Shown here: positions 1-64,000 of the stretch, one piece after another
Position numbering within the stretch: position 1 is the stretch's first letter
How the letters are laid out: every line of letters begins with the position of its first letter
Origin: Spirosoma pollinicola
Lineage (GTDB): Bacteria > Bacteroidota > Bacteroidia > Cytophagales > Spirosomataceae
Reading direction: 5' to 3'
DNA length: 64,000 bases
NCBI RefSeq assembly: GCF_002831565.1
Contig: NZ_CP025096.1
Coordinates: 6,005,014-6,069,013 of the forward strand
Made by a program: the position numbers and the translations under genes
Notes under the pieces: model-generated
Seen by the model: only the letters and a program-made list of their open reading frames with translations
The model's database searches: none
What the model was told of the DNA's origin: nothing

Positions 1-193
1 CATTCCCTTTTATGTTGAACACTACTCTATTCCCAGCAATAATGCTGGCATTGGCATAGGTTTTTTTTACATCATTCGGACTCTTCCATTCAGCTTGTTT
101 AGCTGTTTCATACCAAGTCTTTAAATACTGCTCAGCGTCTGAATGTTTTTCCCAAAACTCTTTTAGTGTCCGTTTTGCAATGATTCGCTTCAT
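1..193 (-). CDS. higB: HigB-family mRNA interferase toxin (partial, runs off the left edge)
   Basis: The visible 64 N-terminal residues start MKRIIAKRTLKEFWEKH and continue with a WYETAKQAEWKSPNDVK segment and an ASIIAGNRVVFNIKGN segment. This is the layout of the short HigB/RelE-like toxins of type II toxin-antitoxin systems, which cleave ribosome-bound mRNA. The ATG lies at 193-191. The family is about 95-100 residues, so roughly a third is beyond the window edge. In this family the antitoxin (an Xre-type HigA) usually follows the toxin, which would place it outside the window. No antitoxin gene lies upstream, between this gene and recO. The identification is by sequence pattern only. It could be an orphan toxin. 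Confidence 0.8.
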   Translation of the reverse strand, partial: MKRIIAKRTLKEFWEKHSDAEQYLKTWYETAKQAEWKSPNDVKKTYANASIIAGNRVVFNIKGN

Positions 194-255
194 TGCCACA
201 ATGATAAGTAAGAAATGATATAGTTGGTTCTCGAAATGAGAACTATTGCCAGCTT

Positions 256-948
256 TTACCCAAAAACTTCCCGTAACACCGGCAACGACTTCACTTCGCC
301 GAGGGAGTCGATATGGATATGGTAGTACGTAACCAGTGCATCAGCTAGTTCGTTTCGGGCTGAGCGACTTAGTTTTATAGGTGTGCCAAAAGGTAAACGA
401 AGCATACTATTAAGTGCCGTATCCATTTCATCATCAGGCAGAAAAGGGTAGGCATTTTCGCGGAGCTGGCTCTCGAACTCGCGGGCATTCTCCGGACCAA
501 AACCCAGAAAAAAGGATAGCTTCAACAGGAAAATGAGATGGAAGTTCTCATAATTTATAGTTGCCTCTTCCAGAAAAAGTATGGACTCTGCCAGGAATCG
601 GAACAGTACCGGGCTACTGGCTTCTTCTTTCAGCACTTTGTTCAGCATCTCCGTCACAAACATCGCAATGGTCGATTTGCCTACATCGAAAGGCAGACTC
701 TGAAACGGACAGCTTGTTTTTACTTCCGAAAGCCGGGTAAGGTCGCGGTCGGGTTTGTGGTAAACTACCATATCCAGCAGGGTGAGGGGCTGAAACAGGG
801 CAATACGGTTGTTCTTACTCTTGGCCGTTCGAACGCTATTGACAACGTAACTTTGCAAACCAAATTCTTCGGTATATACGCGGGCAATAATGGACGTTTC
901 GCGGTAACGAATATAGCTGAGGGCAATGCCCCGTGTTTTTTGCAGCAT
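256..948 (-). CDS. recO: DNA repair protein RecO
   Basis: A 230-residue protein beginning MLQKTRGIALSYIRYRETS, with the RecO N-terminal OB-fold pattern (GIALSYIRYRETSIIARVYTEEFG) and the following phrase LFQPLTLLDMVVYHKPDRDLTRLSEV. The rest is the helical RecO C-terminal domain. RecO works with RecR, and in many bacteria RecF, to load RecA on SSB-coated single-stranded DNA during recombinational repair. Length is normal for Bacteroidota RecO proteins, which lack the C-terminal zinc cysteines of some others; none is seen here. The ATG at 948-946 is used. The gene is divergent from the FAH-family gene across an 87-bp gap. Confidence 0.93.
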   Translation of the reverse strand: MLQKTRGIALSYIRYRETSIIARVYTEEFGLQSYVVNSVRTAKSKNNRIALFQPLTLLDMVVYHKPDRDLTRLSEVKTSCPFQSLPFDVGKSTIAMFVTEMLNKVLKEEASSPVLFRFLAESILFLEEATINYENFHLIFLLKLSFFLGFGPENAREFESQLRENAYPFLPDDEMDTALNSMLRLPFGTPIKLSRSARNELADALVTYYHIHIDSLGEVKSLPVLREVFG

Positions 949-1035
949 CTGAAATCACAGTAAACTATCTAATATAACACCTTTTACTGACAAATCGGTC
1001 TGTTTGTTGGCCAAATCCTGATTCGTTCGTCGTCT

Positions 1036-1872
1036 ATGAAACTGTATAAAACCCGCTTCGGCATTGTTGTTGACTATCAAAATCAATTTTACTCCGTTCC
1101 TGATGCAGATTGGGATGAACTGGTCAATCGGGATGATTTGCACGATTTTTTAATAACGCTGACTGCGCTGGCCACGCCATCGGACGAGTATCAATCCTGG
1201 ACCGAAACCGGATCGCTGGCACCCATTGGCAGGCAAGAGGTGTGGGCATCGGGTGTAACGTATCTGCGGAGCCGTAATGCGCGTATGGAAGAGTCAAAAA
1301 AGTCGGGGGGTGATAATTTCTATGACCGGGTTTATGATGCCGATCGACCCGAGTTATTCTTCAAATCGACGCCCGAACGAGTGGTAGGGCCAGGCGCTAA
1401 CGTGCGTATTCGAGCCGATTCGACCTGGAATGTCCCTGAGCCAGAATTGACGCTGTTTATTACATCATCGGGTAAAATTGTGGCTTACACCTGCGGCAAC
1501 GACATGAGTTCGAGGAGTATTGAAGGCGAGAATCCGCTCTATTTACCCCAAGCCAAAACATACGATGGTAGTGCGGCTCTTGGTCCCTGTTTGTATGTCC
1601 CCGAAACACCTATTGCGCCCGAAACGCAAATCAAGCTGGAAATTATCCGGGATAAGCAGGCTGTTTTTACTAACAGCATCGCCATCAACCAGATGAAGCG
1701 GCAGCACACCGAACTTGTCGAGTTTCTGTATCGCGAATGCTCGTTCACCTATGGTTGCTTCCTGATGACCGGCACCGGTATCGTGCCGCCGGATAATTTT
1801 ACGCTTCAGGCTGGTGACGAAGTAAGGATTACTATTGAGGGGATTGGAACGCTTGAAAATGTAGTGTCTTAA
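1036..1872 (+). CDS. Fumarylacetoacetate hydrolase (FAH) family protein
   Basis: 278 residues with the FAH catalytic fold in the C-terminal two thirds. Metal-ligand type residues are visible as E135-P-E137 in NVPEPELTL, D156 in GNDMSSR and K174/D177 in QAKTYDGSAALGP. The N-terminal part and the ASGVTYLRSRNARMEES stretch resemble the sugar-acid branch (2-keto-3-deoxy-L-arabonate dehydratase-like) more than true fumarylacetoacetase. The family cleaves or dehydrates 2-oxo acids with Mg2+, and the exact substrate cannot be read from the sequence. It stands alone; no pentose or aromatic catabolic genes are nearby. A long inverted repeat follows the stop codon. Confidence 0.85.
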   Translation: MKLYKTRFGIVVDYQNQFYSVPDADWDELVNRDDLHDFLITLTALATPSDEYQSWTETGSLAPIGRQEVWASGVTYLRSRNARMEESKKSGGDNFYDRVYDADRPELFFKSTPERVVGPGANVRIRADSTWNVPEPELTLFITSSGKIVAYTCGNDMSSRSIEGENPLYLPQAKTYDGSAALGPCLYVPETPIAPETQIKLEIIRDKQAVFTNSIAINQMKRQHTELVEFLYRECSFTYGCFLMTGTGIVPPDNFTLQAGDEVRITIEGIGTLENVVS

Positions 1873-1957
1873 ACACAGAGGAAACGGAGAAAGCACAGAG
1901 TGCACGAAGATTTCCCTCTGTTTCCTCTGTGCTTTCCCCGTTTCCTCTGTGTTTAAG
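1868..1957. repeat. Long inverted repeat between the FAH gene and purK
   Basis: Two imperfectly complementary arms of about 32 nt, 1868-1900 (CTTAAACACAGAGGAAACGG...) and 1925-1957 (...CCGTTTCCTCTGTGTTTAAG), separated by 24 nt. It lies between two convergent genes and its right end overlaps the purK stop region, so as RNA it could serve as a bidirectional hairpin terminator. It has no T-tract of the classical kind. It resembles the other long intergenic hairpins of this window in layout but not in sequence. Confidence 0.7.
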
Positions 1958-3089
1958 CAATTACCCGAATTCCCCTTTGCACTACGGCCACTTTTTCCCG
2001 TAGGGCTTCCAGCGAATCGTCCATGACGGTTACGTGGCCCATTTTGCGGAAGGGTTTAGTGATGGCTTTGCCATAGAAAAAGGGAAATACGCCCGGCATG
2101 GCCAGTAGCTCTTGTAAGCCTTCATAAACGGCAGGGCCGGTATGCCCATCTTCGCCCAGCAGGTTCACCATAGCGGCTGGCTGATATGCCGTAGTATCAC
2201 CAAGGGGATAGTTCAAAATGGCCCGCCAATGCTGTTCAAACTGGGAGGTAACGTTGGCCCGCATCGTTTGGTGACCGCTGTTATGCGGGCGTGGCGCCAC
2301 TTCATTGATCAAGACGTTGCCCTGCTTATCCAGAAACAATTCGACCGCCAACAGGCCGACAATGCCAAAGGCTTCGGTCGTTCGGCGGGCAATGTCCTGC
2401 GCCTGTTGATTGACTGCCTCCGAAATCTCGGCGGGGGCAAAGAGATATTCGACAAGGTTCAGTTCGGGATGAAATACCATCTCAACTGTTGGGAAAGTCT
2501 GCATCTCACCCCGCTCATTGCGGGCAACGATTACGGCGAGCTCTTTCTCGAAATCAACGGCTTTTTCGAGTACACCCGGTGCGTCGAAGGCTTTACCAAC
2601 ATCAGCAACAGACGCTATTCGCTGCACCCCCCGGCCATCGTAACCATCGCGACCGAGTTTATGAAACGCGGGTAGAAAATCGGGTTGATGAATTTCCAGC
2701 AGCGCCACATCGGCCCGGTTTTCGGTTAGGATGAAATCGGCGGTAGGTAGGTTGTTGTCGAGATAAAATTGCTTCTGGAGTCGTTTGTCCTGAATAATGC
2801 GGATAACCGACGGTTGTGGGAATACTTTTTTGCCTTCTCGTTCGAGCGCTTCGAGCGCTTCTACATTGACCCGTTCAATTTCGATGGTCAGCACATCAAC
2901 GGCCTGCCCGAACTGATAAACCGTATCATAATCCGTAAGAGAGCCTTGGGTGAACTTTGTACAGAGATGGCGACAGGGCGCTTCGGCGTCTGCATCGAGA
3001 ATATGAACGCGGAGGTTCCAGTCAATGGAAGCTTGCAGAAGCATCAGGCCAAGCTGGCCCCCGCCGAGGATACCAATAGTAGGTGTCAA
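1953..3089 (-). CDS. purK: N5-carboxyaminoimidazole ribonucleotide synthase
   Basis: ATP-grasp enzyme that converts aminoimidazole ribonucleotide, ATP and bicarbonate to N5-CAIR in de novo purine synthesis. The N-terminal phrase TIGILGGGQLGLMLLQASIDW is the classic PurK dinucleotide-binding-like start. Later signatures are GRDGYDGRGVQ, VEMVFHPELNLVEYLFAPA, NEVAPRPHNSGHQTMRA and GKAITKPFRKMGHVTV. The frame stays open upstream to a GTG at 3170, but that extension is encoded by a GAAAGAG-type repeat and reads MKERKSE. The TTG at 3089-3087, directly before TPTIGILGGG, gives a normal length of 378 residues and is preferred here. The partner purE is not in the window. Confidence 0.9.
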   Translation of the reverse strand: MTPTIGILGGGQLGLMLLQASIDWNLRVHILDADAEAPCRHLCTKFTQGSLTDYDTVYQFGQAVDVLTIEIERVNVEALEALEREGKKVFPQPSVIRIIQDKRLQKQFYLDNNLPTADFILTENRADVALLEIHQPDFLPAFHKLGRDGYDGRGVQRIASVADVGKAFDAPGVLEKAVDFEKELAVIVARNERGEMQTFPTVEMVFHPELNLVEYLFAPAEISEAVNQQAQDIARRTTEAFGIVGLLAVELFLDKQGNVLINEVAPRPHNSGHQTMRANVTSQFEQHWRAILNYPLGDTTAYQPAAMVNLLGEDGHTGPAVYEGLQELLAMPGVFPFFYGKAITKPFRKMGHVTVMDDSLEALREKVAVVQRGIRVIA

Positions 3090-3116
3090 AATGGTGAAAT
3101 CGGACCGCCGAAGCGG

Positions 3117-3180
3117 AGTGAAAGAGTGAAAAGTAAGCAAAGTTACCGTTTCGCTCTTTCGCTCTTTCACTCTTTCGTGC
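3117..3180. repeat. GAAAGAG-type inverted repeat upstream of purK
   Basis: Polypurine arm AGTGAAAGAGTGAAAAG (3117-3133) faces a polypyrimidine arm built of CTCTTTCGCTCTTTCACTC units (3152-3180). The same sequence family fills the gap between the TolC-type and HlyD-type genes at 7238-7327. It lies between purK and the GIN-domain gene, both on the minus strand. In-frame translation of it gives the artefactual MKERKSE N-terminus often seen on annotated Bacteroidota proteins. Confidence 0.75.
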
Positions 3181-3185
3181 TTTTT

Positions 3186-3884
3186 TTAATCTCTTCGCTT
3201 AATATCCGACCCGCCGGATTTGCTACTGGCGAGCACTTTGGCTGAGCCGTAATAATAAATGTCTGATCCACCCGAAGCTTTCATCGTTAGCTCCTGGCTC
3301 GCATTTACATACACATCCGACCCGCCTGATGAACTGGCGTTACACACCTGAACAGATAGTTTTCGAGCATTCAGGTCAGAACCGCCAGAACCGTCGGCGT
3401 TGAGTGTCCGGGCTGAGCCTTCTATAGTGGCATCGGCACCGCCCGAAGCAGATACGTTCAATTTATCGGCCTTGAGGGTTAACTGTATGTCGGAACCGCC
3501 CCCGGCTTGCAGGTTCAGGTCGTCAAATGTTAGCATACCCTGGCCAAAAATGTCGGAGCCGCCCCCGGCTTGCAAATTCTGTAGCTGCTTGAACGTCAGG
3601 TAGGCTTTCACATAATTGTTCTTGCCGAAATTCCAGCTCATCCCTTTCCGGTCGATATACAGTTCCAGAACACCGTTTTTAACCCGCGAAACAACCTGGT
3701 CTTCATCGAATCCCTTAACATCAAATGTCAATTTTTCTGAACTACCCTGACTCAGGTAAACGTCGATGCCGCCGGTTACACTCAGGCCCGTAAAGCCCGA
3801 TACGACACGGTCTTTTTTCCAGTCGCTGTTCGTGGCTTGCAGGCCCGTTGTCAGCATGAAAACTATTAAAGCAATTGCTTTCAT
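3186..3884 (-). CDS. Secreted GIN-domain (DUF2807) protein with GGSD repeats
   Basis: 232 residues with an N-terminal signal peptide (MKAIALIVFMLTTGLQATNS), then a head region (VVSGFTGLSVTGGIDVYLSQGSSEKLTFDVKG) typical of the GIN or putative auto-transporter adhesin head fold. The C-terminal two thirds carries seven copies of a [SA]-x-G-G-[SA]-D motif about every 18-20 residues (AGGGSDI, SGGADAT, SGGSDLN, SGGSDVY, SGGSDIY, SGGSDIK). That periodicity fits a right-handed beta-helix with a stacked Gly-Gly-Ser-Asp turn. Such proteins are exported and abundant in Bacteroidota, and their role is not established. The end reads SGGSDIKRRD with no sorting domain. Confidence 0.85.
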   Translation of the reverse strand: MKAIALIVFMLTTGLQATNSDWKKDRVVSGFTGLSVTGGIDVYLSQGSSEKLTFDVKGFDEDQVVSRVKNGVLELYIDRKGMSWNFGKNNYVKAYLTFKQLQNLQAGGGSDIFGQGMLTFDDLNLQAGGGSDIQLTLKADKLNVSASGGADATIEGSARTLNADGSGGSDLNARKLSVQVCNASSSGGSDVYVNASQELTMKASGGSDIYYYGSAKVLASSKSGGSDIKRRD

Positions 3885-4040
3885 TGTGAAGATGGTTTTA
3901 CATTTATAATAGATGAGAAAAATGGCAGTAACGTTGCATCATGAACCGAAAAAGTTGTCCGGTTTCAACGGTATCTTTGTCCGTAAGCGGACGATGTAGT
4001 TGATGTTATTACTGGTAATGTTCTGTTAGTTAAAGTATTA

Positions 4041-4048
4041 TAAGTTTG
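4041..4048 (+). promoter_or_regulatory. Possible Bacteroidota -7 box upstream of the ABC ATPase gene
   Basis: TAAGTTTG matches the Bacteroidota -7 consensus TAnnTTTG exactly, about 120 nt before the ATG at 4170. A second match, TATCTTTG, is at 3972-3979. Neither has a convincing TTG element at the expected 19-21 nt spacing. The 285-bp gap 3885-4169 between divergent genes holds nothing else recognisable. Confidence 0.3.
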
Positions 4049-4169
4049 GCACGGCGCTTGAACAACTAAAGTAAAAATTTAGTCCTAAACTAGTTGTCAT
4101 ACAGACACGTGTTGTGCATCGTACACGAATTTTGCCTTCGTAAAAAAACATTTTCAAAAGTAACCAATT

Positions 4170-4853
4170 ATGATTCAACTTAATAACGTCTCTAAATACT
4201 ACCCTGCGGGCTTTGGGCGGGTTTATGTGTTGCGTAATATTACCCTCGACATTGCCCAGGGCGAGTTTGTTTCTATCATGGGGCCATCAGGCTCGGGGAA
4301 GTCTACGCTGCTGCACATTTTGGGTTTACTGGAAGAACCGTCCGAAGGGGAATACCTGCTCGACGACCACCCGGTACAAAAACTATCCGAAAAAAGACGT
4401 ACCGAACTCCACCGGACACAAATTGGCTTTGTGTTTCAGGCATACCATCTCATTGATGAGCTGACCGTCTATGAAAACATCGAAACGCCCCTTTTGTACA
4501 AGGGATTAAGCGGGTCGGAGCGGAAAAGCCGCGTGGCTGAACTGCTCGACCGGTTCAACATTGTTGCCCGTAAAGATCTTTTCCCAGCGCAACTATCGGG
4601 TGGACAGCAGCAATTAGTGGGAATTGCCCGCGCGCTGGCCGCCCATCCATCGGTCATCTTTGCCGATGAGCCAACCGGTAATCTGCATTCCGATCAGGCC
4701 CGCGACATTATGGAAATCTTCCGCGAATTGAATCAGAAAGATGGCGTAACCATTGTGCAGGTAACACACTCAGAGGTTAACGCCGAGTATGGTTCACGAA
4801 TAATAAGGCTAAAAGATGGCTGGCTGGAACCCTCAGTCCAAAATGTGATTTAG
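4170..4853 (+). CDS. ABC transporter ATP-binding protein (MacB/LolD type)
   Basis: 227-residue nucleotide-binding subunit. Walker A GPSGSGKST is at residues 38-46. The signature is LSGGQQQLVGIARAL and Walker B is VIFADEPTGNLHSDQA, followed by VTHSEVNAEYGSRIIRLKDG. The FGRVYVLRNITLDIAQGEF start and the EPTGNL motif place it in the MacB/LolD/FtsE group, which powers lipoprotein release or efflux through FtsX-like permeases. No permease gene is adjacent. The nearest transport genes are the TolC and HlyD homologues about 1-2.5 kb downstream. The gene converges on the aminotransferase gene and the two overlap by 21 bp at their 3' ends. Confidence 0.9.
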   Translation: MIQLNNVSKYYPAGFGRVYVLRNITLDIAQGEFVSIMGPSGSGKSTLLHILGLLEEPSEGEYLLDDHPVQKLSEKRRTELHRTQIGFVFQAYHLIDELTVYENIETPLLYKGLSGSERKSRVAELLDRFNIVARKDLFPAQLSGGQQQLVGIARALAAHPSVIFADEPTGNLHSDQARDIMEIFRELNQKDGVTIVQVTHSEVNAEYGSRIIRLKDGWLEPSVQNVI

Positions 4854-5666
4854 TAACCCATTAAGTTGTTGTTTAGCTTCTTCTGCCGGCCTCACGACGT
4901 TTTTGTTTACCTCATTAAGCCATTGAACCCCCATAACGTTGGCGCAGAATATAGCTTCGGCCCGGGCAAGCACGTCTGGTTTGTACAAACCCTCGCAAAG
5001 GGTAATACCCTGGGTGGGGGCCAGTCGTATCAGTTGACGCCGAACAATGCCGTTGATACATCCTGTTTGGAGCGATGGCGTATACAATGCCTCGTTGGCG
5101 AACCAGAACAGATTGGAGGCAAGACATTCGGCAACGTTGCCTTCAGTATCGAGAAGAATTACATCGTCCAGAAAGGACTGATTTTTGTGAAGGCCGGCCA
5201 GCACATAGGGGAGTGAATTTAGCGTCTTGAAAGCCGAAATAGGGGAGGGTGACAGCCGGAAGGCATCATAAATTTCTGTTTTGGCTTTTTCGGTAATGGA
5301 AAATGAATTTCCCGGTCGAGCGGTGATGAGTACATTCGCCTTATTTGTTGTGGGCGTGTATAAACCACCCAATTGCCGCCAGACCTGGATCTTGATTCGG
5401 GCAGGTTGATTCAGGAGTTTGTTGGTGGAGAGAAGTTGCAAAATAGCGGCATGAACCGTCTCTGCCGTAAAGTTGTCCGGTGGTGTAAATTGTATTGCCG
5501 ACATTCCCGCCGAGAGCCGGTCGAAGTGGTCGGACCAGAACCAAATCTGGTTCGTTTCGTACCGAATAGTCTCGAAAAGGCCATCACCGTATTGAAAAGC
5601 GCGGTCGTTTACCGACAGACGAAAATCGTCCTCGGGAAGTATATCCGAATTATAAACCAGAAACAT
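4833..5666 (-). CDS. Aminotransferase class IV (aminodeoxychorismate lyase / branched-chain aminotransferase-like)
   Basis: 277-residue PLP enzyme. The start MFLVYNSDILPEDDFRLSVNDRAFQYGDGLFETIRYE is the standard class IV N-terminus (DRAFQYGDGLFET). The PLP lysine is in AFKTLNSLPYVLA and the cofactor-binding phrase ILLDTEGNVAECLASNLFWF is clear. KTLN followed by LPYVLA is closer to 4-amino-4-deoxychorismate lyase (PabC, folate synthesis) than to IlvE, but the two cannot be told apart securely here. No pabB is adjacent. Its 3' end overlaps the convergent ABC ATPase gene by 21 bp. Confidence 0.87.
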   Translation of the reverse strand: MFLVYNSDILPEDDFRLSVNDRAFQYGDGLFETIRYETNQIWFWSDHFDRLSAGMSAIQFTPPDNFTAETVHAAILQLLSTNKLLNQPARIKIQVWRQLGGLYTPTTNKANVLITARPGNSFSITEKAKTEIYDAFRLSPSPISAFKTLNSLPYVLAGLHKNQSFLDDVILLDTEGNVAECLASNLFWFANEALYTPSLQTGCINGIVRRQLIRLAPTQGITLCEGLYKPDVLARAEAIFCANVMGVQWLNEVNKNVVRPAEEAKQQLNGLLNHILD

Positions 5667-5711
5667 GCTTAGTTTGCGCCGTTTATCCCAAAACGATAGC
5701 CGCGCCGAAGG

Positions 5712-5719
5712 TAAGTTTG
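5712..5719 (+). promoter_or_regulatory. Possible -7 box upstream of the TolC-type gene
   Basis: TAAGTTTG fits TAnnTTTG exactly and lies 23 nt before the ATG at 5742, which implies a short leader. No good TTG is present 19-21 nt upstream, so this is a weak call. Confidence 0.35.
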
Positions 5720-5741
5720 TATCATTGAACCATCAAATAGA

Positions 5742-7238
5742 ATGTGTATGCAAGTGGCGTGGAAACAGATGCGGGTTGTAGCAGCCCTGATACTAACGGC
5801 AAATTTGTCGGCAACATACGCACAAACTACTGCGGTCGTATCGCCAGGTAATGGAGCGAGCGCATCGAATCGACTAAATTTACAGCAGTGCATTGATGTT
5901 GCTCAGCAGAATAATATCCAGATTCGACAAGGGCAACTGACGGTCGCTAACAGCAATCTCCAATTACATCAATCGCGGTTGAATCTGTTACCAACCACTA
6001 ATTTTCAGGCTAACCAAGGTCTTAATGGCGGTCGTAGTATTAACCCACAATCCAACGGATTCGTACAGCAATCTATTGTTTCGGGCAACTATCAACTCAA
6101 TGCATCGGCAACGGTCTATAACGGGATGACGTTACGAAACACGATAAAGCAGAATGACCTAATTCTTCAGGCGAGTGAACAAGAGTTAAGCGCCACTAAA
6201 AACAACGTGTCGCTAACGGTTGCACAAAACTATCTGAATGTACTGATTGGTACAGAGCAACTAGCCGTTGCTCAGCGACAGGCGGATGTGACACGAGCAC
6301 AACTGGATCGCACTCAGAAGCTGGTCAATGCTGGATCGGCTCCCGAAGCGAATTTGTTTGAACTACGGGCTACACTGGCTAGTAACGAAGTGGATATTAT
6401 AACGGCGCAAAACACTCTTGATTTGGCTAAAGTTTCGCTACTTCAAGCCATGAACGTGCCTATTAATCAAGACTTTGAGGTTGAGCAGATTAGTGTACCT
6501 GATCCGGGTCTAGATCCATACACTGCTTCTGTACAGCAGCTTTTTGATGTAGCCTCAGGCAATTTGCCCGAAGTGAAAGGAGCTGATTTACGGGTTAAAA
6601 GCGCGGCTCTGGGTGTTCAGGTAGCAAAAGGTGCCCTATATCCTGTTTTGACCTTGAACGGTAATTTGAGCAGCCTGTATTCCAGTGCCGCAAACCAGCA
6701 AAATATACCAAACGGCACAACCCGGCAGCAGATTTCAGGTTTTTTTACAGATGCTAACGGATCACCTGTACCCGTTTATACAAACATAAGTGGTTCGGAT
6801 ATTGTAAACGTAACTTATTTCGACCAACTCCAGAACAATTTTAACCGTTCAGCTTCCCTATTTTTGCGTGTTCCTATTTTTCAGGGTAACTTATCACGTA
6901 ACCGGATAACAACAGCTAAGATTCAGCAACAAAATGCAGAGTTGACGGCACAGAATACACGGCTGACATTGCGTCAACAGATTGAGACCGCCTATACTAG
7001 TATGCGGGCAGCAGCTAACAAATTTAAGGCTACACAGGTACAGGTGGCATCGCTGGAAAAAGCATTTCAGGTAGCGGAAAGCAGATTGAATGCTGGAGCT
7101 ATTAATGCTACGGACTATAGCATAGCCAAGACAAACCTCGATCGTGCCCGAAATAGTCTGGTACAGACCAAATATGATTACGTATTCCGAACGAAAATTT
7201 TAGATTATTACCAGAATAAACCGCTTAGTTTTAATTAG
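5742..7238 (+). CDS. TolC family outer-membrane efflux protein
   Basis: 498 residues with a signal peptide ending near ANLSATYAQ, then LNLQQCIDVAQQNNIQIRQGQLTVANSNLQL, the usual start of an outer-membrane efflux protein. Two related halves follow, rich in long heptad-like helices (NVSLTVAQNYLNVLIGTEQLAVAQRQADVTRAQLDRTQKLV and RQQIETAYTSMRAAANKFKATQ). The repeat motif LNAGAINATDYSIAKTNLDRARNSLVQTKYDYVFRTKILDYY closes it, as is typical. Outer-membrane trimers of this family form the exit duct of RND, ABC or MFS tripartite pumps. It is followed after a 93-bp repeat-filled gap by the periplasmic adaptor gene, and the two form an obvious pair. Confidence 0.93.
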   Translation: MCMQVAWKQMRVVAALILTANLSATYAQTTAVVSPGNGASASNRLNLQQCIDVAQQNNIQIRQGQLTVANSNLQLHQSRLNLLPTTNFQANQGLNGGRSINPQSNGFVQQSIVSGNYQLNASATVYNGMTLRNTIKQNDLILQASEQELSATKNNVSLTVAQNYLNVLIGTEQLAVAQRQADVTRAQLDRTQKLVNAGSAPEANLFELRATLASNEVDIITAQNTLDLAKVSLLQAMNVPINQDFEVEQISVPDPGLDPYTASVQQLFDVASGNLPEVKGADLRVKSAALGVQVAKGALYPVLTLNGNLSSLYSSAANQQNIPNGTTRQQISGFFTDANGSPVPVYTNISGSDIVNVTYFDQLQNNFNRSASLFLRVPIFQGNLSRNRITTAKIQQQNAELTAQNTRLTLRQQIETAYTSMRAAANKFKATQVQVASLEKAFQVAESRLNAGAINATDYSIAKTNLDRARNSLVQTKYDYVFRTKILDYYQNKPLSFN

Positions 7239-7327
7239 CGAAAGAGCGAAAGAATGAAAGAGTGAAAAACTTACTTTAATTGTTTTCTCGCTCGCTCTTT
7301 CAATCTTTCACTCTTTCGCTCTTTCAC
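7238..7327. repeat. GAAAGAG-type inverted repeat between the TolC-type and HlyD-type genes
   Basis: Arm GCGAAAGAGCGAAAGAATG (7238 onward, to about 7268) faces the complementary arm at 7294-7327, built of CTCTTTC and GCTCTTTC units. Same family as 3117-3180. It occupies nearly the whole gap between two co-directional genes that should be co-transcribed, so the mRNA would carry a long hairpin between the two cistrons. Confidence 0.8.
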
Positions 7328-7331
7328 AATT

Positions 7332-8747
7332 ATGAAGAAGAAGTCAAATCGCATTTGGTGGATATTGGGTGGACTAGTCGTCCTGCTCGTAGGAGGATTA
7401 GTAGCTGCAAAACAAGCAGGCATGCTTGGCAAACCGAAATCAACGGAAGTTGATTTTGCGTCGGTCAAACGGCTTGACATTACCGAACGCGTTAGTGCAT
7501 CTGGGCGTGTGCAACCCCAGGTTGAAGTGAAAATCAGCCCCGACGTTTCGGGCGAAATTATTGGTCTGTACGTTAACGAAGGTGACCCCGTTAAGGCTGG
7601 TCAACTTCTTTGCCGTATCCGGCCTGATAACTACGAGTCGTTACTGGCACGGGCTCGGGCCGCTGTTAACCAGAGTCGGGCACAGTTAGAGCAATCAAAA
7701 GCATCGGTAGCGCAATCGAATGCACGTCTGATACGTGCAAAAGCCGACTACGAACGAAATCGTAAATTGTTTGCCGACAAAGTCGTTTCGTCTGCCGATC
7801 TGGAAACCAGCGAAGCCAACTATAATGTTGCTAAACAGGAAGTTGAAGCGGCAAACGCAAATGTGAATGCGTCGAAATTCAACATCCAGAGTGCCGAAGC
7901 CAGCTTACGCGATGCGAATGAAAACCTTCGTAAAACGACAATCTACTGCCCCGTTAATGGCACTGTGTCAAAACTGAATATTGAATTGGGCGAACGTGTA
8001 GTGGGTACATCGCAAATGGCGGGTACAGAAATTATGCGCATCGCCAATCTGCAAAACATGGAAGTTCGCGTCAATGTCAACGAGAATGATATTGTGCGCG
8101 TTAACCTTGGCGATACCGCTGATATTGAAGTTGATTCATACACGACAGCCGGACGGAAATTTAAAGGGGTTGTGTATGAAATTGCCAATACGGCTAATGG
8201 CCTAACAAGTTCGTCGGGGGCAGCCGCGTCTCTATCGGCCGATGCCGTTACGGAATTTGAGATAAAAGTTAAAATTCTCAACAGCTCATATGCTGATCTA
8301 TTAGCTATAAAAGACAAAAAGGGCTATCCCTTCAAGCCGGGTATGACGGCCTCTGTCGAGATCATTACCGACCGGAAGGCGGGCGTACTTGCTGTTCCGA
8401 TTGCTGCTGTAACGACCCGTGCCGCCGATTCATCGGCCATTGATACGGGCAAGGCTAAGGAAATTTCAAACGGTACGGTTAACGAGCAGCCAGCAGATGT
8501 AGCGGAAAAGAAAGACAAACCTAAAGAAATCGTTTTTGTAAACGTAGGCGGAAAGGCGACCCAGCGGGAAGTGAAAACGGGTATCAGCGACTTCGAAAAT
8601 ATTGAAATCTTATCGGGGCTAAAACCTGGTGAACAAATTATTTCGGGGCCATTCATTGCTGTCTCGAAGAAGCTCAAAAACGGTGAACTCGTCGTTAAAC
8701 GCGATCCGAACAAAGTTAAAAAGAAGGATGAAGAGAAAGAGGAGTAG
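7332..8747 (+). CDS. HlyD/MacA-type periplasmic adaptor subunit of an efflux pump
   Basis: 471 residues. The N-terminal anchor IWWILGGLVVLLVGGLVA is followed by a lipoyl-type half motif (VEVKISPDVSGEIIGLYVNEGDPVKAGQLLCRI). A coiled-coil hairpin spans about residues 95-195 (ARAAVNQSRAQLEQSKASVAQSNARLIRAKADYERN), and the second lipoyl half is TIYCPVNGTVSKLNIELGERV. Beta-barrel and membrane-proximal domains and a charged, lysine-rich tail (VKKKDEEKEE) follow. It links an inner-membrane ABC or RND pump to the outer-membrane channel encoded just upstream. No permease follows; gpsA is next. It may pair with a MacB-type permease encoded elsewhere, possibly with the ABC ATPase at 4170. Confidence 0.9.
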   Translation: MKKKSNRIWWILGGLVVLLVGGLVAAKQAGMLGKPKSTEVDFASVKRLDITERVSASGRVQPQVEVKISPDVSGEIIGLYVNEGDPVKAGQLLCRIRPDNYESLLARARAAVNQSRAQLEQSKASVAQSNARLIRAKADYERNRKLFADKVVSSADLETSEANYNVAKQEVEAANANVNASKFNIQSAEASLRDANENLRKTTIYCPVNGTVSKLNIELGERVVGTSQMAGTEIMRIANLQNMEVRVNVNENDIVRVNLGDTADIEVDSYTTAGRKFKGVVYEIANTANGLTSSSGAAASLSADAVTEFEIKVKILNSSYADLLAIKDKKGYPFKPGMTASVEIITDRKAGVLAVPIAAVTTRAADSSAIDTGKAKEISNGTVNEQPADVAEKKDKPKEIVFVNVGGKATQREVKTGISDFENIEILSGLKPGEQIISGPFIAVSKKLKNGELVVKRDPNKVKKKDEEKEE

Positions 8748-8754
8748 GTTTTTA

Positions 8755-8788
8755 AAACCTATAAGGTTTCAAAAAACCTTATAGGTTT
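8755..8788. repeat. Perfect 15-bp inverted repeat upstream of gpsA
   Basis: AAACCTATAAGGTTT (8755-8769) is followed after CAAA by its exact reverse complement AAACCTTATAGGTTT (8774-8788). Each arm is itself nearly palindromic. A related AACCTTATAG-type core recurs as CTATAAGGTTTTC inside the hairpin at 10862-10916, so it may be a dispersed repeat. It could also be a weak terminator for the adaptor gene. Confidence 0.75.
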
Positions 8789-8827
8789 GGTTAGCTTCCT
8801 TTCCTGCTTTCTTCTTTTCTTTACCCC

Positions 8828-9832
8828 ATGAAAGTAAATCAACCCATTCGACTGACGATGGTGGGGGGAGGAAGCTGGGCCACTGCTCTTGTCAAAATCC
8901 TCTCCGAAAACAACGTTAGTGTTAAGTGGTGGCTTCGAAAAAAGTCCGATGCCGATCAGATCAAAAAGTTCGGACATAACCCAAGCTACCTCAGTGATGT
9001 ACAGATTAATACGCGAAAGGTAAAGGTCTGTACCAAAATCCGGGATTCGTTTAAGGATAGTGACTACATCATTTTGGCCGTTCCGGCGGCTTTCGTAAGC
9101 GACGCGCTAATAGGACTTAAACCAGCTGACTTCGGCGGAAAATCAGTTGTTTCGGCCATTAAGGGTATGATTCCGGGCGCTAATCAACTGGTTACTGACT
9201 GGGTTAGCGAGCAATATCAGGTTCCTGTAGAGCGAATGGCCGTTATTGCCGGTCCCTGCCACGCCGAAGAGGTGGCTCTTGAAAAACATTCTTACCTCAC
9301 CATTGCTTCCCAAAGTCCGGATTGTGCCAAAGATGTAGCCGATTTGTTACGATGCCGATTCGTGCAAACAACCCCTGTCGATGACATTTATGGTATCGAG
9401 TATAGTGCCGTTATGAAAAACATTATTGCCCTGGCCTGCGGTATAACACGGGGACTGGGTTATGGCGATAATTTTCAGGCAGTTCTGGTATCGAATGCCA
9501 TGCAGGAGATCAAACGATTTGTCGATGCCATCTATCCAAAACATCGCGATTTAAGTGGATCAGCCTATTTAGGCGATTTATTGGTTACGGCTTATTCGCC
9601 GTTTAGCCGTAACCGCACATTCGGAACGCTCATTGGTCGGGGCTATACGATTCAGTCGGCGCAAGCCGAAATGAACATGATTGCCGAAGGGTACTATGCC
9701 GTGAAAAGCATTTATGAAGTCAATAGCCGGTTCAATGTCAATATGCCCATCACCAATGCCGTTTACAATATCCTTTACGATAGAGCAGCACCTACAGGCG
9801 AAATGAATTTGTTGAAGGAATTGTTAATGTAA
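8828..9832 (+). CDS. gpsA: Glycerol-3-phosphate dehydrogenase [NAD(P)+]
   Basis: 334 residues. It makes sn-glycerol-3-phosphate from dihydroxyacetone phosphate for phospholipid synthesis. The Rossmann motif is VGGGSWATALVKIL near the N-terminus. Signatures are AVPAAFV, IKGMIPGANQLVTDW, IAGPCHAEEVALEKHS and EYSAVMKNIIALACGITRGLGYGDN, where the lysine of AVMKN is the catalytic one. GDLLVTAYSPFSRNRTFG and the C-terminal NMPITNAVYNILYD complete the family pattern. Length is normal. A rho-independent terminator follows 25 nt downstream. Confidence 0.95.
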   Translation: MKVNQPIRLTMVGGGSWATALVKILSENNVSVKWWLRKKSDADQIKKFGHNPSYLSDVQINTRKVKVCTKIRDSFKDSDYIILAVPAAFVSDALIGLKPADFGGKSVVSAIKGMIPGANQLVTDWVSEQYQVPVERMAVIAGPCHAEEVALEKHSYLTIASQSPDCAKDVADLLRCRFVQTTPVDDIYGIEYSAVMKNIIALACGITRGLGYGDNFQAVLVSNAMQEIKRFVDAIYPKHRDLSGSAYLGDLLVTAYSPFSRNRTFGTLIGRGYTIQSAQAEMNMIAEGYYAVKSIYEVNSRFNVNMPITNAVYNILYDRAAPTGEMNLLKELLM

Positions 9833-9856
9833 TTTATCCTACATCAAACAAAAATA

Positions 9857-9884
9857 AAAGCCCCCTGACTCGTCAGAGGGCTTT
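9857..9884. terminator. Bidirectional terminator between gpsA and the lipoprotein gene
   Basis: AAAGCCCCCTGAC (9857-9869), TC, GTCAGAGGGCTTT (9872-9884) forms a 13-bp stem with one A-C mismatch and A/T flanks on both sides. It lies between two convergent genes and can serve both. Confidence 0.8.
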
Positions 9885-9939
9885 CAAACGTTTATAGCGG
9901 TGTCGGTAAGGTTTACCGGCAGTTGTGCCTTAGCAAAAA

Positions 9940-10131
9940 TTACTTCGCGCTATCAGCAGACATCGTCGAAGCAGAATCCGTAGCCATCGTCGAATCGGTA
10001 GCCATCGTCGAAGCAGAATCCGCTGTCGTGGTGGTCGTCGTTTCGGTGGTTTCGGTCTTCTTCGAGCTGCAAGACGTAGCCAGGGCGATCATAGCCATGA
10101 AAAAGAAGGCGGATTTCGTGATTGCTTTCAT
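9940..10131 (-). CDS. Small Ser/Thr-rich lipoprotein
   Basis: A 63-residue protein with a lipoprotein signal peptide: MKAITKSAFFFMAMIALATSC, with the cysteine at residue 21. The mature part is low complexity: KKTETTETTTTTTADSAST and then a repeated (S/T)MATDS unit. No fold or function is recognisable. Short lipoproteins of this kind are common in Cytophagales and are annotated as hypothetical. The ATG at 10131 and the convergent terminator downstream support a real gene. The coding sequence is a tandem-repeat-like tract, so the length may vary between strains. Confidence 0.75.
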   Translation of the reverse strand: MKAITKSAFFFMAMIALATSCSSKKTETTETTTTTTADSASTMATDSTMATDSASTMSADSAK

Positions 10132-10199
10132 ATTTTTGGGAATGTTTTTGTTTAGTGATAAATAATTAATGTCACTGTTAATACCCTATAGAGAGAAAG

Positions 10200-10233
10200 G
10201 TAACCCAAGTTTTTTTATTTTTTTTTGGGTTAC
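10200..10233. promoter_or_regulatory. T-rich hairpin upstream of the sigma factor gene
   Basis: GTAACCCAA (10200-10208) and TTGGGTTAC (10225-10233) form a perfect 9-bp inverted repeat around a 16-nt loop that is almost all T. It lies 38 nt before the sigma factor ATG and about 70 nt before the divergent lipoprotein gene. Read leftward it ends in no T-tract, so a regulatory or operator role is as likely as termination. The role is inferred. Confidence 0.45.
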
Positions 10234-10271
10234 GTCTCAAACGTTTCTGTATTAAGTAATGACTCAACTCA

Positions 10272-10859
10272 ATGAAGGAAAGTAGGTCGCCCATATTAAC
10301 TGATGAAGAGTTGCTGATGGGTTTGGCCGATGGCTCCGACGACGCGTTGACACAATTATACCGACGGTATTTTCCGATGGTACTTCACTTCGTAACCAGC
10401 AACAGTGGTAATGAAGACGATGCCAAGGATATTTATCAGGAAGCATTAATTGTGTTATATGAGAAAGTGAGGAGTGGTTCGCTGGAATTACACTGTCAAT
10501 TGAAAACCTACCTTTATTCGGTAGGAAGGCGGCTGTGGCTCAAGCAATTAGCACAACGTAGCCGGTACATGGTGCGCGATGTAGAAATGCCTGCTACGGA
10601 TGAATTTGTTGCCGGTCAGATTGACGACGATTTAACGGACCATGAAGAACGTGATCGCCAGTTTGATTTGATGGCTGAATCGCTCACCCGGCTTGGCGAA
10701 CCCTGCCGAACCTTGCTGGACGATTTTTATATCCAGCATTTAAGTATGCAGGACATTACCGAAAAGTTCGGATACACCAATGCCGATAACGCCAAAACGC
10801 AAAAGTACAAGTGCCTGATGCGATTAAAGCGATTGTTCTTTTCGGAATATAAAGCCTAA
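10272..10859 (+). CDS. RNA polymerase sigma factor, ECF-like sigma-70 family
   Basis: 195 residues. Region 2 is recognised in DALTQLYRRYFPMVLHFVTSNSGNEDDAKDIYQEALIVLYEKV. Region 4 is at the C-terminus: LGEPCRTLLDDFYIQHLSMQDITEKFGYTNADNAKTQKYKCLMRLKRLF, a helix-turn-helix that would read a -35 element. This matches the short ECF-like sigma factors common in Bacteroidota. The next gene, 67 bp downstream on the same strand, encodes a single-pass membrane protease whose cytoplasmic N-terminus occupies the place of an anti-sigma factor. No classical anti-sigma gene is present. Confidence 0.88.
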   Translation: MKESRSPILTDEELLMGLADGSDDALTQLYRRYFPMVLHFVTSNSGNEDDAKDIYQEALIVLYEKVRSGSLELHCQLKTYLYSVGRRLWLKQLAQRSRYMVRDVEMPATDEFVAGQIDDDLTDHEERDRQFDLMAESLTRLGEPCRTLLDDFYIQHLSMQDITEKFGYTNADNAKTQKYKCLMRLKRLFFSEYKA

Positions 10860-10861
10860 CA

Positions 10862-10916
10862 CCAACTCTCCAGAGTTGGCTTAGCTATAAGGTTTTCGCC
10901 AACGCTGGAGAGTTGG
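10862..10916. repeat. Inverted repeat between the sigma factor and protease genes
   Basis: CCAACTCTCCAG (10862-10873) and CTGGAGAGTTGG (10905-10916) are perfect 12-bp arms. A second internal pair (GTTGGC / GCCAAC) extends the fold, and the CTATAAGGTTTTC core in the loop resembles the repeat at 8755-8788. It fills the gap between the two genes and may set their relative expression. Confidence 0.7.
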
Positions 10917-10926
10917 CACTACTGAG

Positions 10927-11940
10927 ATGGAAACGAACGAAGAAAAGAACATCGAAAACGCGCTGCAAGCATATGGCGAACGAATTCGGTTCAAGCAGCA
11001 GCTAGAGGCAGTACAGGCGCGTACGGATATGACCGTTATGCGGCATGATGCAGAGACATATCGGTCTGAACCAGCGGCTCAGGTTCGATCACTCTGGCAT
11101 ATGTATCGCACCACACTTGCTGTGGCGGCTTCGGCAGCTATTATTACCACTTTCGGTTCTATTTTTCTCTATCGGTCATACCAACAAAGCCACCAGCAGG
11201 AACAGCAATACAGCCAGTTAAGTAAAGAAATTCAGGCTGTAAAATCGTCACAGCGTAAGCTATTGAACGATTATAATGGTCGGGGCCGGGGCCTTAGCAA
11301 TAATCCGGCTCAGGTGGCAGGCTCTGGCTTTTTGCTCACTGGCGATGGCTACCTTGTAACCAATAATCACATCGTGCGCGATGCCGATTCGGTATACGTA
11401 CAAAGCACAAAAGGCGAGGTTTATAAAGCACGGGTCGTGTATACCGACAAGGCGCATGATTTGGCCTTTCTACAACTTTGCGATGACAGTGCATTCCGGT
11501 CGATGCCCCCGGTACCTTACAGTTTCGACGCTCGCCCATCTGACCTTGGCGAGCGTGTATATACCCTTGGCTACCCGCGCGAAGAAATTGTGTATGGTGA
11601 AGGTTACCTCAGTTCAGGCACAGGGTATCGGGGCGATTCAACGGCCTACCAAGTGGCTATTGGTGTAAACCCCGGTAACTCCGGCGGTCCGCTCCTCGAT
11701 GAAAAAGGCAACGTAATTGGCATTATTAGTGGTAAACAGACTACTTCGGAAGGTGTGAGTTTTGCCGTGAAAACCAATTACTTACTCGAAGCACTCAACA
11801 ATATTCCAGCCGACTCACTCAAAGGGCAACCGCTACGATTGAATCGTAAAAATGTGCTGGCAAACCTGTCTCGCAAACAGCAAATCAAGCGCATGCAGGA
11901 GTATGTGTATCAGGTAAAAGTGTTTAAACATAAGGATTAA
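10927..11940 (+). CDS. Membrane-anchored trypsin-like serine protease (S1C/HtrA-like, no PDZ)
   Basis: 337 residues. A hydrophilic N-terminal segment of about 55 residues precedes one transmembrane helix (TTLAVAASAAIITTFGSIFLY), a short coiled coil (QQSHQQEQQYSQLSKEIQAVKSSQ) and a chymotrypsin-fold domain. Catalytic residues are visible: His in LVTNNHIVRDAD, Asp in KAHDLAFLQL and Ser in NPGNSGGPLL. No PDZ domain follows, unlike DegP/DegS, and the tail is short and basic. Topology predicts a periplasmic protease with a cytoplasmic tail. Lying right after an ECF-like sigma factor, it may combine sensor and anti-sigma roles. That is an inference; the protease fold itself is clear. Confidence 0.88.
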   Translation: METNEEKNIENALQAYGERIRFKQQLEAVQARTDMTVMRHDAETYRSEPAAQVRSLWHMYRTTLAVAASAAIITTFGSIFLYRSYQQSHQQEQQYSQLSKEIQAVKSSQRKLLNDYNGRGRGLSNNPAQVAGSGFLLTGDGYLVTNNHIVRDADSVYVQSTKGEVYKARVVYTDKAHDLAFLQLCDDSAFRSMPPVPYSFDARPSDLGERVYTLGYPREEIVYGEGYLSSGTGYRGDSTAYQVAIGVNPGNSGGPLLDEKGNVIGIISGKQTTSEGVSFAVKTNYLLEALNNIPADSLKGQPLRLNRKNVLANLSRKQQIKRMQEYVYQVKVFKHKD

Positions 11941-12052
11941 TGTGAATGGTTAACCAGTTGTACGAGCTGGATCGTTGGTACAAAAGGGTTAAGCAGAACG
12001 AAACAATTGGTTGTGTTACGGGTTATTTCGATCAGAAATCAACTCAACAACC

Positions 12053-12334
12053 ATGAAAAAATTAATGATGTTGGCCACTGCGTTTTTGTTCTCAGTAGCC
12101 ATTGTATCTGCTCAGGATACCAAACAAAACGCCAAAGAAACAGCCCACCAGGCTAAAGAAACGACAAAGGCTGCTGGTCGGAAAGTAGGCCGTGAGGCCG
12201 ATAAAGCCGGTGATAAAATTTCAGATGCCGCGAAGAACACCAAAGAAGATGTTAAAGACGGAACAAACAAGGCCCTCAACAAAGCCGACCGCAAGATGAA
12301 GAAGGCCGAACGAAAAATAGATAATTCGAAGTAG
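12053..12334 (+). CDS. Secreted hydrophilic helical (LEA/CsbD-like) protein
   Basis: 93 residues from the ATG at 12053. The frame is open to an earlier start at 12011, but those 14 residues are unlike a signal peptide. The signal peptide is MKKLMMLATAFLFSVAIVSAQ. The mature protein is almost entirely Lys, Ala, Asp and Glu in 11-residue-like repeats (AKETAHQAKETTKAAGRKVGREADKAGDKISDAAKNTKEDV), as in LEA-like or YtxH/CsbD-type stress proteins. It probably forms amphipathic helix or stays disordered in the periplasm, and may protect against drying or osmotic stress. No enzyme motif is present. A strong terminator follows. Confidence 0.75.
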   Translation: MKKLMMLATAFLFSVAIVSAQDTKQNAKETAHQAKETTKAAGRKVGREADKAGDKISDAAKNTKEDVKDGTNKALNKADRKMKKAERKIDNSK

Positions 12335-12356
12335 GGGTCATCTTGAGAACGCAACC

Positions 12357-12399
12357 AAAAAACTGTGTCACTGGCGTCAGCGCTGTGACACAGTTTTTT
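12357..12399 (+). terminator. Rho-independent terminator after the LEA-like gene
   Basis: AAAAAACTGTGTCAC (12357-12371) pairs perfectly with GTGACACAGTTTTTT (12385-12399), a 15-bp stem with a 13-nt loop ending in a run of T. It lies 22 nt after the stop codon. Confidence 0.85.
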
Positions 12400-12482
12400 G
12401 TTAAATGGTAGCGAACTTCAATTAGGCCTTGTTATGTTCTGCCGGTAGCTTATTGCTTTATCAAACTGCCTTGTTCTTGTTC

Positions 12483-12731
12483 ATGGATTCATCTGTTTCG
12501 GTACTTTTATTTGGTATTACCCGCGACCTGACGGGTCAGTCGACGGTATCAGTGCCCCTCAGCGAAGGGGCCAGCGTTGGCGATTTACTTAGTCAACTGC
12601 ATCAGAATTATCCTCCTCTGGCGGAGATTCGCTCACTTTTGATAGCCGTGAATGGCGAATATGCCGAACCCGAACAACTACTTGCCCATCACGACGAAAT
12701 AGCCCTTATCCCACCTGTTAGCGGAGGCTAA
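12483..12731 (+). CDS. moaD: Molybdopterin synthase sulfur carrier subunit
   Basis: 82 residues from the ATG at 12483; an upstream in-frame extension to 12429 is hydrophobic and unlike the family. It has a ubiquitin-like beta-grasp pattern: SVLLFGITRDLTG, then LLSQLHQNYPPLAEIRSLLIAVNGEY and DEIALIPPVSGG. The terminal Gly-Gly is thiocarboxylated and donates sulfur to cyclic pyranopterin monophosphate with MoaE. moaE follows after 20 bp on the same strand, a normal operon for making molybdopterin. No other moa or mob genes are in the window. Confidence 0.93.
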   Translation: MDSSVSVLLFGITRDLTGQSTVSVPLSEGASVGDLLSQLHQNYPPLAEIRSLLIAVNGEYAEPEQLLAHHDEIALIPPVSGG

Positions 12732-12751
12732 TTTTTTTTGCCCATTCATCT

Positions 12752-13162
12752 ATGATTGCCCTAACTTCTGAACCCATTGACGTTGCCGCTGCCCTGACTT
12801 TTCTTCAATCGGAGCAGGCGGGTGCTATTGATTTTTTCCTTGGTGTTGTTCGTGACAACACACAGGAGCGCCCGGTTGACCGGCTCGAGTACGAAGCTTA
12901 TGACCGCATGGCCATTAGCGAAATGCAAAAAATTGCGGATGATGCCCAGCAGCAGTGGCCCATTCTCCGCTACATCATAATCCACCGGAAAGGAACATTA
13001 CAAATTGGCGAAATCGCCGTGTTGATTGGCGTAGCAACGCCCCACAGAGCTGCCGCTTTTGAGGCTTGCCGATATATCATCGACACTATCAAACAAACCG
13101 TTCCTATCTGGAAAAAAGAAGTGTTTACCGATGGAGAATCCTGGGTAAATGCGCACCCATAA
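12752..13162 (+). CDS. moaE: Molybdopterin synthase catalytic subunit
   Basis: 136 residues. The family signatures DFFLGVVRDNTQERPVDRLEYEAYDRMAISEMQKIADDA and YIIIHRKGTLQIGEIAVLIGVATPHRAAAFEACRYIIDTIKQTVPIWKKEVFTDG are intact. They include the R-K-G and WKKE segments that contact the pterin and the MoaD tail. It forms a heterotetramer with MoaD to insert two sulfurs and yield molybdopterin. Length is normal and the start ATG lies 20 bp after moaD. Confidence 0.95.
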   Translation: MIALTSEPIDVAAALTFLQSEQAGAIDFFLGVVRDNTQERPVDRLEYEAYDRMAISEMQKIADDAQQQWPILRYIIIHRKGTLQIGEIAVLIGVATPHRAAAFEACRYIIDTIKQTVPIWKKEVFTDGESWVNAHP

Positions 13163-13183
13163 TTGGACTAGTGGAAGGGGCAG

Positions 13184-13232
13184 TTAGCGCAGGTATTCAC
13201 CCGTGCTTTTTATAAAGCCAGCATTCGCTGAC
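13184..13232. repeat. Degenerate copy of the GCGGGTATTTACCCGTGCC repeat
   Basis: GCGCAGGTATTCACCCGTGC (13184 onward) followed by TATAAAGCCAGCATTCGCTG matches, with changes, the arm sequence GCGCGGGTATTTACCCGTGC ... TATAGCCAG of the long inverted repeat at 22688-22826. It lies in the 158-bp gap between the convergent moaE and EEP-family genes. Nothing else is recognised in that gap. Confidence 0.55.
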
Positions 13233-13320
13233 CTAGCATGATCTATGCGACAGCACATGCTGTCAATAATAACATACACGTGTAAATGCCAGTATCAGTC
13301 AATAACAAAATTCGCTCCTG

Positions 13321-14439
13321 TTACTTTAAAAGATACGTCCCTACAATTGGATAGTGGTCAGAATAGCCAATGTAATTTAGGGTTTCGAAATTTAACACAG
13401 TAAATTTCGGACTATAAAATTGATGGTCGATGCGTATAAAGCCCGGCAGTCGGTTATAGGTGAAGCCAAAGCCGCGGCCAGCGTCTTCAAAACTGTTTGG
13501 TAATAGTCGACGCATTCGCTCATACACCACACTATAGGGCGTATCGTTATGGTCGCCAGTCACGATAACCGGGAATGGACTCTCATGTATGTACTGTTCA
13601 ACGATCAGCTCCTGTTCTTTACGGTCTGTAAAGCCAGTGTGCAAGGCTCCCAATACGCCACGTGTTTCGCGTTGAACCGCTTTTATACCTTTTTGCTTCA
13701 AGACCTTCCCTACCCGAATACCCATTGATTGAAGATGAACGTTGATCACTCGGATCGTGTCATTATCTATTTTTATATCTGCCCACAAAATCCCGTTTTG
13801 AGCACCAAATGGTTCGCGTCCGGATTTAATAATGGGATAAATAGAAAAAATAACAGCCCCCACATTACCATCAGATGTTTGCGTCATTTCTGGATGCAGA
13901 AAAACGGAATAACGGTAACCCGCCTGACGAAATCGTTTGATAATATCGTAATCTGGAATAGAGGTTGAGTTGAAAAATTCCTGAAAACATTTGATAGGGG
14001 CATCATATCGCAGCACAAAGTTTTCGGTACGCCGAATGCGGGGTGAACTACTATACATCGCCCATGAATCGTTCATATCGAAAGACTGAACATTATAACT
14101 GAATATTTTGATGGACTTGCCTTTACTCGCCAACTCAACGGGTGTATGCCAAACAAATGTTCGGGAGCCAAACATGATCAATCCGATCATCAGAACAATG
14201 CCTGACAGCCAACTCCGCCAGGGTCTTGCCACCAGCCACAAGCAAACCACAATGAAATTCAGCACCCAGGCAATGGGTAATGTGATCATCACCATACTGG
14301 CCGACCAATGCTCGATCTGTAAACTATACAGTAGCCAGTAAGCGAGGCACGTATATATAACCAGTAACAAATTTATTGACCACAGTAACGACCGGAAAAA
14401 GTAAGTAATAAACTGTCTGACTCGTATTCTGAGCGCCAT
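13321..14439 (-). CDS. Membrane-anchored endonuclease/exonuclease/phosphatase family protein
   Basis: 372 residues from the ATG at 14439; the frame is open to a TTG at 14463. Three hydrophobic segments occupy residues 1-110 (LLWSINLLLVIYTCLAYWLL, MVMITLPIAWVLNFIVVCLWLV and IVLMIGLIMFG). The C-terminal domain has the EEP fold: KIFSYNVQSF, CFQEFF, INVHLQSMG, VTGDHNDTPYS and a final YIGYSDHYPIVGTY, carrying the Asn, Glu, His, Asp and His of the metal-dependent phosphodiesterase site. The catalytic domain should face the periplasm. Substrates of this Bacteroidota group (DNA, lipid headgroup or nucleotide) are not known from sequence. Confidence 0.88.
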   Translation of the reverse strand: MALRIRVRQFITYFFRSLLWSINLLLVIYTCLAYWLLYSLQIEHWSASMVMITLPIAWVLNFIVVCLWLVARPWRSWLSGIVLMIGLIMFGSRTFVWHTPVELASKGKSIKIFSYNVQSFDMNDSWAMYSSSPRIRRTENFVLRYDAPIKCFQEFFNSTSIPDYDIIKRFRQAGYRYSVFLHPEMTQTSDGNVGAVIFSIYPIIKSGREPFGAQNGILWADIKIDNDTIRVINVHLQSMGIRVGKVLKQKGIKAVQRETRGVLGALHTGFTDRKEQELIVEQYIHESPFPVIVTGDHNDTPYSVVYERMRRLLPNSFEDAGRGFGFTYNRLPGFIRIDHQFYSPKFTVLNFETLNYIGYSDHYPIVGTYLLK

Positions 14440-14530
14440 ATAGTCGTTATTGAGCGAGACCAAATATTATTTGAGAGCCAAAAATAAGGCATAATGATCG
14501 GAAAGCCTTCAATTGAGCCTAGACGAGGGC

Positions 14531-14561
14531 TTGCGATGCAAGCAGAAACATATTACCTTTG
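14531..14561 (+). promoter_or_regulatory. Bacteroidota-type promoter of the rimP-nusA-infB operon
   Basis: TTG at 14531-14533 and TACCTTTG at 14554-14561 are separated by 20 nt, a complete match to the TTG / TAnnTTTG arrangement of the Bacteroidota primary sigma factor. Transcription would start near 14568, upstream of the leader hairpin at 14589-14615. This is the best promoter match I saw in the window. Confidence 0.65.
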
Positions 14562-14588
14562 TGGCACAAAAACCATATGGCATTGATC

Positions 14589-14615
14589 AAAAAAGGGAGT
14601 CGCACTCCCTTTTTT
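14589..14615 (+). terminator. Terminator-like leader hairpin before rimP
   Basis: AAAAAAGGGAGT, CGC, ACTCCCTTTTTT is a perfect 12-bp stem with a 3-nt loop and a T-tract, with the hallmarks of an intrinsic terminator. It lies between the predicted promoter and the rimP ATG at 14630, not after a gene, so it may attenuate the operon. The A-tract on the other side also allows termination of leftward transcription. Confidence 0.7.
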
Positions 14616-14629
14616 GTTAGCCTTACCCT

Positions 14630-15142
14630 ATGGACGACAAAGCGAAAATTACTGAATTACTACAGCCTTACCTGAAAGATGGTGAATTGTATATCGTTGA
14701 TATTCAAGTAGCTGGAAGGCAAGGTGGCCGACTTAAGGTCACTATTTTATTGGACAGCGACACGGGCATCAGAATTGATGACTGTGCCGATGTTAGCCGT
14801 AGGCTGGGTGGGGAGATGGATGAGATGAATTTTTTCGGAGATTCTGCCTTTACACTCGAAGTTTCATCGCCCGGTGTCGATTATCCATTGACGTTTCCGC
14901 GTCAGTTTGTTCGTAATGTAGGAAGACAATTGATTGTTACCCTTATTGACGGCAATACCCGCAAAGGTTGGCTGGAGTCTGTGTCCGACGATCATATCGT
15001 GCTGGATGTCGAAGCTGAAAAGCAATCGAAGAGTAAAAAGAAAAAGGAAGTTGATTTGTCTGTTGAGGTTCCACCTGCTGGTCCCACACCGATTCTGTTC
15101 GAGCAGATAAAGAAAGCACAAGTAGAAGTATCATTTAAATAA
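14630..15142 (+). CDS. rimP: Ribosome maturation factor RimP
   Basis: 170 residues. The N-terminal domain reads ITELLQPYLKDGELYIVDIQVAGRQGGRLKVTILLDSDTGIRIDDCADVSRRLGGEMD and includes the EVSSPGVDYPLTFPRQFVRNVGR signature. The C-terminal SH3-like domain has LIVTLIDGNTRKGWLESVSDDHIVLDV, then a lysine-rich stretch and FEQIKKAQVEVSFK. RimP is needed for 30S subunit maturation. It is the first gene of the conserved rimP-nusA-infB transcription-translation operon, here with 104 bp to nusA. Confidence 0.95.
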   Translation: MDDKAKITELLQPYLKDGELYIVDIQVAGRQGGRLKVTILLDSDTGIRIDDCADVSRRLGGEMDEMNFFGDSAFTLEVSSPGVDYPLTFPRQFVRNVGRQLIVTLIDGNTRKGWLESVSDDHIVLDVEAEKQSKSKKKKEVDLSVEVPPAGPTPILFEQIKKAQVEVSFK

Positions 15143-15246
15143 GTGGTTTGCGGTTAGTTAATACGAGGCCACTCACGCGGTTGTCGGTAAAATAACCAAC
15201 ACCTAAACTGTCAACTAACCACGAATCGCTCTTGACAAACACGAAA

Positions 15247-16491
15247 ATGACCAGTGGACTATTAATCGAATCGTTTGCTGATTTTGCCCGGTCGAAAAAT
15301 ATTGACCGGCCCACCATGATCGCTATTCTGGAAGAAGTCTTCCGGACAATGATTCGTAAAAAATACGGGACCGACGAAAATTTTGACGTTATCATTAACG
15401 CCGAAAGTGGCGATCTTGAGATGTGGCGTACACGCGAAATTGTAGACGACAACTCCGAGGATATTTGGGATTACGATAAAATCCCACTCGCTGAAGCCCG
15501 TAAAATTCAGGACGACTTTGAAGTTGGCGAACAGGTTGCCGAAGAAGTAAAGCTGGATGATTTTGGTCGCCGGGTTGTGCAAACGGCTCGCCAGACGCTC
15601 ATTCAGAAGATAAAGGACATGGAGAAAGAGCTCCTTTATCAAAAATATAAAGATCAGGTAGGCGATTTGGTTGGTGCCGAAGTGTACCAATTATTGAAGC
15701 ATGAAATCATCCTTGTCGATAGCGAAGGCAACGAACTGAGCCTGCCACGTACCGAGCAGATTTCGAAAGATCGTTACCGTAAAGGTGAAGCAGTGAAAGC
15801 TGTTATTACCCGGGTAGAGATGTTGAATGGCACGCCTAAAATTGTGCTGTCCCGTACCTCACCAGTCTTTCTGGAACGACTTTTTGAGATTGAAGTGCCG
15901 GAAATTTATGATGGCCTGATTTCTATTCGCAAGATTGTCCGGGAACCGGGCGAGCGGGCGAAAGTTGCCGTTGAATCCTACGACGATCGCATTGATCCTG
16001 TTGGCGCCTGCGTAGGTATGAAAGGCTCGCGGATACACGGTATCGTGCGTGAACTTGGCAACGAGAATATCGACGTTATCAACTATACCGAAAACCTCGA
16101 ACTACTGATCAGCCGGGCACTTAGCCCCGCCAAAATCAGTTCTATGCAGATTGACCGCGAAACAAAGCGCGTGTCGGTTTTCCTGAAGCCCGACCAGGTA
16201 TCACTGGCTATTGGTAAAGGTGGTCAGAATATTAAACTGGCAGGTCGATTAGTGGACATGGAAATTGACGTGTTCCGCGATAACGAAGGCCAGGAAGACG
16301 ATGAAGACGTTGACCTCATGGAATTCTCCGATGAGATTGACGAATGGATGATCCAGGAACTTCGCAAAGTTGGCCTCGACACGGCCAAAAGTGTGCTGGC
16401 TCTGAACAAGGAAGAACTTGTTCGCCGAACCGATCTTGAAGAAGATACCGTCGAAGAGATTCTGAATATCCTTAAGCAGGAGTTTGAGTAA
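15247..16491 (+). CDS. nusA: Transcription termination/antitermination protein NusA
   Basis: 414 residues from the ATG at 15247; an in-frame TTG lies 15 nt upstream. The N-terminal RNA-polymerase-binding domain begins LIESFADFARSKNIDRPTMIAILEEVFRTMIRKKYG. The S1 domain (YRKGEAVKAVITRVEM) and two KH domains follow (RVGACVGMKGSRIHGIVREL-like and VSLAIGKGGQNIKLAGRL). The acidic tail includes DEDVDLMEFSDEIDEWMIQELRKVGLDTAKSVLALNKEELVRRTDLEEDTVEEILNIL, a helix-hairpin-helix module. NusA controls pausing, termination and antitermination. It lies between rimP and infB as in most bacteria. Confidence 0.96.
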   Translation: MTSGLLIESFADFARSKNIDRPTMIAILEEVFRTMIRKKYGTDENFDVIINAESGDLEMWRTREIVDDNSEDIWDYDKIPLAEARKIQDDFEVGEQVAEEVKLDDFGRRVVQTARQTLIQKIKDMEKELLYQKYKDQVGDLVGAEVYQLLKHEIILVDSEGNELSLPRTEQISKDRYRKGEAVKAVITRVEMLNGTPKIVLSRTSPVFLERLFEIEVPEIYDGLISIRKIVREPGERAKVAVESYDDRIDPVGACVGMKGSRIHGIVRELGNENIDVINYTENLELLISRALSPAKISSMQIDRETKRVSVFLKPDQVSLAIGKGGQNIKLAGRLVDMEIDVFRDNEGQEDDEDVDLMEFSDEIDEWMIQELRKVGLDTAKSVLALNKEELVRRTDLEEDTVEEILNILKQEFE

Positions 16492-16501
16492 GTTAACTAA
16501 T

Positions 16502-16560
16502 GAAAAAGTTAAGAATGAAGAATACTTGTACGATCATTTATTCTTCATTCTTAACTTTTC
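16502..16560. repeat. TTAAGAATGAAGAAT-type inverted repeat between nusA and infB
   Basis: GAAAAAGTTAAGAATGAAGA (16502 onward, to about 16523) pairs with TATTCTTCATTCTTAACTTT (16539-16560) around a 15-nt loop, with a 17-bp perfect core. This is a repeat family widely dispersed in Bacteroidota intergenic DNA. Here it separates two genes of one operon. A TAAATTTG box (16628-16635) shortly before the infB ATG could be an internal promoter, but no TTG partner is well placed. Confidence 0.7.
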
Positions 16561-16653
16561 ACCCTTCATTATCAGAATGAGGGATTTTTATTGTTGGAAC
16601 TGGTGTTAATACCATACCAACAACTATTAAATTTGCCGAATATAAACCGAAGT

Positions 16654-19600
16654 ATGGCAGAAGAAAAGTCAATGCGCCTGAGCCAAGTGGCAAAAATTCT
16701 CAACAAAGGCTTGTCCTCTGTTGCGAGTAGTCTGTCTGCCAAAGGGTTTAAGGTTGAGATTAATCCTAACACCAAAATCAACACAGAACAGTTGGAGGTG
16801 TTAGCGAAGGAGTATAAATCTACGGAACTCCTGAACGGAACTCGCCGGGCTGAACAGCCTGTTGTAGCCGCCGAGCCACCGCGTCGTCAGGAGGAGGATG
16901 TCGTTTTGTACCGTCGTGATGATGCGAGACGTCCAATTGTCGAAAACAAACCAGAATCAGCTCCGGCTGATCTACCTAAACCGGCTCCTGTTGAGTCGCA
17001 ACCAGCCGTACAAACCGCTCAGACCGGTTTGCCAGGGCTGAAAGTGTTGGGTAAAATTGATTTGAACGCAAAGCCTGTTCATGCACAACCGGCACCGCAA
17101 GCGAAAGCTCCGGTGCCACAGGATGTGAAACCGGCTGTAGTGGCACCACCTGTTGCACCGCCCGCTCCTGTAGCGCCACCGGTAGCAGTAGAAACACCTA
17201 AGCCAGTGGCTCCTCAGCCACCTGTTGCACCAGTAGTACAACCAGTTGCTGTAGCACCATCTGCGCCAGTTGCTGTCGAAACGCCAAAGCCAGTTCAAAC
17301 TCCGCCTGTTGAAGCAAAACCTGTTTCAACTCCGGCTGTTGCAGCTCCGGTTAGCGTAGAGGCACCAGCTCCTGTTGCTAAGGTGGATACAACGCCTAAG
17401 GAGGCTCCTAAACCGGTTGTAGCTGAATCGAAACCTGCTCAGGATCTGCCCAAAGCAGTTACGGAACAGCCAGCTGCCCCCGCTCCAGTTCGGCAGGAAA
17501 CGCCGAAACCGGCAGCGCAAGGGAAGCCACAGGAAAACCGGAATGGCAATCAGCGGCCTGCCAATCAGCCGAAACCAGAGTCTCAGCCAGCTAAACCGGT
17601 AACCGCCGATGAGCCTGATGCTACTACTGAAACGATTCGCGCAGCCGGTAGTCACCAATTAGGTGGCTTGAAAATTCTTGGTAAAATTGAGTTGCCTGTT
17701 AGCAACCCACGTCAGGGTGGTGGCGGCAACAATGCCGATAAAAAAGGAAAACGCAAACGTATTCGCGGTGGTCGCGAAGGCGGCAGCAATCCTAATCAGC
17801 CAAATCAGGGTGGTGGTCAGCCACAGGGTCAGGGTCAGGCCGGTAATCGTCCACCTCGCGAGGGTGATCGGGGGCCAGCAAACCGTACTCAGGGTGATCG
17901 TCCACAAGGTGACCGCACGCCAGCAACTGGCGACCGGTCTACAGCACCACGTGATGGTAACCGTCCACAAGGACAGGGCCAGGGCGATCGGACGGCAACG
18001 CCAGCTAACCGCACAGGTGGTACCGGTACCGGCCAAAACCAGGGAGGCAATAATGCTAACCGGGGTGGAACAGCCAATACCAATACAAACAACCGTCCTG
18101 CTGGAGCTGGTAATAATGCTAACCGGGGTGGAACGGGAAACAATGCCAACCGGGGCGGAACGGGCAACAACGCTAACCGTGGCGGTGGTGGTCGTCGTGA
18201 AGCGCCAACACAGGCAGACGTTCAGAAGTCGATTCAGCAGACGAATGCCCGGATGCGCGGTAACACGCCAAACCGTGGTGCCGATCGCCGTCGTGATCGC
18301 CGGAGTCAACGCGAGGATGATCGCCGTTTGATGAACGAACAGGAGGAACTGGAAGCAAAAATCCTGAAAGTTACCGAGTTCGTATCTGCTAACGATCTGG
18401 CATCGCTGATGGATGTGTCGATCAATGAAGTTATCTCGGTTTGTTTGAACCTGGGTATGTTCGTGTCTATCAACCAACGTTTAGACGCTGAAGCGATTAC
18501 GGTTATTGCCGACGAATTTGGTTATGACGTACAATTTATATCGGCTGAAGATGAAACCGAAGCCAGTATTGATGTTGAAGCTGACGAACCAGATGACTTA
18601 CAGTCTCGTGCTCCAATTGTGACCATTATGGGTCACGTTGACCATGGTAAAACATCGTTACTTGATTACATCCGTCGGGCGAAAGTTGCGGCTGGTGAAG
18701 CAGGGGGTATTACGCAGCACATTGGTGCTTATAGCGTGAAAAATAGCGATAATCGTATGATTACGTTCCTGGATACACCGGGTCACGAAGCCTTTACAGC
18801 CATGCGTGCACGGGGTGCCAAAGTAACGGACGTCGTTATTATCGTAATTGCTGCGGATGACAGCATCATGCCACAAACGCGTGAAGCCATCAACCATGCA
18901 CAAGTTGCTGGTGTACCAATCGTCTTTGCTTTCTCGAAAGTGGACAAACCAGGGGCTGATACCGAAAAAATTCGGGCAGAACTGGCGTCGATGAACATGC
19001 TCGTTGAAGAGTGGGGTGGTAAGTACCAGGCACAGGAAATTTCGTCTAAATCTGGTTTAGGCGTCGATGATCTTCTCGAGAAAGTTCTGCTTGAAGCTGA
19101 ACTGCTTGAACTGAAAGCCAATCCATCACGTCGGGCCTTAGGTACTGTTATTGAAGCCTCGCTGGATAAAGGTCGTGGTTACGTTTCGACCGTTCTGGTT
19201 GAGAACGGAACGCTTCGCCAGGGTGACATTATGCTGGTAGGTGCCCACTACGGCCGTATCCGGGCCATGACAAATGACCGGGGTGAGCGGATTAAAGAAG
19301 CTGGCCCATCAACACCGGTACAGATTCTTGGTTTGCCGGGTGCACCACAAGCAGGTGATAAGTTCAACGTGATGGAAACGGACCGTGAGGCCCGCGAAAT
19401 CGCAAACAAACGTGAGCAACTTCTGCGTGAACAAACATTGCGTACCCGCAAACACATTACACTCGAAGAAATTGGTCGCCGGAAGGCTATCGGTACGTTC
19501 AAAGAGTTGAATGTAATTGTGAAAGGTGACGTGGATGGTTCGGTAGAAGCTCTGTCAGATTCTCTTCTAAACCTCTCGACCGGAGAGGTTCAGGTGAATA

Positions 19601-20112
19601 TCATTCACAAAGCTGTTGGGCAAATTTCTGAATCGGATGTGTTGCTGGCCTCAGCGTCTGACGCTGTTATCGTTGGTTTCCAGGTGAGGCCATCGGCAAG
19701 TGCCCGGAAACTGGCCGAACAGGAACAGATAGAAATTCGTCTCTACTCGATTATTTACGATGCGATCAACGAAGTGAAAGACGCTATGGAAGGGCTCCTG
19801 GCTCCGACTGTCGAAGAAATCATTGTTGGTAACATTGAAGTACGCGACGTATTTAAGATAAGCAAAATCGGTACGGTAGCAGGTTGCTATGTAACGGAAG
19901 GAAATATCAAACGGAATAACAAAATCCGGATTATTCGTGACTTCATTGTGGTGCATACGGGCGAAATCAGTGCCCTGAAACGCTTCAAGGAAGATGTTAG
20001 TGAAGTGAAGTTTGGCTACGAATGCGGCTTGAGCATCAAAAACTTCAACGACATCGAAGTTGGTGACGTAATCGAAAGCTTCGAATTTAAGGAAGTGAAA
20101 CGGACGCTGTAA
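16654..20112 (+). CDS. infB: Translation initiation factor IF-2
   Basis: 1152 residues from the ATG at 16654. The N-terminal IF2_N motif [26 protein letters not shown] is followed by about 500 residues of low-complexity linker: first Pro/Ala/Val/Lys-rich, then Gly/Asn/Arg-rich with GNNANRGGT repeats. A second IF2_N domain ([40 protein letters not shown]) follows. The GTPase domain has GHVDHGKT at 660-667, [18 protein letters not shown] and [10 protein letters not shown], where the usual NKxD is SKVD. Domains II-IV follow, ending in [18 protein letters not shown]-2 brings initiator tRNA to the 30S subunit. It is the last gene of the operon and is followed by a terminator. Confidence 0.96.
18043..18186 (+). 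repeat. Tandem GNNANRGGT-coding repeat inside infB
   Basis: Four imperfect copies of a unit GGT-AAT-AAT-GCT-AAC-CGG-GGT-GGA-ACG encode GNNANRGGT in the Gly/Asn/Arg-rich linker of IF-2. Synonymous differences between copies (AAT/AAC, GCT/GCC, CGG/CGT) show that the copies are not brand new. Copy number could vary between strains. Confidence 0.8.
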
Positions 20113-20125
20113 CCGGGATTTCAAC

Positions 20126-20210
20126 AAGATTTAAAGAATTTTCAGAATTACTGAAATTAAACTCATGAAAATATTGCAGTGGCAGTAATCTTGAAAATCC
20201 CTTAAATCTC
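20126..20210. repeat. Imperfect inverted repeat downstream of infB
   Basis: AAGATTTAAAGAATTTTCAG (20126 onward, to 20153) and CAGTAATCTTGAAAATCCCT (20183 onward, to 20210) are imperfect complementary arms of 28 nt. It is of the AATCTTTAAAATCCTG type frequent in Bacteroidota intergenic regions and lies just before the operon terminator. Confidence 0.5.
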
Positions 20211-20232
20211 ATTAAAATCTTGGTCAGACATT

Positions 20233-20267
20233 AGCCTCAGTAGGAAACCCTGCTGAGGCTTTTTTTG
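20233..20267 (+). terminator. Terminator of the rimP-nusA-infB operon
   Basis: AGCCTCAG (20233-20240) and CTGAGGCT (20253-20260) form an 8-bp stem, extended inside by CAG/CTG pairing (AGCAGGGTTTCC on the reverse), followed by seven T. It lies 120 bp after the infB stop codon. Confidence 0.8.
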
Positions 20268-20333
20268 CATCTTATGCGTCAGACTTCAACTTTTTAAAGA
20301 CTGCACTGGAAGTAACTTCCACAGGCAAGCTGA

Positions 20334-20546
20334 ATGAAGAAGGCGAAACTTATCGCAGCTAACGACAATCTGGCCGGATTATTGAACGAGGTAAATCTAC
20401 AAACTATGCGTTTTCATAATCTGTTAGTTGAAATTGGTCATAGATACGGGGGCGATGATGCCTTTGTGTGTTATAAACGAAAACGGCATTTTATGAAGTC
20501 ACAATCCCTGATTATCTTGGGGTCTAAAGAAACGAAAGGCTTGTAG
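20334..20546 (+). CDS. Hypothetical small protein
   Basis: A 70-residue frame, MKKAKLIAANDNLAGLLNEVNLQTMRFHNLL and onward, basic at both ends. No family is recognised. It lies in the 476-bp gap between infB and the BatA-like gene, on the same strand, with 42 bp to the next start. Codon use is not strikingly different from that of the neighbours. It may be real or chance. Confidence 0.35.
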   Translation: MKKAKLIAANDNLAGLLNEVNLQTMRFHNLLVEIGHRYGGDDAFVCYKRKRHFMKSQSLIILGSKETKGL

Positions 20547-20588
20547 CTGGTCGTTAATAAGAAAATCCTGTTTGCCGAAATACCCTGA

Positions 20589-22685
20589 ATGAATTTTCTC
20601 TATCCTTCTTTCCTGTTTGGTCTGCTGGCGGTATCGGTTCCGATTGCCATTCACCTATTTAATTTTCGGCGAACTCGGCGGGTATTTTTTACGAACGTGG
20701 CCTTGCTGCGCACAGTACAGACCGAAACCAAATCGTTTCGACGGTTGAAGCACTGGCTGATTCTGGCTTGCCGCTGTTTATTCCTCATATTTTTGGTGTT
20801 AGCCTTCGCGCAGCCCTTTATTCCGAGCAAGAATAAACTCGGTTTATCAAGGCAGGGCGTTACGAGTTTGTATGTCGATAATTCGTTCAGTATGCAGAAT
20901 GAGCGCAATACAAAGCGTTATCTTGATATTGCAACCAGTAAACTGGACGAACTGCTGACGCTTTTTCGTAACGCGACTTCGCTTCAGTTGCTGACCAACG
21001 ACTTCTCCTCTGCTGAACAACAGGCTGGTACGGCTGAGTCGGTTCGGGACCGGGTAACGTCCATCCGGTTCGCTCACACGCCCCGCACACTCGAAACGGT
21101 GTACCGTCGGCAACGCAATTTGCTCAGTTCACTGAACCCCGGCGGACGAAACCAATTGTTCTGGTTTTCTGACTTTCAAAAAAGCACTGCCGGTGATTTA
21201 TCGAGACTTAAAATAGACACGACTGATCGCCTGTTCATCGTACCGCTTGACGCCCAACCAACTAAAAACGTTTATGTGGATTCGGTTTGGCTGACAACGC
21301 CTTTTATTCGCGAAATGCAGAATAATAGTTTGAACGTCAAATTGACCAATGCAGGCCGGGAGAATGTAAAGAACCTGCCGATTCGGTTATACCTGGATGA
21401 TGCACAAACCTCAACTGCTTCGGCTACTATAGCCCCTGATGGAACAGCAACCGTCTCGCTCAATTTCAATGTAAGTTCGAAAGGTTACCACCGGGGTCGT
21501 ATCGTATTTGAAGATTACCCTATTACGTTCGACAACCAGTATTTTTTCGTAATCGAAGCGTCACCTGCGGTTCGGGTGTTGCATTTATATGAACAAAAAG
21601 CGGCCCCCGCAGGTCGGACCGCCGATTATATCGACGCTGTTTACTCAAACGATAGCCTGTTTGTTCGACGTAGTTTCAATGTTCAAAATTTTGACGTTGG
21701 CCAACTGAAAGAAACCGATCTGGTTGTGCTGGAAGGTGTTGCTGATGTCAACGGCACACTGCGCACAGAACTGGAGCGATTTGTTCGGCAGGGGGGGAGC
21801 CTAGCCATTATTCCACCCACAAACCCGAACACCAATTCGTACGCCCCTTTTTTACAGGCAGTAGGCATTGGCAGTGTGCAGGCTACGGCAACGCCGGGTG
21901 CTGTTCCAACCCCATTGCCCGTTGCGGACCCCGACCGACGTAATCCGTTCTTTCGCGACGTGTTCCAGCAAAGCTATCAATCGGAACCACTAAATATGCC
22001 GACTGCTGCGCCCGTTTGGCGGTGGAGTGCGGGTGAACGACTGTTGAGTTTACGAGATGGTAATCCACTGTTGACTCAGTCGAGAGTGAATAGCGCTGCA
22101 GGGCAGGGGTCGGTTTATTTACTGGCCAGTCCGCTTGCATCGACATACGGCAACCTGGCCGAACACGCATTGTTCGTACCCATTATGTACAAAATGGCCG
22201 CTCTGAGCGTTCGGGCGCAGCGCACCGCTTATTCGTTCGATGACAATCTGGTAACCATTCCGGTGAGTAATCCATCCGAGCGGGCGGTTTATAAACTGAA
22301 GCGTGACAAACTGGAGATCATTCCGATCCAGCGTATCGTAGGGAACCAGCTTCAACTTGAAATGCCTAAAAGCAACGAACTGGCTGCAGGGCAGGAAGTG
22401 GAGGCTGGCTATTATGAGCTTCGCTTGAATGACAAAACGGAGCGTTTGCTGGCCTTTAATCACGGAAACCAAGAGTCGACCATGAATTTCTATTCAGCCG
22501 ATGAACTTCGGAAAGCCTTTGCCAATCAGCCCACTGTAGAAGTTTTCGACAGTATTCAGGATGGTGATTTTGTTCAGGTACTGGAACAGGAAAATCTGGG
22601 TCAAAGCCTGTGGAAATATTTCCTGTTAGCTGCGCTGGCGTTTATGTTGCTTGAGGTAGCACTGGTTCGCTTTATGAAAGGATGA
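20589..22685 (+). CDS. BatA-domain membrane protein (double transmembrane, vWA-like)
   Basis: 698 residues. The N-terminus MNFLYPSFLFGLLAVSVPIAIHLFNFRRTRRVFFTNVALLRTV is the BatA/aerotolerance N-terminal domain. A second helix (WLILACRCLFLIFLVLAFAQPFIP) follows, then a von Willebrand-like region starting VTSLYVDNSFSMQNE, a MIDAS-like DNSFS in place of DxSxS. A long extracytoplasmic part includes a DUF4159/GATase-like stretch (VVLEGVADVNGTLRTELERFVRQGGSLAIIPP). The last helix is FLLAALAFMLLEVALVRFMKG. Such proteins occur across Bacteroidota, often with other Bat or MoxR genes, but none are next to it here. Function is not established. Confidence 0.85.
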   Translation: MNFLYPSFLFGLLAVSVPIAIHLFNFRRTRRVFFTNVALLRTVQTETKSFRRLKHWLILACRCLFLIFLVLAFAQPFIPSKNKLGLSRQGVTSLYVDNSFSMQNERNTKRYLDIATSKLDELLTLFRNATSLQLLTNDFSSAEQQAGTAESVRDRVTSIRFAHTPRTLETVYRRQRNLLSSLNPGGRNQLFWFSDFQKSTAGDLSRLKIDTTDRLFIVPLDAQPTKNVYVDSVWLTTPFIREMQNNSLNVKLTNAGRENVKNLPIRLYLDDAQTSTASATIAPDGTATVSLNFNVSSKGYHRGRIVFEDYPITFDNQYFFVIEASPAVRVLHLYEQKAAPAGRTADYIDAVYSNDSLFVRRSFNVQNFDVGQLKETDLVVLEGVADVNGTLRTELERFVRQGGSLAIIPPTNPNTNSYAPFLQAVGIGSVQATATPGAVPTPLPVADPDRRNPFFRDVFQQSYQSEPLNMPTAAPVWRWSAGERLLSLRDGNPLLTQSRVNSAAGQGSVYLLASPLASTYGNLAEHALFVPIMYKMAALSVRAQRTAYSFDDNLVTIPVSNPSERAVYKLKRDKLEIIPIQRIVGNQLQLEMPKSNELAAGQEVEAGYYELRLNDKTERLLAFNHGNQESTMNFYSADELRKAFANQPTVEVFDSIQDGDFVQVLEQENLGQSLWKYFLLAALAFMLLEVALVRFMKG

Positions 22686-22687
22686 AT

Positions 22688-22826
22688 GGTTGGCCGCTGG
22701 CGCGGGTATTTACCCGTGCCATCAATATAGCCAGTATTTACTGGCACATAAAACGTTGTTAGTGCCGCCAGCGAATGCTGGCTATATTGATGGCACGGGT
22801 AAATACCCGCGCCAGTGGCGCCCAAC
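22688..22826. repeat. Long inverted repeat with ~47-bp arms after the BatA-like gene
   Basis: GGTTGGCCGCTGGCGCGGGT (arm to 22734) is mirrored by the arm 22778-22826, which ends ACCCGCGCCAGTGGCGCCCA. The arms are nearly perfect and each contains a smaller GGGTATTTACCC palindrome and TATAGCCAG. The 43-nt centre carries a further CGCCAGCGAATGCTGG palindrome. It lies between convergent genes; a degenerate copy is at 13184-13232. It looks like a dispersed palindromic element rather than a simple terminator. Confidence 0.8.
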
Positions 22827-22876
22827 CTTATAGCCAGGCAAATTTTATAGTACACTACTTATCAGCTTCATTACAA

Positions 22877-23845
22877 CTATAACACCAGATTTGGTATTCG
22901 GAACCCCATTTCCTGCACGATTGAGTCAGTTTCGAAGACTTCCGCATTTATGTCGACCTCTTCAACAACCAGCTTAATCGGTCGGCTGTCCGTGTACGAA
23001 TCAGCCGCATCCGGCAACTTGATTCCGGTTAACTGCTCTATCGTTTCTATGCTCACCTGAAACGTGTCGGCTTCACTAAACTGCATGAACAGTTTGGCCT
23101 CATCGGTCAACACCTCAAAATCTTCCAATTCCTGAGTCACTACTTCAACAATACCGTTGCGTTCCAGTAACGACTTTTGTCCCATCAAAAACCCCGTTCG
23201 GTATAATTTGCCATCGCTTTTCGGGAAAACAACCACCTTCCAGAAAAGGAAGGGTATTTTGAGTTGGCTGTTTTGGACGGGCGTAACAAAAATCGGGTCG
23301 AGGTCTGATAGAACCGGCCCCGTAAATACGCAAATCTTAAGATCATCGCGCACCGCTTCCGAATGAAGAATATAATCTTCAAGGTCAGCCCATATGCGTT
23401 GGTTTAGTTTAGCGTGCTGAGGCACAGCATTGGTATAATAAAATGTCGAATCGGCGGCATTGGTCGCGTCGAGTACGGTACTGCCCCATTGCACATCTTC
23501 CCGTTTGGTCATGTGTCCTTTGTCAAAATCACTGTGGGGCGCTTTATATAGTTCCGGCCCCCATTGGCTGTCTGCATCAATGCGGGGGTCTTTGCGCCAG
23601 TTATCTTTTCTGTTGACCTTTTTGAAAAGAGTACCATCAATATTAGACGCGGTGAAATAGGGGAACTTCCTCGACTTGCTGATCACGGCGCTGTAGTTGA
23701 CATAGTGGGCAATATTATCTGTTGTTCCTGCTACTGTTGCCAGGTCCTTATGCTGATTGGCCGTCAGGTTGGGGAGTGTTACCTGTAAGTCGGCACCTAA
23801 GAAATTGGGTAAGTACCCGTTATAATTTTTGAGGGTAGTAGGCAT
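22877..23845 (-). CDS. DNA/RNA non-specific endonuclease (NucA type), putative eCIS-linked nuclease
   Basis: 322 residues. The family signature is visible as SDFDKGHMTKREDVQWG (normally DRGHM), with the general-base His at 111. The metal-binding Asn region is YTNAVPQHAKLNQRIWADLEDYI (N139, N148). Flanking strands are YSAVISKSRKFPYFTASNIDG and DDLKICVFTGPVLSD. Enzymes of this fold cut single- and double-stranded DNA and RNA with Mg2+. Family members are usually secreted, but this one starts MPTTLKNYNGYLPNFLG with no signal peptide. It is the last gene of the hydrolase cassette, 34 bp after the caspase gene. No immunity gene is evident. A translocated toxin or a self-acting nuclease are both possible. 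Confidence 0.85.
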   Translation of the reverse strand: MPTTLKNYNGYLPNFLGADLQVTLPNLTANQHKDLATVAGTTDNIAHYVNYSAVISKSRKFPYFTASNIDGTLFKKVNRKDNWRKDPRIDADSQWGPELYKAPHSDFDKGHMTKREDVQWGSTVLDATNAADSTFYYTNAVPQHAKLNQRIWADLEDYILHSEAVRDDLKICVFTGPVLSDLDPIFVTPVQNSQLKIPFLFWKVVVFPKSDGKLYRTGFLMGQKSLLERNGIVEVVTQELEDFEVLTDEAKLFMQFSEADTFQVSIETIEQLTGIKLPDAADSYTDSRPIKLVVEEVDINAEVFETDSIVQEMGFRIPNLVL

Positions 23846-23879
23846 GTTGGTATTTGGTTGAGTGTGTGATTGGTTGTTT

Positions 23880-26033
23880 TTAATGAGTCAAGTGCCAGTT
23901 GACGCGTAGCTCGTGGAGTGCGTCTCCGTTTCCTGAAAAGGCAGTAAATAAGCCACCGGGAAGGAAAAATTGGCGGGCATTCTTCAAAACGGCCAATGTG
24001 CCAGATAGGCTTTCGGAAGGTTGATTATCTTTATTCACACCTTCTGTAAGAGCGCCGGCTTCCCGGATGGCATAACTAATCACTTCGCCTGTAACGGGTA
24101 AACCTCGCTTGTGCATTGTCAGGAGACAATCGCCAGTACGCTGTTGATACACGGCTTCATTGGGGGCTGCCTTTTCCAGTCTGAATAGGTACTCATTCAG
24201 TAAAACAGGGGTGTCGGCATACTCAGGAAACCAGTTAAGCAGGTTTTCGAGCCATTCGCGAGGCAGCTTATCCGTACGACCTAGCCGAAATAGAATAATA
24301 GAAGCAATAAGGGCACTTAGGGGGTCCCGCATTTTGCCGTAAACGAGGTTATTAAGGAAGTTGACATCCATATCTTCGGTTGCTTTAGCCGCGCCATAGT
24401 TTTCGTACTTTTCCCATAGCAGGGCCGCAGCCTGAAGTGTTCCCTCGTTATCGGGTGATAAGCTCAGTTGAAGTCCACTGATACTGAAGATAAAAGGCTG
24501 ACCGGGGGCCGACTCCTCAACAATAAATTCGGCGACAAAAAGAGGTCGTATACCATCTGTTATACAGGGCAGAATCAGGGCATAACTAGTTCTGTCATCT
24601 GTCAATTCGAGCCAGTATAATCCCTTGTCGTTCAGTGTAAAACTAACCTGATAACCAATACGGTCGGGCGTACGCGCCACTTTCTGAAAGAGTATGGGTT
24701 GATTAACGGGTTCGTTTGTGCCAACCCTGTAGAGCCGCGCATTGCTCCACATAGCTGTTACGGTTTCGCGACCAAAAAAATCGTGGGCACTTAGCGCAAA
24801 GGACTCGCCAGAAAAAGGATTCCAGAGTCGTTGACCCGACAAGGCATAAATCTCAAAAAGCGGACCGTCGTCTTCATCGACAAGGCTACTGGGATCGTCA
24901 TCAGCAGGGCCGAAGTACTCGTTGTTGGGAGCCATTTCATACGCATTTATCTCATTGTCAAATGCGGAATCAGTGGCATCATCGCTCGAACCAAAAAAAA
25001 TGTCACGTTCTTGCGGTAGGGGAACTGCCGGTATCAGCATATCTGGCCTGATGTGGGTAACAACGGCAAATGAGTCATCATACTCGCCGGTAACTTTTAC
25101 GCGCTGTTTGAGTGGACTTTTGTATTGTTTCAGAAGGTCGTTATAGGCAGTTCCAACGAATTGGTGCAAGGGCGACCACTGTACCGAATACGGAACCTGC
25201 TGCCGATCCAGAGCAAAGTTGCGCTCAGCTTTCAGTCCCGACAGCAGCGCTTGTCCAAATAATGAAATGCCCTTGTCGACAGAGCGCGGGCCGAATGTCT
25301 GCTGGCCCGAAGCTGTTGCATACATAAGCATCAGATTACAGTCGGGATTGGTCATGTGGGCCAATCCCTGATCAAAAACGCCGTCACCCTGAACGATCCT
25401 CTCCCGCAACTCGGGTGTGTCATTCCGGCAGGCATCCAGAAAAATAAACTGGTTGCCCACTTTTAATTCCATGAGTGCGGGCCGGGCTGCTCCCAGATTC
25501 ACGGCATCGTTGAGGGAGCCGCCTGTTGGTTCGAGGTAATCGGTAGGTAACAGAATCTGCTCTTCGTGCGAGACTTCCAACCCATGCCCACTGTAAAAAA
25601 AGACGGCCCGGCTGTGTCTGGCCGCTTCGTCGTCGATTTTCGCCATTGATCTATACCAGGCTCGTAAGGCTTTGCGGCAGTTTATATAGGTCGGCACGAG
25701 GGTGTTTGCCAGCACCTCGTCTTTCATGACCGCCCGTTCCTGCTGAGTAGGGGCCAGCAGAAGCCAGCATTGCGCCAGTTGGCAGGGTGCGCCCGGCCCT
25801 GGTGCGTAGAGATACTGATCACGAAGCCACTCGAACAGGCGGTAAGCCGTTAAGGCCGAAACCGCCAGTTGGCCCAGACCGTAGTTGTTTTCGGCTAGCT
25901 GGGGGGCATTGCCGTCTTTAAGATAGGGGTAGTCACTTATCCCGATCAAGACAGCAAATGTACCCGCGTCGCCGGGTTTCCAGGCAGGATTGGTCCACAG
26001 GCCCGGTTGGGTAGGGTCGGGTTGCAGCATCAT
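23880..26033 (-). CDS. Caspase-family (C14) peptidase with C-terminal extension
   Basis: 717 residues. The N-terminal 210 residues hold a caspase-like p20 fold: FAVLIGISDYPYL, SRAVFFYSGHGLEV (His150) and NQFIFLDACRND (Cys202). The dyad is intact. A linker with acidic repeats precedes about 300 residues of beta-rich sequence (RVGTNEPVNQPILFQKVARTPDRIGYQVSFTLNDKGLYWLEL) and a helical end, with no recognised domain. Prokaryotic C14 enzymes act in programmed death and in conflict systems. Its start overlaps the hydrolase stop (ATGA, 26030-26033), which implies translational coupling. No signal peptide. Confidence 0.88.
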   Translation of the reverse strand: MMLQPDPTQPGLWTNPAWKPGDAGTFAVLIGISDYPYLKDGNAPQLAENNYGLGQLAVSALTAYRLFEWLRDQYLYAPGPGAPCQLAQCWLLLAPTQQERAVMKDEVLANTLVPTYINCRKALRAWYRSMAKIDDEAARHSRAVFFYSGHGLEVSHEEQILLPTDYLEPTGGSLNDAVNLGAARPALMELKVGNQFIFLDACRNDTPELRERIVQGDGVFDQGLAHMTNPDCNLMLMYATASGQQTFGPRSVDKGISLFGQALLSGLKAERNFALDRQQVPYSVQWSPLHQFVGTAYNDLLKQYKSPLKQRVKVTGEYDDSFAVVTHIRPDMLIPAVPLPQERDIFFGSSDDATDSAFDNEINAYEMAPNNEYFGPADDDPSSLVDEDDGPLFEIYALSGQRLWNPFSGESFALSAHDFFGRETVTAMWSNARLYRVGTNEPVNQPILFQKVARTPDRIGYQVSFTLNDKGLYWLELTDDRTSYALILPCITDGIRPLFVAEFIVEESAPGQPFIFSISGLQLSLSPDNEGTLQAAALLWEKYENYGAAKATEDMDVNFLNNLVYGKMRDPLSALIASIILFRLGRTDKLPREWLENLLNWFPEYADTPVLLNEYLFRLEKAAPNEAVYQQRTGDCLLTMHKRGLPVTGEVISYAIREAGALTEGVNKDNQPSESLSGTLAVLKNARQFFLPGGLFTAFSGNGDALHELRVNWHLTH

Positions 26034-27385
26034 GGCTGGTGCCAGTTAATAGCGCGGGCGGTACGCAGTTTATCGGCAAACGTGCGGTAAAAGCTGGGCC
26101 GTTCGAGGTAGCCACCGTGTGCATCCAGCGTGGATGATCCACTGTCGTAAAATTCATCGTCAACATCTTCGAAGATGGACTCGCCCGTAAAACTCAGGAT
26201 GTCGTTCGCATCCCACACGTTCCACCAATCCCCTAAATAACGTCGATCGGGAAACGGCACTTTGTTCATTTTCGCTTTGGAATAGGCTGAACTACTAGCC
26301 AGAAAGAGCTTCATCTCCTCGAAAAGCCCAACCTGCGAGGCTGTTGCACACCAGAAATCCACCCGCATCTTCTGATAAAGGGCTACCTGTGGCAAAAATG
26401 TTGTTACAGCGTCATACACGATCTGCCCGCCCATGCTGTGCGTGAGTACAACAATCGGTTCAAATCGACCCTTGGCTTCGGCCTGTTGCTGACTGGTATA
26501 AGCCTGATTCAATGCGTTGAGAAACTGCATCGGAATCGTGCCCGGTTGCAGTTCAGCTGGCTCTGCTTCGGGTAAAATGGCAACTGGTTTTGCCAGGCGG
26601 TTGGCTAAATACACAAATACATCGCCGATAAAGAGTGTAACGGCTGAGTTAACTACGGGTCGAAACTCACCCAGTAGTCGCGACACGACGAAACCCGGCG
26701 TTTGGTTTGCCCGGGTCAATAGTTCATTCAGTCGATCTTTCAGATTCGGAAACCAGCCCGCGCCCATACCCAGCAAGGGGTCGTCGGTGGGTGCCAGTTG
26801 ATCGTATCGCTGTTTGATAAGTGACTGTAACAGTGAAACTTCTTCGGCAGTAGTCGCGCATGCCTGAAGGCTGGCTCTCGTAGCGGGATCGCGGGCAACA
26901 TCGTCAGCGGCAATGATCATTCGTGATTGCTGGACGGGATTAGCCCCCTGCTGCATAAGCATAGCGGCCAGCAAATCGCTCAGTTGATCGTTTGTCAAGT
27001 CGCGCAGTCGCTGTGGTTTGGTAGTGCTTACTACTGGCGTTGCTGGTCCGGCAGCCAGTAACTCATCTTCCGGTGCTGTTTCGACCACTGATGGGGATGC
27101 GGGCAGCTTCCCGAGCGAATTGCCGAGAGAGGCCAGTAGGACGGCACGTTCGGCAGGCGTTGGTTCGGTATCGAATCCCTGACCGAGCAGGGCGGTACGT
27201 GGGCGTGATTCGCCATCCCAGGCAAATTTGACACCATCATCCCCCCAGAATACGGGAAATATGTCGACGTTGTCCGGATCGTCCGGATTTATTTCCTGCG
27301 TAATGTATCGCCGTAAATAGGGTTCTTTTTCTTTCCACGCGTTTTCATCGCGGACGGCAACACCATGAACGTAAATGAGCGGCAT
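26030..27385 (-). CDS. Alpha/beta hydrolase (lipase/esterase-like)
   Basis: 451 residues. The first strand MPLIYVHGVAV carries an HG oxyanion motif. The nucleophile elbow is VVLTHSMGGQIVYDA (Ser317). The acid is probably the Asp in NVWDANDILSF, and the His is in STLDAHGGYLERPSFY. An insert of about 200 residues (helical, with a hydrophobic segment near VVNSAVTLFIGDVFVYLANRL) separates the start from the elbow and may be a lid or membrane-contact region. This shape resembles the PGAP1-like or lipase-type hydrolases found in bacterial conflict loci. It lies in the cassette between the M19-like gene (46 bp) and the caspase gene (4-bp overlap). No signal peptide. Confidence 0.82.
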   Translation of the reverse strand: MPLIYVHGVAVRDENAWKEKEPYLRRYITQEINPDDPDNVDIFPVFWGDDGVKFAWDGESRPRTALLGQGFDTEPTPAERAVLLASLGNSLGKLPASPSVVETAPEDELLAAGPATPVVSTTKPQRLRDLTNDQLSDLLAAMLMQQGANPVQQSRMIIAADDVARDPATRASLQACATTAEEVSLLQSLIKQRYDQLAPTDDPLLGMGAGWFPNLKDRLNELLTRANQTPGFVVSRLLGEFRPVVNSAVTLFIGDVFVYLANRLAKPVAILPEAEPAELQPGTIPMQFLNALNQAYTSQQQAEAKGRFEPIVVLTHSMGGQIVYDAVTTFLPQVALYQKMRVDFWCATASQVGLFEEMKLFLASSSAYSKAKMNKVPFPDRRYLGDWWNVWDANDILSFTGESIFEDVDDEFYDSGSSTLDAHGGYLERPSFYRTFADKLRTARAINWHQP

Positions 27386-27431
27386 GAGCTGACTAATTAA
27401 GGAGTTAGGAGTGAGGTTCAGGAAATAAAGT

Positions 27432-29129
27432 TTACTTAAAACTGGTAAGCCAGCGCTTTATGAATCGCTCGCCATTTGTGTACAGCACATCGCGCACAAT
27501 ACCTTTCAGATATTTGGCTTCTACCTCGCCCTGTTGATTGCGGGTTAGAAGTGGGCCACCACCGTTTTGTTTTCGATAAGCCCGTTCGGCAATGGGTAAC
27601 CATCGAATCAGATTATCTTCCAGCACGGGTAGTTGACTCACATCGCGGCAGTTGATAACGGGGTTTATCAATCCATCGTAATCGCTGCCAATGCAGATGT
27701 GCTGCCAGGGGTTTTGGTCCGTACGAATCATACCGACCGATACAATGTGTAGTATGTTGAAACACAGTGCCAATGGATGGCGCTCTTCGCGGGTGGGAAC
27801 GAGTTGGGACTCCGGGGCGGGGGGCGCAAATTGTTGAAAGCGTTCGGGGAAAAAGAAACGAAATTCCTCCGCCGATACGAACTCGTCTTTGTCGCCTTTG
27901 CTCAAAAGATCCTGCCACCCCAAAATCCTAACGTCCAGACTCACGCCAATCAAGCCATTGCTGTCGAGAACGGCTTCAATGTCTTCGTCCATTAAATTAA
28001 TGGACCAGGCATTGTAGGTAAATTCTTTATTGATAGCACCCCAGAAACCAGCGGTTTTCCGGTCCACATTAATTGTCACAACAGGTTCGCCCGAAGGTAG
28101 CCGCATAGGGCTCGCGTCGTTCAGGGCTTCTTTCCAGGCATTGATGGAATAACCCGTAACCCCAATGTGACTGGCAATAAGGGGAAGCTGGTAGTTCTTT
28201 TCACGACGATATTGGTAAAAATCGAGTCGCGATTTAAGGCTCATGTGTTTAATGTCAATCAAAACCGGCGCTGGGGTCGACGTAAAAGGTACGTCGACGT
28301 TAAGCGTGTAAGCAGCATCAATTACCTGACGACCCCGGAGAGACAGGCCGTTACCCATCGGATAACTGCTCACGTCACTAATCATCTTCATGCCAAACGC
28401 ATGGGTGGCCAGTGGCTGTTCGTCAATATGCGAGAGGTGAGTCAATACCAGATAGCATAAATCCAGATCCTGTCGCCAGAGTGCCTGTTGTAACTGACGC
28501 AGGCTTTGGGCCGGATTGCTGGTAAAGCCCGTTGTAAAGTCTATTGATAACGAATCGGCCAGGGTAACGCTTAGCGACGTGTCGGGGATGTTTGGGTGTC
28601 CAATCAATGTTCGGCACAGGCCATGCCCACCCTCAAGGCTAAGGGCTAAATTTGGCCGCGACGATGGGGCGTCCAGCGATTTAGGCGTCTTTCGGCTGAG
28701 CATATTGATATGCCGGGCATCGTGTAAACGCTTGTAAATATTTACCTCCCGAATAAATAGCTGATAATACGACACCTGCCCATCACGAACGCGGTCCATA
28801 TACGTTAGGTCCAAGGGCTTGGTGAGGCCTGAGTTGAGAATTTTTCCGAACAGCCCGCCATCACTCTTGTTCGTAAACAGGTGTTCGATGGGAGCAATGG
28901 CCGCAACGCCCACGGCCAGATGGCCAATGTCCAGTTGGTCAACGCACGACTGGCTGCCCAATATGTGCAGAAGCTCCTGATCGAGTAGACTAACGAGAGG
29001 ATTTGTCAACTCAAATTTGCCCGTTAAGTCGGCCAGCGACCGTGTAGACGGATAACTGTCTTCGTATTTACAGATGAATTTCTTAAAAACCGGATGAAGG
29101 TGAAAGTCGAAAAAGTTGGTAGTAGCCAT
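27432..29129 (-). CDS. M19-like (membrane dipeptidase family) metallo-hydrolase
   Basis: 565 residues, longer than the usual 350-400. Family landmarks are visible in order: N-terminal FDFHLHP (H10, H12), LSLEGGHGL (Glu166, bridging-ligand position), VLTHLSH (H231, H234), IASHIGVTG (H321) and ICIGSDYDG (481-486). In renal dipeptidase the first motif is HxD; here it is HxH, so the first zinc site may differ. Members hydrolyse dipeptides or lactone-like substrates with a di-zinc centre. No signal peptide or GPI-like tail is present. It lies 36 bp after the trypsin-subtilase gene. The family assignment is good; the substrate is unknown. Confidence 0.8.
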   Translation of the reverse strand: MATTNFFDFHLHPVFKKFICKYEDSYPSTRSLADLTGKFELTNPLVSLLDQELLHILGSQSCVDQLDIGHLAVGVAAIAPIEHLFTNKSDGGLFGKILNSGLTKPLDLTYMDRVRDGQVSYYQLFIREVNIYKRLHDARHINMLSRKTPKSLDAPSSRPNLALSLEGGHGLCRTLIGHPNIPDTSLSVTLADSLSIDFTTGFTSNPAQSLRQLQQALWRQDLDLCYLVLTHLSHIDEQPLATHAFGMKMISDVSSYPMGNGLSLRGRQVIDAAYTLNVDVPFTSTPAPVLIDIKHMSLKSRLDFYQYRREKNYQLPLIASHIGVTGYSINAWKEALNDASPMRLPSGEPVVTINVDRKTAGFWGAINKEFTYNAWSINLMDEDIEAVLDSNGLIGVSLDVRILGWQDLLSKGDKDEFVSAEEFRFFFPERFQQFAPPAPESQLVPTREERHPLALCFNILHIVSVGMIRTDQNPWQHICIGSDYDGLINPVINCRDVSQLPVLEDNLIRWLPIAERAYRKQNGGGPLLTRNQQGEVEAKYLKGIVRDVLYTNGERFIKRWLTSFK

Positions 29130-29165
29130 AATCGAGCGTGAGGAAGATAGGGTGGATATAGCCGT

Positions 29166-31952
29166 TTATTGGTTGAAATAGTACCGAAGAAGCTCGTCGG
29201 AATCTGTTGTCACCGAACTACTCTCCCGGGCGCCTGTTGTTGTGGGTCGGCTGAATGCGCTCAACGCCTGTTGACCAAGTGGTGTAAGCGGCACCAGCGG
29301 CACGGTACTTTCTGTAGCCCCCGGCGCTACTTTCTGCCGAACTATATTCCATAGGAAATGAGCTGCTTCGGCAATGCCCACACCCAACGGGTGGGAAGCT
29401 GACTGGTTCTGATAGGCATGTATAAGCGTCGTTGGCGCGGGTAAGGGCTCTGTCAACAGGTTGGTAATATCCAGAATGCCCGCCCCATAGCCCTCTTTGG
29501 GCCACTTGACAGATCGGGCTGTTTTTTTCAATACCGTCCGAAATGCTTCGACTACCTGCCAGGGTAGGTAATCGCTTAACGCTTCGTAATGCCTTGCCTT
29601 CCAAAGCATAGCCGCGGCTGCCACTTGCGGGGTTGCATAGCTGGTACCACTCCCATAGGCCATAATTTCCTGGCCCTGCTTGTCCAGAAAGGGCACATAC
29701 ACATCTTCGCCCGGAGCCGCAATATCGACCGAAGGGCCGTGGCTGCTACCCGACCAGGGAAGGTCATCAGGGTTGGTAGCGGCTACGGCGATGGTTCCTG
29801 GATACATGGCGGGAGCAACCACCAACCCTACGTCGTTGCCGGCAGCACACACCCAAATAACGCCTTTCTCGTAGGCCTCCCGCGCAATGGCGTCAAGCAT
29901 AGGGCGAGGATAGCTGCCCATACACATAAACAAAACATCGGCTCCGCTGCGTATGGCATAATTTACCCCATCAACTACCTGCTTACCCCGCCCAATCAGA
30001 ATGACCGATTGCGCAATTCGGTAGGGGATGAGTCGAGTGAGTCGCTTGCCCGCAGAGACCAATAAGCCACCGTTGCCATCAAACGTAACTGTGGTATCGG
30101 CTAAGGGGCCACCCACTACGATGCTGGCGGTTCGGGTGCCATGATTTGGAAATTTTAACCCGATACTGGCTTCCTCATCGCGTGCGTTGTCATCGTCGTC
30201 AATGAAGTCGAAATCGAGATCGGTGTTATACCCGCCCAACACTTTCGAATGATCCGAATAACCCGTGTCCAGTTGAACGATCCGCATTTGAGCCAGCCGG
30301 TCGCGTTCATCCGGCGACAGATCAGGTACTGGCTGAGTTACAGAAGGCCAGTTAATGGCCGACCAGTTCCACCAGCGCTGTTGATCTTTCCCATTTTTCA
30401 GCGCGGCCTTTACCTGGATAGATTTCTCCCAATTGCCAAGAAACTTCGCTTCATTGAGTTCGGCGGTCCCATCATTGAAAACAAATTCAGATTCGGTCGT
30501 GCGTACCGGCGCAACAGTATCCGACGTGTTTCGGCCAATATCGGTTAAGCTTTGCAAATCGGGTCGGCAGCTATCAACCTGCGGCAACCCCTCTATGGCA
30601 GCCGCAATAGCCCAGGGGTTACCGGCCGATTGAATCGTCAGGTACCACATTCGCCGGACAAACGGATCGCGGGAAGTGGGCAGCAGGGGCGACAGATCGA
30701 TTAGTCCCGGAACTAGTTCTTTGGCCCGTCGACTCCAGTCGGCCTGAAGGGCGGGCTGATCGGTTAGCAGCACCTCAAAGTAAAGAAGGCTGCCGGTAGT
30801 TGGGGCTGATGCTTGTTTAGGAGCGACTGAAGCGGGTATTGGACTGGATTCTGTACGAACAGGCGTAACGAGTGGCGGGGTAGTCATGGGTATGAGGGGA
30901 GGTGTTGTTGTGGCAACCAGCGTTGGCGATTGTGCTTCGATGATCTTTGTCCGAAAGGCCTGCATCGAGTCTGGAATCGGTAAGTTCCTGAACGCTTCGA
31001 CGATGCAGCTCACCCGAACGCCTTCGTTGCCAATCCAGTCGATATCTTCGTCGGTATCACCGGGCTGGCGAATTTTGCCGTCTTTCCGAAGCCAGTTGCC
31101 CGCGTCATCCTTACGCGGCACGGCGCTGTGGTGCAGGCCAACGGCATCGGCGGTGCCCAGCCCCAGTACTAAACTTCCCGATGAACCGGGTAAGGTATCG
31201 GCTTCATAAATAAGGAAATTATCGGTGAGCGTAATCAGTCGAATATCTTTCAGCACCACTTTTTTGTAGTCGCCTTTTGGGTGCTGAATCACCACACAAT
31301 TCTCCCCTTCAATGATTTTGCCGAGTGATGAGTCGAGCTTTATATAGCCGAATTTAGTGAGCGGGGTGCCATCGTCACTAGCCGGTTCAACGGCTACCAG
31401 CGTGAAATCACGTCCACTAAAAGGAACATCGGCGTTTACGGTATAGGGAGAGGTTAGGAAAAATAAGTCGGGGCGCAGCTTGAACGAAATGGGCGAAAGT
31501 ACCTGTCCATCATCGCCTAGCTCGTAATTGAACTGGGCCCGCGCCCGGCTGGCGGTCGCTGCGTCCGGGAAAACGTGGTTGTTGGTAATAATAACATTTG
31601 GCGCTATTAAAAAGCCTGTTCCATAGCCTGTAATACCCGATGGACCCTGTAATACAATCCGGCAAACACTGGTTGATGCCCGCACGATTTTTCGGACGAT
31701 GGCCATATCCTGAAAATCGGGAATACCATTGATACGCTCCAAAGCTTCTTTAAACTCACCGCTTTCACGAGCGGCCCGTTTTAGCAGTTGGGATTTGTCG
31801 TCCGTAATTTCAGTAAGAGGACGCACCCCAAACCGGTTTTCCGTTATTCGCCGGGTTATTTTGTCGATTTCGTCGGCATGAGCGGCATAATTAGTAGCCG
31901 CTTTATCGGCGAGGTAAAGGGTGGTAGGATCAAAAGGAGTAGACTGTGTCAT
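29166..31952 (-). CDS. Trypsin-like / subtilisin (S8) protease fusion
   Basis: 928 residues from the ATG at 31952; the frame opens at 32030, and the residue numbers here use that longer form. First a trypsin-like domain: His152 (NVIITNNHVF), Asp208 (GRDFTLVAVE) and Ser284 (LPGSSGSLVLG). A Pro/Thr linker follows (about 370-410). Then an alpha/beta prodomain-like part (LLYFEVLLTDQ) leads into a full S8 domain: Asp588 (VQLDTGYSDH), His630 (NHGTRTAS), Asn732 (CAAGNDVG) and Ser797 (GSGTSYATP). Both triads look intact. No signal peptide. It opens the hydrolase cassette 39-116 bp after the AAA+ gene. It could process cargo or activate the neighbouring caspase; that is inference. Confidence 0.88.
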   Translation of the reverse strand: MTQSTPFDPTTLYLADKAATNYAAHADEIDKITRRITENRFGVRPLTEITDDKSQLLKRAARESGEFKEALERINGIPDFQDMAIVRKIVRASTSVCRIVLQGPSGITGYGTGFLIAPNVIITNNHVFPDAATASRARAQFNYELGDDGQVLSPISFKLRPDLFFLTSPYTVNADVPFSGRDFTLVAVEPASDDGTPLTKFGYIKLDSSLGKIIEGENCVVIQHPKGDYKKVVLKDIRLITLTDNFLIYEADTLPGSSGSLVLGLGTADAVGLHHSAVPRKDDAGNWLRKDGKIRQPGDTDEDIDWIGNEGVRVSCIVEAFRNLPIPDSMQAFRTKIIEAQSPTLVATTTPPLIPMTTPPLVTPVRTESSPIPASVAPKQASAPTTGSLLYFEVLLTDQPALQADWSRRAKELVPGLIDLSPLLPTSRDPFVRRMWYLTIQSAGNPWAIAAAIEGLPQVDSCRPDLQSLTDIGRNTSDTVAPVRTTESEFVFNDGTAELNEAKFLGNWEKSIQVKAALKNGKDQQRWWNWSAINWPSVTQPVPDLSPDERDRLAQMRIVQLDTGYSDHSKVLGGYNTDLDFDFIDDDDNARDEEASIGLKFPNHGTRTASIVVGGPLADTTVTFDGNGGLLVSAGKRLTRLIPYRIAQSVILIGRGKQVVDGVNYAIRSGADVLFMCMGSYPRPMLDAIAREAYEKGVIWVCAAGNDVGLVVAPAMYPGTIAVAATNPDDLPWSGSSHGPSVDIAAPGEDVYVPFLDKQGQEIMAYGSGTSYATPQVAAAAMLWKARHYEALSDYLPWQVVEAFRTVLKKTARSVKWPKEGYGAGILDITNLLTEPLPAPTTLIHAYQNQSASHPLGVGIAEAAHFLWNIVRQKVAPGATESTVPLVPLTPLGQQALSAFSRPTTTGARESSSVTTDSDELLRYYFNQ

Positions 31953-32068
31953 GGCAGAGAGGGAATGGAATAGTGCTCGAAATTGAGCAAACTGATTGAT
32001 AATAAGGGTAGTATAAACACCCTTTTCCATCGCGTACTTTCCCTGTTTTTAGTGAGCGGTGTATTGCG

Positions 32069-33412
32069 TTACATCATGCGGCCTTCTTTGGCATACTCCC
32101 GCTCAATGCCTTTCTGAAGATTAGTAAGCGTAACAACGCTCGTTTTCCCTGCCAGTGCCTGCAAGCAGCAGTAGTGGGCTACATTGGTAATATTAGAACC
32201 GCTCAGCTCATATTTCTCGGCGATACGGTCAATATGAACGGTATCATCCAGCGTTACCTGGGTTGGAAAAACCTTATGCCATAGTTGAGCGCGTTCTGAA
32301 ATCCCCGGCATCGGAAAATAGATGACCGATTGAAAACGGCGCAAAAAAGCTTCATCAATATTGGTTTTGAAGTTGGATGCCAAAATGACGATGCCGGCAT
32401 AGCTCTCTACCCGTTGCAGCAGGTAGGAAGCTTCCTGATTGGCGTATTTATCGTGGGCGTCTTTCACATTTGTGCGCTTGCTGAAGATCGCATCGGCTTC
32501 GTCGAAAAATAAAATCCAGTTCTTGTTCTGGGCTTTGTCGAACAGGCCGGCCAGATTTTTTTCCGTTTCGCCAATATACTTCGAGACAATGGCGGGTAAA
32601 TCGACCCGAAACACGGGCCGGTTTGTAAACTTGCCTAACAGGGAGACGGTCAGGGTTTTTCCTGTGCCGGGAGGACCATAGAACAGCGCTCGGTAACCTG
32701 GTTTTAACTGGCGATTCATGCCCCAGTCGTTTAGCAGCACATCGTTGTACTGAATCCAGGTTTCGAGTTCCCGAATCTGGCGGAAGGTGGCCGGGTTTAA
32801 AACCAGATCGGGCCACTCTAATTGGGTCGACAACGGTTCGGCCGGAAAGTCAGAACTGAACGTTTCGACGTAATTGGTCTGAAACAGCGTTTGGGCCAGA
32901 AAATCGGCATCTACCAGCAGGCGGCCACTCATTGGCGGCTCGCCAGCTTTGACGCCCTCCAGCATTACGATGCGTTTTCGACTAAAAAGATGTTCTTTCG
33001 ATACAAGTTTCTGCACGTCAATCCGTGCCGCTAAATCATTGCCTGCCAGAATGAAAAGAACCGTTTCGCCGGTAGGTAATATGCCCCGATGGTTCGTTCC
33101 TTTTACGCCCCCGAATTCAATCAAATCCCCCCCTTGTGGTAAGATAGACGCCATGATATTGGTTAGCAAAGCGGGGGCCACATGCGGCACCAGGGCCAGC
33201 ATTAGAATGATAAACTCTTCTGCCGAAAGTGAATTTTCAATAACAAACGAAGCCAAGGGCGAACTGCCATAAAAGTCGGGCGAGAGCGGTAAGTCAAACG
33301 TTTGTTTTTTACCAAAATGTACGCTGAGCCGCTCCCGAATATAAGCGTCGAGATAAGTTATACCTGCCTGAAGGGCAGGCACCGAAGAGATAACTGGCTG
33401 GTATTCTGACAT
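32069..33412 (-). CDS. AAA+ ATPase of the eCIS (Afp15/PVC15-like)
   Basis: 447 residues. An N-terminal domain of about 200 residues (ITYLDAYIRERLSVHFG and so on) precedes one AAA+ module. Walker A is GPPGTGKT (246-253), Walker B FFDEAD (302-307), sensor 1 ASN (345-347) and the arginine finger RRF (358-360), with the pore-loop phrase SKYIGETEKN before Walker B. Afp15-type ATPases are required for assembly or cargo loading of extracellular contractile injection particles. Position is as expected: right after the DUF4157 cargo gene (12 bp) and before the protease cassette. Together with the sheath, tube and baseplate genes it makes the locus an eCIS rather than a phage or T6SS. Confidence 0.92.
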   Translation of the reverse strand: MSEYQPVISSVPALQAGITYLDAYIRERLSVHFGKKQTFDLPLSPDFYGSSPLASFVIENSLSAEEFIILMLALVPHVAPALLTNIMASILPQGGDLIEFGGVKGTNHRGILPTGETVLFILAGNDLAARIDVQKLVSKEHLFSRKRIVMLEGVKAGEPPMSGRLLVDADFLAQTLFQTNYVETFSSDFPAEPLSTQLEWPDLVLNPATFRQIRELETWIQYNDVLLNDWGMNRQLKPGYRALFYGPPGTGKTLTVSLLGKFTNRPVFRVDLPAIVSKYIGETEKNLAGLFDKAQNKNWILFFDEADAIFSKRTNVKDAHDKYANQEASYLLQRVESYAGIVILASNFKTNIDEAFLRRFQSVIYFPMPGISERAQLWHKVFPTQVTLDDTVHIDRIAEKYELSGSNITNVAHYCCLQALAGKTSVVTLTNLQKGIEREYAKEGRMM

Positions 33413-33424
33413 TGGAACGGTTGG

Positions 33425-35131
33425 TTAATCGAAGCCGGTTAGCGACGTAGGGGGAGCCCAGAACCGATCATTTACGCTTTTGGCCAGCGTGGCCAATTGC
33501 AGCGATGTTGACTCCGAAACATCACCGTAACGCATCAGAATGAGCCGATAAATTTCGATTGTCCGATCGTCCTCGTTCAACGAAAACAACATTGGACATA
33601 CATGAATGGTATCGCTGGTTATGAATAGGAAGTAGCGATAATAACCCGTTACATTACGGTCGCAGCTACGTTCACACTCCAGCGTTACTGATGAGCCTAA
33701 CCGACTGTAGACCAAGTCATAAACTCGCCTGGCCTGTAGGATATTGGCGGCTGCTGTTCCGCCTAAATGGCTTGTCTGCAAATCCTGCCATTGCGATAGC
33801 ATACCTGGCCGGGTGTCGCTGGTTATGTTCTGGGCATTTCGATTCCACCGCTCAAGCTGAGCAAGCGACCGGCGAATGGGTGTAGCCTGCCGGTCATTGC
33901 AGTCATTGGTTTCATCGCGCGGGGCTGTTGTTGGCTGCGGTGTATTTGTGCCCACTTCCAGGCAGAAATTTTCGTAGGAGGCTGCATTGGTCAGTGCTTC
34001 CATGGTTGACTGCATCCGATAGTACCGATCACTCTGGTAAGCACGGTCAGTTATGTGCGTAACGCCAGTGAGGGTATGGGCCATCTCGTGGATGACGCTT
34101 ATTGCCTGCCAATTGGCAGATCCGTTGAAGAAGGCTGGACAGAAAACAAACAGATTACCCGTTACATACGCACCGGCAGCATTGCAACTGGTATCGGTTG
34201 TGGTGTGGCATTCGACCTGTAAATCGGGCCGGGAAAGGATCTCGCTGTCAATCCGGCCAAATATTCGACGAACACGGCCTGCTGTTTCAGCCGTAGAGGA
34301 ATGGAAATGGCGTTCCAGCGCAGCCTGAACACCGGGTTCACGCGCAGGGCTGCCAATAAACGTGTCGAGCCGCCGAATCGTGGCGCGTAGCCAGGTTGTG
34401 GCCTGCCTGACAGCGGGTTCAATCTGATGGTGCTGATCGAACGAGCAGGCTCCCGGTACATTGTCGACAGTAGCTGTTGGCTCCCGCTGTATTCTCTTGC
34501 GTTGTATTCCCGCGTTTTGCTGTACCACGTGCGTTAGTTCGTGCGCCAGCAACTGCTTTCCCGCCCGACTGTCGGGGGCATATTGACCGTTGTTGAAATA
34601 CACATCGTTCCCATAAGTAAAGGCATGGGCATTTAACTGGCGGCTGAGCTGTACGGCCTTCGCATCGGTATGCAGCCGGACATTAGAAAAGTCGGCACTC
34701 AGCGCATTCTCCATAAAACCGCGCGTTTGATTTGGTAAAGGCGAACCTCCACTTCTGCCGCTCGTTAGCTGATAGCTTACATCGGCACTGGCGGTCGTTT
34801 CGGTATTGCTGCTTTCTTTTCGTTGTATTTTTTTTTCTTCTTCCTCACAGTGTGCGCATTTGCGCTGGATGGTGGCTGGTGATACGGAAGCCAGCGATGG
34901 AGAAGAAATTGAGGCTGGGTCATTCATCGTCATAACCCGGCTGGCCATGGCATCGGCTTCCTGTTCATAGGCATCGTTGGAGGCACCAACGACTAGCTTG
35001 GGCTGCACGGTAACGGGCGAAAAAAACAGGGACGAGGCTGCTTCATCAAAGAAGCTCCTGTTTGTTCGGGTTGGCGAAGCAGCCTGAGAGCCATTCGCTT
35101 CGCGCGGGGAGGTATTTGGAGACGTTCTCAT
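33425..35131 (-). CDS. eCIS-core (DUF4157) protein with M35-like metalloprotease domain
   Basis: 568 residues. An unstructured start is followed by IQRKCAHCEEEEKKIQRK, a cysteine pair often seen in such cargo. The DUF4157 domain (about 120-205) has FMENALSADFSNVRLHTDAKAVQLSRQL and HELTH (197-201). The C-terminal half is a second zincin: VIHEMAHTLTG (HEMAH 348-352) followed by ITDRAY and ALTNAASYENFC. The His-Glu-x-x-His plus DxAY and NAxSY pattern resembles deuterolysin/aspzincin (M35) proteases. DUF4157 is the hallmark of eCIS-linked toxins, so this is a likely proteolytic payload. An 80-bp AT-rich gap upstream may hold a promoter. No signal peptide. Confidence 0.85.
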   Translation of the reverse strand: MRTSPNTSPREANGSQAASPTRTNRSFFDEAASSLFFSPVTVQPKLVVGASNDAYEQEADAMASRVMTMNDPASISSPSLASVSPATIQRKCAHCEEEEKKIQRKESSNTETTASADVSYQLTSGRSGGSPLPNQTRGFMENALSADFSNVRLHTDAKAVQLSRQLNAHAFTYGNDVYFNNGQYAPDSRAGKQLLAHELTHVVQQNAGIQRKRIQREPTATVDNVPGACSFDQHHQIEPAVRQATTWLRATIRRLDTFIGSPAREPGVQAALERHFHSSTAETAGRVRRIFGRIDSEILSRPDLQVECHTTTDTSCNAAGAYVTGNLFVFCPAFFNGSANWQAISVIHEMAHTLTGVTHITDRAYQSDRYYRMQSTMEALTNAASYENFCLEVGTNTPQPTTAPRDETNDCNDRQATPIRRSLAQLERWNRNAQNITSDTRPGMLSQWQDLQTSHLGGTAAANILQARRVYDLVYSRLGSSVTLECERSCDRNVTGYYRYFLFITSDTIHVCPMLFSLNEDDRTIEIYRLILMRYGDVSESTSLQLATLAKSVNDRFWAPPTSLTGFD

Positions 35132-35211
35132 AACAACCGATGGGAAATGAAGCTAAAACTACGGTTTAGAATTGATGTATTTTACCGTATAAATACTTGA
35201 TATAGTAAACG

Positions 35212-36372
35212 TTACCTATAATTCGACTCGCGGCCTATATCTTTTTCAGGAACTAGTAAGTGATATACGGGTGGACTGTGTACCAGTTGATGCGTTTGAT
35301 TTTTGAGACGTAACTGTAAAATGATACCGGATAATGCCTGTGCTTCCGATTGGCTAATAGAACCCTGCTTGCAGGACAACGAAAACAGGCGCCAATCGGC
35401 CAGTTTCTCAACAACCGTCTGGCCTGATAGCTGATAACCCAGCGATGTTGTCCAGACCTTGACCACTGCCGGGGTTGGCCGTTGTACCTGCATATCCAGA
35501 TGCGAGAGGATGTCAGCTATTTCGCGTACGTGGTGGGGGTTTCGAAGTGCCATAGTCTGATTTCCAGCAATAGACGAGTACAGGCGTAACACGACCATTA
35601 ACAGGAGCAGGCCGGTTAAAATCAGCCAGTGCCAGGTATGAAATGCCAACTGGCCAAGCCCTTCGTAAAGCAAAACCACCAGCATAAGCAACAAGGTTGT
35701 CCATTGAGCTTCAGAAAAACCACGTCGATAGGGCCGGTCGGGGTCACCCCGAAAAAATTCGAGTAAAAAGCGGATGGTGCCGTACGAAAACGTGTACCAG
35801 CCTAATACGGTGCCGGTTGGTTGTTGAGCCAGAAATAACCAGGCGCCAATACCTGTGATTAGAAATACGCAGACCGATTCGACCAGTTGAATGGGAAATA
35901 ACCTAATGCCGACGTAGTGAGCTGTAAATCCGGCTTTTCGGTGCTCATCGCCGTAGATAACACTAATCGGGTGGTAGGGGCGACCGTGGCAACAACCCGC
36001 ATTCAAACAGCCCAATCGCCCAAATGCCAGAAAGGTGCCAATACCCAGAAGTGTAATTTCCAGAAATGGAACAACCGGCTGGTGGAGTACCCATCGCAAG
36101 ACCAGCGCCGAGACTGTCATGATGGCTATTTCGTGGTGATAATAGATCAGCTCTTCGTGTCCGGTTATGATTTTGTGCAGAAACGCCAGGACAAAAAACG
36201 TGAGGGCACTAACCAGACACAATACCACCATCGCCCAGAGCGGCAGGCCAGTTTGCCACGCCAGACAGAACCCCAGCCCAACCCCAACCACATAGCCAAT
36301 TGTGCCTAGGAAGAGGAAGGTCGGGATGGCGCGACCGAACAGATGAAGCGTCAAAATGCCTTTGTAGTGCAT
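35212..36372 (-). CDS. Lgt-like (prolipoprotein diacylglyceryl transferase family) membrane protein
   Basis: 386 residues with about 7 hydrophobic helices in the first 265 residues. GRLGCLNAGCCHGRPYH (119-135) is an Lgt-type motif without the canonical GRxGNFxN wording. PIQLVESVCVF and TIRFLLEFFRGD match conserved helices of the family. A soluble C-terminal tail (about 270-386) is an addition relative to true Lgt. Lgt transfers diacylglycerol to lipoprotein cysteines; proteins of this subfamily with GCCHG may act on other acceptors. It is embedded in the eCIS cluster, 4 bp after the unknown gene, so it may modify or anchor a particle component. The substrate is unknown. Confidence 0.78.
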   Translation of the reverse strand: MHYKGILTLHLFGRAIPTFLFLGTIGYVVGVGLGFCLAWQTGLPLWAMVVLCLVSALTFFVLAFLHKIITGHEELIYYHHEIAIMTVSALVLRWVLHQPVVPFLEITLLGIGTFLAFGRLGCLNAGCCHGRPYHPISVIYGDEHRKAGFTAHYVGIRLFPIQLVESVCVFLITGIGAWLFLAQQPTGTVLGWYTFSYGTIRFLLEFFRGDPDRPYRRGFSEAQWTTLLLMLVVLLYEGLGQLAFHTWHWLILTGLLLLMVVLRLYSSIAGNQTMALRNPHHVREIADILSHLDMQVQRPTPAVVKVWTTSLGYQLSGQTVVEKLADWRLFSLSCKQGSISQSEAQALSGIILQLRLKNQTHQLVHSPPVYHLLVPEKDIGRESNYR

Positions 36373-36376
36373 AGGA

Positions 36377-37582
36377 TCAGGTGAATTTTGCGTTCATGAT
36401 CCTGAGGTGAATACCATCTTCGCGGGCGACATCCAGCCGGATACGCTGGCCGTTCAGGCGACTGAAAACGGAACCGGCAGCCGTTGCATGGGCGTTAATG
36501 AATACGGATTCAACGGACGCCATCCAGGCAAACTCAGCCGTTGGGTTCTGGTTGAACCACTCCAGCGCAAAAGGTAAATCGACAACCTGATCCGTTGCCA
36601 ACGTGCCGAAAATCTGCTGGCGTTCGTCGCTTTGGTAATAGTCAAGTAACCGGACTATGTTTCGGTAATAAGCAGTTAAGTCAACAAAAGACTGATTCTC
36701 CAGAAAGGCCAGCCACTCTTTATACAGGTTGAGATCAAAAAAGCCGTAGTAGTCCAAATCCAGAAAAAGGAACCGTTTGTTTGCGGCAATGGCTGCTTCA
36801 TCTGTGTCGGTAGACATGTCCAGTGCTTCCTTCAGTTGTTTATCCAGTTGTTTCAGGACAGCGTCGTTGACGGCGGGGTTTGGCGATTCGGTGGGTTCTT
36901 CGATCGTTGGATTTTGCAGGTAGAGGTTGTAAAACTGAAGCAGATTCGAACAACCCCATTGTTCGAGCCAGTACAGTTTCATGGTTTTTTGTTGCGTAGA
37001 CAGCAGCCCGGACTCAGCTAGTTCGCTTCGTAAAAGGCTCGGAATCGTTTCTGCCTGATCATTGGCTTTTAACCGGTATTCTGCCAATTTATGATCCAGT
37101 TGACGAATCGTCTGCTTTTCCGAAAACAACAGATTGGATGTCATGTTGGGGTATTCGGCTAAGGGGAATTTTCGAAATAACCAGGTGGGGTCGGTTACTT
37201 TTGACTCTGTTTTTAACCGATGAGCATACGAGGCTACCTTCACCAGCGTGGCATGTGGAACATAGCAGGGTTCAGGATTCCAGGCTTGATTGAGTACGTA
37301 GATTGGTTCCTGTGCTATAGCTTTGGCATACTGCATCCAGAATGCCAGACCCGTTGATAGCTCGTTTCCCGTTGCTTTGTAAAAACTAAAACCCTGAATT
37401 GAGAAGTTTTTCTGTTGCTGAAGGGCGTCGGCAATGGCAGGCATATAAGCCGGATCATTAACTAGACCGATAAACGTATTTACGGGCTGAAAAGCGGGAT
37501 CGCCGGTCAGGAGCCCCTTATTGCCCAGGTTTTCCGTAACTGTAAATGAGATATTGTCGATTTGGATCGGTTGCTCGTTCAT
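36377..37582 (-). CDS. Unknown eCIS-associated protein
   Basis: 401 residues from the ATG at 37582; earlier starts at 37606 (ATG) and 37612 (TTG) would overlap the giant DUF4157 gene. No domain is recognised. The N-terminus reads MNEQPIQIDNISFTVTENLGNKG, followed by a mixed helical and Trp/Tyr-rich middle (LNQAWNPEPCYVPHATLVKVASYAHR; LYWLEQWGCSNLLQFYNLYL). The C-terminal half is rich in aromatic residues (FLDLDYYGFFDLNLYKEWLAFLE). The end ILRIMNAKFT-like strand (HLRIMNAKFT) could be an immunoglobulin-like edge. No signal peptide. Placement directly after the 1734-residue protein suggests a chaperone, immunity or accessory role for it. Cannot be decided. Confidence 0.7.
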   Translation of the reverse strand: MNEQPIQIDNISFTVTENLGNKGLLTGDPAFQPVNTFIGLVNDPAYMPAIADALQQQKNFSIQGFSFYKATGNELSTGLAFWMQYAKAIAQEPIYVLNQAWNPEPCYVPHATLVKVASYAHRLKTESKVTDPTWLFRKFPLAEYPNMTSNLLFSEKQTIRQLDHKLAEYRLKANDQAETIPSLLRSELAESGLLSTQQKTMKLYWLEQWGCSNLLQFYNLYLQNPTIEEPTESPNPAVNDAVLKQLDKQLKEALDMSTDTDEAAIAANKRFLFLDLDYYGFFDLNLYKEWLAFLENQSFVDLTAYYRNIVRLLDYYQSDERQQIFGTLATDQVVDLPFALEWFNQNPTAEFAWMASVESVFINAHATAAGSVFSRLNGQRIRLDVAREDGIHLRIMNAKFT

Positions 37583-37586
37583 CACG

Positions 37587-40500
37587 CTAAGGAATCGTTT
37601 TGGCATCGACAAAGATAGAATTTATGGATAAGGAGTTGGCCGTGGCTCCGTCGTAGTTGTAATAGCCCATGTAGGTTACACCTTTGAACTGATGCGTAAA
37701 CAGAGTTCCACTTTGGGGCGTAGTAACTTTGCCGGCGATCTGGCTGCTGTAATAATCCGCAAAAGCACGCTCTGCCTGGGGTAGAAACGCCTGTAAATCA
37801 TCAACGGCGCTCTTGGGTACCTCACTAACGACCCAGTAGGATGGATCGTAATGCGTACCTGCAACGGGCTTGGCCGTGGCCCCTCCCGACACGGGCGTTG
37901 GGCGGGGGGCGGTGGCTTTATTGACCCCCTCTTTAGCCATATACTGCCGATAGCGCCGGGCCGTAGGACCATAGGGTAACCCCATGGCACTGCCTTCGCG
38001 AACAACGAAGAAACGGGACTCCCCACTGGCATTCACTGCCTCCAGAAAGGTAATCTGGTGCCCGCCCGAAATGCCGCTACCGACAAAACTGCTGGGGCTG
38101 GCTGTCGTGTTCTGGGGCGCTACAATATGCTCAATCACGATTGGTGTAACAACCCGTCGGCCATTCGGTAACAGTTGCGACACCGGCAGGTTGGCCAGTT
38201 GTTGACCCAGGCGTTGAAAACGCCATTCGGATTCAATCAATCGGGCAAATCCCGCGTCGGCTTCAACGCGTTGCAGGGCACTCAACAGATCACGGAAACG
38301 AACTTCGGTAATTTCCGGAGTAAAGCCCATATTATTCATCAACCGCAGAAAACGGTCGCGGGCATAGGCTACCGCATTGGCACTCTGCATGGCCTTGTAG
38401 TTGAACAGCAGTTCTCGAACCGATGCCACATCGTGCGATGTTATCTCGACGCTGGTACCCACCACGACCGCCCGGAACTTACTCGACTGGGTTTGGGATT
38501 CGATGTTCTGACGCAGTTTGGCTGCATCGTAGGTTGTGCCTTTGCTCTCGCCAGTCAGGCTGTGGTTGTTAAGCACAATGTCGGCTATTTCGTCCAGTTC
38601 ATGCCCGAGCAATAGATTAAGGTCTTCAGAACGGGCCCGGCTACCTGTTCCGGTGGGCTGCTGGACAAGTACGTGAGGGTCAATTTCTACGGTTGCCGTC
38701 CAGCGCCCTGCTGTTGTGCCGCTTCCTTTCTCATACTTGAGCACGAAACTCGCCGGGCCTGTTTCGGCCCCGTGTGTTGGTGTGGTGGGGCGGGAACTTC
38801 CGGCGATATCCAGATTCTCCCCTTTCGGTACAACGGTCACTTCTACATTGACGCCCCCCTTAGTACCCCGTACCGGTACAGAAAGGTCGTAAAATGTATT
38901 CTTGCCGCTGTGCGATAACGTACTGCCATGAAGCCGGGTGGCCAGTTCCGGAATTATAACGCCCCTGGCATTGGTGATAAGGCTGAATAGTTCGCCTATA
39001 GTTCTGAAATTCTTACTTTCTCCCAGGGGGTATACATCCCTCCCCTTAACACCACCGGTAATACCACTTGCTTTACCCTGACTGATTTGCTGGGCGAGCA
39101 AGGCTACTTCGCTTGCCGGGCGGTCTTTTAAATTCCGTAGTGTAGTCTCATCGGCCTGATTCAGCGCAATCACCTCATCGGGCGTGAGCCCTTTGATCTG
39201 GCCCTCTGTTAAGAATTCACGCAGGCGACTTTTGCTGATACCTTGTTCCTGTACCGTGAAGAAATGCACGACCAACTCGTTGGGGGGCATTTTTCTTACC
39301 TGTTCGAGGTTAAAGGTCGGATCGCTTTTTCGCAGCGCATCAATCATGTCGAGCTGCGTACCCCGGTCGAGCGTAATCAGTTTGTCGCCTTTGACCTGCT
39401 GACGGAAGAAATCGGATTTACGGAAACCTCCCTGGAACAGATCGTGGTTGGCGGCAAAAAACATCAGTCCGTTCACCGTTAATGACCCGATCGTGGAAAT
39501 GATGGCATTCAGTTTCTGGGTTTCATCCATCGTTGGATCAGCCCGGATTGCCTGGATGGTCCGAATGGCTTCGTAGGTAGCGAAAACAAGTGTGCCTGCA
39601 TCAATGGCCAGCGACGATATGACCATCCAGTTGCCCATGCGATACATAAATGGTCGGGCGACTGCCAGCCCCGCCGTCCGAAGTGTCGACCCGCTGATGC
39701 CGAGCATAGACGTAACAATGCCAATGCCTTCCAGCACATTGCGTGAGTCGGTGGCCGCAATGCCAACATGAATATTCTCGGCGATAGCAATGACCCCGCG
39801 CGCAATAGAAGCGGCAGCAATAGCAATTCCCAGGGCTTTGGTAAGGCCGGTTGGCTCGGGTATCAGGAGCAAGAGCCCGGCCACAACCATGCCGCCAACC
39901 ATCAGAATCCGGTCAATCCACACTTTGGCATGGTTCCAGGGATTGTTGGTCGCAAATTTATTGTTGACAATGAAACCCGCCGGAGCATAACTGTGGATCA
40001 GTGTACAATCCCGTGGGTAGGGGTGCGACAAACCGCCCCAGCTCGAAAAGGCTTTAACAATGGCCGCTTGGGCTGTTGATGCGGTGCCATCAAATTCATA
40101 CACATCCGCACTGGTCATGTCGATCAGGGTAGCGGTCCAACCGGAAGCCGTCCCTTCAAGCAATAGGTAAACACTAAGCGGCTGTAATTCGCCGGTCTGG
40201 TGAACCAGTAACCCCGCCGGAACCGGCCGTGCATACTTCACGCCGGTTGGTAGCGTGGTAATATTGTCGGGGAGTGGCTGGGTGGCCGAGACGTTACCGG
40301 CGTTTTTGTCAAAACGCTCCAGGCGTTTTTCCTGCATTTTCCGCCGTTCCTTGAAATAATCACTGCTGGTACCTCCTTTCGACTCGCTCGTTTTCAGCGA
40401 TGTAATGGATGTTTCAACACTTCGACGGGCTTGCGAAATGTCAGGGTATTGATCAAGTGGAACTTTGGCCAGATTTTGCTGTAAGGCTCGTTCGGCTACA

Positions 40501-42791
40501 GTATCGGCCTTTTCAACATTAATCCGACTATCTTTTACCAGAAAGGGATTTGGGTCTCGATAAACGACGGTTGGGCCCAAAACGGGATGCATACGCTTAA
40601 TAGGCTCGCCCGTTGTTCCACTATTGATTCGATAAACGGCCGCCCTTAGCGTTTTGACGCCGACGCCGTCAACATTATGATCCACCAGAATAGGTTGATC
40701 GGCCTGAAAAAGCTGCCCATCAAGAAACCAGTCGACCATGTACTGTGAATAAGGGGGTGCCCAATTGGTTAGATGTGCCCGTACATTGGTACCACTAACC
40801 AGATTTGAATTTTCAACCTGAACGCCCAGTTCAGTAGGCTCGAAACGGGCTATTCGAATCGTGTTGGTACGCAGGTAATACACATAGTGATCGGTGTCGT
40901 TACCAAAATAAACATACGTGGCCACCTGAAAATCAGCGGCTTTTTCCAGATTTGGGTCATGGCTCAGGGCAAACCAGGTCGCATCGTCAAAGCTGAACTG
41001 TGTGCCACGCATGGGAGCGGGATAGCTCGACAGGCCCGTCATGAAGTTGTTGTCCATTAACGGAAAGAGCCGTCCATTGAGTTGATAAACCCAGCGTACT
41101 TTGACTTGCGTGTTGGGTGGAATGTAGTTTAGGTTCAGGAAGAAATTGACCCGCTCTCCGATCTGAATGCTGGGATTTTCGGCGGTTCGAGCCGGGGTCA
41201 TGAGCAGGCTGGCCTTCATTTGCAGGAAGTCTACCTGACCTCCTGACATAATCTGGCGGTTAATGTCCTCATCGGGTATGGCTACGCCCAGTTCTCTCAG
41301 GGTTCGTATCCCTTCTGCAATCTGATTGTTTATCTTGTCCAGTTCCTTAAAATCATCCGGGTTCCCTTTCAGAATAATCTCCGCTTTTCTGGAATACAGT
41401 TTACGCAGTTCGGGAACGATAGATGACTGGGTCTTTACGTCAGCTTCCGGAGGCTCTACCATCGAGGGCTGGCCCAACGCCTTTTCGAAATCGGTTCGGG
41501 TAGGGGTTTTGCACCGCTGCAACTGTAAACCCGACTTTAGGCGTGGTAACGCGTTCTTCGACAGGTCTTTTAAAAACCCATACGTTTTCCCCCAAAGCCC
41601 GGCCACAGCACCTACAGCCGAATTATCGGCATCGGTTTCCAGTGCGTTATAGGCTTCCCCTTTAGGCTGGGTTTCCACCTGGCTGCTTCGTTGCTGTACT
41701 ACGTGCGCCAGCTCATGGGCCAGCAGCGCATCGCCAATCAAGGTGCCGGGTTGATAGGCACCGGCTCTAAAGGCAACATCGGACCCAACCGTAAAGGCTC
41801 GTGCCTGCAGCTGATCTGAAAGCGCACTGGCCCTGGCATCGGTATGTACTTTCACGTCCGAAAAGCTTGTCCCAAACGCCCCTTCCATACGTGTTCGGGT
41901 ACTACCATCGAGCGATGAGCCTGTTTTTAACTGGGCCTGAATTTGAGCCGGATTTGCTGGTGCAGGAGACTGACCGTTGGTTGCTTTTCGCTGAACAGGC
42001 ATCATTCCCGGCTGGCTTGAGTTGACCAGTGCGCGAAGTACAGTATCCAGTCCGTCGGGAATTTCAGTGATTTGCTGCGTGCGTACCCACGTGTTAACGG
42101 CCCGTTTAATGCGGGCAACTATGGGTGGCAGGTAGTCCTGTGCGCTGGTGGCCGAAGCGGCTTCGGGCTGGTATTTTTGAATTGACTCTTCCAGCGTGTA
42201 GGCCGACTGTGACCGGAAGTACGCAAAAAAATAGGTCAGGTAAGGGCATCCTTCCGTGCTCCAGCTCGTATGGGCCAGTTCCGCTTCGGTAGCACTGCAC
42301 ACCTGGACGAATAGCTCATCCAGAAAGGCCGTTTTGGTGATCTGGGTAGCCAGGGCAGGGGATAGATCATCGTCGACAATAAAACCGGGAACCTCCTGAA
42401 TCGGGCCGCTCGCCAGCGCCAGCGTGGAGGTCCCATCCGTCGACATCGCATCGTTGGGTGGAGGTGGGTCGGAGGGTATATCTGCCAGTTTCTGTATGAC
42501 GGCATTCCTGTCCGGTCCTGGGTGTTCGTCCTCATCCTGCCCTCCGTCTTCGGATTGACGCTGAACGACCGGTGCTAACGGCACTGGTGTTGGATCTGGC
42601 TCCGGCGAAGGCTGTAGCTCGTCGGACTCATTTTCCGAACCCTGTGAGTCGGGTTGGCGCTGAACGGCTATCGACTCCGAAACGGGGGTTTCTGACGCTA
42701 CAGGCTGGGGTGGAAAAAAAAGATCTCCCTCCGGCTGACTGGTCAGTGGAGAACGGCTGGAGGCTGTTTTTTTATCAGGAACCTGTTTCAT
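37587..42791 (-). CDS. Giant eCIS-core (DUF4157) protein, 1734 residues, putative payload
   Basis: The first 280 residues are disordered, with acidic and Pro-rich tracts and three (V)QR(Q/K) motifs. DUF4157 spans about 290-370: MEGAFGTSFSDVKVHTDARASALSDQLQARAF, then HELAH at 359-363. Beta-rich domains follow (about 520-900). A long hydrophobic region (about 960-1085: GGMVVAGLLLLIPEPTG, ALGIAIAAASIARGVIAIA, MVISSLAIDAGTLVFATYEAI) could be a pore or translocation segment. The C-terminal 650 residues hold a DPHVLVQQ ... LLLGHELDEIADI stretch and further soluble domains with no recognised toxin fold. It lies in the cargo position of the locus. The role as injected toxin is inferred from DUF4157 and context. 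Confidence 0.78.
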   Translation of the reverse strand: MKQVPDKKTASSRSPLTSQPEGDLFFPPQPVASETPVSESIAVQRQPDSQGSENESDELQPSPEPDPTPVPLAPVVQRQSEDGGQDEDEHPGPDRNAVIQKLADIPSDPPPPNDAMSTDGTSTLALASGPIQEVPGFIVDDDLSPALATQITKTAFLDELFVQVCSATEAELAHTSWSTEGCPYLTYFFAYFRSQSAYTLEESIQKYQPEAASATSAQDYLPPIVARIKRAVNTWVRTQQITEIPDGLDTVLRALVNSSQPGMMPVQRKATNGQSPAPANPAQIQAQLKTGSSLDGSTRTRMEGAFGTSFSDVKVHTDARASALSDQLQARAFTVGSDVAFRAGAYQPGTLIGDALLAHELAHVVQQRSSQVETQPKGEAYNALETDADNSAVGAVAGLWGKTYGFLKDLSKNALPRLKSGLQLQRCKTPTRTDFEKALGQPSMVEPPEADVKTQSSIVPELRKLYSRKAEIILKGNPDDFKELDKINNQIAEGIRTLRELGVAIPDEDINRQIMSGGQVDFLQMKASLLMTPARTAENPSIQIGERVNFFLNLNYIPPNTQVKVRWVYQLNGRLFPLMDNNFMTGLSSYPAPMRGTQFSFDDATWFALSHDPNLEKAADFQVATYVYFGNDTDHYVYYLRTNTIRIARFEPTELGVQVENSNLVSGTNVRAHLTNWAPPYSQYMVDWFLDGQLFQADQPILVDHNVDGVGVKTLRAAVYRINSGTTGEPIKRMHPVLGPTVVYRDPNPFLVKDSRINVEKADTVAERALQQNLAKVPLDQYPDISQARRSVETSITSLKTSESKGGTSSDYFKERRKMQEKRLERFDKNAGNVSATQPLPDNITTLPTGVKYARPVPAGLLVHQTGELQPLSVYLLLEGTASGWTATLIDMTSADVYEFDGTASTAQAAIVKAFSSWGGLSHPYPRDCTLIHSYAPAGFIVNNKFATNNPWNHAKVWIDRILMVGGMVVAGLLLLIPEPTGLTKALGIAIAAASIARGVIAIAENIHVGIAATDSRNVLEGIGIVTSMLGISGSTLRTAGLAVARPFMYRMGNWMVISSLAIDAGTLVFATYEAIRTIQAIRADPTMDETQKLNAIISTIGSLTVNGLMFFAANHDLFQGGFRKSDFFRQQVKGDKLITLDRGTQLDMIDALRKSDPTFNLEQVRKMPPNELVVHFFTVQEQGISKSRLREFLTEGQIKGLTPDEVIALNQADETTLRNLKDRPASEVALLAQQISQGKASGITGGVKGRDVYPLGESKNFRTIGELFSLITNARGVIIPELATRLHGSTLSHSGKNTFYDLSVPVRGTKGGVNVEVTVVPKGENLDIAGSSRPTTPTHGAETGPASFVLKYEKGSGTTAGRWTATVEIDPHVLVQQPTGTGSRARSEDLNLLLGHELDEIADIVLNNHSLTGESKGTTYDAAKLRQNIESQTQSSKFRAVVVGTSVEITSHDVASVRELLFNYKAMQSANAVAYARDRFLRLMNNMGFTPEITEVRFRDLLSALQRVEADAGFARLIESEWRFQRLGQQLANLPVSQLLPNGRRVVTPIVIEHIVAPQNTTASPSSFVGSGISGGHQITFLEAVNASGESRFFVVREGSAMGLPYGPTARRYRQYMAKEGVNKATAPRPTPVSGGATAKPVAGTHYDPSYWVVSEVPKSAVDDLQAFLPQAERAFADYYSSQIAGKVTTPQSGTLFTHQFKGVTYMGYYNYDGATANSLSINSIFVDAKTIP

Positions 42792-42868
42792 AAGAAACCA
42801 CTCAAACCATGAAGTCGATAGCCGAACGAAGCTAAAATTGGTCAGGTACTAGTGCTTGCTGATTTTGC

Positions 42869-42923
42869 ACACATCCCAACCGGCAGTGCTTTCCTGGCAG
42901 AAGGCATATCGGTTGGGATGTGT
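42869..42923. terminator. Hairpin between the giant DUF4157 gene and the vWA gene
   Basis: ACACATCCCAACCG (42869-42882) and CGGTTGGGATGTGT (42910-42923) are a perfect 14-bp pair around 27 nt that hold a second small palindrome (GCCAGGAAAGC type). No T-tract follows on either strand, so a terminator role for the upstream eCIS transcript is plausible but unproven. Confidence 0.55.
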
Positions 42924-42958
42924 TGAATAGGTGTTTTCCGAGCTTGTTAGTCACTCCA

Positions 42959-45283
42959 TCATTTAGGTATACGCTGAAGTTGTTTTTTCGGAATCGTAGT
43001 AGTTGTTTTTTGGGGTACTGTACTCCCGGTAGCCGCCTTCAACGTAAAGTTTTTGTTAGGGATGAGCACGTTTACGGCATCGGGCCGGAATTCACGAGCC
43101 ACGCTCGGGATCTTCTCGCTAACTTTGAACTCTGTCAGGTTACCCGTAAATACCTTTTGTTGTAAAATCGAAATCGAACCGGCCGACTTTGTCGTGCTCT
43201 GGACCGTCAATGTGTAGCTACCGTCCTGATTGTCAATTATTGAACTCAGCTTTGCCGATGGTGCATTAATATCGAAGGCATCGGTTGCGGCTGGGCCCAG
43301 AAACCGGCCATAGGTAGTGACCGGCCTCACCGTCATGACTAGTTTCCCATTCGTAAAAACATTGCTGATCACCGATTTGCCAATGTCAATCTGTCCGGCT
43401 TTTACATACATACTCTGCATTTCGTAGCGGTCATACTGCCCCCGAATACTGTCCTGTCCCTGAATTCTAAAGACAATCTGGTAAATGCCCGCTACGTTCA
43501 TTCCGGAATAATTGCCTTCGTAGCGACCATTTCCGCGGTACGTCAGCATAACCACCTGTTCAACAGGGGTGAGGGCTCTTACGAAGCTGGCGTCTTCCCG
43601 GAGTAGTGTCTGGTATTTCAGGATACCAACTGCCGACCGATCCTGTTGCCGGACGGGTACGGCCGCTTTTTTGGTATTGCGTGCCATCAGGTCGCCAATA
43701 TCGTCGCCGGGCCGGTAGACCATTGCCGTAATTGTAGCATTCTCGATAGGTTTCCCCCGGTCGCTGAACTGCACGGCAAACGTCTGGGTATCGCCCACGG
43801 TGGGTAAGGCATTACCTTGAGAGCAGGTATAGTCCAGCATGTGATCGTCGGCAATAACGGCGATGCGATACGTCAGCCCACTGGCCGGGCCGTTGGGTTG
43901 GGCCGTAACAGTCCAGTTTCCCTCGGAGCGCAGCTTGTTTGCGTAGGCTTTATCGGTATTGAATGAGAAGGCATACATGTATGTGTTTGGCGAACTGCCT
44001 ACCCAGCGCGGAGTTGCCAGGGCCGTTACGTCCTGGCCATTTCGACTGACCCGTATTGCCGCAACAAGTCGGGCAAGTTGGGGAATCTCGAAGTTTTTGT
44101 TCAGCGATACTTCAATGAGCAGATCGTCAACATTTTTATTGAGAGGAAAATCAACGAGACCCTGGGCCGCACTGCCAATACTACCTGATTTCGTGCGGAT
44201 TAACTGGGGGCTATTGTCACGCAGGAGGTTGATGAACGCCTGCGTGAATATGGCGTCGATGTTGCCGATAACCATACTGGTAGTGTTGGTAAACGAGTTG
44301 CCATTGGAGGTGAGCAGGCAATTTCCCCCGCTTTTGGTCGCCAGGTTTTGCAACGTTGTGAGGTAGGTTGGACTGGGATTTCCTATGCCTATCGTGAATA
44401 TTTTCAGGTTGCCTGACGAACCGGGCAGCACCGGGCAGTTCGCGTTAAGCGCCACACCGCCTACGTCGCAGCCGTTGGTATTGACAAGTGGCGCTACATT
44501 CTGTTCGCCATCCGTAAACAGCAGAATATCCCTTGTTCGGGTGGCATCGGCCAGTTTTGTTTTTGCGTCATTTATGCCAAGTCCCATCGCTGTTCCGCTT
44601 CCAGGTGAAAGTCCATTCATAGCCGTTTGAACCATTGTAGCCGCCCCCGGATCAAGGGGTAATAGGCTATTGCCGAAGGTCGAAGGCGTTAGGCCAGTCT
44701 CAAAAAAAGTTAAACCCACACGGTCGCCGGGTTGGGCAAAAGCCGGGTTTGAGAGTTTCAGCATGAAGTTGTTGACGGCTGTTTTCAAGGCATCCCAACG
44801 TGTAGTAGTACCTTCTGAAATGATACCCATGCTCCCCGATTTGTCCAGAACGAAAGAAAGGTCCAGCGGTCGGCGAACGTCGATGCGGTATTCGCGGGCA
44901 TGGCCCTCAACGATAAGAACGAACGTGAGTGAACCAGACGTGGGCGCAACGCCAGTCCAGCCAACACTGGCCGTTGCGGCACTCGATACCGAGCCTACCG
45001 GGAGGGTAATTGTAATGCCCTGACAAACATAGGGGTTGTTGTCTGTAGCGGGGCAGCCCCCAATACCGATGGGCGTGGGTACGCCAAAAAAGCCCCAGCT
45101 CACATTGGCAGGCGCTCCCACTACGCCAATATTTATGGTCTGGGGTGCCCCCACAATCAATATGATTGGGAACGTGGGGCGGTCTTCATTGAAACTTATA
45201 TCCTGATCGGCAGCCTGCGTAACGAGCGTGGTTAGCAGGATGAAACAGGTCAGGAATAGATGTAGGAAAATGGTCTTTTTCAT
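42959..45283 (-). CDS. Secreted von Willebrand factor A domain protein of the eCIS cluster
   Basis: 774 residues with a signal peptide (MKKTIFLHLFLTCFILLTTLVTQA). After about 110 residues of beta-rich sequence comes a vWA domain with the MIDAS motif DKSGSMG (147-153), the threonine of the AKT/GTAMG region and FTDGEQN. A long Ig-like C-terminal part (VVMLTYRGNGRYEGNYSG; QDGSYTLTVQ) ends in a basic TTIPKKQLQRIPK tail. vWA domains bind protein ligands through a metal ion. It is the only gene of the minus-strand eCIS block with a clear Sec signal, so it should reach the periplasm or surface. A receptor, anchor or release factor for the particle is possible. Spacing to the tape-measure gene is 23 bp. 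Confidence 0.82.
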   Translation of the reverse strand: MKKTIFLHLFLTCFILLTTLVTQAADQDISFNEDRPTFPIILIVGAPQTINIGVVGAPANVSWGFFGVPTPIGIGGCPATDNNPYVCQGITITLPVGSVSSAATASVGWTGVAPTSGSLTFVLIVEGHAREYRIDVRRPLDLSFVLDKSGSMGIISEGTTTRWDALKTAVNNFMLKLSNPAFAQPGDRVGLTFFETGLTPSTFGNSLLPLDPGAATMVQTAMNGLSPGSGTAMGLGINDAKTKLADATRTRDILLFTDGEQNVAPLVNTNGCDVGGVALNANCPVLPGSSGNLKIFTIGIGNPSPTYLTTLQNLATKSGGNCLLTSNGNSFTNTTSMVIGNIDAIFTQAFINLLRDNSPQLIRTKSGSIGSAAQGLVDFPLNKNVDDLLIEVSLNKNFEIPQLARLVAAIRVSRNGQDVTALATPRWVGSSPNTYMYAFSFNTDKAYANKLRSEGNWTVTAQPNGPASGLTYRIAVIADDHMLDYTCSQGNALPTVGDTQTFAVQFSDRGKPIENATITAMVYRPGDDIGDLMARNTKKAAVPVRQQDRSAVGILKYQTLLREDASFVRALTPVEQVVMLTYRGNGRYEGNYSGMNVAGIYQIVFRIQGQDSIRGQYDRYEMQSMYVKAGQIDIGKSVISNVFTNGKLVMTVRPVTTYGRFLGPAATDAFDINAPSAKLSSIIDNQDGSYTLTVQSTTKSAGSISILQQKVFTGNLTEFKVSEKIPSVAREFRPDAVNVLIPNKNFTLKAATGSTVPQKTTTTIPKKQLQRIPK

Positions 45284-45306
45284 GGATATGAATAGTTAAG
45301 GATTGA

Positions 45307-46983
45307 TTAATAAGCCCAGTCGACGAGGAGCAGGTCAGGCATGAAGGGTAATTTGATAGCCGAAAATCCCCAGGGGAATTTGTTCATCAGGATATCTATG
45401 GTTTTTCGTTCCACAGTTAACTGCCAGCCAGCATCAGAGCGGGTGAGCTTGCCTTCGCGTTGTAAAAAGGCTTCCCGCAACCCATCGGCAGAGACTGTAC
45501 CCAGGGCGGGCCAATGACCAATAACCGCATGGAGCAGTTCGGTCGCATTTAGCCGGTCGGTACCGGTAAGGTCGAGGTGGGGGGATACAAGGGCATCGAA
45601 GGGTACTCCGCAAAGTAATTTCGGTAGCGTCATCTCATATTCGGGGCAATAGTCCAGCCCGGTAGCCAGATAAGCCAGCATCTGAGCGCCTTTGGTTGCC
45701 GCCGTTTCATCTGTCCACTGCCGATTGACAACTAAACCCATCTCCGAAAAAAGTGGCGTCAGGAACGGGTGTAGTAGTACAATACCGGCCAACGAGACAA
45801 ACAACGCTGCTTCGCCGGGAGCCTGGTTTCGTGATGTTTGGTTCGATGAGTGACCCGCTTTGGCCGGTAAGGTAGATGCTTGGTGGCTAGTCAGTTGGTT
45901 TTCGGAAACGGGCGGTAGACCGGATGGTGAATCGGTAAGGTCTGGATCTTCACTGGCTGTTTTCTCCGATAGTTGATCGGTAGAAAGTGCAGGCGGGTCG
46001 CTCTGGTCGGGTTTGCTTTTTGGGCCTTTTTTTTCGTTGCGCTGTATTGTATTGTTGGAAAAGGGCCCCGTTGTTGTACTTGTCTCGATCAATTTGGTCA
46101 ACGTTTGCAAAAGCAGATCAACCGACGTCGATTCGTCTTTACCAAAGCGATGTTCGATAATTTGCCGTAACCGGCCAAAGAAAAGACTGGGCGATTCGGA
46201 AGGGAATAGCGTTTTTTGGAAGGTTATCAGGCTGCTGGTCAGGCTTTTTTTTGCTGCTGTTGCCGTTAGAAACCCTTGCCAGTAGCGTTCCCTCAGTATC
46301 TGAACCGGTAGCTGGCTAAGCTCCTGAGTGGCTATAAGTAATAAACCTATGGCTATCGATAGTGCTTCATGGCTTGTCTCAGTAGAGTGGTTGTCTGTGT
46401 CAAAAGCCAGACTTACAAGGGCCTGATTGGTGCTGTGGTGGATGAGTCGACTGGCAAGTTCAGGTCTGTTGTACAGTAGCTCAACCAGTTCCCGACGAAA
46501 TGAAGCTGCCGATGCTGTTGTCAGCCATTGGTCGAGTTGACCAAAATCGCGGGTATCGGCCCAGATGGGCAAACGGCCATACAGCAGAAAATACCGTATC
46601 TGCTGCGCCATCCGTTCCTGACGACTAACCCGTTCGATGGGGCCGGTAATCAAACCGGCATCAACTCCAATGCTGTTCGCTGGGGTAGTTTCAGCCTGTT
46701 CAACGACTTGCTGAAAGGCTAACTCAACCTGTTGCGTAATGCGCTGAGTTAGTTCATCTTCGAGTTTTGCCAGCGACAAATTACCTGCGTCTATCGTCAA
46801 TTGGTCGATCCGAAGGGTAGTGTCGGCATTGGACAGACGGTCGAAGAGGGTTTCCAGCACAGCGGGCAGTTGGTTGCGGCAGTAAGCCGACACCCGATCC
46901 TGCAAGCCAAAGGAAGGTGGCTGCCCCGGTGTATCTAACCAGACCGTTTGTCGCTGAATACTATGTCGCACTGGAGTAGGCAT
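45307..46983 (-). CDS. Contractile injection system tape-measure protein
   Basis: 558 residues. The start MPTPVRHSIQRQTVWLDTPGQP, followed by the phrase LPAVLETLFDRLSNADTTLRIDQLTIDAGNLSLAKLEDELTQRI, is the recurrent N-terminus of the Bacteroidota CIS tape-measure (CIS_TMP) family. Helical segments follow (YNRPELASRLIHHS; QTLTKLIETS), then a low-complexity charged linker (about 310-370) and a conserved C-terminus (GIVLLHPFLTPLFSEMGL). The family sets tube length. It is the counterpart of Afp14 by position, after the Afp12-like gene (11 bp). Its tape length is short compared with Afp14, and tube length cannot be derived from sequence alone. Confidence 0.85.
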   Translation of the reverse strand: MPTPVRHSIQRQTVWLDTPGQPPSFGLQDRVSAYCRNQLPAVLETLFDRLSNADTTLRIDQLTIDAGNLSLAKLEDELTQRITQQVELAFQQVVEQAETTPANSIGVDAGLITGPIERVSRQERMAQQIRYFLLYGRLPIWADTRDFGQLDQWLTTASAASFRRELVELLYNRPELASRLIHHSTNQALVSLAFDTDNHSTETSHEALSIAIGLLLIATQELSQLPVQILRERYWQGFLTATAAKKSLTSSLITFQKTLFPSESPSLFFGRLRQIIEHRFGKDESTSVDLLLQTLTKLIETSTTTGPFSNNTIQRNEKKGPKSKPDQSDPPALSTDQLSEKTASEDPDLTDSPSGLPPVSENQLTSHQASTLPAKAGHSSNQTSRNQAPGEAALFVSLAGIVLLHPFLTPLFSEMGLVVNRQWTDETAATKGAQMLAYLATGLDYCPEYEMTLPKLLCGVPFDALVSPHLDLTGTDRLNATELLHAVIGHWPALGTVSADGLREAFLQREGKLTRSDAGWQLTVERKTIDILMNKFPWGFSAIKLPFMPDLLLVDWAY

Positions 46984-46994
46984 TTGTCGGTTGG

Positions 46995-49907
46995 TCAGGC
47001 AAGGGTTGAGTGCAGGAAGTTCAAGGATGTAACCAGGTTGGTACGCGCTGTCTGGCCGGTTGACGTGTCCAGCGTGCCGCCAACATAGTTCCCTAGCCAG
47101 GCCAGATACTGCGTTTCGAAGGTATCATACGCTAGGCCTGTTCCGGCTACGACTGTCCCATCGGGGTTGCTATTGCTGTCTAGCCAGAATACGCTGGGAA
47201 TCAAATGAGCCGGACACTCCTGCTCGATAACGGACTCTACGTAGTTCCGGAAAGCTTTGGTCCGAAACCGCCGGGGTAAGCCGGGTTTTGGCAGATCGTT
47301 CAAGTTGGCAAAGTCACGTTCCATACCCGACGGAAACACCAGTGTTACTTGAAACGAATAGGGGTTTTTGCCGCTGAGGTCTGGATCGGCTGATTGCGTT
47401 GGCCGCAGCAAAACGTGTTCGATCAGACAGAATCCTTCGGCCTTATATGTATCGTATAAAAACACATCATAGAGCAACGTGACGGTTGAATTGATAAACG
47501 TGTTGGCGTCGGTTGGGGTAACGAACAGGCTGGGTTGGCGGGCAATAGCAACGCCTTTATCGTTCATGAGCGATACTTGCCAGGTTGAGGGGCCAGTCTG
47601 ACTAACCTGATAGGAAGCCGGTTCAATACCAAACTGAACGACAGCCCGAATCCCATCGAAAACTGTTTGCGGAGGTGCCGTAGGGAACGTTTGGGTACTG
47701 CTGAGCAGAATAGCACTGCTGCTGTCGTTGAGTTGAAAGGTTTCCTGATTGACGCCACTGGCCTGAATCGTGAAGAAGTCGGTCAGGGTAGGGCTCAGGC
47801 GTTGGCGTGTTTGGCGTATAATTCCCGTTTTTCGGTAAATACGCCGTTCCAGCCCCGACAGGTCATTTATAGTTCCAGCGGGTGTTCCCAGACCACGCCC
47901 TGCCGCCGACGAACATACGTCGTTCAGAAACGCTGCTTTGTACCGAAGAAGGCGCCGGGCCGTAGCTTGCCGGATACGGTCAACATCGGCCAGCGATGCC
48001 GCATCCTGCAAGTTGAGTGTATACTCAAGTCGGCTCAGTTCAGACAATTCTTCGCCAAATCGGCCTAGCAGGTGTTCCAGTACGTTGTTTTTGCGCAGTA
48101 ATCGGTCGAGGGGTGATTCAGCCAGCGTTTGCAACCGTCTGGCATAGTCGTTCGCCGGGTTTTTGCTGAAGGCATCCCAATCGTTTGCCGGATCAAACGA
48201 GCGCAGTAACTGGTCAATGCGGGGAATGCCATAAAGGGGCTGGTAGAAGTAAGTGTTGGGGTTGTCGATACTGAAAAAAGAGGCTGTATTGGCCAGTTGA
48301 CTGAGGTGATTGGCCAGTAACTGCTCAAAAAAGAGCAGATAGGCCCGCAGTTGTTTTTCCTGCGCTTTGCGGACAGGTGGGGCACTGTCGGGTGTACCGG
48401 CTTTTAATCCATAAACAAGGGGCAAGTCATACTGAATAGACTGGTACTGCATAATATCAGCCGGGTTCAGACTAATCGTTGAAGCCGCTGAGGTAGCCGG
48501 TTGGAAGGAACTTGCGGTCGATGCCAGAAATGCCTGCTGGCGTTTGGTTTGAACACCCGAGTTAACCTGTTGCCTGTCATAATCGACTTTGACGCCGTTT
48601 CTGAAGAAGGATATATCGGATTTGGTTACGCTGAGCCGGGGCTGAAATTGCTCATCCCGAAGAAGTGTCAGGCTATTCTGAGCATTTGCCGTTATCAGCC
48701 GATTGCGAACGTAGCTGTTCATGGAGAAATTCTCCACCGCAATCACAGCGTTGTTTCTTTCGCCATTGGCAGATTGCAGCATTTTTTGCAGAATATCTGA
48801 CGCATAGAGCTGATTCTGTTTAGGTTCGTTGAGCGTTGGCAGAAATCCCGCCGACAGCACCGGCCCTTCGTAGATAGTTTCGTTGGGTAAGCCCTGCGCC
48901 TGTAACTCGGCCAGGGAGGAGAACCGTACCACCGGATCGATGAACAGGTCAATGGCCGAAAGGATATCGGTCAGCGTTTGCCGGGCATCGGCATCGGCAG
49001 CCAGTTCGATCGTTGCCCGCACCGCAACTTCCTGGGTCCGCACCGACCGGGGTTGTAAAAAGTCTTCACATAGATTCCGGTTCTGGAGTAATAACGCACG
49101 AACGGCGCTCATTTGCTGGAAGGCCATGTTTACCCGCGACCGGTAGGTTTCGATAGCCGATCCGGGAGCGATTTGCGTGAGTTGGTTTACAATAGCCTGC
49201 TCCAGGGCTGGTCGGTCAATGGGGTTCGGTTGTGTACCCAGCCGGATCACAATGGTTAACGGGAGCGTCTGGTTTGTGTCGAAGCGAACATCGACGGTGG
49301 TGAAGTAGTCGTTCAGTTCATCTTCGGAAAACGAAATAAGCGTAGGCAGAGGCTGCCCTACGCCGGTTGCCTGATTGAGCGTGACGGCAGTACCCCAAAC
49401 GGCTACGCTTTTTTCGTCCCAATACGGAAAGGCAAATTCTACGTCGAATAATTTGCCATTTGCCGGTAGTGTTTCCAGAACCAGACTGTCGTTTAAATCC
49501 ACGTTTTCCCATTCGATCAATACGTCATATAGCCCATTGATACGCCCGGTCGCCGGGGTTAATCGGGCATATTTTACGTCTGGCAGCGTAATGAGCAACT
49601 TTTGAAAATCCTCGACCGTGATGGCGTTGCTGCTCAGTGCCTGAACGGGGTCAAAAAGCGCCATTTTGTCTGGCGAAATGTGCCTGCCCAACAGTTGCTC
49701 AATCGGTAGCTGACCCCGGTAGCCCAGATCGGTAATGGCGTAGCAGAGGGTTTCGAGGAGCGTGATGCCGGGGTCATGGACATTATGATCCGTCCAGATA
49801 TCGCTGGTCCACTGCTGAATATAGCCAAGCCCCTGAGCAAGCAGCCCGGCATAATCCTGACTTTTGACAGTGGGTCTGGCTTTCGATATAACGACCGGCT
49901 CGCGCAT
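46995..49907 (-). CDS. Afp12-like baseplate protein
   Basis: 970 residues. The start TVKSQDYAGLLAQGLGYIQQWTSDIWTDHNVHDPGITLLETLCYAITDLGYRGQLPIEQLLG is typical of the second baseplate-J-like protein of Bacteroidota eCIS loci (HNVHDPGITLLE). The rest is a mix of beta-rich and helical segments, ending with KAFRNYVESVIEQECPAHLIPSVFWLD, also conserved in the family. It forms the outer part of the baseplate wedge. It lies upstream of the tape-measure gene and downstream of the fibre gene, from which it is separated by a 302-bp gap that holds a large inverted repeat. Confidence 0.85.
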   Translation of the reverse strand: MREPVVISKARPTVKSQDYAGLLAQGLGYIQQWTSDIWTDHNVHDPGITLLETLCYAITDLGYRGQLPIEQLLGRHISPDKMALFDPVQALSSNAITVEDFQKLLITLPDVKYARLTPATGRINGLYDVLIEWENVDLNDSLVLETLPANGKLFDVEFAFPYWDEKSVAVWGTAVTLNQATGVGQPLPTLISFSEDELNDYFTTVDVRFDTNQTLPLTIVIRLGTQPNPIDRPALEQAIVNQLTQIAPGSAIETYRSRVNMAFQQMSAVRALLLQNRNLCEDFLQPRSVRTQEVAVRATIELAADADARQTLTDILSAIDLFIDPVVRFSSLAELQAQGLPNETIYEGPVLSAGFLPTLNEPKQNQLYASDILQKMLQSANGERNNAVIAVENFSMNSYVRNRLITANAQNSLTLLRDEQFQPRLSVTKSDISFFRNGVKVDYDRQQVNSGVQTKRQQAFLASTASSFQPATSAASTISLNPADIMQYQSIQYDLPLVYGLKAGTPDSAPPVRKAQEKQLRAYLLFFEQLLANHLSQLANTASFFSIDNPNTYFYQPLYGIPRIDQLLRSFDPANDWDAFSKNPANDYARRLQTLAESPLDRLLRKNNVLEHLLGRFGEELSELSRLEYTLNLQDAASLADVDRIRQATARRLLRYKAAFLNDVCSSAAGRGLGTPAGTINDLSGLERRIYRKTGIIRQTRQRLSPTLTDFFTIQASGVNQETFQLNDSSSAILLSSTQTFPTAPPQTVFDGIRAVVQFGIEPASYQVSQTGPSTWQVSLMNDKGVAIARQPSLFVTPTDANTFINSTVTLLYDVFLYDTYKAEGFCLIEHVLLRPTQSADPDLSGKNPYSFQVTLVFPSGMERDFANLNDLPKPGLPRRFRTKAFRNYVESVIEQECPAHLIPSVFWLDSNSNPDGTVVAGTGLAYDTFETQYLAWLGNYVGGTLDTSTGQTARTNLVTSLNFLHSTLA

Positions 49908-49953
49908 GGGATGGACAGGTTATGTGTTTGTAGTTTATATGGGGAAAGAGGAT

Positions 49954-50208
49954 GTTGGATTGACCCCAACCGGGCCGACCACCCCCAACCCCCTCCTAAA
50001 ACAGGAGGGGGCTATGCCGAAGGGTATTATTTTTACTTTCCTTTTTATTGATAAAACCAAACGCTGCTTATGGGTATTAGTGTGAAAAGTTATTCACCCA
50101 TTCTAACTATCTGGAAATCAGCAAGAAAATCCTCCTTCTGCATAGCCCCCTCCTGTTTTAGGAGGGGGTTGGGGGTGGTAATACCGGTTAGGAGGGGACA
50201 ATCCAACC
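49954..50208. repeat. Large inverted repeat, copy 1, between the fibre and Afp12-like genes
   Basis: Outer arms GTTGGATTGACCCC (from 49954) and its counterpart ending ACAATCCAAC (to 50208). Inner arms CCACCCCCAACCCCCTCCTA (about 49979-50023) and the complementary arm at about 50132-50178, which ends GGGGGTTGGGGGTGG. Each inner arm also contains the palindrome CCCCCTCCTGTTTTAGGAGG. The centre is about 105 bp. The same arm sequence forms the perfect palindrome at 55035-55142. No ORF of note lies inside. It looks like a small non-autonomous element or a dispersed hairpin. Confidence 0.8.
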
Positions 50209-50209
50209 C

Positions 50210-51220
50210 TTACTTTCCGGATAATTCCTTCTCCAGCGACTGCACTTTGCCCGCCAGCTCCTTCACGGCGTTGATCAGTACATAGACCAGTGCGTTGGGG
50301 TCGAAGGTGAGCATGTCGATGGGGGCATCGTTGGGTTGAAGCTGGGCCGAAGCAGTTGAAACCGTATAGGGCAGTACCTGGGCCATTTCCTGCCCCAGAA
50401 TGCCAACCTGTTCGTGGTTGTTAGGCGTTTGTGCCAATCCGTTGTATTTGAAATGTACCGGATTGATTTGCAGCAGCTTTTCCAGCCCATCCTGAAACGG
50501 GCGGATGTCTTTTTTCAGACGGGCATCCGACGGCACTGTCCAGTTGGGAGAGCCGTCGTTTTTAAACGCTTTCCCATTCACCTGAAACTCGGCTCCCGTA
50601 CCGCTTATATCGGTGTCGGCAGCTACGATGACCGATCCGTTTTCGATGACGCTCAACCGCGATACATTACCCCCTTTCGACAGGATCAGCTTTTGGTTGG
50701 CGGGGGCGTTCAGGTTCACATTGCCCTGTGGCCCTTGCCGAAGGGCAAAGTCGGTGGCATTGGCGCGGTTAACGTGGCTGACCTGCACAAACCCGTTCAG
50801 GGGGGCAGCGCTATTACCCAGCGATACACTGCCGATTTTAGCCTGTTCACCCACCGCCAGCGCTACTTCCAGACGAGCCGTTGGCTGGGCTGCTGCCGTG
50901 TTGATCCCTACGTTTCCGTTGCTGTAGGCGATATTTTGTGTTCCCCCCACGGGCTGAAACCCACCCGATGAACCAGCGCCCACATCCTGCCAGGCAGCGC
51001 CGTCGAAAAACTGCACTTTGCCCGCCGTGAACCGTAATGTGCCCGCTTTGTTGGACTGGCCGTCGCCCAGGGTAATAATGAAATTACCCCCTGCATCTTT
51101 TCGGAGGCTGTCGTCCTGTGGATTGATGAACGAATCTAAAAGGTCTGCGAATTCGCTGCCTGAAGGTCGTTTGCCGTCGCTGAATTTTAGTTTCAGATCG
51201 GCTCGTGACTGTTGTGCCAT
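50210..51220 (-). CDS. eCIS tail-fibre-like protein with S74 chaperone domain
   Basis: 336 residues. The N-terminal phrase LKLFSDGKRPSGSEFADLLDSF (approximate; read LKFSDGKRP) is a common start of eCIS-linked and phage fibre proteins. The middle is a glycine and asparagine-rich beta-helix-like stretch (NVGINTAAAQPTARLEVALAVGE). The C-terminus carries the peptidase S74 intramolecular chaperone: VPSDARLKKDIRPFQDGLEKLLQINPVHFKYN, with NHEQVGILGQEMAQVLP. This domain trimerises fibres and then cuts itself off at the Ser in SDARLKKD. The fibre should recognise target cells. It stands 31 bp after the Afp11-like gene in the operon. Confidence 0.85.
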   Translation of the reverse strand: MAQQSRADLKLKFSDGKRPSGSEFADLLDSFINPQDDSLRKDAGGNFIITLGDGQSNKAGTLRFTAGKVQFFDGAAWQDVGAGSSGGFQPVGGTQNIAYSNGNVGINTAAAQPTARLEVALAVGEQAKIGSVSLGNSAAPLNGFVQVSHVNRANATDFALRQGPQGNVNLNAPANQKLILSKGGNVSRLSVIENGSVIVAADTDISGTGAEFQVNGKAFKNDGSPNWTVPSDARLKKDIRPFQDGLEKLLQINPVHFKYNGLAQTPNNHEQVGILGQEMAQVLPYTVSTASAQLQPNDAPIDMLTFDPNALVYVLINAVKELAGKVQSLEKELSGK

Positions 51221-51250
51221 GGTTGATTGGATGTAGGAAAAGTGAATGAG

Positions 51251-54200
51251 TTATACCAGTAAGTCGAAGTCTAAGCCAATGACCATATAGCCAATGCCGC
51301 TGAGTTGATCCATGCCATCGCTAACGAGTTCGCCCGCCGACAGCGGTGTGATGCGGTGCTGTGCGGCCGACACCAGAATGGCGTCGCCATCGGGTGAGAG
51401 GCTGGTGCTGTCCACAGGCTCCCCAATAATGAAATCTGTGCCGATTGTACCACCCGTTTCCCCGTTGATGGTGGCTGGAATCTGCTGCTTGATGAAAAAG
51501 TTCGTGCCAATAACCATCGTACCCACGCCACCCCTCGGCGGCCCCTGATAGAGGTGGTACATATCGAAGTCGGTAACGAAGTCCACATAGCTACGACCCT
51601 CTACGAAGGCCAGTAAATCCGATTTGTAGACTTTGCTGCCAAACGGAATATCGCGACCCTCTTCAAAAGCCCAGGGCGACAGAAATCGTTTTATCTCGTC
51701 GTTCAATACCACGGCATAAAAACCGGCATCTTTACCCGCCCGAAACGACACCTTGAAATCGAGCAGGATTTGTTCGTAGACGGGATTACTGACTGTAATG
51801 GTCGTAAATGCTGAAGCATACGGCCGAAGGAAATCTTCAATGGTCCGGCGCAGAATCGTGCTGCAACTGGGTTCGAGCGGGTTGCCGTAATTTTTGTTTC
51901 GCAGGTTTGGCACCACAATAAGCTGTACCTCTCCGGGGGCTTGTGTGGCGGCTGTCGCTCCCGGTGCTTCTCCGGCAAGTAAAGGCCGATGGTGGGATAA
52001 ACAGCGAACTTTGAACAGCACCGGAAAGGCCTGCAACACCAGATGCTCATAATCCCAGCGACTAACCAGCCTGTTTTTATGCCGTAACCGCTCGGCGACA
52101 CGAGTGTAGTAAGCGGGAGCGTCTTCGGTGCCCTGTCCGCCAAACGAGGCAAACGGCTGGCTAACACGACGAATTGCCGTCAGGGGTGTTACCAGTTTTT
52201 TGATCGTACCGGCCGCCACGCCCGTAATGATCTGGTTCGTATCTGTAGCCAGAAATTCAACTTCTACGCCCTGTGTCTGTACAGAGCGCAGGTTGCTCGC
52301 TCCGTCGGCCTTGCGTGCCGACGCCACCCGCGCCCGAATCCAGTGCTGTCCGGCTGGCATGAGTGTGTGCTGCTGCGATGCGTCCCGGCCAATGGCCAGC
52401 ATAACAATGCCCGCTTTTTGGAAACCCTCCGTACTCTCGGCCAGCACGGCGGCCTGATCGAGATCGACCCAGCGATCACTGGCGAGGTAGCTCCAGGTTA
52501 AATCGCGACTACTGAGCAGATCATCGGGTGTTTCAGCCAGTGCTGTACCATCTTCAGTCTGTATCAGTAAGCTTATGGTAGCGGGGGCAACAAACCCGCT
52601 CAGCCCTATGTAACTGAACGCGATTCCACCAATGACAGGCAAAAGGGTCGTGGGGTCGTCGGGAACCAGCTGCCGGTAGCCAAACGGTTCGACATACCAG
52701 AAAAGGTTATTTGTGTCGCCCGGTTTGGGTGTGAAGGTTTCTTCGGCAGAATAGTCGATTGACAGCGATTTGATCTGGGGTGTATAGGGCGGATTGGGTA
52801 GCACTACCGCCGGGTCTGTAGGGGCGGCTTTGCTTAACGCTACCGCTTTCCTCGCATAAACAATCGGAAAAATGCTGTGGCCAAAGGCTTCGAAGTCATA
52901 GTCATCAAAGCGTGGGCCGGTCAGTTCCAGCCTGATAAAACCGTTTTTTACACTCGTATCAAACTGTTGCAGAGGTTCATCGAGTGTAGCCCGGTGCTGA
53001 CCGAAATTTCGGAATGGGTCATTGATTGCCGAAAACGTGACCTGCCGATTTTCGGGGCCATTGAAGAGTGTGTTTTTGGCTAGAAACTGCCATTCTCCAT
53101 CGGCCAGAAAGTATAAAACACCATCGAAACTATCGGGGGTTACCTGGTTACTGAAGCGCGGAAAATACCCCTCATAATAACTGGTGAGATCGGAGGGGAG
53201 CTTATGCCAGTCGATGTTGACATTTAGTGATGTAAGTCGTTTGGTGAACACTTCATCGGAACCAATATAGCAGTTTGCTCCCAGGCCGGGCTGCGAACCA
53301 AAAGGGGCAAAGGGCTTGGCCGGATCAACAACCGACTCGTCGTTTTGTACGATCAGATTTTTCACCCCGCTAGCGGCCACCTGAATCGTGACCGAGGAAA
53401 AGGTGAGCGATTTTAACACATCAAACTGACTGAATGTCTGGTTAAGAACCAGTTTCAGGACAGGGTAGGGCGTTATAAAACCATTGCCCAAAACGGCGTC
53501 ATCGTAGGCTACTATGGCGGGTTGAGTAGCTAGCAAGCTAGCACTGATAACCAGCGTTGGCTGAGTGTTGATGATTTTAATGCTGAGGTCGGTAATCGAA
53601 TTCGGTTCGATCCAGCCTTTCGCTCCTGATAAATACAGCCGGAATGCGTTGGGTAATGCCGTTGCCGGTAAGCCCTTGTTGCTCAGCGGCATGGTCAGCG
53701 TAAAACTGCGGCTCCCTTCGTTGAGAAGCAGCATGGGAGTCGAAAGCGCAAAGCCAATATCTGCCGTTATCATGGTGCGCTCGCTGCTGGCCCGATTGAG
53801 CTGGGTAGCCCCGAACGGACGCCACGAGGCTGCTCCGGCAAAAGATTTGCCCAGCCCATCGGCAGAGTTGGCCACGGGGGCTGCCTGTATGCGTGTTCCC
53901 AGCGTGGGAGATTCTTCCACAAACAGCGTTTTCAGGGCGGCTACTTTTGCCTGATTGATACTAATCTCGCGGCTCGTTCTGAATCGAATGGCCTTGCCGT
54001 TACTGTCTTTTCCTGCATCCAGCAACGTGCCTTCGGGAAGTCGAAACGTAGTCAGATTGCGGGCCAGTTCGAAAACAACATGTGCTTTATCGGGAATGGC
54101 AGGCTTGGCTTTGATGCCCAGAATATCGCGGTAGTAGTAGTCGAGATGCTTTTGGGTAAGACTGTTAAGATCCTGCTGAGCGTTTTCGTAGAGTTTTAAA

Positions 54201-54520
54201 AAGATCAGAAACAGCGCCATGTGTGGCGGTAGGTCGCTTCTGCCAGCCAAATGCGCGTCGAGCTGCGTCTGAGGCAGCATGTCGCCTGTGGCGGCATCAC
54301 GCAAAAACTCATCGAAAAAGGGTGTCCAGTCGCCCTCCGATTGATTTCTGATGTTATAGTACCGAATCTCCCTGGCAAGTTGGTACGCGTACTTCAGAAA
54401 ATCGGACATAGTTCGCTCATCGGCTTTAGCATAAGCCGGGTCCAGCGTTGGCAACATCCGTTGTAATTGGTTGATGCCATCCGTCTGGAGAAACTCGTTC
54501 GGTCTGAAATCCTGGTCCAT
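51251..54520 (-). CDS. Afp11-like baseplate J protein
   Basis: 1089 residues from the ATG at 54520 (MDQDFRPNEFLQTDGINQL). In-frame ATGs at 54526 and 54532 are also possible. The N-terminus includes SDFLKYAYQLAREIRYYNIRNQSEGDWTPFFDEFLRD, then LDYYYRDILGI and a long series of beta-rich domains. The C-terminal part (ERLRHKNRLVSRWDYEHLVLQAFPVLFKVRCLSHH; VQLIVVPNLRNKNYGNPLEPSCS; FKVSFRAGKDAGFYAVVLNDEIKRFLSPWAF) matches the baseplate J fold of gp6/Afp11. It builds the baseplate wedge that triggers sheath contraction. It follows the gp25 gene by about 50-60 bp. Confidence 0.88.
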   Translation of the reverse strand: MDQDFRPNEFLQTDGINQLQRMLPTLDPAYAKADERTMSDFLKYAYQLAREIRYYNIRNQSEGDWTPFFDEFLRDAATGDMLPQTQLDAHLAGRSDLPPHMALFLIFLKLYENAQQDLNSLTQKHLDYYYRDILGIKAKPAIPDKAHVVFELARNLTTFRLPEGTLLDAGKDSNGKAIRFRTSREISINQAKVAALKTLFVEESPTLGTRIQAAPVANSADGLGKSFAGAASWRPFGATQLNRASSERTMITADIGFALSTPMLLLNEGSRSFTLTMPLSNKGLPATALPNAFRLYLSGAKGWIEPNSITDLSIKIINTQPTLVISASLLATQPAIVAYDDAVLGNGFITPYPVLKLVLNQTFSQFDVLKSLTFSSVTIQVAASGVKNLIVQNDESVVDPAKPFAPFGSQPGLGANCYIGSDEVFTKRLTSLNVNIDWHKLPSDLTSYYEGYFPRFSNQVTPDSFDGVLYFLADGEWQFLAKNTLFNGPENRQVTFSAINDPFRNFGQHRATLDEPLQQFDTSVKNGFIRLELTGPRFDDYDFEAFGHSIFPIVYARKAVALSKAAPTDPAVVLPNPPYTPQIKSLSIDYSAEETFTPKPGDTNNLFWYVEPFGYRQLVPDDPTTLLPVIGGIAFSYIGLSGFVAPATISLLIQTEDGTALAETPDDLLSSRDLTWSYLASDRWVDLDQAAVLAESTEGFQKAGIVMLAIGRDASQQHTLMPAGQHWIRARVASARKADGASNLRSVQTQGVEVEFLATDTNQIITGVAAGTIKKLVTPLTAIRRVSQPFASFGGQGTEDAPAYYTRVAERLRHKNRLVSRWDYEHLVLQAFPVLFKVRCLSHHRPLLAGEAPGATAATQAPGEVQLIVVPNLRNKNYGNPLEPSCSTILRRTIEDFLRPYASAFTTITVSNPVYEQILLDFKVSFRAGKDAGFYAVVLNDEIKRFLSPWAFEEGRDIPFGSKVYKSDLLAFVEGRSYVDFVTDFDMYHLYQGPPRGGVGTMVIGTNFFIKQQIPATINGETGGTIGTDFIIGEPVDSTSLSPDGDAILVSAAQHRITPLSAGELVSDGMDQLSGIGYMVIGLDFDLLV

Positions 54521-54583
54521 AGTCATGCACATTTTTTACTGCTTCGATGTCGGTGAACACCGAAAGTCCTACTTACTACGTAG

Positions 54584-54994
54584 TCAAAATTGAGCTTCGG
54601 TGCCCTCGTTGATATAAAAAGGATAGACCAGGTTGTTTCGCGTGTTGGTTTTGTCGATCACATAATCGACCACGATCAATAATCGTCCTTCTAACTGCTG
54701 ATCCTGAAGCACCGACAGTTGCTGTAATGTTATTCGCGACTCAAACAGAGCAATGGCAAACTCAAGGTCTTTCTGGAGCGTAGCCACCATCGCTACATCA
54801 ATGGCATCGAACATCAGACGATCCAGATTAGTACCGTAAGCCGGGCGCATGATGCGTTCGCCAATGCGCGTACCCAGTAAAATCTGAAGACTTTCGCGGA
54901 TGTCCTGTTCATCTTCAGACATCACAACGCCCTTTGTACGATTGTCGAACGTAGGCGGGAAACTCCAGCCCCTGCCCAGAAATAAGTCGGCCAT
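54584..54994 (-). CDS. gpW/gp25-like baseplate protein (Afp9-like)
   Basis: 136 residues. The family phrases FLGRGWSFPPTFDN, DEQDIRESLQILLGTRIGERIMRPAYGTNLDRLMFDA and FAIALFESRITLQQL are the gp25/GpW pattern (GERxMxPxYGxxL). gp25 links the central hub to the wedge and nucleates the sheath. The C-terminal VYPFYI-like LVYPFYINEGTEAQF is as expected. Length is normal. It lies between PAAR and Afp11-like genes in the usual eCIS order, and a 42-bp palindrome fills the gap on its upstream side. Confidence 0.92.
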   Translation of the reverse strand: MADLFLGRGWSFPPTFDNRTKGVVMSEDEQDIRESLQILLGTRIGERIMRPAYGTNLDRLMFDAIDVAMVATLQKDLEFAIALFESRITLQQLSVLQDQQLEGRLLIVVDYVIDKTNTRNNLVYPFYINEGTEAQF

Positions 54995-55034
54995 GTTAAT
55001 GGGTTGATTTATTGTTTGTTACTGTCGTTTTGCT

Positions 55035-55142
55035 GGCCCGACCACCCCCAACCCCCTCCTAAAACAGGAGGGGGCTACGCAGAAGGGTACCCCGTTACAA
55101 AGCCCCCTCCTGTTTTAGGAGGGGGTTGGGGGTGGTCGGGCC
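55035..55142. repeat. Perfect 42-bp inverted repeat, copy 2, between the PAAR and gp25 genes
   Basis: The arm at 55035-55076 starts GGCCCGACCACCCCCAACCC and ends AGGAGGGGGCT. Its exact reverse complement is at 55101-55142. The spacer is 24 nt (55077-55100). The same arm core makes the larger repeat at 49954-50208. The element fills the whole 168-bp gap between gp25 and PAAR, two genes of one operon. A transcript through it would form an extremely stable hairpin. Confidence 0.9.
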
Positions 55143-55162
55143 TGTTGGAGGTGGTAAAACCC

Positions 55163-55453
55163 TTACCCCCCTATCAGCACGGTTGGGCAACCTATAATCA
55201 GGGTGCCGCCATGTGCTGTTGAGTCGCCCATGCGAGCCGCTGGTTTGCCGCCAATGGTTACGGTGGCAGACCCTGCAATAATCAAATCGGGCGGGCCAAC
55301 GCAGGTACACATATCACCCAGGCAGGCGGCTGGCATACCACCGATCAGCACGGTGGGGGTTCCCGGTGGTAATACCGGCCCACCTACATGAGGTACCACG
55401 CCCGTTACCATCGGGCATACATGCATATCACCTATTCGCGCGGCCAATCCCAT
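55163..55453 (-). CDS. PAAR-domain tip protein (Afp10-like)
   Basis: 96 residues with the PAAR architecture: MGLAARIGDMHVCPMVTG, then GGPVLPPGTPTVLIGGMPAACLGDMCTCVGPPDLIIAGSATVTIGGKPAARMGDSTAHGGTLIIGCPTVLIGG. The two PAAR-like repeats (GKPAARMGD) and the His/Cys residues that bind a zinc at the cone tip are visible. It sharpens the spike tip and may carry effectors. It follows the VgrG-like gene by 9 bp, and the pair forms the central spike. Confidence 0.93.
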   Translation of the reverse strand: MGLAARIGDMHVCPMVTGVVPHVGGPVLPPGTPTVLIGGMPAACLGDMCTCVGPPDLIIAGSATVTIGGKPAARMGDSTAHGGTLIIGCPTVLIGG

Positions 55454-55462
55454 TGCTATTCC

Positions 55463-57211
55463 TCAGTTTATCTGTACCAGTGATCCTTTTATTTTGGCAA
55501 TGCCACTGCTCGATAGTTCAGCCCCGGCAGAGCCCTCGGCTTTAAACTTGAGGCCTGCCTTCACGTTTATGCTCATTTTTCCATCTACTTTGATGTCTTT
55601 TTTCGCTTTCAAAACCAGCTCTCCGGCGCTGTCAATGGTAATGCCGCTACCAGACAGGGTTAAACTGTTGCCGTGCTGATCATTCAGGCTTAGTTTCTTT
55701 TTGTCGTCGCTCAGGGTGATTTTTTGCCCGCCAGGCGTTTCAATCGAGACGATTTTCTTGTCATCGTTGAAGAGCAGTTTTAGCTTCTGGCGGGATACAT
55801 ACCCTTTCTCCGGGTTCTGGTCCGAAGCGGTTAACGGAGCGGGTTTATTACTGCTATTGACCATGCCCAGTATGATGGCAAAACGGGGGTCTTCGTTGAG
55901 AAAACCAACAATGACTTCATCGCCTACTTCGGGCAGGAAAAATGTACCGCGTTGATCGCCAGCATCCAGTGTGGCTATGCGCGCCCAAATGCCTTCCTCT
56001 TCGGTACTAACGACAGGCAGTTTGACCTGAACCCGATTTTCGCCATCGGGGTCTTCCAGGCTCGTAACAACTCCGATTTGCAAGCCCCGAACGGCCGGAA
56101 GCAAGCCCGATGCCGCCGGATAACTCACCTCCCGTTGTTTTGCCAGCCAGTCTGGACTCAGGCCGAATTGAGCGTCGCAAAGCCAGTTGCCGTTCGAGAG
56201 TTCGTGCCGCACACCCGTTACATAAATCTTGCCGTTGAACCGGTCGCCAACACCCGCCAGTTCGAGAATTACACCCGGTAGCACGGTGGCCATTCCCTGA
56301 AATTTGACCCGACCCCGTATTTTTGCCATTCTGTCCCGCAGCAATTGCGCGTCGGCCCAGCTTTGCAGTTCATCGGGAGAGAGTTGTCCCGTATGGTAAA
56401 TGGTGCTGGTATCCAGGCCGATCACATCGGCCAGTTGGCTACTGGAAATATTCCCGTTTTCTGGCCAGTCAGGTTCGGAGGCAGTTGCTTCAATAACTGC
56501 CTGATCGGATGAGTCCCAGGTTATGGCCCTGAGGCTGGTGGGCTGCTCGCGAACATCCATCTCTGCATCTAACTCAATGATGGTGGCCCCGAATAAAACC
56601 GTTGCTATCGCATCGCCGTCAAGCGATGGTTTCGTAATCGTGAGAGTACCATCATTAACCAGGCAAACCTGCCCGCTTGCCTCCGTTCGACTAAGCATGA
56701 AATCCCAGTCTGTAGCTTGAAACTGAACCAGTTGCTTATGCTGTACAGCTGTTTCGTCAACCGTTGAGTCAATGTCCGGATAGGTGTTCAGCAATTCTTC
56801 TATCAGTTCACTGTCTTTCATGTCGATAAAAAATTTGCTCTTCTGTCCCACCGTCATTTTCACGGCAACATCTTTACATTCGACTAAAAGCTGGGCGTAG
56901 GTACTTCTTATCTTGATGCCATGTCGGGTAATTATTCCTTTAAAAATGGTTGCTTCGCTGGAATGATAACCCGCCGAGATCTCGATCTCATTGCCCGGCG
57001 CAAACGTTTCCTGATTGCTGACCGTAAAGTCGTTTGTGGCAACGTCGCCGTCCTGTATAGTTAGCCGTGCCGTCGGAATCCGGTTAATCTCCTTGCTCAC
57101 CACGATTGACAAAATACCTGTTGTCAGGCTAATAGCCGTGCCATTCACCTTGATTGTGAAGGTGACAACATCGGTATTCTGGTCAATGGGTAAAACGCGG
57201 GGTGCGCTCAT
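55463..57211 (-). CDS. VgrG-like spike protein (Afp8-like)
   Basis: 582 residues. The first 370 residues resemble gp27/phage GPD (ISAGYHSSEATIFKGIITRHGIKIRSTYAQLLVECKD). An OB-fold gp5-like domain follows (GLQIGVVTSLEDPDGENRVQVKLPVV, then GDQRGTFFLPEVGDEVIVGFLNEDPRFAIILGMVNS). The C-terminal part is a repeating beta-helix needle: KISIVSIETPGGQKITLSDDKKKLSLNDQHGNSLTLSG (written KIVSIETPGG). It forms the trimeric spike that carries the PAAR tip. No C-terminal effector extension is visible. Confidence 0.92.
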   Translation of the reverse strand: MSAPRVLPIDQNTDVVTFTIKVNGTAISLTTGILSIVVSKEINRIPTARLTIQDGDVATNDFTVSNQETFAPGNEIEISAGYHSSEATIFKGIITRHGIKIRSTYAQLLVECKDVAVKMTVGQKSKFFIDMKDSELIEELLNTYPDIDSTVDETAVQHKQLVQFQATDWDFMLSRTEASGQVCLVNDGTLTITKPSLDGDAIATVLFGATIIELDAEMDVREQPTSLRAITWDSSDQAVIEATASEPDWPENGNISSSQLADVIGLDTSTIYHTGQLSPDELQSWADAQLLRDRMAKIRGRVKFQGMATVLPGVILELAGVGDRFNGKIYVTGVRHELSNGNWLCDAQFGLSPDWLAKQREVSYPAASGLLPAVRGLQIGVVTSLEDPDGENRVQVKLPVVSTEEEGIWARIATLDAGDQRGTFFLPEVGDEVIVGFLNEDPRFAIILGMVNSSNKPAPLTASDQNPEKGYVSRQKLKLLFNDDKKIVSIETPGGQKITLSDDKKKLSLNDQHGNSLTLSGSGITIDSAGELVLKAKKDIKVDGKMSINVKAGLKFKAEGSAGAELSSSGIAKIKGSLVQIN

Positions 57212-57217
57212 GGCTGC

Positions 57218-58006
57218 TTAGTCGAGGGGTGGGAAAAATAACTGCTGTCCTACTTCCAGATTTCTGAAATTCAGTAAATTATTGGCCTTTGCCACGGCGA
57301 GGTATGGGGCTGAGTCTCCGTAAATCTGGTAGCATAAAAGCGGGAGTGTATCACCCTCCTGTACGGTTCGCAGGTGAGTCAGGTCGGGAGATGACGTTCG
57401 GTTGAGTGCTTCACTCAGGAAATCGGTCTGACTACTCTCGAAGTTTACCGTTGCAACGGCCCGCAAAGGGGTTCCATTGGGCGAAAAGAGCTTAAACTGG
57501 TAACTCAGGCTTTTTAATTTGCCGTAAAAAACCAGACTCCCCCAGCTAATCTGCACGGGCTTTGACTGGTGCTGGCCACCACTATAGGTATAGACAAGGT
57601 CCGTGAACTTTACGATTTGACCCGCCACCGTATCATCGGACTTTTTGCCGCCAACCAGACCGGCAATGCCACCTGCTATGGCCCCCGCAATGGGTACACC
57701 TTCAAGCGGATTGGTCAACGGCTGTTTAGGGATAACCCCGGTGCCATCGAACAACAACTCAAAGTCGATACTGATTGGCTCCGAACTGGTCTGCTGCGCC
57801 TTGGTATCAGTAGCCCCCAACGTTGGCTGGCGATTGTAATTCAGGGAGTAATTGACCCGGTAGGTATTAGGATTGACCAGTACTGTAAATATGTCCTTGG
57901 GATCCGTTGAGACAGTGGGCGCACTGTCTTTCGCCTTATTGGGATTCAGAGCGGTAATGGTCATCTTGGTTAGATTTCCCTTTGCCAGTAGTGTATCGAG
58001 GATCAT
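57218..58006 (-). CDS. LysM-domain hub protein (Afp7-like)
   Basis: 262 residues. The N-terminal part includes DPKDIFTVLVNPNTYRVNYSLNYNRQ and a PISIDFELLFDGTGVIP phrase typical of the eCIS hub-tube adaptor. The C-terminal LysM is HLRTVQEGDTLPLLCYQIYGDSAPYLAVAKANNLLNFRNLEVGQQLFFPPLD. In the eCIS this protein bridges tube and VgrG spike; its LysM need not bind peptidoglycan, as its role is a structural one. Internal segment VPIAGAIAGGIAGLVGGKK is a glycine-rich hydrophobic loop. It lies 6 bp before the spike gene. Confidence 0.88.
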   Translation of the reverse strand: MILDTLLAKGNLTKMTITALNPNKAKDSAPTVSTDPKDIFTVLVNPNTYRVNYSLNYNRQPTLGATDTKAQQTSSEPISIDFELLFDGTGVIPKQPLTNPLEGVPIAGAIAGGIAGLVGGKKSDDTVAGQIVKFTDLVYTYSGGQHQSKPVQISWGSLVFYGKLKSLSYQFKLFSPNGTPLRAVATVNFESSQTDFLSEALNRTSSPDLTHLRTVQEGDTLPLLCYQIYGDSAPYLAVAKANNLLNFRNLEVGQQLFFPPLD

Positions 58007-58029
58007 GGCCTGAGTTGTTTTAGGGACAC

Positions 58030-58206
58030 CTATCGTTCCTGTTTATCGGCCATGATTTGCAGAACCTGCTCCACACAGGCCGCAATAATGGCCTCTTTGT
58101 CGGCAAAAGATGCCTGCCTGTTACGACTGCCGTTTCGGGTGTGGCTGGCGTTTTCGGCTTCTTCAACCCTGGCTTTGATGACCAGCTCACGTATCTCAAT
58201 GGGCAT
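58030..58206 (-). CDS. DUF5908 family mini-protein of the eCIS
   Basis: 58 residues: MPIEIRELVIKARVEEAENA, then a basic middle and a KEAIIAACVEQVLQIMADK end. It is shorter than most annotation cut-offs and lies on the minus strand in the 212-bp gap between the LysM hub and the second tube gene. A longer frame on the same strand overlaps it in another phase and does not look real. The MPIEIREL-VIK start is the hallmark of DUF5908, a tiny protein found in nearly all Bacteroidota eCIS clusters at this position. Its role is unknown; a helical assembly factor for the tube or hub is likely. Confidence 0.85.
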   Translation of the reverse strand: MPIEIRELVIKARVEEAENASHTRNGSRNRQASFADKEAIIAACVEQVLQIMADKQER

Positions 58207-58218
58207 AACTTATACTGT

Positions 58219-58728
58219 TTAGAAACCAATATTGATATTTGCTGATGCTGTTAAACTTCCCGCCAGATCCATCGCTACACTGGCCGGATCGTAGTATTTG
58301 AAATAATGGTACTGCAACACCATAGTCTCAATCACCACTTCATTGCGCTCTGCATTAAAAGCCCCGATTTCCAGTCGCTTGGGCAACGCATGCACCACAT
58401 ACCAATTGTAAATCGGCAAGTGATTTTCATCGAGCAGTGAAATCATCAGGTTGGTAGGTGAATACTCCTGCTTTTCAATGGCTTTTCGGCACCAGTGCAA
58501 AATCCCTGAACCCAGAAACTTGCCCCGTTTCAGTGTCAGATCATTGTATTTTGTGCGAACGGGCAACTGATGCACCAGCCGATTTTCACCGCCTTCGCTA
58601 AACGATTCGGTTTCTACTTCGGCCGATAGGCCAGACACTTCCTGAAACCGGATATCGTTCGGAAACTGGGGAAACAACTCGAAGATGACCGAGAAGTGAA
58701 ATCCGGTTTGTGGGTAGCTCAGATCCAT
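58219..58728 (-). CDS. Tail-tube protein, gp19-like (Afp5-like)
   Basis: 169 residues. The gp19 pattern is FHFSVIFELFPQFPNDIRFQEVSGLSAEVETESFSEGG, then LTLKRGKFLGSGILHWCRKAIEKQ, NLMISLLDENHLPIYNWYVVHALPKRLEIGAFNAERNEVVIETMVLQYHYFKYY. It is longer at the N-terminal region and C-terminus than the first tube protein and probably forms the ring near the hub or baseplate. It is next to the Afp1-like gene (3-bp gap). Confidence 0.9.
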   Translation of the reverse strand: MDLSYPQTGFHFSVIFELFPQFPNDIRFQEVSGLSAEVETESFSEGGENRLVHQLPVRTKYNDLTLKRGKFLGSGILHWCRKAIEKQEYSPTNLMISLLDENHLPIYNWYVVHALPKRLEIGAFNAERNEVVIETMVLQYHYFKYYDPASVAMDLAGSLTASANINIGF

Positions 58729-58731
58729 ACC

Positions 58732-59166
58732 TTAGGTGTGTTCGATGGTAACGCCTTCGTGCGCCAGTACCAGCGTTTCGACGGATACCTCATTGCTGCC
58801 CGCATTCAGGTCGGACGAGGTGACTTTAAGCGGCCAGGCGTTTTTAACTTTCCAAACCACCACCGGCTCATGGGCTTCGTTGAGCAAACTAATGGTGACG
58901 TTTCGGCGGGTAATGGTGTTCATGGCCACCGTATTCCACCAATCGAAAAATTCGTTGTCCCCTTTGAAGCTGCCGCGCTTGAGTGTGATGTCGCCGAAGG
59001 TTTGCATACCCGGCATTTTGATTTTGGAAAATTCGGGACTGGCACCGTCGCGGTATTCGATCTTTTCAGTCGTTACCTCAAGGCCTGTAACTTCGGTAAA
59101 GCCCGCATTGGCGATACCGTCCCAATCCACACGAAAGTGGAACTTAGGTAATGGATAATTTGCCAT
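58732..59166 (-). CDS. Main tail-tube protein, gp19-like (Afp1-like)
   Basis: 144 residues with FHFRVDWDGIANAGFTEVTGLEVTTEKIEYRDG, ITLKRGSFKGDNEFFDWWNTVAMNTITRRNVTISLLNEAHEPVVVWKVKNAWPLKVTSSDLNAGSNEVSVETLVLAHEGV. This is a canonical hexameric inner-tube protein of the Hcp/gp19 fold. It stacks into the tube that carries cargo. It is downstream of the two sheath genes, separated from them by a 127-bp inverted-repeat-filled gap, and translated in the same operon as the second tube gene. Confidence 0.93.
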   Translation of the reverse strand: MANYPLPKFHFRVDWDGIANAGFTEVTGLEVTTEKIEYRDGASPEFSKIKMPGMQTFGDITLKRGSFKGDNEFFDWWNTVAMNTITRRNVTISLLNEAHEPVVVWKVKNAWPLKVTSSDLNAGSNEVSVETLVLAHEGVTIEHT

Positions 59167-59186
59167 CTGTATGATTGGTTATTGGT

Positions 59187-59296
59187 TAATTAGTGGAAGA
59201 GTGGAGTGGTGGCGTGGTGAATTGGTGGAATGGTTAACAATAGTCTGCCATATTAACTAATCAACCACTTCACCAATCAACCACTCCACCTAATTA
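59187..59296. repeat. Imperfect inverted repeat between the tube and sheath genes
   Basis: A purine-rich arm beginning TAATTAGTGGAAGAGTGGAG (59187 onward) faces an arm ending ACCACTCCACCTAATTA. The arms overlap the sheath stop region. It is of the GTGGAGTGGT / ACCACTCCAC type and differs from the GAAAGAG and CCCCCTCC families. A related element is at 61360-61477 between the two sheath genes. Nothing else is recognised in the gap. Confidence 0.65.
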
Positions 59297-61348
59297 GGAT
59301 TCCTGCATTAAGTGAGAGAAGCGGAGAATGATAAATTCGGCGGGTCGAACGGCGGCCATGCCCACTTCAACAATCATTCTCCCCTCCAGAATGTCAAGTT
59401 CGGTCATCGTTTCGTTCAGACCAATTTTCACGTAAAAAGCCTGTTCGGGTTTCGCGCCTGCCAATGCACCGGCCCGCCATTGAAGTGTCAGGAAGTTTTC
59501 GACCATCGCTTTTACCCGTATCCAGGTATTGGCGTCGTTTGGCTCAAAGACGAAGGGTTCCGTTGCTTTCTTGATGGACTCTTCGGCGAAGGTGAAAAAC
59601 CGCCGAACCGGTATATACTTCCACTCATTATCGTTGCCTGCCAGTGTTCGGGCACCCCAAATCATAATTCCTTTGCCGGTAAAGGCTCGAATTACATTAA
59701 TGGATTTGCCGGTTGCGTGAATGTTCAGGCTTTCCTGATCTCTGTCTTCAAGTTTCACTGCCGGGCCAATTACTGCGTTCAGGCTGACATTGGCGGGCGC
59801 TTTCCACACGCCCCGTGTGCGGTCAACGCTGGCATACACCCCGGCAATGGCTCCGGAAGGGGGTACAAGAGCCGTTTCCCGCGCGAAGCGTGCGGCAAAT
59901 CCTTTGAACCAGGAATGTTGGGTAAATAGCTGCTGCTCAGCAATATCCTTGTTCATCAATGCTGATTTGAACAGATTGTCGACCGTATTGATCAGCCGCT
60001 GAACATAGAGCGCAAACAGATCGGCGTTGAGCACATTTATTCCTTTGGCTTTGATGGTGGTGGCACCATTGGCACCCGTGTTTATAGTGGCATCGGCGGT
60101 GAGTGTCGACAGAGCCACGTTGCCCACCCATACGGTGTTGTTCAGCGATGCATAATCGGTTTCTACAACTGCAGCATCTCGCCCGGCAGGCACCAGGTCG
60201 GCCAGAATTCCTGCGTTCTTCTCGATTTGTATCAAACTGACAATGCCGCCCATAAACGTTGCATCAGTTTTCAGGGCATCCAGCGAAGCCCGAAGCGAGT
60301 CGGCCAACGTAGCGGCATCCAGCGTTTGGAGTGCCAGCGTTAGGGTGCGGACAAACTTCAGAATTGCGGCAAACTGATCGCGGGTAGCATTGGGTGTAGC
60401 ATTAAGAAACGTTGCTGTTAGCTGGTCGAACTGGGCTTTCAGCGGACTGATGGTATCCCCGGTGAGTGGGGGAGTGGTAGCCGCTGCAAGGGCATTCGTA
60501 AGCAGGGTTGCATTGCTGCTGGTTTTGTTTACCCCCTGCAACAGAGCTATTTCGGCCGGTACCGTGCTAAGGGCTTCCAGGTCGGCGGGGAGCATAGCGA
60601 CCAGGTTCGCGGCATTGTTGGGGTCAGGCTTTTTAAAGGCCAGACTACCAAACGAAAGCGTCTGTGCGTAGATCGAAAATAGCCAGGGATAATAAACGGC
60701 TCCGTACTTAAGATTTTCAGTACCGATGTTATCCCGAAAAACAGCAATTGGATCATTGGCAACGGTGGCTTTCAGAAACCCGGCGCGAACATCCATCACA
60801 ACGAATCGATCCTGCAAGTCGGCGCATTGAGCCAGGGCTGTTTGTTGTAACGATCCCAAATCGGCCTCTGCTAATTCAACGGCATCGGGGAAAAGCAAAA
60901 TCGTTGGTTCATCGAATCGTTTGATGGCTTCCAGACCGGCCAGCAGGTCATTTGTTACAGTGCCTAACTGGACAGGTGCCGGGTATTGCCCAACCGATAC
61001 GATATAGCAGGGCCCACCGCCGTTATCGAAATACTGCCGAACCGCTTTATACAGGTAGTACCGACGGGTATCGTTACCGTTTTTTGGCGCGATAGTAGTG
61101 ATGGCTCCGTTGGTGACAACAATGTCGTAACTGGTTGGCGCAAAGTCACTTCCAAAACGCTGATTATAGTCGAGTAACGAGGATAACCGGGTTGGCTGAT
61201 TCGTTAGCAGTTGATTCGTTGTTGTATCGAGCGCACTCCCGGTATAGCCAATAAAGGCGGGAATGGCCGTTGCCACCGCAGCCACCGAGGGCGGAAAAAG
61301 CGTTTGTTCTTCAAGAAAAACGCCGGGCGTGCTATAGGTTGTTGCCAT
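59294..61348 (-). CDS. Contractile sheath protein, long form (Afp3/4-like)
   Basis: 684 residues. The start YSTPGVFLEEQTLFPPSVAAVATAIPAFIGYTG is the sheath N-terminus. The C-terminal part contains WGARTLAGND, SIKKATEPFVFEPNDANTWIRVKAMVENFLTLQWRAGALAG and MVEVGMAAVRPAEFIILRFSHLMQES, shared with the second sheath gene. Compared with that one it has about 210 extra residues between positions 235 and 500, a helical, Ala/Leu/Thr-rich block (LPADLEALSTVPAEIALLQG; FAAILKFVRTLTLALQTL) that probably decorates the outside of the sheath. It polymerises around the tube and contracts to drive it out. Confidence 0.93.
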   Translation of the reverse strand: MATTYSTPGVFLEEQTLFPPSVAAVATAIPAFIGYTGSALDTTTNQLLTNQPTRLSSLLDYNQRFGSDFAPTSYDIVVTNGAITTIAPKNGNDTRRYYLYKAVRQYFDNGGGPCYIVSVGQYPAPVQLGTVTNDLLAGLEAIKRFDEPTILLFPDAVELAEADLGSLQQTALAQCADLQDRFVVMDVRAGFLKATVANDPIAVFRDNIGTENLKYGAVYYPWLFSIYAQTLSFGSLAFKKPDPNNAANLVAMLPADLEALSTVPAEIALLQGVNKTSSNATLLTNALAAATTPPLTGDTISPLKAQFDQLTATFLNATPNATRDQFAAILKFVRTLTLALQTLDAATLADSLRASLDALKTDATFMGGIVSLIQIEKNAGILADLVPAGRDAAVVETDYASLNNTVWVGNVALSTLTADATINTGANGATTIKAKGINVLNADLFALYVQRLINTVDNLFKSALMNKDIAEQQLFTQHSWFKGFAARFARETALVPPSGAIAGVYASVDRTRGVWKAPANVSLNAVIGPAVKLEDRDQESLNIHATGKSINVIRAFTGKGIMIWGARTLAGNDNEWKYIPVRRFFTFAEESIKKATEPFVFEPNDANTWIRVKAMVENFLTLQWRAGALAGAKPEQAFYVKIGLNETMTELDILEGRMIVEVGMAAVRPAEFIILRFSHLMQES

Positions 61349-61359
61349 CGGAAAAAGAG

Positions 61360-61477
61360 TTAATGGTTGATTAAGTGAATGGTGGAGTGGTCGATTCTCA
61401 ATGTGGTTAATTGTCTGATTGAAAGGTTATTACATACTAATCAACTACTTCCTCAATTGACTATTCACTACTTAACA
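61360..61477. repeat. Imperfect inverted repeat between the two sheath genes
   Basis: GTTGATTAAGTGAATGGTGG (about 61366-61390) and CAATTGACTATTCACTACTTAAC (about 61454-61476) are imperfect arms. It is like the element at 59187-59296. It occupies most of the 132-bp gap between the two sheath genes. Confidence 0.5.
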
Positions 61478-61480
61478 AAC

Positions 61481-62896
61481 CTACGATTCCTGCATTTTAT
61501 GGGCGAAACGCAGAATGATGAATTCTGCCGGACGTACCACGGCCATGCCGATCTCAACAATCATTCTACCCTCCAGAATATCAAGGGCGGTCATTGTCTG
61601 GCCCAGGCCAACGTTTACAAAGAAAGCCTGTGCGGGTTTGGCTCCGGCGAGTGCTCCGGCACGCCATTGCAGAAACAGAAAATTCTCGATCATACCTTTC
61701 ACTTTTACCCAGGTATTGGCATCGTTCGGCTCAAAGACGAAGGGTTCTGTTGCATCCTTGACCGACTCTTCGACCATCAGGAAAAACCGCCGGACCGATA
61801 CATATTTCCATTCGTTGTCATTACCCGCCAGCGTTCGGGCACCCCAGACCAGATTCCCTTTCCCGTCGAAAAACCGGAGTGCGTTCACTGATTTTCCGGT
61901 GGGGTGTACATTCAGCGACTGCTGGGTTAGATCGTCTATTTTTTCGGTCAGTTCTTTCACGAAGTTGAGGCTGAAATTGGCGGGGGCTTTCCATACGCCC
62001 CGTGTGCGGTCAACGCTGGCATATACCCCGGCAATGGCACTACTTGGTGGCAGAACAACGGTCTGTTTCGCAATCTCTTTCTTGATGCCCTCGTATAAAC
62101 TTGTATTGGTAATTGTTTTGCCGGCAACCAGCTTCCCAGTCTTCAATTCACTCATTTTGAATGTATTGAACGGGCTTCCTGCCTGCGTAATCGTAACGAC
62201 TGTTTCGTCGTAATCGAAGTTGATAATCGTTTTTATGTAAGGGTGATAGGCCGCTCCATACGTGAGGTTGTTGGTGCCTATGCCATCGCGAAAACCGCCA
62301 ATAGCCGCAGCCATTGTGGCCTGGCCTGCCGTTTGAATATCGCAAATCAGAAAGCGGTCTTTTAGGTCTGCACATTGGGTCAGGGCGGTAGTCAAAACGG
62401 CATGATACGTAGCCGGATCGGTAACGCCAACGGCATCGGCAATCACAATCAGGGTTGGTTCATCCTCCTTCGACAGCGCGTTGATACCGGCAATCAACTC
62501 GGCCGAATCGACTGTTCGGGGTGTGTTGGGCGCCGAGAAATAATTGTTGACCGCCACGATGTAACAGGGGCCTCCACCATTGGCAAAATACAGTTGCAGA
62601 CTCTGAAACAACCGAAACCGGAGCAGCGTGTTCAGGTCGGCTAACCCACCGGTAATTTTCCCGTCAGAATCGAGGGTGAGGGCTGTTATGGGCACCGGGT
62701 ACGAACCCCCGTAAATTTCCTGATACTGCGATAGGGATGCGATGCGAACGGGCTTATTCTGCAGGGTCTCACCTTCAAACGTGATGAGTTCGGTATAGCC
62801 GATAAAGGCCGGTATAGCCGTTTCGACCTGCGCCACCGAGGGGGGAAACGTAGCCACTTCCCTTACATACACACCGGGGGTATTGAAATTTTCCAT
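61481..62896 (-). CDS. Contractile sheath protein, short form (Afp2-like)
   Basis: 471 residues starting FNTPGVYVREVATFPPSVAQVETAIPAFIGYTE. The C-terminal blocks WGARTLAGND, KDATEPFVFEPNDANTWVKVKGMIENFLFLQWRAGALAG and MIVEIGMAVVRPAEFIILRFAHKMQES are near identical to the long form. It lacks the extra outer block of that gene. Two sheath paralogues are usual in eCIS; they form different zones or a mixed sheath. It is 5 bp from the unknown gene upstream. Confidence 0.94.
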   Translation of the reverse strand: MENFNTPGVYVREVATFPPSVAQVETAIPAFIGYTELITFEGETLQNKPVRIASLSQYQEIYGGSYPVPITALTLDSDGKITGGLADLNTLLRFRLFQSLQLYFANGGGPCYIVAVNNYFSAPNTPRTVDSAELIAGINALSKEDEPTLIVIADAVGVTDPATYHAVLTTALTQCADLKDRFLICDIQTAGQATMAAAIGGFRDGIGTNNLTYGAAYHPYIKTIINFDYDETVVTITQAGSPFNTFKMSELKTGKLVAGKTITNTSLYEGIKKEIAKQTVVLPPSSAIAGVYASVDRTRGVWKAPANFSLNFVKELTEKIDDLTQQSLNVHPTGKSVNALRFFDGKGNLVWGARTLAGNDNEWKYVSVRRFFLMVEESVKDATEPFVFEPNDANTWVKVKGMIENFLFLQWRAGALAGAKPAQAFFVNVGLGQTMTALDILEGRMIVEIGMAVVRPAEFIILRFAHKMQES

Positions 62897-62901
62897 TGGC
62901 C

Positions 62902-63990
62902 TTAAAGAGTTTGGATACTATCTGATTTGAATTGACTTCCTATTGGATTGGGCAGGGTACGCTGAATGCCGTCCAGCGTTAGTTTGACACTCACCGTCGA
63001 TTCTGCGCTTTTGGGCATTCCCCGGTTGGAGCGGAGCAGAAAAATGCGTTTACCAGCATTGCGCTGTTTAAGAAGGGCGTATTGACGCTGCTCGTAGGTA
63101 TCGGGAGCTATATCGGCCTCCTGAATCCAGCTAAATGCCAGACCAGACAGCCCCGTCGTGGCAGTCGATAAATTGGCTAATGTGTTGTTGGTGATGGTTA
63201 CTTTGTTGGCCGGATCAATGAGATAGTACGACCACGGATTGGCTTTGCCCGTTAGGCTATAATTCGTCGTAACGGTATAGTCTATAGTGCTGTCTTTTAC
63301 GATGTCGATTACACCCCAGGCATTGGTTGTCTCAGCAGAATTGTCAATATAAATTTGCTCCGTTTTTTGCGAAGCGCCCGTGAAGTCAAGTATATAGTTG
63401 CCGGTTTTTAGTGAAAAAGGTGAGTCAGGTAATGTATCAATTTTGGTTAAATCAATATGTAAATTTTGTAAGCCCGTTGCGGGAAAAAATTTAATTAATT
63501 TTTTCCCGGTTCCGGGTATTAATTGGCTCAAATTTACCTGCGTAAAATTTCCACCCAGGGGAAGTGTCAGTTCGGTATTTACAAGCCAGCCATAATCTTT
63601 GTCGCCTAGTTCATTACCTGTACTTTTTGCTAACGTTGTCGTTGAATCAATGATTCCTGCATTTGTGAGGTTAGAAAAGTAAAAGATTCGTTTGCCAAGT
63701 TTTGCAGAAGGGTAGGGTAAGTTTGTAAAATTTTCAACCGTTGAATTGCGTACGTTTAACACGAAACGAAATGACGTCAACGAACTTATTTTTTGCTTTA
63801 TTTCATCCTTTTCATTTTTTGAAAATAGAATCGCACAACCGTCCGGTAGTTGTTTAAAAATAAGGGCGTGATTTGTCAAATTTTTTTCACAGGCTATCGT
63901 CGGCACAATGGAAATATCCGTACACGGCCCTTCAAAATAATCGTGCCGTATCTGAATAAAAAAGAGCCTATCGTATCCTAGTTTTATCAT
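62902..63990 (-). CDS. Conserved unknown protein at the head of the eCIS structural genes
   Basis: 362 residues from the ATG at 63990, ten bases from the window edge; the frame remains open upstream, so the start is not certain. It begins MIKLGYDRLFFIQIRHDYFEG, then PTIACEKNLTNHALIFKQLPDGCAILFSKNEKDEIKQK and a beta-rich body (IPGTGKKLIKFFPATGLQNLHIDLTK). Proteins with a similar start occur next to sheath genes in Bacteroidota eCIS loci, as I recall; no domain name is known to me. It could be a cap adaptor or sheath initiator. AT content is visibly higher in its start-proximal half than in the neighbouring genes. No signal peptide. Confidence 0.7.
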   Translation of the reverse strand: MIKLGYDRLFFIQIRHDYFEGPCTDISIVPTIACEKNLTNHALIFKQLPDGCAILFSKNEKDEIKQKISSLTSFRFVLNVRNSTVENFTNLPYPSAKLGKRIFYFSNLTNAGIIDSTTTLAKSTGNELGDKDYGWLVNTELTLPLGGNFTQVNLSQLIPGTGKKLIKFFPATGLQNLHIDLTKIDTLPDSPFSLKTGNYILDFTGASQKTEQIYIDNSAETTNAWGVIDIVKDSTIDYTVTTNYSLTGKANPWSYYLIDPANKVTITNNTLANLSTATTGLSGLAFSWIQEADIAPDTYEQRQYALLKQRNAGKRIFLLRSNRGMPKSAESTVSVKLTLDGIQRTLPNPIGSQFKSDSIQTL

Positions 63991-64000
63991 AGCCGAATGC

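Follow-up and report, generated by a model that had tools for sequence, protein, structure and literature searches.

The window analysed here is a 64,000-nucleotide stretch of the Spirosoma pollinicola genome (contig NZ_CP025096.1, positions 6,005,014 to 6,069,013). It contains the genes of an extracellular contractile injection system (eCIS), and the last eCIS gene, encoding an AAA ATPase, immediately precedes five enzyme genes on the same (minus) strand at 22877-31952. The first-pass annotation had placed them there, and their position was confirmed. The features of the locus are as follows.

22697..22815, no strand: long interspersed palindrome just past the nuclease gene (fold of the intergenic DNA)
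22877..23845, minus: NUC, NucA-type nuclease (Endonuclease_NS; Pfam, trypsin linkage in relatives)
23880..26033, minus: CASP, caspase-like protease (C14) with a C-terminal extension (Pfam C14, H150/C202)
26030..27385, minus: ABH, alpha/beta hydrolase, lipase/esterase-like (sub-threshold Pfam, predicted model, pairing with the caspase)
27432..29129, minus: M19-like metal-dependent amidohydrolase, constant partner of TRYSUB (Pfam M19, GliJ/renal dipeptidase profile match, site residues)
29166..31952, minus: TRYSUB, presumed trigger protease, made up of an N-terminal segment of about 105 aa, trypsin-like protease, linker and S8 subtilase (Pfam, triads, orthologue start)
32069..33412, minus: AAA ATPase, last eCIS gene and attachment point (Pfam AAA 9e-29)
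33425..35131, minus: eCIS_core (DUF4157) protein with an Aspzincin_M35 domain, likely eCIS cargo (Pfam)
35212..63990, minus: remaining eCIS genes in the window, namely sheath, tube, baseplate, spike, tape measure, second eCIS_core and accessory genes (Pfam)

The genes are tightly packed. Gaps calculated from the coordinates are 116 bp (AAA-TRYSUB), 36 bp (TRYSUB-M19), 46 bp (M19-ABH) and 34 bp (CASP-NUC), and ABH and CASP share a 4-bp overlap. The longest TRYSUB open reading frame (29166-32030) starts at 32030, but the true start is likely 31952, as the DNA resembles the Spirosoma fluviale orthologue from 31953 onward; the first-pass annotation had chosen the same start. Pfam identifies the eCIS at 33425-63990 as genuine, with two sheath proteins, two gp19-type tube proteins, one CIS_tube protein, gp25, baseplate J, PAAR, a phage_base_V spike, CIS_TMP and two eCIS_core proteins.

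The promoter and terminator scan of the locus returned no more sites than its shuffles. The TRYSUB leader partly resembles that of a stand-alone pair in S. fluviale, and TRYSUB may therefore have its own promoter. A foreign origin visible in base composition was rejected, as the G+C content of the cassette (0.47-0.53) shows no contrast with the eCIS genes (0.49-0.53). The palindrome has 73 matches in the genome, counting both strands.

Active sites of the five enzymes

TRYSUB matches the Pfam models Trypsin_2 (3e-13) and Peptidase_S8 (4e-27). In a 32-row alignment (A5, from which L144, L161 and L180 were omitted as near copies) the trypsin triad H152/D208/S284 is kept in all 30 trypsin-bearing rows. 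The S8 residues D588, H630 and N732 are present in 32/32 rows, and S797 in 31/32.

The M19-like protein matches Peptidase_M19 at 2e-7 (31.1 bits against a cut-off of 26) over residues 378-509 only. Its profile matches GliJ and renal dipeptidase at two histidines and the GSDxDG motif, with H295, H321 and D483 corresponding to GliJ residues. The residues of the binuclear metal site of peptidase family M19 are present: eight positions (H10, H12, E166, H169, H295, H321, D483, D485) are conserved in 77/77 sequences. The first motif of the M19 family is HxD; that of the window protein reads HxH.

ABH has only sub-threshold Pfam matches to alpha/beta hydrolases (E 0.014 and 0.049), and its HSMGG motif sits at a strand-turn-helix in the predicted model (mean pLDDT 59). 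CASP matches Peptidase_C14 (2e-7), with H150 and C202 in 3/3 sequences. Searches with their sequence profiles turned up no relative of solved structure for either ABH or CASP at E<=0.1. The nuclease matches Endonuclease_NS at 4e-39, and D-(R/K)-G-H is found in 4/5 aligned domains, the fifth reading QRGH.

The first-pass observation of recognisable active-site residues in the set holds, and the catalytic residues are intact. Signal peptides had also been reported as absent, and by hydropathy the five proteins have neither a transmembrane-level peak nor an N-terminal hydrophobic stretch; all appear soluble.

Distribution and gene order

The five-gene order was sought beside eCIS loci and elsewhere and was found at no other locus. 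A single co-inherited unit was rejected, since the set is composed of parts that are each inherited separately. TRYSUB-M19 forms a conserved Bacteroidota pair, found at 34 other loci among the best 80 of 156 relatives. The order is TRYSUB then M19 in 32 of these, and M19 then a caspase-S8 gene in the other two. ABH-CASP is a second conserved pair, present in three other genomes of a 150-genome family sample, none of them with an adjoining eCIS. The trypsin domain of TRYSUB type is fused or adjacent to a NucA-type nuclease in five relatives, as checked by Pfam in L071.

Among the 34 other TRYSUB-M19 loci from the best 80 relatives, eCIS genes were in view at two, where lone stray eCIS-like BLAST matches (L131, L142, L149, L161, L180, L200) are not scored as eCIS and five loci (L133, L138, L152, L172, L174) have less than 6.9 kb of sequence ahead of the pair. 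The pairs are therefore common away from eCIS, which goes largely against the first-pass proposal of a hydrolase cassette belonging to the injection machine.

Two mobile origins were rejected. A search of viral_contigs with M19 returned no relative, speaking against a prophage. Of 72,556 plasmid records a single one was returned. A Hymenobacter plasmid has the order amidase-TRYSUB-M19-amidase and a NucA nuclease 6.7 kb upstream.

Recurrence at eCIS operons

In a second lineage (Rufibacter/Sabulibacter; L150 and L151), TRYSUB-M19 likewise comes right after the AAA gene of an eCIS. Separate trees for TRYSUB, M19 and AAA each require two attachments, showing that the pair was attached there twice, independently. 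The link to eCIS is hence more than a one-off. What stands of the proposed attachment is this recurrent TRYSUB-M19 link, not the five genes as one eCIS cassette. If all gene positions were equal, the chance of landing behind AAA once in 34 loci would be about 0.001.

The downstream stretches of 59 other eCIS contain no TRYSUB, M19, ABH, CASP or NUC and one weak subtilase match (L212), while the AAA gene is present in 53 of them. This sample has 40 stretches taken from 37 genomes of the wider eCIS list, omits family f17 along with a small number of others (G092, G282, G286, G471, G483), and includes eight fetched stretches shortened by contig ends. Most sampled eCIS thus manage without the five enzymes.

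The position at the operon end raises the question of payload, in which the eCIS tube would be filled with the five enzymes, or part of them, for injection into target cells. Toxins are often found at the 3' end of eCIS operons (PMC8213781), and proximity to a DUF4157 gene is a cargo-predicting feature (PMC11297309); TRYSUB, alone of the five, lies within two genes of such a gene (33425-35131), with AAA between. However, the DUF4157/eCIS_core domain, common but not required in eCIS cargo, is absent from all five by Pfam, unlike in that neighbour. The same pairs are also present in many genomes that have no eCIS close by, and there is no obvious immunity gene. Payload is considered improbable.

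Adjacency on the same strand and two proteases with intact sites would also suit maturation, in which structural proteins or cargo of the eCIS, once assembled, would be processed by the proteases. This would leave the nuclease, M19-like and lipase-like genes unexplained, and these genes are missing from the 59 other eCIS stretches, making maturation the least probable of the readings and a very unlikely one.

Gene neighbourhoods of the M19-like family

Genes of the M19-like family recurrently neighbour unrelated peptidoglycan hydrolases of three kinds (amidase, CHAP and M15). These make up 11/187 genes near M19-like genes against 1/577 far genes and are recovered leave-one-out, in a count where the profiles were built from near matches, related loci were counted separately and one near match (L134) is weak. 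Alpha/beta hydrolases or phospholipases lie beside M19-like genes at L189, L198, L148 and L064, in a picked subset of Pfam-scanned neighbours in which the lipases have no control count. A caspase fused to S8 lies next to M19-like genes at L172 and L174. Lone M19-like genes also have several tight neighbours that are unrelated to lysis (glycoside hydrolases, a phosphodiesterase, an amidohydrolase). No peptidoglycan hydrolase was detected in the window with custom PG, CHAP and amidase profiles, nor around the L150 and L151 pairs.

Relation to published systems

By domain content, all modules of the set match published conflict-system modules, with the exception of the M19-like partner; a literature search found no conflict system in which TRYSUB has such a partner. 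The resemblance to conflict and programmed-death systems seen in the first pass therefore holds for the kinds of enzymes present.

Among the closest known systems is System 3 as described by Kaur et al. (2020), in which a NucA endonuclease is coupled to trypsin and subtilisin peptidases in a proposed proteolytic cascade (PMC7159879). The window shares its Endonuclease_NS, trypsin and S8 domains, the first two lying three genes apart, and trypsin-nuclease fusions occur in the same bacterial family. The window set differs in adding the M19-like gene and the caspase-lipase pair, in sitting behind an eCIS and in its Bacteroidota host, whereas System 3 is described mostly from alphaproteobacteria (PMC7159879). 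The EAD1/STAND component of a System 3 subset was not found among the five by Pfam.

VMAP ternary systems combine a caspase with a neighbouring alpha/beta hydrolase (PMC7159879), like the ABH-CASP pair. No MoxR-vWA-VMAP set lies beside that pair and no VMAP was found among the proteins scanned by Pfam. The window AAA is of the PF00004 type, not MoxR, and the vWA gene at 42959-45283 lies inside the eCIS operon and encodes an N-terminal hydrophobic stretch, so the MoxR-vWA assignment was rejected on AAA type and the missing VMAP.

Lysis and the release of gene transfer agents depend on the CARD-NLR-like LypABC system, one component of which is a trypsin-endonuclease protein (PMC13236601). It resembles the window set in its trypsin and trypsin-endonuclease proteins and possibly in serving a phage-derived particle. 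By Pfam the five have no NLR-type ATPase with repeats, and lypABC is not described as linked to its particle genes (PMC13236601), whereas the window set adjoins an eCIS. Canu and nuclease-protease pairs share the protease-nuclease logic, caspase included, but the canu pro-nuclease has an MBL fold (PMC12799240), unlike the Endonuclease_NS of the window.

The Afp lysis cassette likewise adjoins its eCIS, and consists of an endopeptidase, holin and lysozyme (review PMC12961389), none of which was found at the window. The five proteins have no holin or peptidoglycan hydrolase domain by Pfam and no transmembrane peak, and no holin or endolysin was seen with the window eCIS locus.

PADLOC returned only generic matches (caspase, AAA and a weak trypsin). 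IetAS consists of an AAA protein and an S8 protease, a likeness to the AAA gene adjoining the S8-bearing TRYSUB. It was rejected: AAA scored 100.8 bits against an IetA cut-off of 510, and TRYSUB had no IetS match among the matches listed.

These likenesses raise the possibility that the genes are anti-phage suicide (abortive infection) modules which came to rest behind the eCIS operon and have no eCIS role. The module types are those of published conflict systems (PMC7159879), and defence proteases are described as activating nucleases (PMC12799240). Trypsin relatives elsewhere adjoin EAD and STAND/NB-ARC proteins. Presence is patchy, with M19-like at E<=1e-40 in 2/36 genus genomes and full-length TRYSUB in 8/150 family genomes including its own; one copy is on a plasmid, and most pairs are without eCIS. 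However, two independent landings behind the same eCIS gene would be unlikely unless the site is an insertion hot spot, the PADLOC matches are generic, and by Pfam the five include neither a sensor nor a STAND protein.

Discussion

The explanation tentatively favoured, while still short of an even chance, is a protease-gated cassette that demolishes the producing cell from within and plausibly releases eCIS particles. Almost equal in likelihood is anti-phage suicide, the linkage to the eCIS then being incidental. In the demolition reading, a signal would activate the caspase and TRYSUB, the latter through its trypsin domain first and its subtilase domain second. Both would process the nuclease and the lipase-like enzyme, and perhaps the M19-like enzyme as well. 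The ensuing attack on DNA, membrane and cell wall would kill or lyse the producing cell. A further step may be that the cassette opens the cell once eCIS particles are ready, replacing the holin-lysozyme cassette of Afp type. eCIS particles are generally described as exiting by lysis of the producer (PMC12961389), and normal developmental cell death in Streptomyces requires an eCIS (PMC10020575).

The conserved TRYSUB-M19 order, the two AAA attachments, the peptidoglycan-hydrolase, lipase and caspase-S8 neighbours and the predicted solubility of the proteins support demolition, with LypABC (PMC13236601) and the Streptomyces eCIS (PMC10020575) as precedents. Against it, no peptidoglycan hydrolase was found in the window, or beside the pair at L150 or L151, the majority of TRYSUB-M19 pairs are not near an eCIS, and 59 other eCIS stretches are without the set. 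The possible TRYSUB promoter and some lysis-unrelated neighbours of lone M19-like genes also argue against it, as does the finding that LypC nuclease activity is dispensable for lysis (PMC13236601). The first-pass annotation offered a payload set, a release or lysis programme, or an activating protease cascade; release or lysis fits best and payload least, and a cascade appears compatible with release or lysis.

A more doubtful extension is that TRYSUB-M19 is a hitherto undescribed, partner-trading lysis module of Bacteroidota, recruited at least twice to eCIS operon ends for protease-triggered release. The traded partners would be endolysin-type peptidoglycan hydrolases, lipases, caspases and NucA nucleases. 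Were this true, an injection machine would leave the cell by way of a bacterial death system. Death-system enzymes that release particles would bring conflict systems and injection machines together as fields, and the uncharacterised M19-like family would gain a role in breaking down the envelope that could be tested. Should the cassette be purely anti-phage, its repeated landing would mark the site behind the eCIS as a settling place for such genes.

Organization of the enzyme genes behind the eCIS

The extracellular contractile injection system (eCIS) of the window (6005014-6069013 of the 8.79-Mb contig) was identified by Pfam and lies on the minus strand throughout, and gene coordinates and Pfam matches establish that five enzyme genes directly follow its last gene, which encodes an AAA ATPase (AAA). 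On the same strand and in this order they encode a trypsin plus S8 subtilase protein (TRYSUB), an M19-like metal-dependent hydrolase (M19), an alpha/beta hydrolase, a caspase and a NucA-type nuclease.

Features of the window
22697-22815, long near-perfect palindrome 3' of the nuclease gene, one of numerous interspersed copies (73 genome matches, both strands counted)
22877-31952, minus strand, the five enzyme genes
32069-33412, minus strand, AAA ATPase gene
33425-63990, minus strand, eCIS
35212-36372, within the eCIS operon, match to prolipoprotein diacylglyceryl transferase (PF01790, E 5e-17)
42959-45283, within the eCIS operon, vWA protein with a hydrophobic N-terminal stretch; relatives occur in L115 and L117, the closest two eCIS from the same genus

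The folds of TRYSUB, M19, the caspase and the nuclease are sequence-based assignments (Pfam, active-site conservation or profiles); that of the alpha/beta hydrolase is based only on Pfam matches below threshold, the motif HSMGG and a model of poor quality. All five enzymes lack a signal peptide, as the first-pass annotation had stated. Among the matches listed, the closest TRYSUB and M19 come from Spirosoma fluviale (77% and 82% identity), which makes Spirosoma the probable source genus of the window.

The enzymes are indeed of conflict-system kinds: both trypsin-NucA(-S8) and caspase-alpha/beta hydrolase pairings are already described in the main text of PMC7159879. That text contains neither "dipeptidase" nor "amidohydrolase", the main text of PMC8195603 lacks "dipeptidase", and "caspase" is absent from the main text of two eCIS surveys (PMC8213781, PMC11297309). 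The literature searched mostly excluded subscription papers, so absence from it is weak; it yielded no paper on any three of membrane dipeptidase, trypsin-like proteins, subtilase and anti-phage function, and no title or abstract joining eCIS and caspase. Within this literature, the set consists of known kinds of parts and one undescribed partner, the M19-like enzyme.

Recurrence of the gene pairs

The five genes are separate pieces and not a fixed unit. The single eCIS cassette originally proposed was not borne out, as pairs recur separately and mostly away from eCIS.

The M19 alignment was scanned against genome contigs. Among the best 80 of 156 loci, a full-length S8 partner gene adjoins M19 in 34. 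TRYSUB precedes M19 in 32 of these, mostly at a spacing of 2-40 bp, and the 34 share no constant third gene. In the remaining two loci, from Saprospiraceae (L172, L174), the order is reversed, and M19 is followed by a protein with a caspase in place of the trypsin. A large convergent gene lies beside these (L172 8925-12503, L174 9257-12871), in L172 a caspase fused to a PGAP1-like alpha/beta hydrolase. Full-length TRYSUB occurs in 8/150 genomes of the family, own genome counted.

The caspase-alpha/beta hydrolase pair was found in three other genomes of the 150-genome family sample (G349, G362, G384), with the same 4-bp overlap as in the window. In 295 genomes of the class the caspase profile matched the window's copy alone (E<=1e-12). 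No run of eCIS genes surrounds the three pairs within 36-57 kb, with one weak baseplate-like match in G362; G384 possesses an eCIS, but on a different contig. In G384 (L107) the caspase-like gene downstream of the alpha/beta hydrolase appears as two ORFs (379 and 466 aa), perhaps through a frameshift or an assembly error.

TRYSUB-type trypsins are fused to Endonuclease_NS, the nuclease's domain, in four loci (L071, L072, L073, L075; Pfam run on L071) and adjacent to it in L074. Other partners are PLDc_2 (L070, L077) and proteins with EAD1-SIR2, nSTAND1 or EAD11-NB-ARC (L066, L076). The genome itself has a second TRYSUB-type trypsin of 340 aa (L069, 3996000-4015999), followed by same-strand genes of 390 and 1071 aa; this layout resembles that of L066, where EAD1 and nSTAND1 proteins are encoded.

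Attachment to the eCIS

Among the 34 pair loci, 29 of which had at least 6.9 kb of upstream DNA, eCIS genes are visible at two: Rufibacter psychrotolerans (L150) and Sabulibacter ruber (L151). Both have the order tape measure, eCIS_core, AAA, TRYSUB, M19, with AAA-TRYSUB gaps of 194 and 169 bp. In the TRYSUB (35 rows) and M19 (34 rows) trees, for which the program gave a long-branch warning, the eCIS label needs two changes, forced by well-supported branches; 0/200 bootstrap trees had one. The AAA tree (56 proteins) gives the same two-attachment outcome from the eCIS side: the window AAA groups with L115 and L117, same-genus eCIS without these genes, and the L150/L151 AAA with L122 and L125, likewise without them. 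TRYSUB-M19 joined eCIS at least twice.

The chance of one such landing in 34 loci is about 0.001 if all gene positions are equally likely, a null that is too simple because eCIS operon 3' ends collect toxin genes, according to PMC8213781. The proposed eCIS linkage holds in that the site behind AAA was reused in a second lineage, but it is not general. CIS_TMP is present in 20/150 family and 75/395 phylum genomes, and none of 59 other eCIS downstream stretches (AAA in view in 53) contained any of the five enzymes, let alone the five-gene order, with one weak subtilase match in L212.

Neighbours of the M19-like family and possible function

Several M19-like genes have envelope-breaking company. 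Amidase_2, in some cases joined to a PG-binding domain, is found in L254 (two) and L205, with a match below threshold in L172; CHAP together with PG-binding in L160, L162 and L196, and four genes away in L203; M15 with PG-binding in L201; and a PG-binding protein in L135. On a Hymenobacter canadensis plasmid (L254, NZ_CP114769.1) amidase, TRYSUB, M19 and amidase are consecutive; 6.7 kb upstream of them, in the same orientation, lies a NucA nuclease. IS3-type transposase and lantibiotic genes are also nearby. Lipase-type neighbours are a DUF900 alpha/beta hydrolase with a Tle1-like phospholipase (L189), patatin (L198), DUF900 (L064) and Abhydrolase_1 (L148). Peptidoglycan-domain profiles hit 11/187 same-strand genes within two places of an M19-like gene versus 1/577 at least four places off, a count skewed towards near genes because the profiles were built from them, and with related loci counted separately. 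Each peptidoglycan group was recovered when its own sequences were omitted from the PG-binding profile. The same profiles detected no peptidoglycan-hydrolase gene in the window or near the pair in L150 and L151, and some tight neighbours fall outside this pattern (glycoside hydrolases, phosphodiesterase, DUF998, amidohydrolase).

The missing signal peptides and the occurrence of the genes without eCIS point to intracellular action. TRYSUB and the caspase may be switches, and the nuclease, the lipase-like enzyme and the M19-like enzyme executors; which protease would cut which substrate is conjectural. The genes could quite possibly serve plain anti-phage defence with no eCIS role. Of the roles first suggested (release, payload or proteolytic cascade), release is narrowly preferred to such defence, solely because of the repeated site behind AAA and the envelope-breaking enzymes among the neighbours of M19-like genes. 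A precedent is LypABC, a system releasing gene transfer agents, which shows that immune proteins of the trypsin type can help to set free a phage-derived particle (PMC13236601). Tentatively, and by a slight preference, the cassette would open the producing cell for eCIS particles.
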